From Chrysoperla carnea (lineage: Eukaryota > Arthropoda > Insecta > Neuroptera > Chrysopidae), in NCBI RefSeq assembly GCF_905475395.1, contig NC_058338.1, positions 13,468,935 through 13,532,934 on the forward strand: a stretch of 64,000 nucleotides of DNA, in the 5' to 3' direction. Below the pieces are notes generated by a model. It was not told where the DNA came from, did not search any database, and was given only the letters and a program-made list of their open reading frames with translations. The position numbers were made by a program, and so were the translations under genes. Position 1 is the stretch's first letter; every line of letters starts with the position of its first letter. Positions 1-64,000 of this stretch are shown here, piece after piece.

Positions 1-2217
1 ATAGAGCTAGATATCATAAATGTATTCTGTAAATAAACGCTTCTGACTTTAAGGATAAGTTAGAAAGTTAAAGAAAATTCTGACAAGTGTGCTATGTGAC
101 ATATTAAAAGGGTTAGTTATTCCGCCGCCGGAAGCTTTTTTTTTTACTTTGAAAAGCGTGAAATATTCTCTTCATTCAAAGTTTACAGGAAAACTTAAAG
201 AAAATCGAATTATGGTTGTGAGGGTTAATTCTGGGAGATGAAATAGAAAATTTGCATCAAGTAACGTATCGCAACCACCAATGCTCTCTTATATCTGGCC
301 CCAAGAAGCGTAAAATTAAAAAAAATTAATAGTACATACAAATTACACAGGAAAATCTTAGAATCTATAGAACGTCTTAGAATCTGTAGTGTCTAGCCTA
401 AGCTTTTCCTATAATATATCATCTTAATAAATCTTTGTTTTAAGTGTTTGTCCTAAAAATTTTCATTCTGGCCTCCTCTCCTTGACCAATACGCTTGCGA
501 TACCCTTGTTAAGATAGATTTTTACGATTTTTAAGCTCCAAAAACTAAAAAGACTAAATTTTATTGATTCTACTCTTCTTACTACTGTCGGTGTGATGTA
601 GTACCTACACCGGAAGTTTTATTATACAATAAGATCGATGCGATGGTGCTAATGTTTTTATTTTATGTTGATTGATTATAATGTTCTGTCACATATGAAT
701 ATGACGCAGTCCAATTGGCTACCTCTAACTTTGGCGCAAACATATTTTTCATATTTTGAATTTATTTCGACAATTTATTGTCAAATTTTAACGAAATCAT
801 AAGATTTGTAGCAAGTTTATTTGTGTATAATTTAGTTTGCCTTTTAATTAGATATTATTTCGGAAAACACAGGAATTGAAAAATCTTAACATTGTCGAAA
901 TATAATAAAAAATTGTCGAAATATCTCGAATTTATTATACGCAGACTGATATAAAATTTATTATACAATAATTTTTTATCAATTAAAGAATACACTTAAT
1001 TTGAAATCATTTGCTTGAAAAGAAATCAGAATGTATGTATCTCTACCTACTTACACATTCTGTATCTATTTCGATAAACAATAAACAGATGTTGATTAGT
1101 TATTGACAGCCGTTAAACGATTGTTTATTTTTATTTTTTATTTTTTGTTTGTTTTGATACTATAGATGCGAAAAGCAAAGTGTTAAAACTATGACAGCCA
1201 AACTATGTTTTTGATGAAAACGTAATTTGTTTTGAAATGTTGTTCCAAAAAATAAAAATAATATTTTTTTATTTTGATTCACTTGCATTTGGTTACCTAT
1301 ATATTTCAACTAACAACTATAGCGAAGCATAATTTCTTATAAATTCTATTTTTATTTTTAAATATTGACCTAAATATCGTTGTTAATTCCAGAATAAAAA
1401 AAAAATTAAAATAAATAAATTTCAATAAATTAAATAAACGTTTTGACTTTATTTCACAATCGACCATGAAAACTTTTGCGAATTAGGCCATTGACCAAAG
1501 ACATTGACCGATGTTTACAACAACATAATAACAAAGAAAATACGAGAATAACGAGAGTAGAAGAGTGGGAGGGGAGAGGCGACCTCATTAGAATGTCGCG
1601 AGGTACTACGAATGATTTTTTTTTCTCAAAAGTGAAATTATTACGTACTGTGAATTAATATAATAATAATAATTTACAATCGATATAGTCCGTCAGAAAT
1701 TAAATTTTGATTAGTTTTTTCCCTAAATTTAATGTTTACAGATTATATGTAAAAATCTGGGAAGCATGGTAAATTAGATCCTTACCGTATTTACTAAAAA
1801 TCTTGTAATCTTTGAGATATTTCCAATTATAGATTAACTATAAATCTAAACTTTCGAAGGTTCTCAAATTTGGAAAATAAAATTAAACAAAACTTTCCGC
1901 CAAGGCACAAAAATATGTTTCTTGTTTGTTAAAGTCTTAATGCTGCCTTTTTAGACCCTGCACAACGATAAAGATTAGGTTGCAACTTGCAAGTCAGTTG
2001 GAGTCATTTGATTATAAATTTTATTTATTTCATTTTCATTGCAACTAAAGTCCGTGTTTGTATTCCCAAAAGACTCCAATTTTTACGATCACTACATTAT
2101 TTTAAAATGTTATTAAAGTAGACTGTTAAAAGTTTTTATTATTTCGATAAAAATGTCTAGGTACTCGTTCGGATAAGATTCATAAAAAATTATATTCGTA
2201 ATAAAAAATTGTTTTTT
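1..2217. other. AT-rich stretch without a recognised gene
   Basis: I see no exon with a recognisable protein, only short random open frames, A/T homopolymers and low-complexity tracts. A slightly GC-richer patch near 1500-1600 encodes nothing recognisable in either direction. Confidence 0.6.
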
Positions 2218-2310
2218 ACCTGTTTGAGCAATTTTTTCTTCTTGATAATATTGAGGATTTAATTTACTAATACTATGCAAACGACCCCGAACTCGGGTTA
2301 TCATACCCAT
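2218..2310 (-). CDS. possible orphan first coding exon
   Basis: On the minus strand an ATG at 2310 opens a 31-codon frame that begins MGMITRVRGRLHSISKLNP, is rich in codons typical of real exons here, and ends in CAG followed by GTAAAA, a good splice donor. The peptide is basic and I do not recognise it. I found no matching downstream exon between 1 and 2217 on the minus strand, so any partner exons would lie outside the window. A chance frame is possible; the clean donor and non-repetitive composition are the only support. Confidence 0.3.
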
Positions 2311-3115
2311 AATTATAGAATATATTATTTTATAAATACACTTTATTTTAAAATAGCAATATTCAAAATTAAAAATAATTTTATTGAGGACTCAAAATCA
2401 CATTACTAATAATAAAAATTGTGTCAAATAAAAATTAAAAAATTATTTAAAAATAGTAATATCAATATAATAAATTAATATTTCTTTAATTAAAAACAGT
2501 TAATTATTTTATAAAGCGTTTGTTGTGTACTGATTCACTTCTTAAACGATTCTAAATCAAATAATCGCGGTGGTATCGAAGAACGTATCACTGAATTGTA
2601 TACGAAAATAAAGATGTTTTTATTTTTTATTTTTTTTTATTCGTCAACTACGGTTTGTTTTCGAATAACAAACATATAAAAACGTAAATAATATTTGTAA
2701 ATAAGTCGTCGTGTGATGATTATTTCGAATATGACGAAATTAACGAATTTAAAATTGGTGAATGGATTCGTTTAATAATGACTAACAAATAAAAATTATT
2801 TTGTTTTTATTTGAAAAACACAGACAACCGCTTTTCTTTTTCAATCGTTTACAGATGTGTTGGTGTGATTGTTTTGATTGCACAAAGTCCGCGGTTTACT
2901 AATATTGACGATTAGTTATATTTTTTGTAATAAATTCGGACTTTGTTGAAAAAAAAACATTCCAAAATTTTTGTTTGATTGAGAAATTCGTGTCTATTTC
3001 GTTGGATGAGTGACCTTTTTTTTAATTTGACATTGAATATTAATTCAGGATTGATTCGTTTTTTATAAATCCGTAGCGAAAAGTATTATTAAATTGATAG
3101 ATTTAAGCTGTTAAA
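2311..3115. other. AT-rich intergenic stretch
   Basis: Nothing recognisable: A/T homopolymers and short random frames. If the exon at 2218-2310 is real, its promoter would lie here, but I see no clear core element. Confidence 0.5.
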
Positions 3116-3484
3116 GTTTGGGTTGTTATACCCTGTATATATGTAATATATATACCAAGGTATAGGTACTAAGTATAGTCCCAAGTTTGTAAAGCTTAGA
3201 AATGTTGATGCTACAAAAAATTTTATTTTATAAAAGCTCGATTTCACTGCCCAGCTCTTGTCATGAGGAGATGGACTTACTTGAGGCAGCCTCTCTTTGA
3301 CGACCTCTCCGACCTGGAGTCCGTCGACGTCAAAGCTCTCCTGCTGTTCTAAGACAGCTCTAAATGGTTCATGGAAAAGTGGCCGAGGATGGGCCAACCC
3401 TTTTTCGGTATCACAACGGAGCCTGTAGTCTAAGTGTGTACCACTCCAGGACAGCCACTCTAACCTAACCTAACCTAACCTTTT
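3116..3484 (-). repeat. dispersed repeat joined to a retroposon fragment ending in (TAACC)n
   Basis: Positions 3121-3225 carry a dispersed motif (a 'tataccctgtata' core and 'agtcccaagtttgtaa') seen again near 54545 and 60370. From about 3240 the composition turns GC-rich and stays so up to a run of four to five TAACC units at 3461-3481, the insect telomere motif in its C-rich orientation. On the minus strand this reads (GGTTA)n followed by GAGTGGCTGTCCTGGAGTGG, a retroposon-like sequence I associate with insect interspersed repeats (from memory, not checked). The open frame inside it at 3089-3397 is not considered a gene. Confidence 0.55.
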
Positions 3485-5150
3485 AGTAGACCGTCGCATT
3501 TCTTTGAACGGAAGTATTTGTAGATAGATGGTAAAATTGATAAAATGCATGTACATGCTAGTCAATTCTAGGTATGTCTAGTAAATCAATTGAATTGAAT
3601 TTTTAGTTTTGATTTTAATATCTTCATATTATTATCATATAAAAACCCACTCAATTTTTACATTTCGATGTACTAAAATACATTTTTTTTTGTTTATATC
3701 TCAATTATTGACTATATGTACACATTTTAGAATTAGGTGTGTGGCTGTTTTGAATTGACGTCAAATGTTTCGACTGAATAATATTTTGATTCTTGAATAA
3801 TAAATAATATACATGCTTCTCAATGTATTTTTACTGATCTGAATAATTCAGGTCATTTCAAAGAATTTTCCGAATTTATTTTACTCACGAGTTTACGTAG
3901 ACTATCACGAGTACAACGAGACAGTCATGTGATTGCAGTTCGACTAATTTCTAAGTATTTATAATTGGTTTTCAAGATTTTTTAAATTTACAATGATGAA
4001 TCATGAAAAAAATAACATGGATTGAACATTTTAATGTAAAACTAGTCGACCCGTGCGGGGAACTACACGTAGAAAAGTAATATATAAGTGATACAAAATA
4101 TCAACAGTAATTTACTATATTTTTAATATTGTACATTCAATCTTCAGTCAATTCGCAGTGACTTTTTTTAGGGAGGGGGCTCATTCCCACAACTACCAAC
4201 TATGCAGCAGAATTTTCGAGAAACAAACTTAGGAATTTTCGGTGAATTTTAAGGGTAGTTTGAACTCTAGAAAACGAGCTATCTCTGCTTCATGATTACT
4301 CTTTTCTGATTTCTAAATTTACCTATCTTTATCTTATTTGCATCTTTCAAGTCATAGGAGGAATGATATTCCGCTAATGCTACAGACAATAAGTTATCTT
4401 GTTTTTTATTCCATTTACACTGCATAGTCAGAGTTCTATTTAGGATTTACACCTCGGTCAGGTCTCTCGTCTGGCACATTATAAAGATGGTGAAGTGGGT
4501 GAGGAAAGTTGCAGTAAAAAGCGGGAGGGGGTCCTGTAAACACTAAATCATGAAAAAAATCAATTCTCACTACTCTAGTGCTGAGGTCAAATCCATCGTG
4601 GTAGCGATTCAGCAATCATAATGCTAATTTTTGTTTTTTCGATCCTGAAAACGCGGTGGCCCAGCAAAATTTTCAAAATCCCAGCCGCCCGGCAAAACCT
4701 CCTTGGCACGTCACTACCGGACGGGACCCGAGCAGGTGACAACTCTAGTTCCATTCAAAAAATGAAAAGTTTCCAAATTTGAATTTACAAACCAGACATT
4801 TAACCTAACTACCTGTTGAAAATCCTTTGAAAAATATTTGAATAGGTAAGCTCAATAAATGAACTAACTGATTTTGACAAAATCCTCTCAGTATTTTGAC
4901 AAAAGGAAAGTCATCGTTATGGTATGCGATATTCGTTAAAGTGAACGTTTGAAAAACATGTTTTCATTCAAATCAAATTGTAAATAATATTTCTATTTAT
5001 AAATCGTCCATTTGACGTTACGACGCAGTTCATTCTCGAACATTGTAAGTGTTTAAGGTACGGCTTCACATGATGACCAACAACACACAATGAATGTTTG
5101 CGATATAGAAAACATCACATAAAAAATTAAGTTTGCCACCTCTTCCAAAA
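3485..5150. other. intergenic stretch with decayed repeats
   Basis: There is no gene. Near 4040 there is 'ctagtcgacccgtgcgggga', related to the 'ctagctgacccggcaaactt' core at 6554 and to 11690, so this is a decayed interspersed repeat. The GC-richer segment 4440-4745 has no readable frame and is probably transposon debris. Confidence 0.5.
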
Positions 5151-5154
5151 TCAC

Positions 5155-5310
5155 CTAATTAAACCATTGTCTGTTCGTCTGTCTGTCTGTCAACACGATA
5201 ACTCAAAAACGAAAAATGATATCAAGCTGAAATTTTTATAGCGTGCAATATAGGTCAATTGGGTCTTGGGTTCGTAGGATCCATCTTGTAAATCGTTAGA
5301 GATAGAACAA
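5155..5310 (+). repeat. dispersed repeat (copy 1)
   Basis: The segment contains a GTCTGT-type simple run, 'ataactcaaaaacgaaaaa', 'gatatcaagctgaaa', 'tgggtcttgggttcgtagga' and 'cgttagagatagaacaaaa'. The same ordered blocks occur at about 60470-60665, and part of the series at about 36640-36710. This shows an interspersed repeat family; I cannot assign its class. Confidence 0.7.
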
Positions 5311-6549
5311 AACCTTAAATATAAAAATTTTTTCTTATACACCGTGTTCTGTTATTGACTGCAGAAACATACCTTACCAAAATAAGCTCATCAAGAGAAA
5401 CAAAAAAAACTCATTTTCCATATTTGGAGACCTCATTTGGTACATACGGGTATGCCAAATTGATAAATTTGTTCATTCACTGACTATTATTCGATAACCA
5501 GTAGCCAATGATAATCAGTAGATATTAGTAAATTTCTCTTAATATAATGGAAAGGATTTTAAAAAATGTATAAAATTATTTAATTGGATTTGGTCAAATC
5601 ATAACAGAACATGGTGTATATATTTTAGAAATATTTGATGTAGGTATTATGATATTTAGGCAAATATTCTTTGTGTGAAGCCGCACTTTTACATATAAGT
5701 ACCTTTAAATGTTTGTTTTATGTTGTCAATAAGTAATATTCGTTATCAGATTATTTTAATTTATGCACACGAAAAAAAGTTTACATAAATCTAGGTACCA
5801 CCATTGGGATCAGCCCACTTCTGAGAAAACAAGAAAACAATAAAAACGTAATCATATTTTCATTAATAATATTTAGAACGTAGGCATAAACATATATTTT
5901 TCGATATTACGTTTAATAGAGATCAAAACCTTGAATCTTTATAGATAAAATATAATTCTTGATACTATATCTGTCTTGGTCAATATAGTGAAATGTTATA
6001 GGAATTGATGCATCTTTGTGTGTATAATATATTGAACGCAAATTGGAAACACCAGCTTTAGACACAGATTGAAATTAAAATACTGATACCCCTTCGTGGT
6101 CAAAAGCTTATTATTGTTTATATAATTTTTATTTAATTAATTTTTTAATATCCTTTAGGGTGTTAAATTTATAGATTTGAGCGGTTAAAGTTTAGCGTTT
6201 TTAAAATATAAATCCTATATTGAAGTATCTTTAAATGTATGCCTTAAATATTTTCCTATAAAGAAAAACAAGCGACACTTTTTTTCATAAAATATCTACA
6301 TTTAAAGTGATGAAATGAATGGAATTTATGTTAATTTCTTTTATAAGTGATTTTCTCAAAGTCATTAGGCATCAATATTTCAAAAACTATGGTATATATC
6401 GAAAAATTTTACTCGTAATTATCGTCTAATCTTCCCAAATTCTAACAGAACCCACCCTCAAAATTGAAACGTAAGTCTCAAATATTTGCATCACCTGACT
6501 TTTTTGGGATCGTCCTTATACTCGAAACACTAAATTGTTTGTTATATTA
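5311..6549. other. intergenic stretch
   Basis: AT-rich and without a gene. It may include the distal part of the repeat at 5155-5310: 'gttctgttattga' at about 5346 and 'gaacatggtgtatata' at about 5607 look like related pieces. No coding signal was seen. Confidence 0.45.
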
Positions 6550-6553
6550 TTAC

Positions 6554-6600
6554 TAGCTGACCCGGCAAACTTCGTACCGCCTAATAGTCGATTCTTTATT
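6554..6600 (+). repeat. 'CTAGCTGACCCGGCAAACTT' repeat core
   Basis: A 20-bp core from an interspersed repeat common in insect genomes starts here and reads on as 'cgtaccgcc'. Related, more decayed versions lie near 4041 and 11690, and a CCCGGC-type relative is at 62284. Class not determined. Confidence 0.55.
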
Positions 6601-9350
6601 TTTATTTTTTAATACTATTACAAACCTTAAAAGTTGGCATGAAATTTTCCCGAACTACTTTTTTTGCTCCAAATAAAGTCATTTGAAAGCAGTCGTTGTA
6701 TTGTTTTGCTTTCCCGAAACCCATCTTCTAACACTTAAACTTTATGGTATAGTAAATTAAAGTTCAAATTGAATTTAATGATTATTACGAATCTTGGGTA
6801 TATAGAAAAGTGTTGTTTTTAGACTTTTTCAGGCATTTTTTTAAATTTTGCTCTCTGTAAGAACCATCCTCGTACTTCAAGAATATATTATAAAAAAATA
6901 ATTAGCGAAAGCGAAATCAGTTCAGCTGCTCTCGAGATTTGCGCTTAGCAACATATTCAGCGATTCATTTTTATATTATAGATTTATTACATAATGTTTC
7001 GAAAAAGAAGAGTATGTTTCGAAAAATTTGTCAAGTATTATATTTTGAAGAATCATATAAAATTTTTGCAGTTTTTCGAAACAGTGTCTCGCTAAATTCT
7101 TTGAAAAAATTCCTTGAACTATATGTGCACTTAATACAATATTTTTCAATAAATTTATAAAATCCCTGATTGCATATAATCTTACTATTTACTATTTACT
7201 TTTTTTTTTTTGAAATTTTACGTGAACTAATCCTTGAACCACGTGCAAGTCATCAATTATATCTCAAAGTAAATGAATCAATTTTGTTTGCCATCAAAAC
7301 GATACAACTTCATTTAAATAACACCTGTCCTCGCCTACACATTAGCTATACTGAAAAAAGTATATAAAAAATGACGCATTTAAATGTAAGTGCACTTATT
7401 TAGTTTATTCACATTTGCAATAAATAGCGTGGGGAAAATTAATTGCAATTTTACTGCCATACAGACATTTATGTGCGGAAATGTTTCCCTCTATTTTTGA
7501 AATTTATTGAGTTGTTTTTTTAATAATGTTTAGCCTTTACTCCACGTTCTCTTTGTGCTTGTTTAAAATTTTTGTGAACCTAATCGGGTTTTAGCTTTTT
7601 CACTTTTCTTTGGTGCCTAGTGCCTTGGGTCATATGATGATCTCATAACAAGTAAATATTGCTTGAGTAGATGTTCTAATAACAAGTAAATATTTCTTCA
7701 GTCAACGATCTCAATAGGTGTTTAATTCAAGATAAGCAGTTCATGTGAGTGTGACCCTTATGGCCCCACATTCAATTTCCTAGATAATGAAAATAACTTT
7801 CCATATACTGCTTAAAACATTGATATATTAATTATTATATTGAGACAGAGGTGTACTGAGATCAATAACCAGCACGTGCAAAAATATTTTTTTATAATTA
7901 AATATAAGGTTAATTAGGCATACTGTGCTACGTTCGTGACGTAGAAATGTTAAAATACAAAAGCTTATGTACGGCGCACGATATTTTACGAAAATTTGTT
8001 CTTCGGACGCCGGTTTTTGCCAAAATAAAATTATATTGAAGTGATTTTCTATAACTTCACTTATTAATTATAGCAAAATTTCTTTACGCCGTCTTTTCAG
8101 CACATCTTGGTTTTGTTACTCAACGATTGACGCAATTTCGAGATCGTTAATCACGAGAAATATAAATCAACTTGACAAATGTCTGCAATTTTTGAGTGAA
8201 GAAAAAATATCTTCTTAACACAATAATTCTTAATATGGTAGCAAATTTCGTCGTTCAAGAAAATATTTACTTTTTATACTTTAATTTTTAAGCAGCCAAA
8301 TACCTAACTTTCCAGTATTCGATGTATTCCTGTGTTCGAGTATTCCTGTGTCCGAAAATCAAAATCGAAATTTTCAATATATCTTTACGTTTCATATTCA
8401 AAGCAGAATGTATAAATATCACTTTTATATTCATGTCTGTATATGTGAATAAAATAGCATGTACCCGATGCAATTTTTATTTTATAGTCTTTGCGGTGTG
8501 GCTTAGCCATACGAATTAATGCCATTTTCTGTCTGTTCCGTACAGGAGCCATCCCTCAAAAATTACAGATATCCTTCAAAATAAAATTTCAATAAAATAT
8601 TATGTCAAGTTTGATTTATGAAGGTAATTTGAGTATTTGAAATGTGATTTATTTTTGAAATAATTTATGGATTTGAAATGTTTTTCCAAATTGATTTTAA
8701 GTATCAAAAGTATTTTAAAACAAAGTGTCATATAAATTAATTATTATGTATATCTAAAAATAAATACACAAAAATAAAAACTTTTCGGGAAATTCCATTT
8801 GTTATTTTATATACTTACTATACATATATATAAAATTCAATAATAATAAATTAGAGATGACTTCAACTCGTGCACTGTTGAACTTAACCTTTTACTAAAT
8901 GGTACAAATTATAATAATAATTAATAATTATTTATAAATAATAATAAGTTAATTATTAGTATAATCATCTCATGCTAATAATTATATATTAATGCATGTC
9001 TGCTTAAAATATCAATTTCTTAAAAAAATGTGTAAATCTATAAATAGATTTTGGAATTGTTTTAAATATCAATAAAAATAAATGCTCATGTGCGACTGTA
9101 GCTCATTGTAGCTCGCACAGTCGCTTGGGAAGTCGCTCGGAGAGGGTGTATCATAAAACTTCACATTAGCTTTGTAAACCTTACTCAAAGTTTCTAAAAG
9201 TAATTTGGTACTGTATTCTAAAAGAAATTTGCTGAATATGTTTTCTATTTTTGAATTCTGTCTTGTCTTATATAATAATTAAGTGAACTTATAATAATAA
9301 GAATAATATCCATTTCTCGGAAATTTATTAACTTATGGTTTAGGGTTTTT
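6601..9350. other. AT-rich stretch without a recognised gene
   Basis: The open frames at 6939-7160, 7170-7367 and 8322-8519 have low-complexity, Phe/Ile/Lys/Tyr-rich products with no family resemblance. An (AAT/TAA)-rich tract lies at about 8915-8990. I see no gene. Confidence 0.55.
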
Positions 9351-9354
9351 CCTT

Positions 9355-9545
9355 AAACTATATAAGCTATATTAGCACAGTTGATTAAGTAACCAATTAC
9401 GTCCGCGGTATGCTTAGGGTAGCGGGTTCGATTCCCGCCGTCACAACAAAATTAATTTTAATTAATAGTTGTGATGGGCTGGTCTAGTGCATGGTAAATG
9501 CATGAAGGAGGGGCACTCATCATTAATTTACAAAGAAAAGCAGTG
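9355..9545 (+). mobile_element. tRNA-derived SINE (copy 1)
   Basis: The head (about 9370-9446) looks like a decayed tRNA. It has an A-box-like 'tagcacagttgattaag' and a near-perfect B box 'GGTTCGATTCC' in 'agcgggttcgattcccgccg'. A body follows with 'attaatagttgtgat', 'gggctggtctagtgcatgg' and 'gcatgaaggagg'. The same head and body in the same order appear at 26975-27125, which establishes a SINE family. RNA polymerase III would transcribe it from the internal promoter. It has no acceptor-stem pairing and is not a working tRNA. Confidence 0.8.
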
Positions 9546-11685
9546 TAGGTTTTACTGGGTTAGTTTTTATAATAACATAAGTAGCCAAATAGAGTTTTTT
9601 TTGTAATAATTTTGCATTTAGAGACGCCTTCCACTATGATAAAACACATCCTCTATTTAAGTAGTGTTTTATTGGTTTCATTCAAAATGTTATTGAACTG
9701 TTATTCGCTAAAGATATATTAATTTAATTTATTATCTCGCAAAGTAGGCTTCAGATCCAAAAGTGGAAAATAACTTTTTCCTTCGTTGTTATGAGCTTAT
9801 TCTGCAGGATGACGATCTGCAGTCAATAACAGAACGCTCTGTATATAGGTATTATAAATTTAGTCAAAAGTACGTACTGGATTTTAGTAAGGAAATTCTC
9901 AATTTTAGTATGAAAATTACAATATATAATAAGTTTGATAATAGTTTTCAATGTTTAGATAATTTTTGATAAATATAAATTTTTTATAGCAACTTATTTC
10001 TCTTTATTCTTGAGTTTAAAATTTACAGTTTTATTGTAAAAAAGATAAAACGGTTTTATATAAAAAAGAAAGATAAAATACAACATAATATTATCGGTTT
10101 AATTATACAATAATTCATTATAATATTAAATTATATATTTATCGATTGATAATGTAATAATAAAATATCTAATTGATGAATATGTAAAATAATGTAAATG
10201 TACTTTTAACAAAAAAAAATTTTTTTTTTTTCGAATGGAAAATATTCGTCGAAGGTAAATACATACGATTATAAAAGGCTTCAAAATTTAATCACTATTC
10301 TTTTAAAATATATTCTAAAGAGTATGTAGAGAGCAAAAGTAAAGAATGTCGTGGTGTGTGTACTATTTTTCTCCTTGACGGAGGCAGAAAGCGGGAATTT
10401 CGTTTTGCACAACGCGAAGAAAGTTGACACTTTCTGCACGGAGATGAGTTTATAAAATTATTTTGAATGTTTGATGAATCACCATCAATCTAATTTTGTA
10501 CATTTTTTTAGCTCTTCAAAACGTTTTTTAAACTATTCAATACATTAGTTATTGAAATGAATACCACGATACTCGAAATAAAATGTTATCCATGATTATC
10601 CTCTCTGACGACTTTTCTAGCGAAGAAGGATTTTGGTATTTGAGAAAAATCGACAGATAAACAAGGGGTGGGGGATGACAAAAAAAAATTATATATCAGT
10701 TTTAAGCAAAAAAATACTCTTGTTTTTTTTTTTTTCTAGGCGCTTAGTTTTTGTAATAAAAATTCTTGAAAAATTAAATCGCCAATAATCGTTTAAAAAA
10801 AAATATGTTATTTTATTTCCAATCTCTGAGGGAATTTACTTAGCTAACACAGCTCCTGCTCTACGAATTTTTTTAAAATTATTAACTAATTTGTTTTTCT
10901 TGTGTTTCAATATTTTTAAATTAATTTCTATGAATTTTTGAGCTAAATCATGCATAAGGTAAGCATAAAAAGAAGATAGTGTCATTATTATTTGTATAAA
11001 TTTAATAAATATGTCATAATAATTAAATTTTTTAATCTTGCAGGCGTGACATGTGCACGTATTTTCATTTTAAGATTTTACATGCCAAATTTCGGGACAT
11101 TTGGATAATTATTATTTGGGTAATAGGCTAGCAAAAAATCTTAAAGGTGCAGGATAGATATAGTTAAAAATAGGTGAATTTACTCACTGTCGTATAATAT
11201 CTTAAAAACAAGTGGTGTTTTTGGAATTTACACCATAATTATCACTTATGAACACTGTCTAGAGAGACTTTTATTTTATTTAATATAATATTATTATTGT
11301 TATTGTTATTATTGTAATATTTAGTTATAAAAATTATTTATTTATTTAAAAAATTTTTTTGTAAGGTCCGTAGATAATAAGGAATATTAACAATTATACC
11401 AGACATATTTTATCGTTTTTATATTACATTATGTATGCGGTATACGGAATAATTTCTTTTTCCATGGTCAAAATAGGAATGCCTCAAAAATTTGTTTTTA
11501 TTTCGTTTTGTTGGGAACAAAGTTGACACACACATTTCTATAAGTCAGATGTCGAGTTCAAAGCCTATGTTGAATGCACATCGCTGCGGAAGGTGATGAG
11601 TGAAAAGCGAAAACCGAGAGAACTGTCCAATGAATTTTAGAAATTATTTTTGAATCATTGCATAGCATTTTGAAATATTAGAATA
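9546..11685. other. AT-rich stretch without a recognised gene
   Basis: No supported gene. Two GC-richer patches (10350-10455 and 11515-11640) share words such as 'aaagttgacac' and 'gatgagt' and may be copies of one decayed repeat. The frame at 9763-9969 has no recognised product. Confidence 0.45.
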
Positions 11686-13720
11686 CTAGCTCGACCCGTG
11701 AGGAATTCCGCAGTACGATACCCGTATGGGTAAAAACAGGCTATAGAAATAATATATAATAATTTACTTTTATTTTTATTTATAAGCAATTTTATTACAG
11801 ATATGATATACAAATTACATACCGAACAAAAGTAATAATATTATTTCTCTAGTCTGTTTTCCTTCCTAAGCGGTACATTTTTAGATCGCGAGTCTATTTT
11901 ACGTCGTTATCCAGAACGATAAGCTTTATAATGAGAGATACATCATGGAAGATTTTTGTTAGAAATATACCCACATTTTTTGAAATTTTTCATATACATT
12001 TTCTCTTACTGTTTTCGAAATAAATGGTAGGAAGAGACTTCTGATGGTTATAAATTTATTCATAAATGGTTCTAGATTCTCAATTAAGTTCAATAATATT
12101 TGAAAAATTTTCATAAATCCATTAAGATTTCAACTGACTTCGCTATATTATGTGCTAGTGGTACTCTAAGCTCAATTTAATTCCTATTTATTAAAATTTC
12201 CCTCCAAAAATGGGGAAAATTGTATTTTATTACTCAAAAGTTTACTTTGTTCATAGTCTTTTCGTTTTTGTATAAAATTTCGATTAGAATCTTTTATTAA
12301 ACGGTTTGATCCACACTTAATGGAATCATTATAATGTAAATATTTTGTCTATATTTAAAAATGAAAATTTTTTTGCACCAGATTTTGTAATAATTAGTAC
12401 ATCATTACAATTATTTAAAATTAAATTTAAGAAAAAAATATACTCGTTTTGTATAGAAATAAATAGTTGGCACATCACATGTTTTCATTAAATGGTCAAA
12501 AACTTTTGTTTGATAGAACGTTCACTTTAAAATTGCTTAAGATTTTAATTTAATATAATTTCCAAGGGTATATTTCTCTCCTAGTCAAAAAATTTGACAA
12601 ATGTATAGCTGAAGATATTTAAGCAAATAATGCGATATGAAAAAATGGCATAAAGATATTCTAATAAGGATTTATTTTTAACCCCCGAACTAAAAAAAAA
12701 AAAAATGGGTGTTATAAGTTTGATCGCTATGTGTGTGTGTCTGCGTGTTTTTCTGTCTTTTCGGTTGAACCGATTTTAATTTTTTTGGTCTCATTTTAAT
12801 GGTAATTTAACGGAGAATGTTCTTAGCTATGTTTCAAGTGCTTGATTAGAATTCCGTTCTCGAAAAAACTAAAAAATTGATGATGATCTTCAAAATCGAT
12901 TCAGTTTGGAAAAGGCATGACGTATAAGTTTAGCATATAAATAATTACTATGGAAATGAATGGTCAAATAAACCTGGCTCAATTCATTTTGAAAAGTGAA
13001 ATGGTAAAACAATTACTTAATTCAAAAGAACAAAGTCAACTCAAATATTTCAATTTCAATTAAAATATTTCCAAAAATTTGTCCCAAAAAATGATAGCTC
13101 TCTAAGTATCCTTTCATCTCATCTGATGTCCTTGACCACCACTTTGATATTGATTAACTAAGGAATGTTATAAGTTTAAAGTGTTTGTGCGTTTGTGTGT
13201 TTCTCAATGGCATCGTAGCCCCTAAACGGTCGAACCGACTTGATTGAGAACATTTCATAGTTAAGTTTCCAAAAATCGACAAGGAATAAATCCCATTTGT
13301 CGGGTTTTTTTTCAATTTTGTAAATTTCACTTGTATTAGCATAATTTTCCCACTCAAATAAAACTACTTTTAAGTAGTTTTCATTAAACTATTTTTATTT
13401 TCAATATATTTGACCTCTAAATTTTAATTTTTGGGTTGGGTAAACTGAAAAATTTAAAGGTTGGCTAATATAATAAAGAGAAATTAATACACGTTCTCTC
13501 CAAAATATTTGAGTACCTTCGATTTTTCGACATCGTACAATTGAATATGACAGGAGTAGTGTTCTTTGAAAATTAAATTATTTAAAAAAAATAAGAAATT
13601 TTAGCATAAAAGTATAGATCTTTGAGAATAGAAGTATTTAAGATAGAAAATTGAAAAATATGAAATCATAGGTTTCTTGTTAATATTACTAGGAGTATAA
13701 TTTAATCTTAAAAAGTAGAA
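11686..13720. other. intergenic stretch with decayed repeats
   Basis: It starts with a 'tagctcgacccgtgaggaatt' repeat core. Near 12690-12800 and again 13165-13260 (about 470 bp apart) there are related blocks: 'gttataagttt', a GTGTGTTT-type run, and 'ggttgaaccgatttta' or 'ggtcgaaccgacttga'. These are two copies of a dispersed repeat. No gene is seen; the small minus-strand frame at 13154-13357 lies in the second copy. Confidence 0.5.
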
Positions 13721-13721
13721 A

Positions 13722-14056
13722 TATACCATGTGTGTTTGTACCATCTAGGCATATACATATCTGTAGTATGACAGAATACATCCGTTTAGTAATGCATCTA
13801 AGCGAGAGGTATTATATACATGTGTTGTAAGACTACAGATACGATACGACAGATCTTCTGTTGTATGCATGCAAAGAGTGGGATTGATGAACTTACTAGT
13901 TATCTTTAACTAAAAAACTCCCACTCTCCAAGCGTCTTCCAACTAATGTTCAATACATGTATATAATACCTCTCGCTTAGATGCATTACTAAACGGATGT
14001 ATTCTGTCATACTACAGATACGTATATGCCTAGATGGTACAAACACACATGGTATA
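13722..14056. mobile_element. fold-back MITE with TA ends
   Basis: This is a 335-bp element whose ends are near-perfect inverted copies over roughly 105-110 bp. The left arm opens 'taccatgtgtgtttgtacca' and the right arm closes 'tggtacaaacacacatggta'; 'atctaagcgagaggtattat' on the left is mirrored by 'ataatacctctcgcttagat' on the right. TA flanks both ends, as expected of Tc1/mariner-type insertion, but the superfamily is inferred only from that dinucleotide. The spacer of about 120 bp has no open frame. High arm identity suggests a fairly recent copy. Confidence 0.85.
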
Positions 14057-15045
14057 GAAATAGAAATATTTTAACGTATAATTATTTAATAGTTGTTTTG
14101 TTTAAGTAGAAAAATTGTGCAGTAGAAATATTTTGACGTAGAAAAATAAAATAGACGGTAATGTTCTATCTGCTTTGATTTAATACAGTAAAAACACCAC
14201 TGGGTAAATTCTTTGAAAATTCTGATTTATTTTACTGGTTATTACAAAGATACATTTGTTTCAAAAAATAATTTACAATATTGATTTTCCAAATACATTT
14301 ATACACTTTTTAGAAATAGGCAAACTCGTTAAACTATTATTAAAAAGGACTCAATTGTCAGATTTTCGAAATTATTATATGAGGCAACCCTAGTTTTATT
14401 TATATTTATTCTGATAAATATGAAATTATTTAAATAACATATTATATGTCCACGGATACCGACCGTGGATGCTTTAACATATATTACAGTGTTTGGGTTT
14501 TTAAGGTCTAAATACACTGATAATATATTTATGAAATAAAAATTTAATTCTTAAAATTTTTATTTAATCTTTTTATTTAGTAATTTTTATTATTACGGAT
14601 GTTATGAACGCCGTGGTAACAACTCGAGATTCCTCAAAAGCTTCAAACATTCAAACAAAATTATAATTATCAATTTTTGTTTTTTTATTTTATTTATTAT
14701 TTTTGACCCAATTTTTTAATAATTTTTGGACTTATATCTTCATGTGCTTTGATTTATAAATAATGACTTTTACACAAACATTTTATGTTTAAGTTATTGG
14801 TGGAGATACATTAAATTTGTTTTCGGGGTGTAAATAATTTAATTATTTTTTTTTTTATAATTAAGTGTTTTGTGTTTCTTGGAAATTTGCAATGCAAAAA
14901 TACTTCGCAAGGTAAATTAAATTTTTTTAAATGCACCCTTGTAACCTCTAGAAAAATTATTATTCTACAAATTCTGCCTTGGCAGAAAGTAATTTTTCCC
15001 ATTCTCCTGCGTATACTTATATATACAAAAATTATTGCTATTACC
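14057..15045. other. intergenic stretch between two MITEs
   Basis: AT-rich with no gene. Overlapping frames on both strands at 14811-15054 are low complexity and unsupported. Confidence 0.5.
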
Positions 15046-15360
15046 TTAAGGTAGTACTATCGGTAATAGACTTTGTATTCAGAATTTAATGAAACTTGGC
15101 ATAGTTGTCCATTATTATATCATAATTAACCAGTTAAATTTTTTAGGGGCCTTCAGAGAACTGAAAATCTGAACGTCCAGTTTTGTGAAATAAAATAAGA
15201 TCTGTGATTTCCCATAAGGATCAATGTTAAAATATCTTTTTTTCAGTTCTCTGAAGGCCCTTAAAAATTTAACTGATTAATTATGATATAATAATGGAAA
15301 ACTATGCCAAGATTCATTAAATTTTGAATGCAAAGTCTATTACCGATAGTATTACCTTAA
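15046..15360. mobile_element. fold-back MITE flanked by TTAA
   Basis: The element occupies 15050-15356 (307 bp) with TTAA immediately on each side (15046-15049, 15357-15360), the target duplication used by piggyBac-type and some other DNA transposons. The arms are about 130 bp: left 'ggtagtactatcggtaatag', right 'ctattaccgatagtattacc', followed inward by 'catagttgtccattattata' against 'tataataatggaaaactatg', and 'ggccttcagagaactgaaa' against 'tttcagttctctgaaggcc'. There is no coding capacity, so it is non-autonomous. Confidence 0.85.
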
Positions 15361-16178
15361 AGATTCGATATTTTATGGTTTATCTTTTTAGTCTAAGGAG
15401 TTTTTACTCCCGAATTGTATGGATCTCCACAACTATATCGTATTAAAATTATAAACACAATATTTTAGTAATTTTCGCCTTAAAAAACATTTTAAAATTC
15501 TTAAGTGAAAACTAATTATTAAGAAAAAATTATTAAAAATTTAATCTTGATTTTAATTAAACCGGGAGAATTCATCCTGTTTTTCAAAAAAAGTCTTCAC
15601 ATAAATATTTACAATAAAACACGTGTTTATTAGAAAAAATTGGAGCACAAAAATATCTTATAATTATTATTTTAATCTGTAAAGGCTATTATATTTATTT
15701 AATATGAAGATTAAATAAATATGTCGAATGAAAAATATTTTTACAAGATATAAATGTATTTTTTTTTTAAATTATGTAAATATATCTGGTATCTGTTAAC
15801 ACGAGGAAATTTTATAGTAAATATCTCGGATAACACAATTCATTGTTTATCCAATTTTTTTTTCTATCAATAAACAAAAATCAATCAAATTTTGACCAGG
15901 TGCTCTTTTTTAGCGATATGTAAGTATCAACCGCTCTCAAGTTAACTTATTAATTTTAAAATCGAATTCGATTTTAAAATTTTCTTATTAGAAAAAAAAA
16001 AGATCATGATTATTTTCTATCAAGTCATGGAGAGTTCCGACAGAATTGCAAACTAAAAATTTTGGAATACTAATTTTTGAATTTATTATAGAATAATTAA
16101 AATTTCATAATTTGTAAATTGAAATTATTAACATATTTACATTATGTTAAAATACTCTTATAAATAATAAAAAGACAA
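15361..16178. other. AT-rich intergenic stretch
   Basis: No gene or repeat recognised. Confidence 0.5.
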
Positions 16179-16179
16179 T

Positions 16180-16262
16180 AGCACATAGTGTTTACAGGAG
16201 GTCTCCCATCCGAGTAACGACTATGCCAAGTGTTGCTTAACTTAGTGATCGGATGTGAACCT
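16180..16262 (-). repeat. 5S rRNA-derived fragment (pseudogene or SINE3-like head)
   Basis: Read on the minus strand this gives 'catccgatcactaagttaag', 'caacacttggcatagtcgtt' and 'actcggatgggagacctcct'. That follows the order of conserved 5S rRNA segments: the GUCCGAUC..AAGUUAAGCA region (loops B and C) and UUGGAUGGGxGACC (the internal control region). The true 5S 5' third is absent and the 3' end drifts, so this is not a functional gene. It is either a dispersed 5S pseudogene or the head of a 5S-derived SINE. Confidence 0.75.
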
Positions 16263-17402
16263 TTTTTCTTCATTTGTTCAACAAGGAACTTTATTAATTG
16301 ATGAGCATGTCGCTTCTGAGGATACGCGAAACCATTAGTTAAACCTCTTTCAAAAATCTCTCAACGCGGCTAAAGAAGTTTTCACTTCAAAAATATTTAA
16401 AAAGTAATCCAGTCCGCGTTAACCATTTGAAACCCTGTGAAAGATTTGTAAAGTTTTTTGTTTATTTTCCCTCCAACTTTCTTGTTAAATTATGTTTTAT
16501 CTCAACTAATTGTCAGAAATTATATAAGATGAAAATTGCTCAAATGGTTACTTTATATTTTTTTCAAATCTCTCAAAAACTATTAAAGATTTATTTTTTA
16601 AACGCATTGAATCTAGATTTCTAACAAACATTTCTGAATATAATTTCCAGCTTTGTCTCAGAGAATAATTTATGATAAATCCAATAGCCAAGTTTTGAAG
16701 AAGGTAATACAAAATTATCTTCTAAACATACAAATAAGTATTTTCTAAAACTTATCGGGTCAAACCGTAGCTAATTATCGATTTCAATACATTCTTTTCT
16801 TTGTACGACGAAGATTATGCCTTAAAAATTACATTTTTAAAGAGTATGAGAAATTAAAGAAAAAGTCAAAGTTTTATAATTCAGCATATACGCTTATTTT
16901 CTGTAATTCAAATCCGATAAGAAGTTTTAATCTCAATATATATATGGTATTTAAACAAAAAATCTATTCGATGTAATATCTTTCATTTTCGAATACAGCA
17001 TAAAAATGTTTACTACGCTACTGAAATAGTTCAGAATCAAAATTCAAACAACCTCCGATTTATTTAAATAATTATTTTACATCTAATTTTAGATATCGAA
17101 TTTTTATCATAAATTTCCAAAAAAAAAAAGAAAAAAGATACTGCCACCTTAATCAGCATTTTAAGATAAAAGATCAAGGTTAAATGTGTTTGTTTATTTG
17201 ACCTAAACAAACTGCAGGTGGCCTAAAGAACTCTATATTCTTTCTAAAAAAAAAAATTGTAAAATTATCAAAAAAAAATCGTTAAAAATTTCATTTTTTC
17301 ATTGAATAGTTATAAAATGATATTTTTTAATTGGATTAAAAAAAAATGTATTTTTTAAAATTATTTCGCAAAATATTAATGAATTTTATTTTTTTATTTC
17401 AG
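16263..17402. other. upstream region of the neuroparsin-like gene
   Basis: AT-rich. An acceptor (tttatttcag) at 17393-17402 shows that a 5' untranslated exon lies upstream, but I could not locate its donor. No other gene was seen. Confidence 0.45.
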
Positions 17403-17425
17403 AAATTAAATTAACATTCCAAACT

Positions 17426-18645
17426 ATGCATCAATTTTTAACTATTTTAATTATTTTCAATGTAATGTTGATATCCACGCTTCAGGCTCAACCTCAGCAT
17501 TCATTTACTAGTTTGTAAGTATTTCAAAAATTTAATTTAAAAAAAAAAAAAAACAAATAATTACGTGAAATAATTTATTTCATAGGCGTGAAAAATTGCT
17601 TTATAAAGACATGTGTGACGCAGTCGATGAAAGTGACATGAAAATGATGAATGGACAATGTATTTTTGGCCAAAATTTGAAATTTAGTATTCTTTGTGGA
17701 AAAAATATTTGTTATCAGGTAAATAATTAAGGAATTAATATAAATGTTTCTTAAATAAAACGCCGTGTATATATCGATAAACCCATAATATAAGGTCTGT
17801 ATTTCCGGTTCCGATAAACCCACGTAGATCTATTTTTTTTTTTAAAGTTTTTATTTATTTATTATCCCTCGATTCAATGCTCCGAGTGAAGATAATCTAT
17901 TTGTTTATAATATAGCGGATTTTTCTTGCACCCTTGCAAAAATTTTGGAGTATATATAAATATTAGGAAATTTGTAGATTGAAAAGTTAAGTTATTATCA
18001 TTTTCTTGTTTAAAGAAATATTAGAAGAGAAATCGGCCAAATAGTCAATAAGTAAATCGTCATAGTCGTATTAGTCATAAAGGGTTAGTGATACAAAAAA
18101 TTGTTTTACAAAAAAAGGTAGGTAATTTGATTATCTACAATAAAGCCTATTACCATTTTTGGTCTAAAGTGCACGGTTATGGAGATATAGCCTACAACGG
18201 TTTTCCTTAAAAATGGAGGCACTTCCCCCGCCTATTTTTGTAAGGTTTTTGTGCATTGGCTGAATGTCGTGATACTGAACCTATTTAAATAAAAAAATAA
18301 CTCCTGTAATTTAGTGCATTATGGACAAGAGTAACTTGCTTCAATATAACTTGTATTATTTTTATTTAGTTTAAAATTTGGTGGAAAGGCGCATTCTATT
18401 TAAAACGCCTTAACAATTCTAACGGTATTTCCCGATACTTATCGGTTTATTATCGTGTCGTTTATTTTTATCTCATTAATAATTTGTATTATTTATTTTA
18501 GGGCCCTGATGACGTCTGTAATACGGTTATTAAATGTAATTCAAAATTACAATGTGTCGATCGCAAGTGTACCGGATGTATTACATTAGATTTGGGTTTT
18601 GGAATGGTCGAAACATGTTCGATACCACGAAAAAATAATTTTTAA
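17426..18645 (+). CDS. neuroparsin-like secreted cysteine-rich protein (isoform with exon C)
   Basis: Three coding exons join in frame: 17426-17514, 17586-17718 and 18502-18645, giving 121 residues. Residues 1-21 form a signal peptide (hydrophobic LTILIIFNVMLIST ending near LQA). The mature part has ten cysteines. The order C-x2-G ('QCIFG'), then 'NICYQGPDDVCN', 'KCNSKLQC' and 'RKCTGC' resembles the neuroparsin/IGFBP-like pattern, where a GPGDxC step and a closing CxGC are characteristic. Neuroparsins are secreted neurohormones; the ovary ecdysteroidogenic hormone of mosquitoes belongs to this family. Locust neuroparsin has twelve cysteines, so this version is reduced. The family call rests on the pattern, not on a search. 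The exon 2 donor is phase 0, matching both this exon and the second terminal exon at 20034. The ATG sits 23 nt after a splice acceptor, so the leader is spliced. Confidence 0.7.
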
Positions 18646-19586
18646 ATGAAGAAACGCGCTTAAACTATTCCAATTTTTCTTTTTTAATTTATTCCAATCC
18701 ACCTTAATTTATTCAATTATATTCAGTATTATATTATTATATACAGAGTGTTCCATGAAAGATTTTTGAATAGATTTATTTTTAAAACAGTTTTCAATAT
18801 CTGTGATATGTTTTAATTTTTTTTTAAACTCTTATCAAAAATGATTTTATGATTTTAAAATAATATTCTGTATATAATGAAATGTTTTTATTAAAATGTA
18901 TCATTTTAATTTTTGTATTTATTAATTTTTTTAATGAATTATTACGTCTTTTTTTAAAATAATTATAAATATTGAAATATATTATATAAAATTATTTGCT
19001 AACTGATTTTTAGAAGACATATTGTCAAAAAAAATCATTGTAACTGCAAAAAAAAAATTGAAAATATATATATATGTTAATCTTGCATAAAATGTTCAAT
19101 TTTTTTAAGTCCTAGCGCCCTTTATTGCACGGTACATGCTTTGTAATCAAATAATGTGTTATTTTTAGCTTTTTAGCTTTACAATACCACACAACCACAA
19201 AAATATATAATATATTGTGTGCAAATACTGCTTATAATTTTGATAATATAGTTATCTCTTTTCAATCATCAATACTGTAACTATAGTCGTCTCTGTTCAT
19301 CAAATGATGAATCTTCGATGAACTCATAATAAAATTAAATTTTTGTTGTTATATCATCGACAACCTTATATTTTTATGGTATTATTATAAACTACAAGAT
19401 TGTCTAAATATTTTAGATAGTTTTTTATCACACTCTCTAGATTTTTTGATATAGAAATATCCAATTGAAAAGGATAACCTATATGATTCATCATTTTTTC
19501 AGTCAACTTTGAACGATAAAATAATAAAAAAAACAGCCCGATGACCTAGGAATTTTTTTGTGATTTTTGGAAATTTTGTTAATCCA

Positions 19587-19840
19587 AAAAAATGTATTTA
19601 TAAAGTTTTATTGAAATCCCTAGTATTATTCAATCCTTGCATATTTTCTTAATTAATGCACTAGCTACGTGATTAACGAAAGAAATAGTTAAAAAATTCA
19701 TTTTAACATTCAAAAAAATGTATTTATAAAGTTTTATTGAAATCCCTAGTATTATTCAATCCTTGCATATTTTCTTAATTAATGCACTAGCTACGTGATT
19801 AACGAAAGAAATACATAGTTAAAAAATTCATTTTAACTCT
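19587..19840 (+). repeat. 126-bp tandem duplication, two copies
   Basis: Two adjacent near-identical copies begin 'aaaaaaatgtatttataaag' and include 'ccctagtattattcaatcct' and 'gcactagctacgtgattaac'. The second copy carries a 4-bp 'acat' insertion near its end. The near-identity indicates a recent local duplication in the intron or spacer before exon D. Confidence 0.9.
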
Positions 19841-20033
19841 GAATTAATTACACCAAATTTCTATCACAAGTTTTTTTAATCTACTGAGTGCGATTTATAT
19901 TAAACCAACGAAAGTACATGAACAGGCCCGAAAAGTTTTTTTTTTGCGTACATTTTTACTTTCGTGATGAGAAAAACTCTCACAATTTCTGAAGGACTTA
20001 TATTTTAACAATTTGCATTAATTTTTTCTTCAG

Positions 20034-20207
20034 GGACCTGGTGACTTTTGCAACAATGAAGAATCAGTTATTGTCTGTAATGAAAAGTTACAGTGTGTCA
20101 AAAACAAGTGTAGTGGTTGTATAGATACTTATACATTAGATATGGGTATTGCAGTGGTAGCACAACCAAATTGTTCTCAAGCACGAAAAAATGAGGTTGG
20201 AAAATAA
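20034..20207 (+). CDS. alternative terminal coding exon of the neuroparsin-like gene
   Basis: Preceded by the acceptor 'tttttcttcag', this exon opens in phase 0 with GPGDFCN and ends at TAA after 58 codons including the stop. It has six cysteines in the order of exon C: 'VCNEKLQC', 'NKCSGC', then a last Cys before a Lys-rich end. It would splice to the donor at 17718 to give a 131-residue isoform, and it carries the canonical GPGD rather than exon C's GPDD. It lacks its own start and signal peptide, so it works only as an alternative last exon, unless an unseen upstream copy of exons A and B exists; I found none between 18646 and 20033. Reading frame and splice site are intact, so it is probably used. 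Confidence 0.65.
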   Translation, partial: GPGDFCNNEESVIVCNEKLQCVKNKCSGCIDTYTLDMGIAVVAQPNCSQARKNEVGK

Positions 20208-20777
20208 ACAAATTTTTAATGGAAGATCCAATTAAACTAATCCATTTTTTATTAATTTATTCCAAGCCAACTTAATTTATTCAATTATATTCAGTATTAC
20301 ATTATTATGTACAGAATGTTCCAAGAAATATTTTTGATATGTTTTAATTTTTCTTATTTCAAAAATGATTTTATGTTTTTTAAACAATATTCTGTATATA
20401 ATGAAATGTTTTTATTAAAATGTATCATTTTAATTTTTGTATTTATTAATTTTTTGCTTAGAATTGTGATAACTTTTTTATTTAAAATAATTATATATGT
20501 TAAAATAAATTATATAAAATTATTTGCTAAATGGTTTTGATCAGTCATATTGTTTTTAGCTGCAAAAATTTTTAAAATATATTTACGTTATTCTTGCATT
20601 AAATGGTCTATTTTTATTATATTTCCAATCCTTATTTGTCGAGAATCCAGCCATATAGGCATGATTGGTATGCCCAGCACCTAAATAGACTTATCTATAT
20701 ATATAAAAGAATGGAAGCTGACTGATCGATCAACGCACAGCTGAAACCGCTGGGTCTAGAAATTTGAATTATTTTTA

Positions 20778-21939
20778 AAAAGTATACAAATCAGGTTAAT
20801 TTAATGATTGGATGCAGAGTTTCTGAGATATCGCAATAATTGGATCGATTTTAGTCCGTATCTCAAAATCTATTCGACCAGTCATCAAATGCACCCGATT
20901 TTTGAACTTTTTGGGTCAAAATTACCTTATAAACTGAGTTTTATCAAATTTGGAGATACAAAAAATTTATCGATTTTTTGCATTTTTTTTAAGGGGTACC
21001 CCTTCGAAAAAATCGAGAAAAACGCAAAAAAAATTTTGATTTGGAATTTGATGAAACTCGGTGGATGGGGTAATTTTGACCCAAAAAGTATAAAAATCGG
21101 TATAATTTAATGATTGGATGTATAATTTCTGAGATATCCCAATAATTGGATCGATTTTCGTCCGTATCTCAAAATCTATTCGACCAGTCATCAAATGCAC
21201 CCGATTTTTGAACTTTTTGGGTCAAAATTACCTTATATACTGAGTTTTATCGAAATTGGAGATAAAAAAAATTTATCGATTTTTTGCATTTTTTTTAAGG
21301 GGTACCCCTTCGAAAAAATCGAGAAAAACGCAAAAAAAATTTTGATTTGGAATTTGATGAAACTCGGTGGATGGGGTAATTTTGACCCAAAAAGTATAAA
21401 AATCGGTATAATTTAATGATTGGATGTATAATTTCTGAGATATCCCAATAATTGGATCGATTTTCGTCCGTATCTCAAAATCTATTCGACCAGTCATCAA
21501 ATGCACCCGATTTTTGAACTTTTTGGGTCAAAATTACCTTATATACTGAGTTTTATCGAAATTGGAGATAAAAAAAATTTTTCGGTTTTTTGCAATTTTT
21601 TTAAGGGGTACCCCTTTGAAAAAATCGAGAAAAACGCAAAAAAAAATTTTGTTTTGGAATTTGATGAAACTCGGTGGATGGGGTAATTTTGACCCAAAAA
21701 GTATAAAAATCGGGATAATTTAATGATTGGATGTATAATTTCTGAGATATCCCAATAATTGGATCGATTTTCGTCCGTATCTCAAAATCTATTCGACCAG
21801 TCATCAAATGCACCCGATTTTTGAACTTTTTGGGTCAAAATTACCTTATATACTGAGTTTTATCGAAATTGGAGATAAAAAAAATTTTTCGATTTTTTGC
21901 AACTTTTTTAAGGGGTACCCCTTTGAAAAAATCGAGAAA
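20778..21939. repeat. tandem array with 306-bp period, about 3.8 copies
   Basis: Units start at about 20820, 21126, 21432 and 21739, with the last one truncated. Each contains 'tgagatatcccaataattgg', 'tcaaatgcacccgatttttg', 'aaggggtaccccttcgaaaa' and 'gaaactcggtggatggggta'. Units 2 and 3 are nearly identical; unit 1 and the partial unit 4 differ slightly more. Repeated 73-77-codon frames on both strands are by-products of the repeat, not genes. The 5' flank (20690-20775: 'tatatataaaagaatggaag', 'cacagctgaaaccgctgg') resembles the start of dispersed insect repeats, so the array may have grown inside such an element. Confidence 0.92.
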
Positions 21940-22050
21940 TGCCATGACTTTTTGTATCTACTTCCATAGTTGCTCTTATTTACCTAAATTTAAAGAAAAC
22001 AATTCCTACCTTAGTATTTTGATTTAAATTATATTAAATATAATTAAAGA

Positions 22051-22349
22051 GCCTAAATGGCCGAGCGGTCTAAGGCTTTTGCCTTTGTCTGTTTGTCCAT
22101 TTAGACTTAGGTTGCGGGTTCGAATCCAGGCAGCGGTAGTGAGAACAATTTATGAGTAATGGGAGTGCAGAATTGATCTCATTGTCGTCGCTTGGATAAG
22201 AACGAAGTAAACGACTCCACCCACATCAAAATGTAATTGTAAATATGATTGTAATTAAATAAATAAAGATTAACAAATAATGATGTGGGTGGCGTATATG
22301 TCAGAGAAACGGAGGTTAAACCCCATTTTATTATTATTATTATTATTAA
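22051..22349 (+). mobile_element. tRNA-Leu/Ser-like SINE with (TTA)n tail
   Basis: The head at 22051-22139 keeps a class II tRNA look: 'aatggccgagcggtctaagg' is an A-box region typical of Leu/Ser tRNAs, and 'gggttcgaatccaggcagc' contains the B box. An unrelated body follows ('gtcgcttggataagaacgaa', 'gatgtgggtggcgtatatg') and the element ends in a (TTA)n run at 22328-22349. The head extends into a body and tail rather than ending in an acceptor stem, so this is a SINE. It is a different family from the copies at 9355 and 26971. Confidence 0.8.
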
Positions 22350-23091
22350 AATAATTAAATTGAAAACTAAAATAACTTACTTTTTTTCTAAATAATTTTT
22401 AGAAATTCATGATCTAATTATCTATACTTAAATTAATATAAAATATTTATAAAATAAACAGAGCGATAAGAATTGAACACGTGCTTTAATTATACTTACT
22501 TACATACAGAATAAGAAGCTCTACTTGGGGCCGAATACTTACTATTATTATAAAATATTTACATACCCAGACATTTCTATTTTATATTTATATCTTTTTT
22601 TAATCTGAAAATAAATATTTGTTAGATAGAAAAACAAACATTACAACTTTTTGCTTTAATTAAAATCTATTTTTATTTTGAAAAATAAGTACAGTAATTA
22701 ATTTATATTTTAAAATTTTCAAACCAGACTGTATGTCTGAGAGAGTACAATTTCATAAAATAATGTTCTATCAAATTTTCTATTTTGGTTTAAAAATGTC
22801 TCAAGATTGTAAGATTGTGATTTCATATCGCAAAAATTTGTGAAATACGAGACAAAAGATTGGTTTATTTAATTTTGGTCAAACTGCGTAACAACTTTGC
22901 ATTGCAGAGGATTCTAAAATTTGGGGCCCAATAAATCATTTCTTTAAGCTAACGTAATATTCTATGCTCTTATTAATTCATTTTCTATGATCACGTTGGA
23001 AGACCTTTTAGCGTAAAATCGTTCATTAAACCATCTTTAAAAAAAAAACTCATTTCAAGAGAAGACAAAGCAAAGGGTACCGTAGAAAACA
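22350..23091. other. AT-rich intergenic stretch
   Basis: No gene or repeat recognised. Confidence 0.5.
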
Positions 23092-23823
23092 CATTCAAAT
23101 GCCCCGTACCAGGCCCGTGCGCAGGAATTATCCAAAGGAGGGGTTTAAACTTTTGTCCGCCATGCTAGGTCATAAGGTCCATAAAACAAGAAATTCTTTT
23201 TTCGAGTAAGATAACATTAATAAGGTGAAAATTTAATATTCTGTCACTGTTTTTCAATCCAGTTAATTCTGGGAGGTACACAAAAAACTTTTCCAAAACT
23301 CTGTGCGCATCGATTTCTACACCGCGATGTATATTAAGCGAAGACTAAACCGTTTAGTCGATCTTCAGACAGACTCTATCTAAGGTATGTTTTGAGACGA
23401 CGCGGCGCAGGGTTTCATTCGTCGTTGTTGTCACAGGCAAAACTGCCAGAACCCGAAGCATTTAGAAGATATCCGGAAACATATCTTTATTGCAAATATC
23501 GGTGCTTAGAGTGATTTTTCGACACCTCGTCCAGCAATGCGTTTTCGCATCAAAATATATTTTGTAGCATCAGCTAGTTCGATAGCCCCGATCCAAGCCA
23601 AGATCTGTTTTAAGTATGCGATTCAAAGACAAAGTCAAAGAATGTACCAAGCTCAAAATATGCATGGATATCTGATTCGTCAGTAGAAATAGGTGTCATA
23701 AATGGGTGCATTTACAGGACTATATTTTTGTTCAAAATTTATGTGAGCAGATTTTCAATGGGAGGGGTTTTCACCCCCAAAACCCGTCCCTTGCGCATGG
23801 GCCTGCATTCAAATGCCCCGTAT
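23092..23823. mobile_element. hAT-like non-autonomous element with a 17-18-bp direct repeat
   Basis: The element spans 23110-23805 (696 bp). Its ends are 'CAGGCCCGTGCGCAGG' and 'TTGCGCATGGGCCTG', a 15-bp imperfect terminal inverted repeat of the CAGG..CCTG kind common in hAT elements. It is flanked by a direct repeat 'cattcaaatgccccgta' at 23092-23108 and 23806-23822. hAT elements normally duplicate 8 bp, so the long duplication is odd. No transposase frame is seen. It lies about 80 bp beyond the 3' end of the RIIa/IQ gene. Confidence 0.75.
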
Positions 23824-23902
23824 ACTTTTTATCTACACTTTAAGTTGATAAATTAAAAAAAAAATACTGGTCCCCCCAAAATTGAAACTTTATTGTTGCA
23901 CA

Positions 23903-26900
23903 CTATTTTTCCTGGGCACTTTTGATTTTCTTCCTTGTTAAAAATCCTCGAATGTTTGCTTGAATGGTTGTTGCAGCTTTTTTTATTACATTCTCCTCTT
24001 CATTTTTAATATTTTTTATGTCATCAACTTTTTTTGTCTTCATTTCATTTACACCAGTTGCAGCTTTTTTAATTGTTATGTCTTTTGTATCGTTTATTTG
24101 TTGTTTTAATTGGGTTTTCATTTGTTTTCGAGCTTTATAACCACGAAAGCCAGCTTGAATTTTCGTTGCAGCTTCATTTTCTTTTGTTTTATTTAAATTC
24201 ATTTCAGCGGTTGATGGTCTATTTTGACGTAATAATTTCATACTATCTGTAGAATACTTTGTTTCAATTTTGTTGTTGATTGCCAAATTTTCTAATGAAT
24301 TTTTTTCATTTGAATTCAGCACATCAGCGTCATTCGTATCTATTTTGGAAGAAAACCAAAAAGTGTAAACATTTTTATTTATTTATTAATTTTTCTTTTT
24401 TTTTTTTTGGATGTTCGTTATAACTAATTTTAAACTAATTTTTTTAACATAATATAAATTTTTTAAATATTTTTTATAATTTAATATCTACGTCAAATTA
24501 ATTATAATTATAAGCCGATATAGTAACTATGGCAACAAGATTTATGATAATATTGAAATGCAACTTCGTTGAATTTACTAAATCTGAGCATTTGAGGTTT
24601 GGTTATAGTAGTTGTGTACACACACATAGTGCAGTCAGTCAAGCGAACGATAGAACAGGGCTGTTCAGTCAGCCTTTATTTATGAACAATAAATTCATTT
24701 ATGATTTCCGTGGTATTTAAATGGGTTTATTAAATCTGAAAGTTGTTATACAGCTTGTATATTGCATATAGATAACAGTTATGACATTCAGTCAGTTAAA
24801 CGTTAGAACAGGGTTGGTCAGTCAGCCCTGTGTTAACAAATACCTGGCTGACAATTCTTAAAATTATTAAGAAATAATTATAAATAAAATTCGTAAGAAA
24901 ACTACAGCAAATTAACGAAGAACCTCTTATAACCTAATTGAAAATGACTGATCGTGGATTCTTACTACTATAATTCACGCTTACATGAGTAAAAGTCAAT
25001 AAATTTATTCTGGAACTTATATCTGGCGTTACTTTCTATTATATATTTTCTATTTTTAGTTGACTACCCCCAACCAAACTCCCCACAATGGAATGCCCCA
25101 AAATATCCACCAATTTTATTATTCCAAGGACGTATTACTGTCTATATTTTAACACCGATGCACCGCCTCCCCCCCCCCCCCGTATATAAATTCGAATTTC
25201 TAGAAGTTTCTCTATGAGCACAAGCAAGAAAGTCTCCATGGACACGACTTTTGATCTACCCATTAATACCATAAGAATCGTGTTTCTTGCTTTAGTTAAT
25301 TTGAAAATATTTCGATTTTTAAGACTAAAACTTAATTGACAAAATTTTTAAGCCTCAGGAATTGTAGTTTTACAACAGAGGTTGAATTGATAAACAAAAA
25401 AAAAATTAAATAGAAATCCTATAAAATCTAAAATAAGTAATATTTCCAACTAAATGTACAGACAAATTTATTTGAATAAATGAATTTTTTTTAAATTAAT
25501 AATAAAATTTAATTAAAATTAATTAAAAGTGGAAACTACGAAAAACTGGCAGGAAGTAATTAGATAAAAATTAAATATATATTATTTTAAAATAAACTGT
25601 TAAAATATTTTTTTAAATATTTAGATTAATTTTTCATAATAATAATAATATAAACTTAAAACTCGCTAATTCAAGAATTTCTAAAATTAGAAGAATTGTT
25701 TATTTAATGGAAAATTTTATTGATCACATAATAATTAAGTATGAAACAAATTTTTTTGTATTTTCAACTCGAATTAATAATATTATAATCGCACGTGTAG
25801 AGGTAATTTTCAATTAGTGACTAATTAATAGGTAGGTATAAATTTTAATTATGATTAATAAATAAATATTTATGAATGAATTTCCCAAGGTATAAATGAA
25901 ACTTTTTACGCGACTCTAATCGTCATACGTCATTAGATATTTCGTACCCCCCGTTCCCATGAAAATAATACTAAATCCTTCCCTTAAAGTCTGAACGAAA
26001 TCGGATATGTTTAAATTACTTCTTACTTAATTAAATCAATCAATAAATCTTCTGTTAAAAATTCATTTTAACAAAATTTTACTCTTTAAGAAAATTTTTT
26101 TAATTAAAATCAATACATTGAAAATTTAATATTGAAATATCGTCATACACGTTTGCACTTTGTTCACCGCGTACATAAAAAAACAGAACTTATGACATAA
26201 GTTGAAAAAAATTAAATAAAATTACTTTTTCGAAATATTTCTTTAGTTGCCAAGCTTTTGTAGAATGAACTATAGTGAATGCAAAAAATTGATTGATTTA
26301 TCGATATAAAATAATAAAAATTAAAATTTCATAAAATATAAAAACCAAATTTATACAAATAATTTTACAATATTTTTTAGGAATATTATTGTTTAAATAA
26401 AATTAATATTAGTTTTTAACTTAAATTTTACTTTCGAAATCAATCATTTGTTTGAATCCTTTATTAATTGATTAATTTTTAATAAATTTTAAAATTAATA
26501 ATAGAAAACTTACCTAAATCATTAGAATTTTCGACAATATTATCAACAATACGATGTTCTTGTGTATCAATATTATTTGAATTTAATGATGTTATTAAAT
26601 CATTTGAAACAGTTAAATGTTGTTTAGTTGTTGTATCGCTACCAGTAGTTGTTACGTTATTACTATGAATTTGCGTTGAGTTGGTTGGTGGCTCGACAGT
26701 GCTATTTGTAGAAACATTATTATTCGATTCAACATTTACATTCAACAACGGTGTTAATAATTGTTCCTTATTATTACTCACCATTGGGCTATGGACTTTT
26801 TTCTGTATAAATTAAAATTTCAAGGTCAATTTTCATAAATATTTTGTACTTATTGCACTTTAGAATGAATGAAATAAACCTACTTACATCCCGTCATCCC

Positions 26901-29900
26901 GAATATTTTGTTTATATTTTCATATACCCTGTGTATAAATAACTATATACAATAAAATAATCTAATTTTACTAGGTCAGTTGGTTAAGGCGTAACCAATT
27001 CTGTTCGTGGTATGCCTAGAGTAGCGAGTTCGATTCCCGCCGTCACAACAAAAATTAATTTAATTAATAGTTGTGATCGGCTGGTGTAGTGCATGGTATA
27101 TGCATGAAGGAGGTACACTCAGCCTCTGGAAATAATTGAGGAGCTGATAAATGAAAAAATCAGCGGAAAAGGTGGTAAAACGGATATATGGTATCATAAT
27201 GGCTCTATATTCTACGTGTGTTTCCCCGTGGGCAGCCAATATAACCTAACCTTCCCCTTTAATTCTCTAAGAAAACTAAAATTCGCATCTTTTTTGGAAT
27301 TACCCTCCACCAAGTACGCTTCCTTTTCAGCGAAAACTATCCGTTATGATAAAAACATGGGCGCTGTCAGGATTGCATTCAGGGGGTGTATGTATATCTG
27401 CATCTACACTTGGATGGGTCAAAACAATCGACTATTTTCTTTTACTTTCGATACCGAAAAAATGGTTTCTATCCACCTCTTGAAAATTATCTTCAAATAT
27501 GGGATATTAACATTAATAGGAAGGTCTTCCTCATCAAAGTTTTCATTTTATCTCAATCCATTATGAAAAATTCATATCTTGCCATTTATTGAATTTGCAA
27601 GAAAATCTCAATACATATTTTTGTAGGAACCACCTAGGAGACCGAGGTGGAAAAGAGTACCTACAATGAATTTTAATCTTTTTCTGTGTATTTTTCTTCA
27701 AGAAGCAGGTGGTGCAAATGCACTCCTTGCACCTCCCCCCAGCGCTGATTGATAAGATCAAATGGTTTAAATTATTTTCAGATGAGAAAAAAGATTTTTT
27801 TTACACTTAATCTTTTTGATTTCCAATGAATAGGTAATATAACTAATAATATTGATATAAGATATAACTAGATATAACTAATTTAAGTTAATTATTGTCG
27901 CCAAATTTTTACACTCTAGTGATTTCACAACAAACGCAACATATAACAATATTTCTATTTACCTCATTTCGACGTTTCAAATATTTTCGCCATGCAGATT
28001 GTATAATTAAAACTGCTGTATTGATATTACGAATATGAGTTGTTAAACTACTCATACCACTTGGCTCGTCGTCATTATCACTTAGGTCTTCATGTGAACC
28101 ATACGGATACGTACTTCCAATACTAATTTTTGCTAATATTTCTGGTTCTGGTATAGATTCTAAACTTTCATAATCACCATCAATTGTAATTGTATCGGCT
28201 GTGGTATTATCACGACTTTGTTTTCCATCTTCATAATTTTCAATTTTATTTGCTACTTTACCAATTTCATTATTATTTAAGTCATTTTCATTATGAATTA
28301 CATCTATTGATTCATTTGGAAAGTGATTTAGTGGTTTATAGTCAATTTCCAATGAATCTGGCTGAATACCAGAATCATCTAAATCAAGTTCTGGATGATT
28401 TTCATAAACAAGACCAGATATACTTTTCTGACTGGATACATCCACATCTTCTGTGTCATTTTTTGATTCGTCTAATTCCATTGGAAAAATTTCGTTTTCA
28501 TTTTCTTGTACTGACTTTGGATTTTGTTTTTCATTGTCTTCACCAAGAAAAAACTGCATTCCTTGTGGATTTTCTGTAGTTTGGCTATTTGATTCAATTT
28601 GTGTTTGGGTGGTATTTGAATCATTTTTATTTTTATTTTTATCTTCATCTTCCTTCGGAAAATTGAATGAAGGTGTTCCTAAAACTACAGTGTCATCATC
28701 ACTGTCTATGTCTTTCGTTTCATTTGATTTGGCAGTTAAATCATGCGCCTCAGTCATTCCTTCTGCAGGTACTTCATTCTTATTTAATAGAGATTCGTTT
28801 GCGTCTTTTATCTCTAGGTTTTCCCAACTATGGTTAGTTTTTTCTCCAACGCTTGCAGTATCAGAAGCTCTTTGCTGAACTTCATCTTTTGCTTCTAATG
28901 ATTCTTCCTCCTTATTAGTAGATTGATCGACATTCTCAGCTTCTTCTGATGTTTCGGTAACGACTACATTAGAATTATCAATATCAGCTTTACTTTCATG
29001 TTCTAATGGCTTATTCTCCTCATTTATTTCGATGTTATCTAGTTTGGTGGGTGTATGTCCATTCTCAGTGCCAGGATTTTTTTCGAATTTTCCTTTAGTT
29101 TCATTAGTTTCTTTTGTTGCAGATAGTTGATTTTCATTTATATCATTCTCTACTTCTCCATTTTCTTCATTATCTTGGAAAGTTTTAGGCGGTATAATTA
29201 CTTGAACACATTCTTTTTCTACTACCGGGATCATTTCAGATTGTTTAGTATTTATATTTTCGCTATCTAATTTTGATAATATTTGATGTTCAGAATTTTG
29301 ATTTTTAACTGTCTCTAAATTTTCATTTCCGTCTTCAGAAGCAAAATTTGGTATTATTTGAGAGTCAATCGAGGTTTCATTTGATCCCTTCTGCTCGGTG
29401 TCTTCAGTATTTTCTTGCTTCTCTGTATTCGTATTTTCGGGTTTTTCATTAATTTCTACATTCACAGATTCTTTTTCATCCTTGTCAGCATCTATAGAAC
29501 TTTGATCTAGTTGTTCTACATCAGCTTGTGAAGTGTCTTCAAGATTTTCAACGTGTTCAGAATTGTCATTGTTTGCAGTACCTTCTTCTGTTACTAGTAC
29601 ACTCGATGTTTGTTCAGTTTGACTCGGCACTTTATTGACAGTTTCTAAAACAGTTTTTAAAAGTTCCTCTGGATTTTGCCCAGACTTTCCAGAGTCATTC
29701 TCTAATTCACCAATATTTGTAAGATCATCCGATGTCTCCTGAGAAGTTGTTTTTACATTTGCATCACTCACTTGAACTTCACTAGTAACTTCAGTCTTTT
29801 CAGAATCATTTTCCAATTTTTCTGATATTTTATAATCTGTTGTTTCTTCCTCAAAAGGTACTTCCTTTTTCATGATATCGTCTGACAATGCATTATCGAT

Positions 29901-32900
29901 ATCTTCTGATTTTCCTAAAGTAACCGAATCTCGTGATGCTTCTTCAAAATTTTCTCCGACTTTTGTCGTAACCTCTATTGCTGGTTTAATGACTTCATCT
30001 AATTTTTCCAAATCATTTTCTGTTTCTTCAATGCTTTCAGATTTTTTTACTGTCTCTTCAGAAAGCTTTTCCTTTTTCTCAACAATCGCTGCTTCTTCAT
30101 TAAGAACTTGTTCAGACTGTTCTAAATCATTTTCTGATATTTCTTTGCTTTTAAAATCTTCATTTGTCTTTTCAGAAATATGTTCCATTTTCTCAGCATC
30201 CTTTGTTACATCAGAAACAATTACTTCAGGTTCTTCTGGATCATTTTCTGATTTTTCTATGCTTTTAGATTCTTGTGATGTTTCTGTAGAATTAACGTCT
30301 GGTTCTGAAGCACCTTTTAATTCTTCATTCACAATTTCTTCAGGCATTTCAATTTTATCTGACTCCTTTATAGTTTTAGATTCTTCTGTAATTTCTTCGA
30401 AGATATCACCCTTCTTTGTTTCTTCTGATTTTTCAGAATCTTTCAGCGTTTTGGTCATATTTTCAGATTTGTCAGTTTGTTCAATACCAATTCCTTCAAG
30501 TGTGGAAGAATCTTTTTCTGACTCTTTTATATTTCTAGAGTCATCTGGTAGATGTTTAGAGTCATTTCCGGAAATTGGTTCCGTTATTAAAGTATCTGGT
30601 GGTTCCTTCGAAATTTCTTCTTGCTTTTCTGAACTATTTTGAATATCATTGGATTCTTTCTCCATATTTTCAGAATCGAACGGTTTTGCAATTTCTTCTG
30701 CCAATGTTTCATTTTGTATTGTTGAATCATTTAGTTGACTATTTGATTCCAAATCACCCGTTTCTTTAACATTTTCCTCAGTTTTTTCAAGGGTAGACGT
30801 TTCATTTCTATCAATTTCTATTAATTTTTCTGCCGAAGTCTCTGAATGTACGGCATTACCATTCTCAAAAGTTCTTTGCGCATCTTTAAAATCAAGTTTT
30901 TCTGAAGATTGCTCAGATGTTGCTTCAGAGTTGGTATTTTCGCTTAGCTCAGATTCTTTTTCTTTTATTACATTTTCAATATTTTCATCATTTGATTTCG
31001 AATCGTTTTGAGTTTGCAAATCACTAGAAATTTCGATTACATTATCAATGTCACCCACAAAAAATTTGGGCTTTTCTGATTCTATTTCATTACTTAAATT
31101 CTTATCCATTTTGCCATCCTCTTTATTTATACTTGCATCTGCATTTTCTGTAAATTCAACGCCGCTTTCATTTTCAACTGATGCTTCTTTTGTGATATTC
31201 CCAACAATTTCTTCTGTATGGTTTTCATCTTCAGAATCTTCAGAATTCATACTTTTCAATGTTTCTGTAGTATTTGGATTAATACTAAGAGTTTCCGGAG
31301 AATTGGCATTAGAAACTTGTTCGTTTGCAATATTTTGTAATTCTTTATGTTGATCAGATTCTAATTTGGATTGCGGGTCATTATTTGTTTTTCCTATAAT
31401 GATATCCGTAGATTTTTCTGCTAGGTCAATATTTTCCGAATTTTCAGTATCTTTAGCAACACTTGATTCAGTTGTATTTTGAATTTGTTCGAGATTTTCA
31501 TTTCCTGTTGTGATTTCTGTTTCATTATTATTTGCAATGCCGTTGTTTAGATTTTCTAATTTTTCATTAAAAGCAATGTCTTGTGAATCCAATTGAGATA
31601 TGTTTTCAGATTCTTTCTCTTTTTCGGTGTCAGGCTTAGCTATATTCTGGGACTCAGTTTTTTCAGATTCATTTTCACTATCAAGTTTTGCTTCTGTTTC
31701 TGTGTCATTATGTACCTCTACACTTTTTTCGGAATCAGGGCCACCTTCGTTTTGTGCCTCGTCAACTTTTTCAGTTTTATTTTCAATTTCAATTTTTTCT
31801 TCGCTTTCTATTATGGTTTGTGGCTCTTTGCCTTTTTCAGAATCTGGCCCAGCTATAATTTGTGGCGCATCAAGTTTTTCTGATTCATTTTCACTTTCAA
31901 GTTTTTCTGCTGTTTCTTTGCCATTATGCGACTCTTCATCTTTTTCCGAATCAGGGTCATCTTTATTTTGCAACTCTTCAATTTTCTCTGAATCATTTTC
32001 GGTGTCAAATTTTGCTTCTATTTCTGTTACATTTTGACGCTCTTCAACATTTTCAGGATCTGCCTCTTCTGTATTTTCAAACACATCAACTTTTTCAGAT
32101 TCATATTCTTCTTTTTCATCTGTTTCTACTGCATTTTGAGGCTCGTTAATATTTCCAGAATCAAGTTCAGTTGTATTTTCTAACTCGTTCACTTTTCCAG
32201 ATTCATTTTCAATTTTTTCTCCTGTTTCTGATCCATTTTGTGGCTCTTCACCATTTTCAGAATCTTGCCCAGCTGTATGTTGAGATTCATCAACTTTTTC
32301 AGTTTCATTTTCTTGTTTTTCCCCTGTTTCTGATACATTTTGTCGCTCTTCACCATTTTCAGAATCTTGCTCAGCTACATTTTGAGACTCATCAACTTTT
32401 TCAATTTCATTTTCTTGTTTTTCCCCTGTTTCTGATTCATTTTGTCGCTCTTCACCATTTTCAGAATCTTGCTCAGCTACAATTTTAGACTCATTAACTT
32501 TTCCAGATTCATTTTCAATTTTTTCTCCTGTTTTTGATCCATTTTGTGGCTCTTCACCATTTTCAGAATCTTGCTCAGCTGTATTTTGAGACTCATCAAC
32601 TTTTTCAATTTCATTTCCTTGTTTTTCCTCTGTTTCTGATCCAATTTGGGGCTTTTCACCATTTTCGGAATCAAACTCAGCTGTATTTAGCGATTCTGTT
32701 TCTGTTACAATTTGTGGCTTTTCCCTCTTTTCAGATTCAGGCTCAACCATATTTTGTATTTCATCAGCTTTTTCAGATTCATTTTCATTTTGAGCTTTGT
32801 CCTGTGATTCTGTTAGACTTTGCGGTTCTTCTATGTTCTCTGTCTCGATATTCTGACGTTCTTCTTCTTCAGATTCATTTTCAGTGTGCGATTCAGCCAA

Positions 32901-35900
32901 GTTGTGTGCTTCGCCAGACAAAGCGGCCTCTGAAAGACTTTGGGATTCTTGATTTTGTATTTCTTGTTGGGGTTCTGATTCAGACAAACTTTGAGATACC
33001 TTAATATTTGGTTCATCAACTTCTATTTCTTGAGGCTTGTTTAATCCAAGGTCTTTTCCTACATTTTCAGTATCTTGAATTTTATCACCCTTTTGTGAGT
33101 CTTCAACATTCTCAGATTCTGATATGTTTTGAGTTTCCCCTGAACTCTCAGATTCAGGTACTTGTTCAGATTCTACAACAGTTACAGGTTCAGATAAGCT
33201 TTGAGGTTCCTCAGATCTTTCAGATTCGGGATCATTTTGCAATATACTTTCTGCCTCTAACGATTTATCGTTTTCCTCTTTATCAGTGTCATCAGGTGGT
33301 ATATCGTCGACAGATTTCTTATCGATGTCATTAACATTTTCAGATTCGGTCATATTAGTCTCTTTTACATCTTTTTCAGATTCAATATCAGGTTTAATTT
33401 CTATATTATCAGATTTCTCAGATTCTACACCATTTTGTTCTTCTATGTTATTTGCTTCCGAGGCTTCTTCCGTAGCTTGTTTACTACCAACTTCAATGTC
33501 TTCATTTGGTTTCTCTTCAATTTCTTCCGTATTTTCCGTTGGACTTTCATTTGTTTCTTCGATTTGTTGTAAATGTTCATTTGCTGAACGTTTACTTCGG
33601 CTCGTTTCACTGGCATTTGATGAATTATCAATCGATTTATTAAATAATATATTTGCTGATAGTAATGAATTGAATACTAAAGCTAGGTTCTTTTTTTTAT
33701 CTAAATCGGTAGCAGCAACTTTAGGTGTTTTATATGTCAATTGGTTATCTTCAACAATGTATGCTATGTTCGAGCCGTTGTCAGTTGTTTCTTCACTTAA
33801 TTCAGCATCTAAAGAAATAACAAATAATTATAGACATTACTAGCCAAAAAAAATGTTTATTATCCCCATTTAACTTAGAGATAAGTTGTTATTCGAGAAA
33901 AATTGATTTTACTGAAGGGTAAAAAAATTATAAAGACATCTAAAAATTGTAAATGGATCCAACACTTTTTGTAGGAACAATTTTTCAAAAACGAATTCCT
34001 TCATTGGAAATCTAAAGCAAAAATCATTACCTATCTATATCCCACTCTATTTCGACTCCTATAGAAATTTATTTAAACTTAAATTTAATAATTTAAATGA
34101 TTACTGTATCTACACCCCAAAAATTTCGGGGGGAAATTTGGCAAACAAAATATTATTTACATATATTTGATATTCTTGGAGAAATAGACTAGAATCATCG
34201 AGTGAAATCTGTCACCGTCTCCTAGTCTATCATGTTAAAATACCCAGTGGCTATAAGTATTTAAAATGTCAAAAATTTAAATTATTAAATTTATTTATTT
34301 TTAAATACTTTTATTTTAAAGATCTTTCTAATATTTTTTTTAAATCAAAATCTGAAATGCTTCAAATATTTGTATTTACTTTCCCATACATTCAAGACTC
34401 TTTAGGTATAAACAAAGTAAATAAGTAATAAGTATAAATTTTCAAAATGGCATTTTGCACTTTCGAGACAAGTATTTGTGGTTGTCCTCTACGTGTTGGA
34501 TCGTTTGCTTTGGCCTATTATGAACTTTTAGTGCATATGGTATGGATCGGTAAGGAAGTAAAAGAATACGATGTTATAGGAAGTCATACTTTAGAAGCAA
34601 ATATCCGAATGCAACTAGATATTTTGACAACTGTAGTTATAATTATTGCTAGTGTCATATTATTAATGGGTCTATACTTGTACAATTTATTATTGTTGAA
34701 AATATTTCTTTTGATGGATATTTTCCATCTTGTAGTTATTGCTGGTATGGTCATTTCGAAATTTTTAAACCATGTTCCATTGAACGTCTGGATGGATTTT
34801 ATTCAGGGCGGTATTTCTGTCTACGTGATAGTGATGATTTATAGTTATAGAGTAGAATTAAAAAATGAACAATTATTTACAAGGGAGTTGTATAGACCAG
34901 CATTATTTATTGTTTGAAAAGCACTAATACAAAAAAATAAATAAATAATTTCTTAATTAATAAACAATCTTTTTGTATCAGTATTATTATTTTTTTTTTT
35001 TTTGGTATACCCTTTTTTATTGCCTCTTGATCATGAACCCGATCCCTTTTGGGTGTACATTCATCCGGCTTTCGTTCAAAATATAACGAAAAACAGCTGT
35101 AGCAATGTAGCATAAGTACCTGGATGATCAAGCTTTGCTCGATATTTTTTGAGTTAAAAAGGCACAAATTTTATCACCGTTGAGGAAGTTGAATTGCGTT
35201 TGGTCTCTTTCACGACTTTTATCTCAACAACCTATTAGCCAAAAAATTGTTAAATAACGTTCAAATAACAAGACAAACTTTAATCCAAAACTGACTAAAT
35301 ATAATTTTAATACAAATTGAGATGGGCCCACCCAACTCTTTTCTAATTATTTTAACACCCAGTAGTACACGAACTTTTCGGGTGGAAGTTCTTTTGAATT
35401 TCCGTTTAATTGTTACCAATTTTGTTGGCAAGCTTTCCGTTCATAAGTTTACAAAAAAAAAAAAACAGACAGGATGTTCAGGATGTTAAAATACATGGAA
35501 AAAGTTGGCTGGATGGTTCATCTTTAATTAACACACAGTATCTTATGGAAAAACTCACAATAATGTTAATTGTACAAAAAATTGATCACAGATTCTGTTT
35601 ATGCAAAAAAAACTTTACCTTACGACGCTTTCCAAAAAAAAACTTTGGTTTTTGACGCTTTTTCGATATTTTTAGAGCATTTTATTACATTTAGTTGACT
35701 AGTCACATGACCGGACTACTTTGACTACTTTAATTTGGAAACAAAATTTTTTTAAATAAAAGTTTTTAGTCTGAACGTTATTTGAACAAAAGACAAAAAT
35801 AACATTTTTCAGTTTTTTTTTTAAATAAAAAGCTGTTCCTTTCAATAAGACTGCAATCAATTTTCTAGTCATAAATGAATAGGTAACCTTGATTTTTGAA

Positions 35901-36178
35901 TGGATTCAATCTAGTTAATAAATCAAAGAACTAATTTTAAAATACTGACCTAATTTTTCTCGTAAATACAATAATTTTTCAAAATGTTGTGCAGCAAACA
36001 AATGTATATTTTGTGGCTGAGCTTTTAATATATGTACGGTTAAATTATTCATCAAAATTTCTAATCCCTCAGGAACTGATACACTTTTAACTTTATCATA
36101 ACGTGATGATAGAAAATTTATTCGATCACTTTCTGGCGGTGGTGTAGACATAATATCGTCTTGTAAAATTGGTGCCAT
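23903..36178 (-). CDS. giant RIIa-acidic repeat-IQ protein (SPA17/CABYR-like architecture)
   Basis: Four coding exons join with matching phases: 36178-35950, 33808-27963, 26802-26514 and 24339-23903, giving 6801 nt and 2266 residues. Residues about 30-72 form an RIIa dimerisation/docking domain ('VPEGLEILMNNLTVHILKAQ', 'FAAQHFEKLLYLREKLG'), as in SPA17, CABYR and PKA RII. Residues about 77-2000, all from one exon, are a Glu/Ser/Asn/Asp-rich, probably disordered tract, including a clear array of 34-residue units. Three IQ motifs follow: 'AVLIIQSAWRKYLKRR' at the end of exon 2, then 'AATKIQAGFRGYKARK' and 'AATTIQANIRGFLTRK' in exon 4. RIIa domains bind AKAP helices and IQ motifs bind calmodulin; relatives are sperm-flagellum proteins, so a flagellar role is inferred. 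SPA17 is about 150 residues, so the middle is a huge expansion. AATAAA on the minus strand (23889-23894) lies just after the stop. Intron 1 holds a nested gene. Confidence 0.85.
24340..26513 (-). other. intron 3 of the RIIa/IQ gene
   Basis: AT-rich. It contains two related blocks about 155 bp apart (24630-24680 and 24787-24830) sharing 'cagtcagt', 'gatagaacagggctg' or 'gttagaacagggttgg', and 'cagtcagcc', so a local repeat. A C-run of about 14 lies near 25170. No nested gene seen. Confidence 0.55.
26803..27962 (-). other. intron 2 of the RIIa/IQ gene
   Basis: It contains the SINE at 26971-27125 and a GC-richer unidentified segment at 27190-27750 ('ccacctaggagaccgaggtg' is a small hairpin near 27632). 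Open frames there are not supported as genes. Confidence 0.5.
26971..27125 (+). mobile_element. tRNA-derived SINE (copy 2), intronic
   Basis: Same family as the copy at 9355: 'aggtcagttggttaaggcg' is the A-box region, 'gagttcgattcccgccgtca' holds the B box, and the body has 'taattaatagttgtgat' and 'gtgcatggtatatgcatgaa'. This copy keeps the A-box region better than copy 1. It is inserted antisense in an intron of the RIIa/IQ gene. Confidence 0.82.
31600..32800 (-). repeat. 102-bp (34-residue) coding tandem repeats in the giant exon
   Basis: The word 'ctcttcaccattttcag' recurs at about 32245, 32347, 32449 and 32551, exactly one 102-bp unit apart. Outer units toward 31600 and 32800 are progressively diverged. 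Each unit encodes a block like 'EQDSENGEERQNESETGEK' followed by 'QENEIEKVDESQNVA'. The homogeneous centre and diverged edges fit unequal exchange or slippage. The frame stays open throughout, so selection for length in multiples of three is likely. Confidence 0.88.
33809..35949 (-). other. intron 1 of the RIIa/IQ gene, hosting a nested gene
   Basis: The intron ends (donor GTCAGT after 35950; acceptor tttctttag before 33808) keep the frame of the host gene as G/AT = Asp. A plus-strand gene occupies 34447-34917. The rest is AT-rich, with no further gene; the frame at 35410-35655 is low complexity. Confidence 0.75.
34447..34917 (+). CDS. four-pass membrane protein, insect-type (DUF4728-like)
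   Basis: An intronless frame of 156 residues. Hydrophobic segments lie at about residues 17-37, 57-79, 82-104 and 112-134, with a short Cys-rich N-terminus ('CGCPLRVGSFALAYYELL') and a charged C-terminus. A CxCxLRxG start followed by four membrane passes is typical of small tetraspan proteins that are abundant in insects (DUF4728 and related septate-junction proteins). I rely on topology and this motif only. The gene sits inside intron 1 of the RIIa/IQ gene on the opposite strand. AATAAA occurs at 34936-34941, 19 nt after the stop. An intronless nested gene could be a retrocopy, but the frame is intact. Confidence 0.7.
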   Translation: MAFCTFETSICGCPLRVGSFALAYYELLVHMVWIGKEVKEYDVIGSHTLEANIRMQLDILTTVVIIIASVILLMGLYLYNLLLLKIFLLMDIFHLVVIAGMVISKFLNHVPLNVWMDFIQGGISVYVIVMIYSYRVELKNEQLFTRELYRPALFIV

Positions 36179-37800
36179 TGGAATTTTTTTTTAATTTTTA
36201 AAAGTGAAAATTTTGTTAAATTTCTAGTAATAGGTTTTATAGATTATCTCACAAGGATAAAATAACTTTATACTATGAAAAAATTAAATATTCGAAATAT
36301 GTTAATGTGGCTTTAATGTTGTTATAGTGGTCACTAAGGCTACCAACAGGGGTGTAATCAAAGAACTTTCAGCCTCAATAAGCTACTGTTGAAGGTATAT
36401 ACTAGCATATATACAAAATCATACTCAATTGTAATACCAATTGTATAGCTCAATTGTATAACGCGTTTCTGATTTGCTACCTTTTTAATTAATAACTAAT
36501 TATCCATGCATCGGATAAAAAAATGGATGGGGAATCTTAGAATTTTATGTTCTATCTGATGCAACAAGGGCGTCCATTGCTCCTAATACGTGGAGGGTTA
36601 TAAAATGTATCAGAAGTATATTATATCGAGTCCCAAGTATTTGTCTGTCGTCATCACGTTAACTCGAGAAGGAAAAAGATATCGAGCTGAATTTTTTATA
36701 GCAATAGTATAAAAAGGGGCTTAACAACATATGTCAATAGGTTTTTGTCCACTAAGAATAAATCGATTGGATAAAAATTTCATTGATTATCGGTAAGGGA
36801 AAAACTTGATCCAAATGCTCTACCAAACACATTCGATAATATTTGGGAGGTTTAAGGAATCAATTTTAAGGTAGTAATTCAACTTAATCCAATTCTGATT
36901 AATGAACTGTCCAATTTATTAAAATCAATATTAGTGTTTTAAACATTCTCAGAAAACGAAAATATACGACCTTGATGACCTAGGTCAATGTTTTACCTTA
37001 ACCTAAGCCTAAATATCAATACATTTTTAAATAGCACATAGGTTGGTTGCTACCTATATAGTATATACCTATACTATATGAGCCTGGGACATCGGGCTGT
37101 TAGCAGGGAGCATAGGAGATGCAAGGGACAGCTAAATCGATTGTAGCGTTGATATATTTTAAAATTTGCAATAAATCATGCATTTTATTTAAAATATGAC
37201 TAACTTTCAATTGTTGACATGTAAATGTGATTTCAACAATTAACTCAGTCAATTGCTTGTTTTCACTTGTTACTCATTGAAATTTGTTACAAAATAATAT
37301 TAAATTTTCAATGTAATCCATATAGACAAACCATAAACTAATAAGTCCATCCATACAATTATATTAATAAAGTAATTTAGGTTTACCATGGAAACAGCCT
37401 GAAATAAAACTCATGCATCATGCCAACAGGTATGTTATACATTAATATACGAAAACGTAAATAATAAAGGTACCTATTGCATAATATTAGAAAAATTCTG
37501 CATCACACAAAAATTGTATGTAAATAATGTAAATTTTGACATAAACGAATGGACGAATTATTTTATGAAATTTGTGGATCACCTCCGCATTTTACTCTGG
37601 TTGTCATGTAAATTTTTTTGTATATAAACTAAATATCATTTTAATGTCAGGCCGTTTTGACTGCAAAGAAAATTTTTTTAAGAAACAAATTATTATTTTT
37701 CGAATAAATACAGTATGTCAAAAATGTTTTAAACCAATCCTATCGGCCGCGACAGACATGCTGTTTGACATGAAATTTATAAGAAATGATTTGAGTGCAA
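36179..37800. other. intergenic region between the RIIa/IQ gene and PAM16
   Basis: This should hold the divergent promoters of both genes. A decayed repeat related to those at 5155 and 60465 is at about 36640-36710 ('gtctgtcgtcatcacg', 'aaaaagatatcgagctga'). No gene: the frame at 37572-37808 is unsupported. Confidence 0.5.
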
Positions 37801-37966
37801 ATGATTAGTTAAAACTATATTTATATAAATTTTTATTAAAAAATGTCCAATTTTACTTTAGATGAATCGTATCTTGTTTGATATATGCCGTCTAAATGTA
37901 GTAAAATACCTTTTGTGTTCAAGTCTTGTTTCGTTATTTTATGAAAGATTGGCTCTTGTATTAAAT

Positions 37967-38538
37967 ATGAAAGTTTTATTACAATCGTTAATTAAAATTA
38001 CCTTTGTGTCGAGTAATATAATTGTTAAAGCACTTTTAAAATCAATCAAGGAGGAAATTCGATTATCTCAACAAGCGGCTAGGTAAGAATCAATATTTAC
38101 TCATCCTCCATATAGAACATATAGTTGTCGTATCATTAGACGAAAAAAATTTCCTAATTTACATCCACACTCTGAAAAGTTCTAGGCAAAAATTTCAAAA
38201 TTTTACACCCCAAAGAAAAAACCATATTTTTAATAAAATATAAATATTTTAGAATTCGTGCAGCGGAACGTCAAGAAAATTGTAAATCAAAAATCATGAG
38301 CTTACATGAAGCCAAATTAATATTAAATTTAACTGAGCCTGAACAGTTAAATAAAGAATATATTGAAGACAAATGGAAACGTTTATTTGAAGCAAATAAA
38401 AAAACTGGATCTTTGTATTTGGTATCGAAGATTTATGTAGCAAAAGAACGTTTAGATATGGAATTCAAAAATAATAATTTATTAACCGAAAAAAATGTAA
38501 ATATAGATACTACAACAAATAAAAAAATTTCAAAATAA
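37967..38538 (+). CDS. Pam16: PAM16/TIM16 (Magmas), mitochondrial import motor subunit
   Basis: Two exons, 37967-38082 and 38253-38538, join as ag|a (Arg) for 133 residues. Residues 1-40 ('MKVLLQSLIKITFVSSNIIV' then 'KALLKSIKEEIRLSQQAARI') match the hydrophobic N-terminus and the QE..A.RAAA-like segment of Magmas. Residues about 55-110 form the degenerate J-like domain ('SLHEAKLILNLTEPEQLNKE', 'YIEDKWKRLFEANKK', 'GSLYLVSKIYVAKERLDMEF'), which lacks HPD as expected. PAM16 pairs with PAM14/DNAJC19 at the TIM23 channel and restrains its stimulation of mtHsp70 ATPase. The frame extends upstream to 37862, but the ATG at 37967 fits the family start. AATAAA overlaps the stop codon. It converges on DPH5. 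Confidence 0.9.
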
Positions 38539-39008
38539 ATACTTATTTATACACTTGTTTTATACGCATGCAGACCCAGTATTCATTAGCGAGCCGAGCC
38601 CGCTAGCCAATGTGTGGCAAACCTTGATTTGTCTGGCGAAGCGTTAGTTATATATAAAAATAAAATTTTAATTCGCGACCCCAAGAACCTAAGTGGCACT
38701 GTAATGACAGTTGAAGAGTGCATTAACATCTACATGGTATGGGATTTTAATGCTAAGCAAGACTATCTCGCGATAGAAAAAAGAACTATACGTATTAGTT
38801 CGCATAGATATATAATATTTAACGGAAATGTTGAAAAATTTCTAACCATCAATAATACTTGTTCTATATTTTTCTAATTTTTTATTCGCTTAATGTTTTG
38901 AAGTAAACTAATTTCAGACAAAGTAAAAATAAACACAAAAGAATGAAAAATCAATTTTGATTTGTATTTACGCAAAATATATACAATCACTGGAATTCAA
39001 CATTAGTT
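38539..39008. other. spacer between convergent PAM16 and DPH5
   Basis: An 87-codon frame starting at a GTG (38614-38877; it contains 'RDPKNLSGTVMTVEECINI') does not look like any family I know and lacks an upstream ATG. It is GC-richer than its surroundings, so it may be a transposon or gene remnant. The minus-strand AATAAA at 38881-38886 would serve DPH5. Confidence 0.4.
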
Positions 39009-40575
39009 TTAATTGTCTTTTACAAAACTTTTAATATAATCTTCTTCTAATGGATGTAATTTTGAAGCTGGTATTACAAGTGAATGCAATGGTGCGCCTA
39101 AATCACATTTTACCATTTCTTGTAATGAACAAGCTGTTATTTGTTGATCACAACCACCAACTCTTGCTACGCCTATAGCTAATGATTCTTTATATATTCC
39201 TGCAACAACAAAAATTTATAATTATAATGAGAATCCTACGGTATCCGGAACTTCAGGGATTTATTGAGTCCTCTTAATTAACAAGTAGATTTTTAAAATT
39301 CAACAAGAAATAGTTCATTAATATTTTTAGTGCAATAAATAAATATAATTTGAACAGCAAAGTAAAAAATATTTTTATAAATATTTAAATTTCTTACCAT
39401 CTGATACACCACGCCTATCAATTACTTGAAGAATTTGGCTAGCTGCTTCAGCAACGGTCATAAAACGTGGTGGCATATATTCTTTCTTTTTTCTAGTCAT
39501 ACTTTCCAAAGTAGGTTCTTTTACTTTAATATCTACATTAAAAATTAAAAATAAACTTTATATTTTAACAATAAGAAAAAATTAGCCAAATTTTTTCCCA
39601 AAATTTGTATACTATACCTAACAAACAAAGTGTGTGTAAGCCTCTAGTGAAATTTGCACATATTTTGTCAAAAAAACTATCTGGTCGCCAATCTTCCGTC
39701 CAAAATGGTATAGAAACTGTTTCACCAAAACTATATAACTGTAGCCCCGTACATCCGATTGCATTTAAAATAGAAGCATTATGTACAATTTCACATTTGA
39801 TACCTTGCTCTTTTGCACGTAGTACTAAGTCTGTGTGTGTTGTTGCTCCATACGGATCACCAACCACCAATAACGCGATGTCTGAAGTTCGTGCTCCAGA
39901 TAATATTTCATCTGCATTTTGTTCAACTAAATCACGATCAGCAACAATAATCGATCTGCCGTAATACTCTTCCTGTTCTAATAATTTTTATTAAGTATTT
40001 TTAAACCAATAAAATAGACATTTAATACTAAAAAAATAGCGAGAACAACTCCTACACTAAGGTCATGCCTCCCAAATAGATGCTTCTTATTATTTACTAC
40101 TTTCTATTGAAATGACATATTTGTCTTCCTAATCTAAAAAAACAGGTAAAACGAAACAAATATTGTTAACCCTTTTCCGATTTTTCTAAACTTTAATGTA
40201 ATGTTTAATTTTCTTGCTTTACTTTTAAATTTCCCGCCTTTCTATTATTAAAGTTACTTAGTACCGACCTGCATAAACACAACTCAATGATAATTAGTAA
40301 AAAAAGATACTTTAGTAACTAAGCTTTGAAACAGCATTACTAAAATCGATATAATATATAAAAATTTGGTTATAAAATCCGTGATTAATAAAACCTATTT
40401 TTTCCAAATTCATTAGAAATAAAGAAATTTTAATAATTACCAAAGCTTTCACGCCTCCCGTTAAAATTGATGTGTAGTTTTCTAGGTAAATCTTATCACA
40501 TTTCTTAACTATTTCCAACCCTTTTACTGAAATGTCTTTAACATCACCCAATCCTAAGCCTATCAAATAGAACAT
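39009..40575 (-). CDS. Dph5: diphthine methyl ester synthase DPH5
   Basis: Four exons, 40575-40441, 39972-39618, 39532-39398 and 39199-39009, join in consistent phases for 271 residues (human about 285). The enzyme transfers methyl groups from S-adenosylmethionine to the 3-amino-3-carboxypropyl-histidine of elongation factor 2, the second step of diphthamide synthesis in the cytosol. The family is recognisable along its whole length: '[20 protein letters not shown]' at the N-terminus, '[20 protein letters not shown]' (SAM-binding glycine loop), '[20 protein letters not shown]', '[20 protein letters not shown]', then '[18 protein letters not shown]' and the C-terminal '[20 protein letters not shown]' and '[20 protein letters not shown]'. 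No truncation or broken motif is seen. Confidence 0.96.
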
Positions 40576-41990
40576 TTTTTCGTTTATTTATTTCAATTGA
40601 AGGTTCTTTATTAATTATAACCTAAAAATGCGACACTAAATTTGCGTACGTTATTTAAATTACATGGAAATGCATGTTTACTGTTTAGTAAATTTTCAGC
40701 ATGCGGCATCGAGTACCCAAGTAAATAATGGTTCAGTAAAACTAGAAAATTATTCAAAAAGGCAAAGTCAAGGAAATAAACTAATAAATACTAAGCACTT
40801 GGAATAGTTTGAATATCTTATGGTCTACATATTAAATAACACAAAGTTATTTTTCATAATTTATATCAAAGTTTGTAAAAAACTATTTTAAATTTTCGAA
40901 CTCTTAAGTTTTAAGGAATCGCAAAAGATTGTACAAAAGTTTATTATTATTGAACTGAATGTTAACAGGGGCGGATTTACAAGAGAGGCTAAATCTTTAT
41001 ACTGCATTAAGATTAATACAATTTTCCATGTTTTTACGAATTCGCTAAAAATTTACCTATTACATTCGCTGTGCCAAGTATAAACTGTAGCCAGAAAAAT
41101 TTCATTAAATTCTCGATAAAATCAATCAACTCCAGATCTACTCACTAATACAACAATTTCGAATTAAATCTAATTACTGAAAATATTTACTTGATTATTA
41201 GATATATTGCCAGTTCTTTTTTTTCTTGGCTATATCTTCATTTTCTTGGCTATTTTGTCTCCACCGATTACAATAGTTTATTTTGTGCTAATTTTTTACT
41301 ATAATAATAACTTAAAAAATATGTTCAATGAGACCAACAAACCATGGAGGTTATAAAGAAGGAGAACGATCGCTATAGAAAATATTGTCCCCAAAATATG
41401 GACAAAATAAGTGAGGCGCTGGGATCGCTAAGTTGTCTCATTAAAAGCGGGCTGTTGTGCGCTAATTTCAAATGATCTATCAACGTTTAATATACGTCTA
41501 TAAATATCATTCAAAGGAAAAAAAAGCAAATAATGAAATTATTATTAATTATTATTATTATTTACTAATGAAGAAAATTATAAATTATCTATTCTACTTT
41601 ATAAATTTATCTATACTACTTTATAAATTTGAATGGTACTAACTTCATCTACTTGTACTCATAAACAGCTAACTTCGCAGATACTACTTACCGACGACAG
41701 CGCGACTGGTGGCTGAAAAATGAACTATAAATTCTACAAATTTTCAGGGACAGACGCTTTAGCGCATAGCGATCGTTCTCCTTCTCTCTAACCTCCATGC
41801 AACAAACTATAAAGTGTTGGTAGGTTGGCTACTCTGAAAAGTAAAGCTTTTTCAAATTGTCAGAATTTTTAAAATAAGTTACGAATGCTTTAGGTTATCA
41901 AAAACGTTGTGTAAATTGAAATTTAAAAAAAAATTGCGATTCATTAAGTAAAAAGATTACGTTCAAAATTATTAGAATTAATCTTCCAGC
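40576..41990. other. divergent promoter region of DPH5 and pICln
   Basis: About 1.4 kb separates two head-to-head housekeeping genes. It is AT-rich apart from the MITE at 41343-41799. No open frame is supported. No clear TATA or initiator was fixed by eye. Confidence 0.55.
41335..41807. mobile_element. MITE with perfect 8-bp target duplication (P or hAT type)
   Basis: The element is 41343-41799 (457 bp). The left end 'CATGGAGGTTATAAAGAAGG' continues into 'agaacgatcgctatag'; the right end, inverted, reads 'CATGGAGGTTAGAGAGAAGG' and then 'agaacgatcgctatgc', giving a TIR of about 34 bp. It is flanked by identical 'CAACAAAC' at 41335-41342 and 41800-41807. An 8-bp duplication fits P-superfamily or hAT elements, and the CATG start recalls P elements. 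There is no transposase frame. It ends 191 bp upstream of the pICln start codon. Confidence 0.92.
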
Positions 41991-43437
41991 ATGGTTCTAA
42001 TAAGCACATTTACCGCACCTATAGAAGGCTTGAAGCATCAACAACCTTGTGTTCGGGTAGTTTTCAACGATAAAGACATTGGCAAAGGATTTTTATACAT
42101 AAATGAACAGTATGTTTCAAGAATTATTAATCATTTACGTTATTAACTGACGCATTGTTATTATAGTGTTTTAGCGTGGCAAAACGATACCGATTCACAA
42201 ATTGGATTCAGCATTGAATATCCTCACATATCGTTACATGCTTTATCACGAGATCCAGCATCATTTCCTCATCCATGTATATATATAATGTTAGATGGTC
42301 ATGCAGAATTACCAGGACTAGAAAATGAATCCAACGGAGCAGCCGAGCAACGTGATGAATCAGATTCTGATGAGGAAAATACTATTGAAATAACAGAAAT
42401 TCGATTAATACCCGATGAAGTTGAATCGTTAGAAACAATTTTCAATGCAATTCGTGTTTGCCAAGAATTAAATCCTGACCCACAAGACAGTGTTTCAGGT
42501 AAATTCTACGTCTAAGATCTCCCTACAATTCAACGATTTACGTCTAATTGTCATCAATATATGATCTGATCTGATGACATTGTATAAGCACCCAAAGAAA
42601 TTTTTCCCAAAATTAACGAGTTTTTTTACTGTATTTTGTTTAACATCTTGCCACTGATTGTCCTAAAAATTTGTATTAAAATCTCGATGCAGTTATGTCG
42701 CATGGATTTTTCCCGGCACAGTCGAATTATTTCCTATCTTACCACCTCCTCTCTAAACGACACTGACACAGACGCATAGTTAATAATTGGCCGTAATTTT
42801 CTCATTTTAAAGTGCGTTTTCTCGGTAATTGGTCGATTTCGATAAAAAAAAACCTTTAAGTACTTGAATATACATCAGATATGAGGGCAATCTGAGGTGG
42901 ATCGTATTCGGTAATAGTTGATTATTTTTTTTTTGCTTGATAGCTATAAAAACAACCAAGATAAAAGCCATGAAAGATTTTTTTAAAATCTATTTCCAGC
43001 AAAACAGAATTTAATATAGAATTATTATGGCAAACATAGTATATGACGTCAAATACTATGGCTGAAAGTGATTTCTCTATTTAGTATCTAACAGTTTAAA
43101 ATACTAATATTATCCCTATTTCTTCTGCGATTTTAATTTTTATTTCACTCTTTGTCATCTCTTTTACGATATTTTCATATTTTGTAAATAAATGCAATAA
43201 AAATCATCGATATTCCCTGTTGGTACATAAATTTAAATTTATATTTTTAACATTCATAATTAATATTTTTATCGTACCTGTTTAGAAGAAGAAGAGTATT
43301 TTGATGGAGAATATTATGGTGCAGAAGGTGATATGTATGATGATAACATGGAACCAGATACTGATCAAATGAATGCATTAAATTTGAATGGATCTGATGG
43401 ACGTGGAGATGCGCCAGCTTTTGAAGATGCTGATTAA
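41991..43437 (+). CDS. icln: pICln, methylosome subunit (CLNS1A homologue)
   Basis: Three exons, 41991-42109, 42167-42498 and 43286-43437, join in frame for 200 residues. The family's PH-like fold is visible: 'GFLYINEHVLAW', 'GFSIEYPHISLHALSRDPAS', then an acidic loop 'EQRDESDSDEENTIEITEIR', 'LIPDEVESLETIFNAIRVCQ' and 'ELNPDPQDSVS'. The C-terminus is acidic ('EEEEYFDGEYY') and ends 'APAFEDAD', like the human 'FEDADVDH' end. pICln holds Sm proteins and brings them to PRMT5 for arginine methylation before SMN-mediated snRNP assembly. It is shorter than human (237), mainly in the region between the acidic stretch and the C-terminus. Intron 2 is 787 bp and otherwise empty. Confidence 0.95.
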
Positions 43438-44410
43438 AATGTTAAAAATTTAATTTACTTTAAGATAAAAGTGTGTACTATTTTATAATTTTTTAAATTT
43501 ATTGTTGTAAAAAATCCTTAATGTAATTTAAGATATGAATTCCTAAATAATATTTATTTGTATCAAATTTTATTATTATTTACATTTTATTAAAACCTAT
43601 AAATAATGCACCAAAATATTCACTATGATTAATTGTTTCTACAACGGACAATTCTTATGTTTTGAAAGTAAAATTTTATTTATTTTTTGTTCTTGCGTCT
43701 CATTTGGTGGCGCTAGTATATATCTAAAATTCCTTTCAAATTTTAGACTAATTTCAATGCATGGGGTCCTCTTTCTATATGTTATATATATTTATGGGGT
43801 CAAATTTCACAAAATACGAATTTGCGCCAATATTTCCTTAATTTAGTTTCTACAAGAAACTAACAATTACTTTTTTTCGTAAGAATAACGGTTTTTACGA
43901 AAATTAGCATCAAAAATTTGTAACTTACAGTATGCACCTTCGCTACAGTATCCTTAACTGTATCTATGTGTCCAATATTTGTAATTAAAATACCTTTAAC
44001 TTAAATAATAAGGAATTAATTAAGTGAGCCGATGCTTTTACTAAAGAAGAATGATCTTACGAGGTCATTTTTAATACCTCTGAATAGTATCCATTTTCTG
44101 CTGGCTATGTTTGCTATTTTTCCGAAGTGAAATATCTTTATTCTCTGTATTATTAGTTTTACTTTTACAATTATAAGAGGGAAGCGCGTATTTATATCAG
44201 TGTAAATTTCATACAAATATATTTGAAATAACCAATAACTCTTATTAAAATAATTTAAATTTAGGAAATGTTTAAATCACGCGCCACACGCGCACTAAAA
44301 TCTGGTATTAATCAATGACAAGGGTGACAACTAACTAAAACTTCATTCCCTAAAGAAATTAGATTACATTACAATTTCTTTTCCATTATATAAGAATAAA
44401 AAATCAGAAA
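43438..44410. other. intergenic region upstream of the ATP synthase DAPIT gene
   Basis: AT-rich; small frames at 43625-43846 and 44016-44216 are unsupported. A likely 5' UTR intron of the next gene runs from a GTAAGT donor at 44414 to the acceptor 'ttttag' ending at 44475. Confidence 0.5.
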
Positions 44411-44481
44411 TAAGTAAGTAAATTTAATTTATATTGTAAATTAATTAAATAAAATTAATAAAAATTGCATTTTAGATCAAA

Positions 44482-44715
44482 ATGGCTGGTGCAGGTGATG
44501 CAGCTGAAGAAGCAAAATTATCAGGTCTTTCAAAAATATTCAATGGAAACACCATGAGAGGTCGAGCTAATGTGAGTTAATGAATGAGCTTTGCGAAAAT
44601 ATTGTCTATAATAAAATTGTATTTTCTTTTGTTTATTTAGGTAGCTAAAGCAACTTACGCCAGTATAGGATTATTAATCTTTTATTTTTCTGTCAAACCA
44701 AAATCCAAAAAATAA
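44482..44715 (+). CDS. ATP synthase membrane subunit DAPIT/USMG5 (subunit k)
   Basis: Two short exons, 44482-44571 and 44641-44715, join in phase 0 for 54 residues: 'MAGAGDAAEEAKLSGLSKIF', 'NGNTMRGRANVAKATYASIG', 'LLIFYFSVKPKSKK'. This is the DAPIT pattern: a charged N-terminus, the GLSKxFN..T..GRANVAKATY block, one membrane helix at about residues 37-49, and a short basic tail. DAPIT is a mitochondrial inner-membrane subunit that supports ATP synthase dimers. The start follows a 5' UTR splice acceptor by 6 nt. AATAAA at 44765-44770 gives a 3' UTR of about 60 nt, so the transcript probably ends only tens of bases before the PDE6D start codon. Confidence 0.93.
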
Positions 44716-44769
44716 TTTAATTAGTTGCTAAGTTGTGATAATGTAAAAAAAAAATTTGTTTGAAAATAA

Positions 44770-45243
<474 letters not shown>

Positions 45244-45289
45244 AATTAATTTAATTTAATTTCAATAAATCGTACATTCATATCAAATT

Positions 45290-46800
45290 TAGAAATCGTT
45301 TATTTATTATAGATGCTAACATTCCTTATTATCAGAGAATATATCGGTGATATTGATATATAGTAGAGTAAAATTACGCCTTGTGTATGGATTAAAAGTT
45401 CGGGCAGCGAAACTTTGGGGTTTTTCTTTTCACATCAAAATAAGTATTTTTTGAAATTTTTTACTTTCCCGGTCAACATGTTGAACCAACAAAATGGCGT
45501 CAAAAATGGAATTTTTTTCAGAAATTTTATCATTTTTATTTTATATTCGCAAGAGGAGACATCGGTGCATATCCAAATTTGGTAGGTTTGTAGTCAATGT
45601 TAAGAACTACTCCTCATATTTTTTTGGGGAAGTTTCGTCCCTCCCCCTCCCAGTGATATATATATGTATACATACATATGGTAAAACAGATCATTTGACT
45701 GTAACTTGAAAAACATTTGATTGATTTTAATGGAACTAATATCAATAGTAGGTTTTATTACTTACAACTTTCGGTTAAAATTTTAGCGAAATCCGTTAAA
45801 TAATTCGGCCAAAATTTCCAATTTAGTGAATTTTTAAAATGGCTGCCATTTTATGCCATTTTGTCCTACGGGGTTAGTTTTTTAAATTGTAGCTTTTTTA
45901 TTATCTTTCGATTTTATAATAAGTGGCTTACCCGTAAAATGACTCCTTGATCCATATTTTTACGAAAAACGGAAAATTTAACACTTTCTGGAAATAATTG
46001 TTTGGGGAGTGTATGGACTGGTTTTGGGGGGTGTTTTTTGCTTTGGCTTCAAAAAACTATTTTTAAAAGAGGTCTATATGGTTTAAAGCAAAATTTTTAA
46101 GTTTAAAACCCCGCGCTATTAGGGGGAAGGGGTGTATGGAATAAATGTATTTTAAAAGATTTTAAAAAGAGGTCAAAATAGTTTAAAATGCTAAAGTAAC
46201 CCAAAACTTTAGATGTTTTTATTAATATATACTTTTTACAACATCCACCACTCCCTCTCCTGCTTTCATATTTATGCAAATTCAGAATTTTTAGGACGTA
46301 TAAAAGAGGTTTTTGGGAAAAAATGTTAGATAAAAAATTATTTTATATCGACTTTCGAAGAGGTGCCTTTCATAATCAGAGATCAAACAGTAAAAATTTT
46401 TAAGGCTGTCTAGTGTCTTTTAATTGGATTATAAAGCAAAGAAGAAATTTTGTTTGTTTGCATGAAAAAATTCAAAACAAAAATTTATTAAAATTTTATA
46501 GATTAGTCTACCTATACACTCCATAGATTAAAATTAGCGCATTTTTAAAATTAGTTTGCACTTTTCCCGTCAGTATTCGCTACTCTTGAACTGGCCACAA
46601 GTCATTTATTTTATCTATAACCTATAACCGCATCTATATTATATCTATAACCGCATTTGCGAGCTTTCTTATTAATTTTTAAATCACGGTTAAAAAGTTA
46701 AGTTAAACAAATTTGAGTGGAAAAAAGTTTTGGAAGTCGAGTAATATAACTTAAAAAAATGTCACATAGATTTTTATGATTTCAAAGCATTATTTGGGGG
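45290..46800. other. intergenic region before the zinc-finger gene
   Basis: AT-rich with some GC-richer segments (45600-45660, 45850-46130) and words such as 'aaaatggcgtcaaaa' and 'aaatggctgccattttatgc' that suggest a decayed repeat. No gene supported; the frame at 45494-45709 has no recognised product. Confidence 0.45.
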
Positions 46801-46827
46801 AGCTCTTTATTTTTGAAATCAGTAGAA

Positions 46828-48327
46828 ATGGAAGGTACAGTTGCAAATATAAAAATTGAAAACTTATATTCAGAACAAATAATTAAAGATGAGGACAATA
46901 ATAAAATGTATGAAGATATTGATAATAAAATGGAAATAGAAAGTGTAATTATTAAATGTGAACAATACTTTCCATCGGAGGTAATAATAAAAGATGAACG
47001 TTGTGATAATGAAGGGACTTATTCAGAGTGTGCAGTTTTAAAAGAAGCGTCATCTGGTGATGATTTCCCTCAAATATTAACAAAACAAGAAAATTTTATT
47101 CAACATGAACGGATACACAAAGAAAAACCTTCTTCATGTGATGTTTGTGATGTAGTGCGGATTAATACTGGTAAAAAGTTTGATAAATTTTCGTGTGTTG
47201 ATTGTGGTATTACGTTCGGTAAACATATCGGATTAATTAAACATAAACGTGTTCATTCTATGATAAAACCTTATCAGTGCGATTTTTGTGATCAATCATT
47301 TACCCAAGCGAATTCTTTATTTCAACATAAACAAGTTCATACGGAGGTGGTACGCTGGCATAATGAAGAAACCCCAAACGAATTTTCTGTTAACAGTGAT
47401 AAAATGCTTAAGCAAATTTCTAAAACTTATTCGAATCCTGTTAAAAAATTTAAAGGACAAAATAATTTACTTCAAAATGAAGGAAGATACAAAGAAAAAC
47501 CTTTAACCCGTGATATTTGTGAAGCAAAGCCTGATACATTTTCATGTGATGATCGTGGTGAATTGTCTTCAAACAGTGATAAAAAGGTAACGAAAATTTC
47601 TGAAACTTTCGTAAAGAATGATGAAAAGACAAAAGCACAAAATGATTTACTTCTAAATGGACGAATCGAAGAAAAATCTTTTGTATGCGATGTTTGTGAT
47701 GAACTTTTTACCAAAAAGCAATATTTAATTCGACATAGAGGAATACATATTGGAGAAAAGTTCGGTAGATATTCGTGTGATGATTGTGGTATTACGTTCG
47801 GCAAACATGTTGCATTAATTCTACATAAACGAATTCATACTGAAGTAAAACCTTGGAATAATAAGAAAATTTCTAACGAATTTTCTTCAAATAATGATAA
47901 AATGCGAAAGAAAATTTCGAAAACTTGTGATTTAATTCAAAATGGACGAATACACAAAGAAAACAATTTTATTTGTGATGTTTGTGATGAAGTTTTTAGC
48001 AAAAAACAGTATTTAATTCGACATAAAAAAATTCATATTGAAGAAAAGTCTGGTTCGTTTTCGTGTGTTGATTGTTGTAGTACGTTCAGCACACATGTTG
48101 GATTAATTCTACATGAACGAGTTCATTCTGTGATCAAGCCTTATTCGTGTGATGTTTGTGGTCTAGCATTTAGTCATCAGAATTCTTTATTTCTACATAA
48201 ACCAATTCATACTGAATCTCTGTATAATGAGGGAAATTTAAACGAATTTTCTTTAAACAATGATAAATTGAATAAAAAAATTTCAAAAACTTATTCAAAG
48301 CGTGATAAAACAAAAAGTTCGAATTGA
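46828..48327 (+). CDS. C2H2 zinc-finger protein with duplicated finger cassettes
   Basis: A single-exon frame of 499 residues from the ATG at 46828. Residues 1-110 are acidic and finger-free. Seven C2H2 fingers are readable at about residues 122-143, 150-171, 285-307, 315-337, 382-404, 412-433 and 440-462 (for example 'FSCVDCGITFGKHIGLIKHK', 'YQCDFCDQSFTQANSLFQHK', 'FVCDVCDELFTKKQYLIRHR'). Linkers are long rather than TGEKP. The order 'CDVCDE.FxKKQYLIRH' then 'SCxDC..TFxxHV.LILH' occurs twice, so cassettes were duplicated. Between them, 'DICEAKPDTFSCDDRGE' looks like a finger pair that lost its histidines. It is probably a nuclear DNA-binding protein; the target is unknown. It lacks a recognisable ZAD or BTB domain. 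Confidence 0.85.
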   Translation: MEGTVANIKIENLYSEQIIKDEDNNKMYEDIDNKMEIESVIIKCEQYFPSEVIIKDERCDNEGTYSECAVLKEASSGDDFPQILTKQENFIQHERIHKEKPSSCDVCDVVRINTGKKFDKFSCVDCGITFGKHIGLIKHKRVHSMIKPYQCDFCDQSFTQANSLFQHKQVHTEVVRWHNEETPNEFSVNSDKMLKQISKTYSNPVKKFKGQNNLLQNEGRYKEKPLTRDICEAKPDTFSCDDRGELSSNSDKKVTKISETFVKNDEKTKAQNDLLLNGRIEEKSFVCDVCDELFTKKQYLIRHRGIHIGEKFGRYSCDDCGITFGKHVALILHKRIHTEVKPWNNKKISNEFSSNNDKMRKKISKTCDLIQNGRIHKENNFICDVCDEVFSKKQYLIRHKKIHIEEKSGSFSCVDCCSTFSTHVGLILHERVHSVIKPYSCDVCGLAFSHQNSLFLHKPIHTESLYNEGNLNEFSLNNDKLNKKISKTYSKRDKTKSSN

Positions 48328-48389
48328 GGATAGGTCCGATAATTTTTTGTGTGATATTTGTGATAAAGCATTAACCAAACAGAATGATT
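48328..48389 (+). pseudogene. decayed extra zinc finger after the stop
   Basis: Just past the stop, in another frame, the sequence reads 'SDNFLCDICDKALTKQND', the first half of another C2H2 finger of the same type, ending at TGA. An earlier form of the protein therefore had at least one more finger, lost through a frame change near 48310-48327. Confidence 0.7.
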
Positions 48390-48454
48390 GAATGAACCAA
48401 TAGCAAAATTTAAAATATTTATCAGATTCCTGATTACATAAATAAATTCAAACT

Positions 48455-49070
48455 GTGAAGAACGAAACTGTGGATTTATTAGATAAAGAAGGGGCAATCA
48501 ATGGAGAAAACAGCATGTATCTACCACCATACAGCGATATCTATGTAGGGTGTCGATCTCAGATTATTGAGGAATGGCAAATAGAATGGGATTATAGCAG
48601 CAAAATAAAAGCCTCTGCAATAGCTGCATTACATCCGGCACCTATTCTTAAGCCGTGGTTTGACGGCCTACAGTTCGACCGTCACACAATTGTGACCATT
48701 GGTAGACTGCGTACTGGACACAACTGTTTCCCAAGACATATAAATAAGATCAAAATAAAAAATAATGCCCACGTATCACAAATCCCAAAATGTCGCACTT
48801 CCTATTAATATATCATACCTTCTGTCCCTAAATAATAAAAATATCCTTAAATATATAGCCCATTTCTTTAAATCTTCGAACACCGATGATCCCCTGTAAA
48901 ATATACTGTGCTGTCTGTTTTAAATGCCACACTAATTCTTCTCTACTGTCTAACAATCCATGACCCTCAACATTTATGTTTGTAATCTTTTCCCAGCTCC
49001 GATGGGTCTCGGTAGCGCCTTCCTCAATCCTGTGTATTACATCCTAGCGTCAATGTATTGTCCCCACTTA
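48455..49070 (+). mobile_element. 3' end of a LINE (RNase H tail and 3' UTR)
   Basis: The frame 48455-48808 reads 'NETVDLLDKEGAINGE', then 'LKPWFDGLQFDRHTIVTIGR' and 'LRTGHNCFPRHINKIKIKN'. This is the end of the RNase H domain and C-terminus of Jockey/I/R1-type LINEs: the closing VDxLxKEGA, and the PWF..L.R..V..I.RLRTGH block. The usual CxxC near the end is degraded ('SQIPKCRTSY'). A GC-richer 3' UTR runs to about 49070 and ends in a T/A-rich tail. The piece is 5'-truncated, typical of LINE insertion. Confidence 0.75.
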
Positions 49071-51240
49071 TTTTATTCATTTATTTATTTTTTTTAAACT
49101 TGTTTTTTTGTGATAATGAATTCGTTGAAATATGGAAATGATTTGTACTTAAATGAAGTGAATTTGTAATAGAAAAAAAATGTCTTTTCTGATAATAGCA
49201 TTTAACAAGAATGATTTTGATGCAAAATAGACGAATAGATAGCGAAAAAAAAAACTCATTGAAATGACCCTGCACAAAATCAATGCAATATAATACTGTC
49301 AATTAGCTTTATAATTTTGTATAAGTTGTTAGTCCATGATATTCTAAATGAAACTTTATTCGTCCAACGAAACATAATGGCATGTTTTCGAGCTATGCGA
49401 CTTTCAAGTTGCGATATTTCAATTTGGAAACAATATTCATGGGACGAACTCGATTTTTACAATGTCTTATTTTTGTAATTTTTCTTTAGCTGTGTTGTCT
49501 TGGATATGCGTTGTTCATAGTCTTCCGTTGTTGTTCCGTTTTTTATGAAATGTTTAAAAAGTGAAAAAATTAACTTATGAGAAGTTATAATATAAATTGA
49601 AGGTAAGTGGTTTCATCAATTGCACCTTTGAACATCATTTGACTTGTCCATTTTTCCCCCTTAAATTTATTAACCTTACCATTATGTTTTTGCATTTCTT
49701 GACTGCTATATCTGATTTTGCATTCTCTATATTGTTCAGTAGTGTAGCTTCTGGATAGTTTTTAAAATAATGACCGACTTTTCTATTCGCTAACTTTTGT
49801 GCCATCATATTTTCGGCAAGGATTGATTGATTCGTTTTCTTGATTTGATGTCAGCAACTCACGAGTCATTCTATTTACCCTCTTAATCACTTCAGGTGAA
49901 TTGTTAATCAATTTAATATAATCCGTTTGCTCATTTAAACCATTGTCAATTTTCATGTTTGAAGTGATATACTTTAACTGTGATTCTTTTCTTCCTTCAA
50001 ACTTGCACTATAGTTATGATCATGACAAATCTCGAGGTCACAGGATAATCTGGGCTACCTTTGCTTTTTTACTTCTAAGTTTATACTCAAGTTACGATTA
50101 GTATCATTTTGTGATGAGATGACTGAGTCAATTTTAGCATCTTGGTATTTCGATGGATTAACGTACTATATCATTTTTGCTCAACCCTTTCCAATTTTTG
50201 TAGAAGTGGTCATCTCTTTGATTTTTTATTTATCTCTTTAGACAATTGTCATATACGAATTTCGTTTTAACTTAGTTCGGAAGATATTAACACCTTCTAA
50301 AATACCTGGAATGTATATATCACATAATTGTGGTTGGTGTAGGTCATGGTATTTACAGTGAGTTTAATGGTTAGAGATCTCGTTGTTCTTATTTGGCTTA
50401 TAAGTCTAAAAACAGATAATAAGAATCATCTCCTGACTTTTTTTATATCAATTTTAATACTGTCTAAAGCCTCCGACTTTTGTTTTTCAGTTCGATTAAT
50501 TTTTCGTGTTTCAGCCAGGATAAGTTCTTTTACATATTCCCTCCGCTCTTTTGGTAGGTACCCATTTTATTTCAAAGAACGGGTGTGATACTGATGCTAA
50601 AATTGCATCATTTGCTGCAGATACTTGTATCTCAGATAAGTCACATCTCTGATCGTGATGCATTTGCCTTTTCTACTGTTAATGCGTGCTCTTTTAGCCT
50701 TCAAAGCTGGCAAATGTACATGGTACCCTTGCTCTTTTAAAAAATCGACCACGTCACGGAAACTCCGATAAACAATGCAGATATCACCTGGTTGTTAAAG
50801 TGTTTTTGAGTCCGTTAGGTTCCTCTAATATAATTCCTAATATACATGCGTTGTTCATCGTACCATTATAAGAACCTGCTATGTCAACTACATAGCCATT
50901 TGTACAAATAGTAAAGGGCTTACAAAGTAGTGTTTTCTTCTGTCCACTGTAAGATTTTCTTTGGTAAACAATATTCCTACTTTTTTCATGCCTAATGTAA
51001 GTTTCGTTAAAAATTAAGAGAAGTTTCTCCAAATTCGAATAGATGTTTTGCGAGATAAGATGTTTCATTATTAATAAGATCTTGTCTACTTTTCGCATTT
51101 ATTCCAAAATGAGCTGGTAAAATATCTTTTTCGAAACTTTTGATTACCTGATGGAAATAATTTGAGACTTGTTGAGAATATTTCAATCCAAATTCAAATT
51201 TGTCTGCTATCTAGAACGCAGGAGCAGAGGATAGGGATTA
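49071..51240 (-). mobile_element. decayed DDE transposase gene of a DNA transposon
   Basis: On the minus strand, broken frames from about 51115 down to 50640 read 'LPAHFGINAKSRQDLINNET', 'SYLAKHLFEF', then 'YQRKSYSGQKKTLLCKPFTI', 'CTNGYVVDIAGSYNGTMNNA', then 'FKGLSVTW'-like noise and 'FRDVVDFLKEQGYHVHLPAL', and 'KANASRSEM'. The order YSGQK..KPF / GYVVD..G.Y / DIC.V.RSFRDV..FL...GY.VH.PAL / NxSR is that of an insect DDE endonuclease (DDE_Tnp_4-like). Several frame changes and stops are present, so it is dead. Minus-strand coding-like fragments continue near 50600-50050 ('ILASVSHPFFEIKWVPTK', 'NPSKYQDAKIDSVISSQND') and may be a second ORF of the element. No TIRs were found by eye. Confidence 0.6.
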
Positions 51241-52901
51241 GAAGGTAGGGAATATAGGGAAAATACTTCCTTTATGCTTGAAAGTAGCGGATATCGGTTA
51301 GTTTTGAAATAATATACTTTTTCTTACAAAGCAATTATTTATTAATTTTAATAATTATAAAATATTTAACAAAAAAAATTTATTTACATAAAATTTATAT
51401 AATACATTTTGTTTCTTTAATTATAAAATTTGTCTAAGTAAAATTGTTAAATATACATATTTTTTTCAATATAATAAGTGGAAATTTGAAAGAAATAAAA
51501 AAGTACCCGAATAATGGCCAAAGATACATTCAATAAAAATAATAAATAATCGTTAAAAAATGTGTTTATTATCTACAATGTATTATTTCCTTTTTTAAAC
51601 AGAAGTGTATTCGACTATAACCGTAAAAGGTTTTATAACCTTGAAATACTTCAATAGGTTAAAAATGTTATGCGTGTTAGGTTAGAATTTACTTGACTAG
51701 TATGTAATAGTTTGCACTGTGTTAACCAACATTTTTTTCGGCTTTCCTACGAAGTATTAGTAAAACATCATTGTTTCAAACCACATGGATCGATAAAATA
51801 ATAAGGTTAGAATACACTCTAGCTTCTAAATTTTGATCAAATTATAACCAAACCGTTTCCTGAATTGAAAAAGCTATATTTTATGTAATCTTAACTAATA
51901 GGTTTGACTGTAAAACTCTTGATAGCTTACAAACAATTTGATTGATAACTAATAACCTATCTTTAAAAGGGCACATGATGTTTTGTTTGTAAGCGAGGCA
52001 TTGTACGGTCATTAAAATTACCATCCAATTTCTTTTGTTTAAAAAGAATGCTGACTAAAAATTAAAGAAAATTTTTAAAATACTTAGGAATAACAAAACA
52101 CGCGTTTGAATATTTAAAAATCAGTAATTCTATAAAAAAAATTCCCGAATTTAATTTATACACCTAAATACAAAATTTAAATGATAAAAATATAATTTTT
52201 TACTCGAGTTACTTAGAATAATCTTTGATTGAAAAGATTATTTTAAGGAAAATTTGAATTATGTATAAAAGTATATTTTTATTTATATTAAAAACCGGAT
52301 TAAATAATAATGTGCTTTAATAACCTTGAGTTTAGTATTTTCTTGGCAGTGTTGCGCGCGTTTTATAAATTAGATCTTTCTCCATGTCGGACGGAGTTGC
52401 ATATATTTAAAGAATTAAAAACATTGAACGTTTTATATGTACACACATTTGAGCAATTGATAAATGAATTTATCTCAATTCTTATTTACAAAACTATTAT
52501 TAACAAGTACATTATTTCAATTACAAGACATGGCTACTAGATGGATGCACTAGTATGCTTCGATCATCAAGCGTAGTGGACCGATTGGGGAAATAATGTA
52601 TTTGCTATATTTTACTAAAGAAAACAATGAAGTGTGTTTTTTTATTTTATTTTGTGAAGAATTTAAATGAAGAAAAATTTCAATAAATTATGTTGGGTTT
52701 ATGAATTTATAATGTTAATATTACAATATAAAAAGTTAATTTATTTTATGTTGTAATATTAAATATTTATGTTGATAAATTTTGAAAATAAATATATAAT
52801 GACCCCAATTAATATTAATATCACATTTGGATATTAATTTTAATATTGAACAAAATTTTTTACTAAAAAATTGAAAATTTTTGTCTATGTCATCTGTTGT
52901 C
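51241..52901. other. AT-rich intergenic stretch
   Basis: No supported gene. The frame at 52310-52540 has no recognised product. The region should hold the 3' UTR of the gene ending at 52902. Confidence 0.5.
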
Positions 52902-55900
52902 TTAGATTAATGATGTAATCAAACGAGCCTTGAAATTCACGATTCTTTCACTTGTCTGGGCCAGTCTCTGTAAGATACAAAACAAAATTAATTTCAGACT
53001 TTAAAAAATATAAAATCAATAAACAATAAGAGAGAAGACTAGTCTGTTGTTAGGTCCCATGTGCACGAAAGCTTCCTAAATAAAATTATAGCAACAAGAA
53101 GCGAAGCAAAATGTTCGAAGCTTCGCTATCGTTATTGCTCCTAAGCTGGGTAGTTTCAAATATTCTTCTTTCAGTACCAAAAGTTCTCAGTGCTCCAAAA
53201 GTGGGATCATCGGAGATTTGTAAATTGTGTAAATCACTGATTCTCAATCGTATTTCGTCCACCGTCCATTTTAAGAATGCTTCTCAATATCGATTTCAAT
53301 ACAAAATAGCCAGCAGATACTTGTATAATTAAAACATAATTCATCATTTTTTAAAATCTAATTTTCTCTTATATAATTTCCCAGTTTGAAAGACTCCACT
53401 ATCGACAAGGTAACGTTGTAGGATTTGTGTAGATAACAGTCAAGTCAAATGTCCACTCAAAAGCACTTAAGCTCTAAAACCGAGTACTTTCATGAAATTC
53501 GAACTTAGTTTGTCGCATGCCCCCATGAAATTTCACCTTTTCTTTCAAAACAGCAACTTGAATTAACTAAGCAATATTTTATGTCTTTTATGCAAGAACG
53601 ATCTGAAATTCTTGATCAGAATCTTGAAGCATCAAGGATCCTTTAAGGCACTTCTAAGTGCTTTTATAACTATTCAGATTTAGATAAATCTGAACAAGAA
53701 AAATTAGACACTTAATTTTTCTAGGTCTATAATAAACCTTGCTCAGAGATTGATATTTTCGTATACTAAGTCTTCCGTATAATTGACTGCGAACTTTTTA
53801 TTAAACCCCACCCAGTCACGATAAAGACATCCTTCTATTTGTAAGTGCTCTGTCATTGGATAAATTTATTAAATGATTTTGTTAATTATCTCGAAAATTA
53901 GGTCTCAGATTGAAATTTGTCAAAGAGGTTTTTCGTTCGTCTTTATAAGCTTATTTAGGTAGTCAAGAGTTCTGCCGTCAATTAAAGAACATCTTGTATA
54001 TATACATAGACCGGGATAAATAAGGATTTATAAAAATTAAAAATTATTGTCATACCAATATTAAGTCCTGGATTAAATTGGAAATTCCACGATTTGCAAT
54101 TACAAACAATCTAGTTATTGGTCCAGGAATTCCTTCTTGGTAACTTCCATCATGTTTTCCTGTACCATCATCAGCACCATTGGCGGCTTCATCGGCTGCT
54201 TCACTTGTACCACTACCAGCTACGAGCTAAATAAATAACATGAAAATTTATTAAAATGATTCTTAATGAACTGAAACATATAAAATTAAATTATACAAAT
54301 TTTTGAGTACAGTACAATTTACATTTGAAGCGTGCAAAATAAATACAATTTTGAAATTTTTTTATACAAAATGTCCAAGAAAATAGAATTTTCAGTGCTA
54401 TAAATACTTAAATATTACTTAATCTAAGAAGTGCAGACTTAAGCTAGATACAAACTATGTAAATTACAATTTATTATTTATATTCATATCATTTTATTGT
54501 TCTAAGGTTTCTCTTTTTCATTTCTATTAATTTTTGTTTATCCAAGTTTAGTCCCAAGTTTGTAACGCTTAATTGTGGTCATTCTGGGACATCCGGTAAT
54601 GACGTTATTCATTTTAAATGTTATGAACATAAAAATAAAATAGGTGTAGGTATTACAATATAATAGATACAGAATAAATTACTTGAGAAAAAGATAATCA
54701 ATGGAGCGTTAAATAGGCAATAAAAAGATTTTGTTGCAAAATTTTATTAAATTAAAACAGTCACCAACTTATTCCAAATAAAGCGTTCCCAAATAATAAT
54801 TAATATTAACTTTTTATCATGCATGTGTTAAAATTCACCACTTTCAATATACAAACACAGATCCCCAGATTGTTAAAAAATATTTTTCTGAACCAAGAGA
54901 TTTTGCAGAAATTTTAACTCTACTCTAAAGATTTTTTTTCGTTTTTAGTACAATAAGGGGAAGATTATAAATATTAATCAATACTTACTCAGACATTTTT
55001 ACTTTATAATACATTAATCTATTGTATGTGTATAATTCGTTTACCATAACTATTAGGCACTTAGGCTTTAATTTAATTTCTTTAAATCGGAGTTTAAAAA
55101 ATGATAACGTCCTTGAAAAAGTACTATTGAAATAATGCCCTACAGAAATTTTTATATATATAACATTCCTGTAAGTATCATAGACTCTCCAAAAATTTGG
55201 GATAGGGTCACAATGCCGGTTGATAGGCGTTAAAGAAATATTATCAAATTGTTATAGGAAATTTAAGAAGCTTATGAAAATATTCTATAGTAAGTTTATT
55301 GAAAAGTAAATTTTTGAAAAACTCCTAAACGCCTTTAAGTAAAATTTAATTAGGGAATTAATAACTTTAGGAGGAATGTCGTAGTGCCTCTTACCATCAT
55401 AACATTAAAAGCTTATTGAAAAAAGCTCCACACATACAATATATTAATTCATAGAGCTTTTATAAACATAATTTTAAAACTTACGGGCAATAATCTTGAT
55501 TAATTTCAAAATATTGTTTTTGAAATGATTATCCACCTTTGCCTTAAATTAATCACCAAAATCAACATGCAAATTTTTACATTCTTGATTCGTTACTGAA
55601 TTCCATTTTGTAATATTCTATAATTTATAAGAAAATTACTAGTGACAGACAGACAAATAGACAGGCAACGAAGTGTCTTCAAAAGGGACCAAGTTTATTT
55701 CTTCTTATATTTTGTCACTATCTACATAGCAATTCTTAAAATTGAACTTATTGAGGAGAGATTCTAGTCTAAAGCCTTAAAAGTAAATTTTTTTTTTGTG
55801 TATAACCCATCGTCCACATTTTCGCGAAGTATCCTCGCCGAGTAAACTCGCCAAAGTTAGCCGCTGTGGAAGAAGACCGTGGGACACCGTGGGAAAAATA

Positions 55901-57764
55901 GAATCTCTCCTTAAAGCAAATGGGGAAAAAATCCATCTAAAATCATTCCATTATAATTACATATGTACACTTTTCACCAAATTTTTATTAAATTAAAGCT
56001 TTGTATTTACAAAATTTAATTATGCGAAATAAGCAATTCTATATTTACAAAATTAACTTAAAAATAAAATTATCTTACTATTTACAAATAAGATATTTTT
56101 CACAATAACTGAAATTTTCTTTAATAAACCATTTAAAATTAGAAAAACACCGTATTTGTAAAGTGTTGGCTAATTAATATTATAATTAAAACACTAAATT
56201 AAAATACAGAATTATTACGGATATTATCAAATATGTAAAATAAAACCATTCAACTTTGTTAAAGAACTGATTTAAAATATAATAAATATACATTCTACAA
56301 GTTTATTTAGGTCAAATAAAATTTTCGATCCAAAAATGAAAATTTTCAACCCAAAAAAAGAATACAGCTATATAAAAAATTAAACAACCGATCTGAAAAT
56401 ATAATTTAAAATGTCTTTTATACGTCCGTCATGTCAAGGATAATCAAAGGATTCAAATAAGAGGGTTAGGGAAATTGACAGGGAAAAATAGAAGAAAATT
56501 AGTTATTTAGTATCAAAAGTCTGAAGTACCAATAATAGTAATGAAAAAAACCAAAAGTAATAAAATAGTCCAAATCAGATAAAAATTATTAAAAGTTGAA
56601 AAAAATTGTTACTTATAAATTTTAGTGCTTGACATATCGGGACTTTTAATGACATTTAAAATTTGAATTTTTTTAAACAAAATAAATTTAAATAAATATT
56701 TTTATTTAAATTGATTTTTCAATAATTTGTTAAGAACTATATGTTTTGTTATTTATTTTATTTACAAGAAAATTATTAAAATAAATAAATAAATATATCT
56801 CAAGCACTAGATAATTTTATACAAAAAAAATAAATAAAAATAAATAAATAAATGAATAATAAAGATTAAAGAAAAAGAACCCTAAGTGAAGGGAAACAGC
56901 GTTGCAAAGAGGAAAGAAGCCATGCAGAAGGAAGAAGCTTGAAGAAGCAAGCTGCAGTAAAAAACTATTCAAAATTTTGTAAAAACTTCCAGATAATAGT
57001 TAAATTTTTTTTAAATACTTGCTTTGGAAGTTTGATCGTTTTTCTACGAAGTATTGCGGAGGAAAAGTTTTTTCCGGGTTTTTACCGCCAACCAGGGCAT
57101 TGAGTGGAAAAACAACATATAAAACTTTTTTTGTTAAGGGTGTTCGTGTTTCTCTCAAATCAAACTTTCAAAGTGTGTATTACAAAAAAAAAAATGTATG
57201 ATTTGTGTGCAAAGTGAGGTCCACCTGTTGTGACATAGATACATTCATATGATCACATCTTTTTAACTAATCTCACTTTTTTGCACTATTCATACAAATT
57301 ACTATTATTATTATTATGTTTTTACAACTGAAAATTGATTGTTGAATAGAAAAGACTTCGAAAAATGATACATGCATTTAAAGAGTTAGTTACCTTAACA
57401 CAAATTTAATAGAAAAATGAAACTCTGTAAAATGAAAAATTTAGAAAATCTTATAAAACAGCGAAATAGTGCATTCAAGAAAGCAAGCAAGTTACAGTGC
57501 AAGAAAATAGTAATTATTTGAAAAAGAAAAGAATTGTGGATGCATTTGAAAGAAGTATAGTACCACCTGTTGAAGGAAAGTACCCATAACACCACCATTT
57601 TGAGTAGTAGTAGTTTGAGGGTTTTGAGCCGGGGGATTATTCGTGACAGGTTGTAAGGTCTTGGTTTGTGAACTGGTAGCGGTGAGTCCAAATCCTAGAC
57701 TTTCTGTACCAGCGACCACGCGGTAAACGGTACCAGCTGCTCGTGCTGCCCTATCCGCTGTATT
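52902..57764 (-). CDS. conserved insect protein of unknown function (3' part, three exons)
   Basis: Three minus-strand exons, all phase 0, join cleanly: 57764-57567 (66 codons), 54226-54056 (57 codons) and 52967-52902 (21 codons plus stop). The reading is 'NTADRAARAAGTVYRVVAGT', 'ESLGFGLTATSSQTKTLQPV', a Pro/Asn/Thr/Gln-rich stretch, 'SEAADEAANGADDGTGKHDG', then a well-ordered end: 'EGIPGPITRLFVIANRGISN', 'LIQDLILRLAQTSERIVNFK', 'ARLITSLI'. I recall this C-terminal block as conserved in insects but know no name or function. It looks amphipathic and has no clear membrane span. The first exons were not found and may lie past 64000. Splice sites are all canonical. Confidence 0.7.
52968..54055 (-). 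other. last intron of the unnamed conserved gene
   Basis: No internal gene is supported; the plus-strand frame at 53111-53332 begins in a GC-richer segment but matches nothing I know. Confidence 0.45.
54227..57566 (-). other. large intron of the unnamed conserved gene
   Basis: This 3.3-kb intron is AT-rich. A copy of the dispersed 'agtcccaagtttgtaacgc' motif lies at about 54550. GC-richer islands at 55800-55905 and 57020-57110 have small frames I cannot assign, and a purine-rich island lies at 56875-56960. An extra cassette exon here is possible but none is supported. Confidence 0.45.
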
Positions 57765-60350
57765 CTATTACGTAAGTAATTTATTAAAATTTTCATTGTA
57801 GGCGCTTTTCCAAATACGTTAATATAATACAACAATATGTCTATTCAGATGCAAACGTTATGGTAATTTTTTTATGTTATTCTCAATTTAAGAGTGTATC
57901 CAGGAAGAATTTTCCAGGAAGATATTTCGATACCAAATATACGTCTTTTGTGAAAAATTCATATCGATTCTCTCAACGGTTTATTAGAAAATTATCTACT
58001 TATTAAGTCAATATTTTTACCAAAAGAGGATTTCTCATGAACAAGTTAGGGCACATTTCTCATAAACAGGCACATTTCTTCGCCACACTTTAGTCTGAAT
58101 TAAGAAAATTTAAGTTTATGTTAAATCAAAAATATTTTAAAAATGGTAGAAAGTTTTCGATGCTTAAAAAATGGCTTTTTGTTAAAACTTAAAAATTTTA
58201 AATGTCAACATAAAATAAGGTTTAACATAAAATTCTGCATTGTCTTAAACCAAAATTTTGCCGAATTTGAGGTGTATAAAGATAAATGATCTAGATCTAA
58301 AAAAATAAATGTGACTGCACGAGTAGTTCAAATAGAATGGAAGAACTGGTTTGTGTTTTAATTTCAATTTTAGAACAATTTTGAAGGAAAAAACTTTCGG
58401 ATAAAAAATAAAAACAAAGTAGCCCGCCCGTTTTCTTTTGAATTGAACTAGTATTCAAAAATCATCACCAAGGACATTATTCGCGTGAGAATAACATAAA
58501 AAATAATAAAAACGCTAGAATGTGAATAGACACATAAATACCGTATTTTAATAAAAAACCTCTTAATAAATTTCAAAAAAATAAAAAAAATAAATAAAAA
58601 TTAGAACAAAAATGTCATTTTATTTTTAATATATAAAATTGTATTTTAAAACAAAATCAATTAAGTCAAGGTTAACCACCAAATTTAATGTATTCGTAAA
58701 AGACGAAAAAAAAATTATTCAAAAAATTTTTGTGAATGTTTAATATCTGCCTATAAAGTAGGATAAAGTTTTGTACCGTGAAAAATCAAGTAAATGATGC
58801 TTGACATTTGACAATCGACTTATCCATAGTATAAAATTTGATTATTACCAGAAAACATACAACCTAGAGAGTGGTTGTCCATGAACTTTTGTTTTCAAGT
58901 AAAATAGAAATAAACTACTGTGCTTCATGTTTTAAATCTCATTCTCAAACACTGCTTATTGATGAGTAATTTGACATAAATTATGCAAATTGTGATCCAC
59001 GATACAATACCGTCCCAATTATATGCGATACTTAATAAAATATTTGTAATAAAATGACATTTATTTTTATTTTTTGGATCTGAAAACGTATGATTATTAA
59101 TAAATTTGTTAATAAAATTATAAATTCATATAATAAAATAGAAGTTATTTCATCTATTTTAAATAAATCTTGAGTTTGTTTTACGGTTTGTGTAAAAATT
59201 TAATGTTTTATTGAATTTAATTTTGGGAAAATTTTAAATCAAATATTGCTCTGAATTTTAAATAAAATTTTTGGGTATTTTTTTTTTGGGTCAAAAAATG
59301 TTTTGAATTAACTGTGTGATATTGTGATATTTATGTGATATTTATTCCCTTCATCCATGAAGTATGTCGTTTCGGGTAGAATGATCCCTTTTATATAGTG
59401 TAAAATGATCCCTATTTTATGTGTTAAATTATAATAGATAAAATGACCCCCCATCATGTAACGGGTCTTGAATGTGTTGATTTAGATGAATTTACCTGTG
59501 ATTTTTGTTTTCATACTAATCGTTGATGCAATGTAAAAGAACAGTTAATATTTTATGTGAAATGTTTGATAAAAAAAGCAATGGGATCATTTTACCCACC
59601 ATCCTTACAAGGTCGGTCAAAACTATCCCTTTTGAGAAATATTGAATAGTTTTAAAACTTTGAACAGATCAAAAGAAATTTACATACCAATATTGTAACG
59701 TTTGAATAAAGAACCCAAAAATATTTCGACGTTGTACATATGTCGAATAGTTTAGCTATAAATTATATTTTTTCTTAGGGAGATCATTTTAGACCACCTT
59801 CCCCCTATTATCATTAATTTTATTTATTTTTATATAATTTATTTTAATAAAAAGATGGTATGTAAATCTAATACTTTAACAAAAAACGAACATGTAATGT
59901 ATTACGTTAATCGCGTTAAATATTATAAATTAATCATATACACAAAATAAACATTTTATGTTAATAACTAATAAATTATTAAACCATAACTAAGTATTTG
60001 AAGGCTTTAATTTAATATTATTTATATCATTAAAAACGATATACTTAAGGTATACATTTAATAAGCAAAAAGGAAAGTGTTGGTTGTATTTTACAAAAAA
60101 ATTAAAATGTATTATAATTTTGTAATACCGGACTAATTAAAAAACAACAAAAATATATATTTTTTTTCAAATTATAAAAAATTAATGAAATTCAATTAAC
60201 TATAATTTTTTTTAGGAAATACTTTTTTTTTCTTAAATTCTTGTTATTATTCATTGCCTTTTTGTGGTTAAATTGTATCATCAGAAAATTTTTTATACAA
60301 AAAACCTTGTTTGTATTCTTTCTTGTAATCATTGGTTTTTTATACTAATG
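57765..60350. other. AT-rich stretch, probably intron or upstream region
   Basis: No exon recognised on either strand. Repeated TAAAATGATCCC words occur at 59374-59600 (listed separately). Confidence 0.5.
59374..59600. repeat. TIR-like repeat based on GGGTAAAATGATCCC
   Basis: 'gggtagaatgatccc' at 59376-59390 is inverted as 'gggatcattttaccc' at about 59582-59596 (14 of 15 matches), and further direct copies ('taaaatgatccc', 'taaaatgacccc') lie at about 59402 and 59440. A small non-autonomous transposon remnant is possible, but I see no target duplication. Confidence 0.45.
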
Positions 60351-60354
60351 AAAT

Positions 60355-60690
60355 ATATATCAAGGTATACCAAGTTTAGTCTCAAGTTTGTAACGCCTAA
60401 AAATATTGATGTTACGAACAACATTTTGGTATAGGTGGTCATAAAATAGCCTAATTAGTCCTTTTGGTTGTCTGCACGTCTATTTGTCCGTCTATTTGAC
60501 GAGACAATTACTCAAAAACGAAAAAGATATCAAGCAGAAACTTTTAAAGCGAGCTCAGGAAGTAAAAGATGCGGTCGAGTACGTAAATGAGCAACATGAG
60601 CCAACTGGGTCTTGGGTTCGTAGGACTCATCTTGTAAACCGTTAGAGATAGAACAAAAGTTTAAATGTAAAAAAAGTTTCTTATAAAAAA
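60355..60690 (+). repeat. dispersed repeat (copy 2)
   Basis: Shares ordered blocks with 5155-5310 ('actcaaaaacgaaaaagata', 'actgggtcttgggttcgtag', 'ccgttagagatagaacaaaa'). Its front ('ataccaagtttagtctcaag', 'gttacgaacaac') matches 3160-3220 and 54545. It therefore links the two sets as front and back of one longer repeat of at least 300 bp. Confidence 0.75.
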
Positions 60691-62235
60691 ATTTCTGGAT
60701 CAACGTGAAGACCTATTTTTCGGATTAAAACCTACCGATCTGTTATGAAATAAATCGTTTTAAAAAATAATTATGATCTGTTGTGAGGGGTTGTGTGACA
60801 AACATTTTCTCAATTTCTTAAGAAACAAATTTTTACGAATATTTTCCGAGAATTGAAAAAACTTAAGATAATTTATTACCATGATGTATTCTAATTTCAA
60901 AGATAAACGGGGAAATTGTTAATGCTCTTATATTCTTATCATTTGTTTATTTTACAATCGAAAAAAGTTACAGTTTTTTTAAAAACTTGAAAAAAGGAAA
61001 TCTTAAAAATTGAATTCATTTATTGATGCTTTATATTCGTGATTGAATCACATAAATCTGTAGGTATGTGTATTAGATTTCACTTTGTGTCGCCGTTTCC
61101 TATCTTTTTAAATGAAGAAGCCTATGCAGACGGCGACAGACAGCGATAGAACCCTAGCCTGATATGTATAAAATTATCAAAAAAACGCTAAAACTACTCA
61201 AAAAAACGCTAATGGAAACCGCAAAGTTTTCAACTGCTTATGAATATTTTAATTACTATATTAAATTATTTTTATGATAATTTTGAAATTGTTAATTTAA
61301 TATAACTTAATACTTTAAAGTTATTATTTATTTCAAATCTAACTTTTCCTGTTTTTTAAGTTTGAAAGTTGAATTGTATAGAGAAACTATTTCTGGTTTT
61401 TTGCTTAAAATAAAAATTATTTAATATATTATTTAAATATTGCAAAAAAAATTGATTTTAGATCATTGACTTTTCGAAATTAATCCTTCAAAAGAATAAA
61501 TAAATATTTAGTTTAACATTTTGTGCGGGTAAATGGTTAATTAGGTTAGACGTCCGTTATAATTATTAATAATAATTTGATCAATCGATACATATGTAAT
61601 AATTATTAGAAATTATATTGATTAAAATTTTTAATGATTGATTATGACAAAGATGTCAAGGTAATATAGTAAAATACTTTGAAATCAAAAGTGTTTTAGT
61701 AAAAATAATGTAATACATCACGTGATACTTCCATTAATACAATTATCTGCTAATTAAAGCTGTTTTTGCGAATTCAAGGTGACAATTTTTACTTTGTTTC
61801 TTCAATTTTATAAATACAGCCTTCTCAAAGATTGCTGCTAACTGTCAGTAATAGACTGTCAGTAATAGATTGTTAAACGATTTAAAAAAAATCTGAAGAG
61901 CGCACAATAGAATATTTATATCAAATTTCTGGTTATAAGTCACAACTCTTTTGTTTTGCTTTGAAAGTTGTTTTTGGGGTAGTTTAATAACAACTCCATC
62001 ATAAACAGGCCACTTAAGTCATCTCTACATGTTTGCTGTGTTTGTTATTGCAATTAAGTAACGATTTATATTGGATATTGAAGAGGAAATATTTGTGATT
62101 ATTAACTTTTAAAAAGCAAATTTTTTTCATTTCATTTTATTTACTTATTTTTTAAACGAAACAGTTTTGAAATTTTATCATCATATTATCATGAGGTATA
62201 TTTTGCCACCTTTAGAAGGGTCATTAGTTTAAGTA
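60691..62235. other. AT-rich stretch without a recognised gene
   Basis: A duplicated short word 'actgtcagtaatagattgt' occurs twice near 61845-61875. Nothing else recognised. Confidence 0.5.
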
Positions 62236-62237
62236 CA

Positions 62238-62810
62238 CTCAGTGTCACAAAAAATGCACGGATTACATATAGTACTTCTAGCAGTCCCGGCCACGCGTTG
62301 CTGTGGCTAAGGTTCTTGTTATATTATATTGTAGTAAACTATTCAAGAGGAACATTAGGAGGACATCAGTCATGAAGACCGTAACACGCGGCCGGCTATG
62401 CTAACATCAAAAATTGAAAAAGTAAGAACAATTGAATTTCACTGTATTTCGTTTATTATAAAATAAATTTAGGTTATCTTATATGAAACGTTTGTATTTT
62501 TAACATAGCGCCATCTATTGAATACTTACTCAATCCAGTAAACAGATATCGCCATCTGTTAGAATTGCTTGGAGCTAACAGATAATTGTCACTGTCAAAT
62601 AATAGACAAATAATTTGAAATAAAATAATATTGCTACTATAAATTGAGATGTAAGCTATTCTACCTTTCAAGTTAGATCAAATTTCACACGGTGTGAAAA
62701 TCAAATTTAAAATCGGTTCAGTATTTTAGGAGTCCATAGCAGATAAACAATGTGACACCTAATTTTTATATATAAAGATATGTAATCCGTGCATTTTTTG
62801 TGCCACTGAG
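62238..62810. mobile_element. 573-bp TIR element
   Basis: The left end 'CTCAGTGTCACAAAAAATGC' continues 'acggattacatat'; the right end, inverted, reads 'CTCAGTGGCACAAAAAATGC' then 'acggattacatat', a TIR of about 33 bp with one mismatch. Inside is 'agcagtcccggccacgcgtt' followed by 'gctgtggct', then 'gcgccatctattgaa', and near the right end 'atcggttcagtattttagga' and 'acaatgtgacacctaatttt', words I know from insect interspersed repeats. The minus-strand frame at 62474-62671 is not a transposase. A TACA occurs on both outer sides but slightly offset, so the target duplication is uncertain. Confidence 0.8.
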
Positions 62811-64000
62811 ATACAGTGTCATTAATCCTAATATTATTGGACTGACTAAGACAATATGGGAGTATATAAATTATAATTCTGTAGGCGCGATACATTTTAC
62901 TAAATAATATAATTAGTTTCACTATAAATGGTGAAACAAAGTGCATATAATGTTAAAGAATATTGGTGTACACACTTTGATTGTAATGGTATGGTAGGTA
63001 TTAATCAGAGAGACATTATTACTACATTTATTTTATATTATTTTTGTGGTAATTTTACAGAAAACCAGAAATACAACTTTAATAAAATTAATATAGAACA
63101 AACCAATAATATTATAATATGACTTCCATGGTAAATAATTAATGACCTAGCAAATGTATGTTATTTTATAAGTCTATGATTTAAAAATAATCACGTGTGT
63201 TTGCATCCTGTTTATAAAACAATTATCCTGTGTATTAAATGTATTAGTACCGGCTAAATCCGTCATTGAGCATGCCTAATTTTCGCATGGAAAATTTTTG
63301 TGGGCTCCCGTTGAAAACATACTCCTGAACGTAAAAGTGCAGGTTGCCGGTGGGTAACCCGTTAGGATATTGACATTTTTCTCTAAACCCTCCATTTTTC
63401 GAGTAAAAAATTCGTAAAATTTGAAAAAAGGACTATATATAAATAAGTGATTTAAATATAGAAGTAAATTAGGGTGGTAGTCACTTACAGCATTAGATTC
63501 TTAAGGCTGTTGTCTAGCTATGGGCATAATGTCAGAAAGTTTTTTATTACTGATTAAGAATTAACTTAATTATAGTTCGGATCATTTACACGGGCATGGG
63601 AGAGGTTGTGAGGTCAATTTTTTTCGAACCGAACTTAAAATCTTTCTGGTGGTTAGTTAAAATATGCTTAAAAAGTTCAAAAAGTTCATAATCTGTGTGT
63701 AATTTCAATGTGTAAAAATTAGTACACCCTAAATATAAAATTGGCTGAGCAATTTAGAATAGATCTTCTTGTCCTGCAGGTACATGGTCGCATAGTTGCA
63801 CACTTCTTTTTTGTAATTATAAATTTTGCAATGTAAGCGTATAATTTTTGTGTAGATTTTGGTTTATACTTGGAAAAAGTTTCCTATTTGATTGTTTTTA
63901 AGTTTTTTTTTGTCTTAAGTATTTGGTCTAGAACAGTTAGATACCACAACAGAAGTCATGCGATCCAACTAATTGTAAAAAGTGCATTGAAATCATTGTA
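62811..64000. other. terminal stretch without a recognised gene
   Basis: AT-rich with a GC-richer patch at 63250-63360 that encodes nothing recognisable. The frame at 62928-63122 is Asn/Ile/Tyr-rich and unsupported. Confidence 0.5.

Follow-up and report, generated by a model that had tools for sequence, protein, structure and literature searches.

Can one neuroparsin gene give rise to two hormones by choosing between two last exons? The question is raised by a locus of Chrysoperla carnea that lies within a stretch of 64,000 nucleotides, here called the window, which was analysed as a whole. The window is AT-rich, with a G+C content of 0.24-0.34 per 2 kb, and carries animal genes. The neuroparsin family is that of the locust neuroparsin and the mosquito OEH. 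Venus kinase receptor has been reported as the neuroparsin receptor (PMC4888303), and neuroparsin has been tied to reproductive plasticity in ants (PMC11398701) and to dominance in bumblebees (PMC12785732). The role of multiple neuroparsin isoforms is poorly understood. An earlier note on this DNA had described a neuroparsin-like gene whose terminal exon is duplicated in tandem, and had proposed that two hormones could be made from it.

Gene Anatomy and Splice Sites

The predicted gene comprises two common coding exons and two candidate last exons, delimited by splicing and translation of the sequence as follows.

17426-17514, plus strand: coding exon 1 (89 nt), encoding a probable signal peptide and a few more residues; ends in phase 2
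17586-17718, plus strand: coding exon 2 (133 nt), common to both predicted isoforms, with four cysteines; ends in phase 0, at a codon boundary
18502-18645, plus strand: putative alternative last exon 3A (GPDD type), 144 nt with the stop, 47 aa, six cysteines, a 5-residue loop between the first two cysteines
20034-20207, plus strand: putative alternative last exon 3B (GPGD type), 174 nt with the stop, 57 aa, six cysteines, an 8-residue loop between the first two cysteines

The start of exon 1 is hydrophobic and points to a leader, the signal peptide being judged by eye. The donors of exons 1 and 2 are GTAAGT at 17515 and GTAAAT at 17719, respectively. Exons 1 and 2 add up to 222 nt; therefore, the junction at 17718 is in phase 0, as the earlier note had claimed. 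Splicing and translation also bore out the phase-0 openings that it had placed at 18502 and 20034, each followed by six cysteines and a stop. Both last exons open with Gly-Pro codons at the splice point. The conceptual isoform A (exons 1-2-3A) is 121 aa long and isoform B (exons 1-2-3B) 131 aa, with 10 cysteines each, and both spliced frames are open to the stop when translated.

The splice sites were ranked with a rough matrix score, which was applied to the plus strand only. On this scale, the donor at 17719 stands at the 99.3rd percentile among 3142 GT sites. Among 2666 AG sites, the 3B acceptor reaches the 99.4th percentile (99.7 with a variant of the score) and the 3A acceptor the 88.2nd (91.1 with the variant). 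The acceptors of both exons had been called good, which holds for 3B, whereas that of 3A is only fair. An acceptor-like tract, TTTTTTTATTTCAG, was recognized by eye; it ends at 17402, 24 bases 5′ of the start codon, and because of it a noncoding first exon may lie further upstream. Each predicted message contains three coding exons, the same count as that given for the neuroparsin of Zootermopsis (PMC4237046).

A cysteine motif written from the two last exons occurs at only these two places in the six frames of the 64 kb; thus, the likeness of 3A and 3B is not due to chance.

Extent of the Duplication

When the locus was compared with the window by BLASTN, 18476-19104 paired with 20005-20615 over 678 columns at 70% identity (E 2e-97). 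The terminal exon is indeed duplicated in tandem, and the duplicated stretch is larger than the earlier note had claimed, since it takes in the following features.

18646-19104, plus strand: presumed 3′UTR and downstream part behind the 3A stop, duplicated along with the exon; ATTAAA at 18890
20208-20615, plus strand: presumed 3′UTR and downstream part behind the 3B stop; ATTAAA at 20231, 20414, and 20598; AATAAA at 20504
18862-18931, identical to 20386-20455, plus strand: 70-bp block containing ATTAAA and one UGUANAUA site

The identity between the copies is 0.74 in the coding part (106/144 ungapped columns), 0.83 in the first 150 bases past the 3A stop and their 3B counterpart (97/117), and 0.86 in the remainder of the unit (239/277). 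In the intron ahead of the acceptors it is 0.48 at 100 to 27 bases upstream (33/69) and 0.50 in the last 26 bases (13/26), and beyond the unit it drops to 0.37-0.45 per 60-column window. Because identity is high across the exon and behind the stops but low in the intron and outside, the copied unit is taken to be the terminal exon plus about 400-460 bases past the stop.

The stretch behind the stops differs at 58 of 394 columns, versus 38 of 144 in the coding part (Fisher p 0.003). It has changed less than the nonsynonymous sites (Fisher p 0.03) and far less than the synonymous ones (Fisher p 0.0005). A run of 70 identical bases was equalled in 1 of 20000 permutations of the differences behind the stops. 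Plus-strand sites of the motif UGUANAUA, which is Pumilio-like, number 24 across the 64 kb. Rfam at gathering scores gave no match in the window. In the one species examined, two explanations fit: selection acting on the 70-bp block in the two messages, or gene conversion keeping the 3′ ends alike.

Family Assignment

PF07327 (Neuroparsin) is the top Pfam-A match of both isoforms. Isoform A scores 26.5 bits, above the curated cutoff of 23.5, and isoform B 22.0 bits, which is 1.5 under it. The single exons give 21.4 bits (3A) and 16.1 bits (3B), and exon 2 has no match to this profile. For a second profile, the sequences of seven neuroparsins of crustaceans were taken from three papers; it scores A at 16.7 bits and B at 22.7 bits. 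For each isoform, this score was reached by none of 500 full shuffles and none of 500 shuffles with the cysteines held fixed. The highest cysteine-fixed shuffles scored 14.1 (A) and 19.9 (B), so that the margin of B is small. The description of the gene as neuroparsin-like is upheld by the PF07327 match being the best for both products and by the cysteine-fixed shuffles; against the curated family cutoff, A stands, while B taken alone falls short. These scores support placing both predicted proteins in the family, B as a borderline member. In viral and prokaryote collections, no confirmed relatives were found either for isoform A (17 pattern-matching stretches in viral_contigs) or for isoform B (38 in genome_contigs).

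The earlier note had also linked the protein with an IGFBP-like fold. When A and B were combined with the crustacean seven into one profile, two matches were found among solved chains, both of them SIBD-1 (3zxc, E 0.03; 3zxb, E 0.032), and it is the crustacean sequences that carry this profile. Isoform A alone found nothing in the PDB up to E 10. Models of the single exons had a mean pLDDT of 67.9 (3A) and 42.1 (3B), too poor to be used; that of 3A gave 11 PDB matches, the best at E 5.0. An IGFBP-like fold of the conceptual proteins is, at most, weakly suggested by the SIBD-1 matches.

Cysteine Pattern and Loop Lengths

With 10 cysteines, each isoform has few: six crustacean sequences have 12, and the seventh, which is printed without its start, has 11. 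Neuroparsins aligned from ten species have 12 to 16 (PMC11398701). After the second cysteine, the crustacean spacing is 8-4-7-9-5-1-2-2-5/6-5/6, one sequence having 3 for 4 and lacking the first cysteine. The middle part, 7-9-5-1-2-2 in all seven, reads 7-5-5-4-2 in A and 7-8-5-4-2 in B, where the spacing of 4 is accounted for by 1+1+2, another residue standing in for the middle cysteine. In both isoforms, nine cysteines occupy family positions and the tenth lies near the last one; the eighth is missing, and so is either the eleventh, which is the likelier, or the twelfth. The spacings 4, 7, 5, and 2 are kept, the 8 of the family is 11 here, and its 9 has become 5 (A) or 8 (B). Since the same cysteines are missing in both isoforms, their loss probably predates the duplication. 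It is no more than a guess that the two had paired in a disulphide.

In A, the loop that distinguishes the isoforms is 5 residues long; in B it is 8, and in all seven crustacean members as well as in the printed SIBD-1 stretch it is 9. The loop of A is thus 4 residues shorter than the crustacean one. Judged by the extents of the matches to the Pfam profile, A shows no net gap, B carries 3 additional residues, and each of the four crustacean pieces aligned carries 4. The length seen in A is therefore not exotic, since it corresponds to the Pfam consensus. Moreover, the loops perhaps differ by chance, as A and B are set apart by three coding indels; the chance that one of the three falls in that loop was calculated by hand to be about 0.4.

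Probable Use of the Two Last Exons

The locus is best explained as one neuroparsin gene that has three coding positions and whose third, duplicated in tandem, provides alternative last exons. To this reading we assign a probability of about three in four. A common leader and the first four cysteines, from exons 1 and 2, would be spliced from 17718 to either 3A or 3B. In the case of isoform A, exon 3A would be used, with cleavage and polyadenylation behind it. In the case of isoform B, the weaker 3A acceptor would be skipped and exon 3B joined, with its own 3′ end. The outcome would be two secreted, cysteine-rich proteins having the N-terminal half in common and different C-terminal halves. The use of either junction and the secretion of both products are predictions from the exon sequences, a hormone role is suggested by the family, and the isoforms may differ in function.

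The divergence of the two copies bears on this explanation. Aligned with each other, 3A and 3B have 29 of 47 residues identical and keep all six cysteines. Their coding indels measure 9, 9, and 6 bases, all multiples of three; those behind the stops measure 16, 4, 29, 8, 7, 4, 12, 5, and 1. Over the 47 aligned codons, dN is 0.28 and dS 0.62, which gives an omega of 0.45 (bootstrap interval 0.16-1.14). The interval includes 1, so that the exon as a whole is still compatible with neutrality. The first 27 aligned codons have a dN of 0.23 and a dS of 1.34, and the last 20, past the GC motif, a dN of 0.37 and a dS of 0.21. In a one-branch simulation of neutral change (20000 runs for each of four settings), the frame was kept in 4.6-12.9% of the runs, and the frame together with at least six cysteines in 0.2-0.9%, cysteines being counted whatever their position. 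This simulation overstates the surprise, because the locus was picked for its intact look.

Such figures leave some room for a spare exon, that is, for one copy, 3B or 3A, being unused or hardly used and not yet decayed. It would agree with the omega interval of the whole exon, with the ratio found in the 20 codons past the GC motif, and with the share of neutral runs in which the frame alone survives. The high dS of the first 27 codons, however, argues against a young duplicate there, and frame, stop, and six cysteines are intact; the coding indels in multiples of three and a 3B acceptor that outscores that of 3A also count against it. A spare exon is accordingly considered unlikely. Still less probable is that 3B terminates a second neuroparsin gene, located downstream and with first exons of its own, although tandem neuroparsin genes are known in the bugs Halyomorpha (PMC6250713) and Riptortus (PMC10985886). 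Exons 1 and 2 were each detected once in the window by tblastn (next best E 0.18 and 1.4), and the exon-2 motif was found once in its six frames. The interval between the copies has two plus-strand frames that open with ATG and are 15 aa or longer, and no phase-0 GT occurs in either at or after codon 16, a search that shorter first exons would escape; moreover, homology between the copies starts only at exon 3.

An assembly artefact, in which two alleles of one exon were placed in tandem, is scarcely credible. Only the likeness behind the stops would speak for it, whereas the coding divergence of 26% and the dS of the aligned codons far exceed ordinary allelic difference, and the sequences outside the unit are not alike. 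Origin of 3B as a retrocopy was considered as well, since homology starts near the acceptor, but it was rejected because no poly(A) tract was seen by eye at its end. Alternative use of 3A and 3B by one gene thus stays the preferred reading. As regards the earlier claim of one gene with two hormones, the anatomy, the phase, and the open frames hold, and two products, for which Locusta offers a precedent, are the most likely outcome; the splicing and the hormone role are what we infer beyond them.

Surroundings in the Window

Several other elements surround the gene. The spacer just 5′ of exon 3B contains a direct duplication of 126 bp (19585-19837, 96% match). About 160 bases past the end of the 3B homology begins a tandem array, at 20777-21939, of 3.8 copies of a 306-bp unit (97% match), with inverted likeness between its parts. 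The stretch ahead of this array may be a Helitron-like end; a 20-base piece of it had no match in viral_contigs. At 22050-22350 there is, by eye, a tRNA-derived SINE-like element with an A-box-like GCCGAGCGGTCTAAGGC, a B-box-like GGTTCGAATCC, and ATT repeats at its end. ARAGORN found no tRNA in the window.

On the minus strand, a repeat-rich open frame of 1972 aa (27909-33827) lies between a RIIa-domain piece (23903-24382) and an IQ-motif piece (35915-36190). These three possibly belong to a single gene for a sperm protein similar to SPA17/CABYR. Ordinary conserved genes occupy 37900-48330; their Pfam matches comprise Pam16, TP_methylase (39565-40587, minus strand), Voldacs/pICln, an ATP-synthase regulator, GMP-PDE delta, and a C2H2 zinc-finger protein; the TP_methylase gene is presumably DPH5-like.

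Comparison with Known Systems

The closest known counterpart is the neuroparsin gene of Locusta migratoria (Veenstra 2014), which has seven coding exons and gives five mRNAs with the first two exons in common and one further exon each. Four of its products lack four residues (Gly-Gly-Pro-Tyr) that true neuroparsin has and are called neoneuroparsins, and exon 7, the last, encodes neuroparsin proper; whether the neoneuroparsins are antagonists was raised there as a question and left open (PMC4237046). The present locus resembles that gene in its two common coding exons followed by an alternative last exon of the same phase, here as genomic anatomy only, and perhaps in a short deletion within a cysteine loop. 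It differs in having two last exons where Locusta has five. The neoneuroparsins of Locusta are short of four residues; here the loop has 5 residues in the near exon and 8 in the far one. To judge by the wording of PMC4237046, the loop that varies between A and B may be the Gly-Gly-Pro-Tyr loop of locust neuroparsin. Because A and B are still 83-86% alike behind the stop, the duplication seems to be a local event, distinct from that in the locust.

A tentative idea, which we hold to be rather improbable, is that the split into neuroparsin and neoneuroparsin has been re-created outside the locusts by a terminal-exon duplication of its own. The near exon would encode the short-loop form and the far exon the long-loop form, in the order found in Locusta, and the conserved block could control both mRNAs together. 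In that case, the long-loop hormone may have its antagonist or carrier in the short-loop form, and the locust antagonist idea would become testable in a second, simpler system. With one half in common and the other in two interchangeable versions, such a gene offers an easier setting than that of the locust, with its five ends, for finding out to which half the receptor binds and whether a short-loop isoform blocks the long-loop one.

In Schistocerca gregaria, four cDNAs (NPP1-4) encode precursors whose first 61 residues are identical and which have at least 10 cysteines (PMC1574313), and the present isoforms are similar both in the common N-terminal part of the precursors and in the number of at least 10 cysteines. 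In Gryllus, two neuroparsin precursor forms were merged in one locus, and there is a second locus in addition (PMC9960350). Among bugs, 9 of the 12 neuroparsin copies of Halyomorpha lie on one contig (PMC6250713), Riptortus has four tandem genes (PMC10985886), and Nezara has many neuroparsin transcripts (PMC6250713, PMC10985886). Halyomorpha and Riptortus are like the present case in the local multiplication of neuroparsin DNA but unlike it in having separate genes rather than alternative last exons.

According to PMC10985886, most insects have one neuroparsin gene that yields several transcripts via alternative splicing, so that the gene described here is less unusual. In the neuroparsin and OEH literature, covered mostly at the level of listings, the word neoneuroparsin occurred in one paper and no account of this gene was noticed; it is not claimed to be unpublished. 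In the beetles studied, the neuroparsin gene is present in a single copy except in Oryctes, and the last exons of the allatostatin CCC and DH37/DH47 genes are duplicated (PMC6585902). The latter are comparable in that a duplicated terminal exon leads to two peptides per gene, as predicted here, although the peptide families are unrelated. The architecture of the locus is therefore of a known kind, and what it may add to the systems described is an isoform difference in the length of one cysteine loop.
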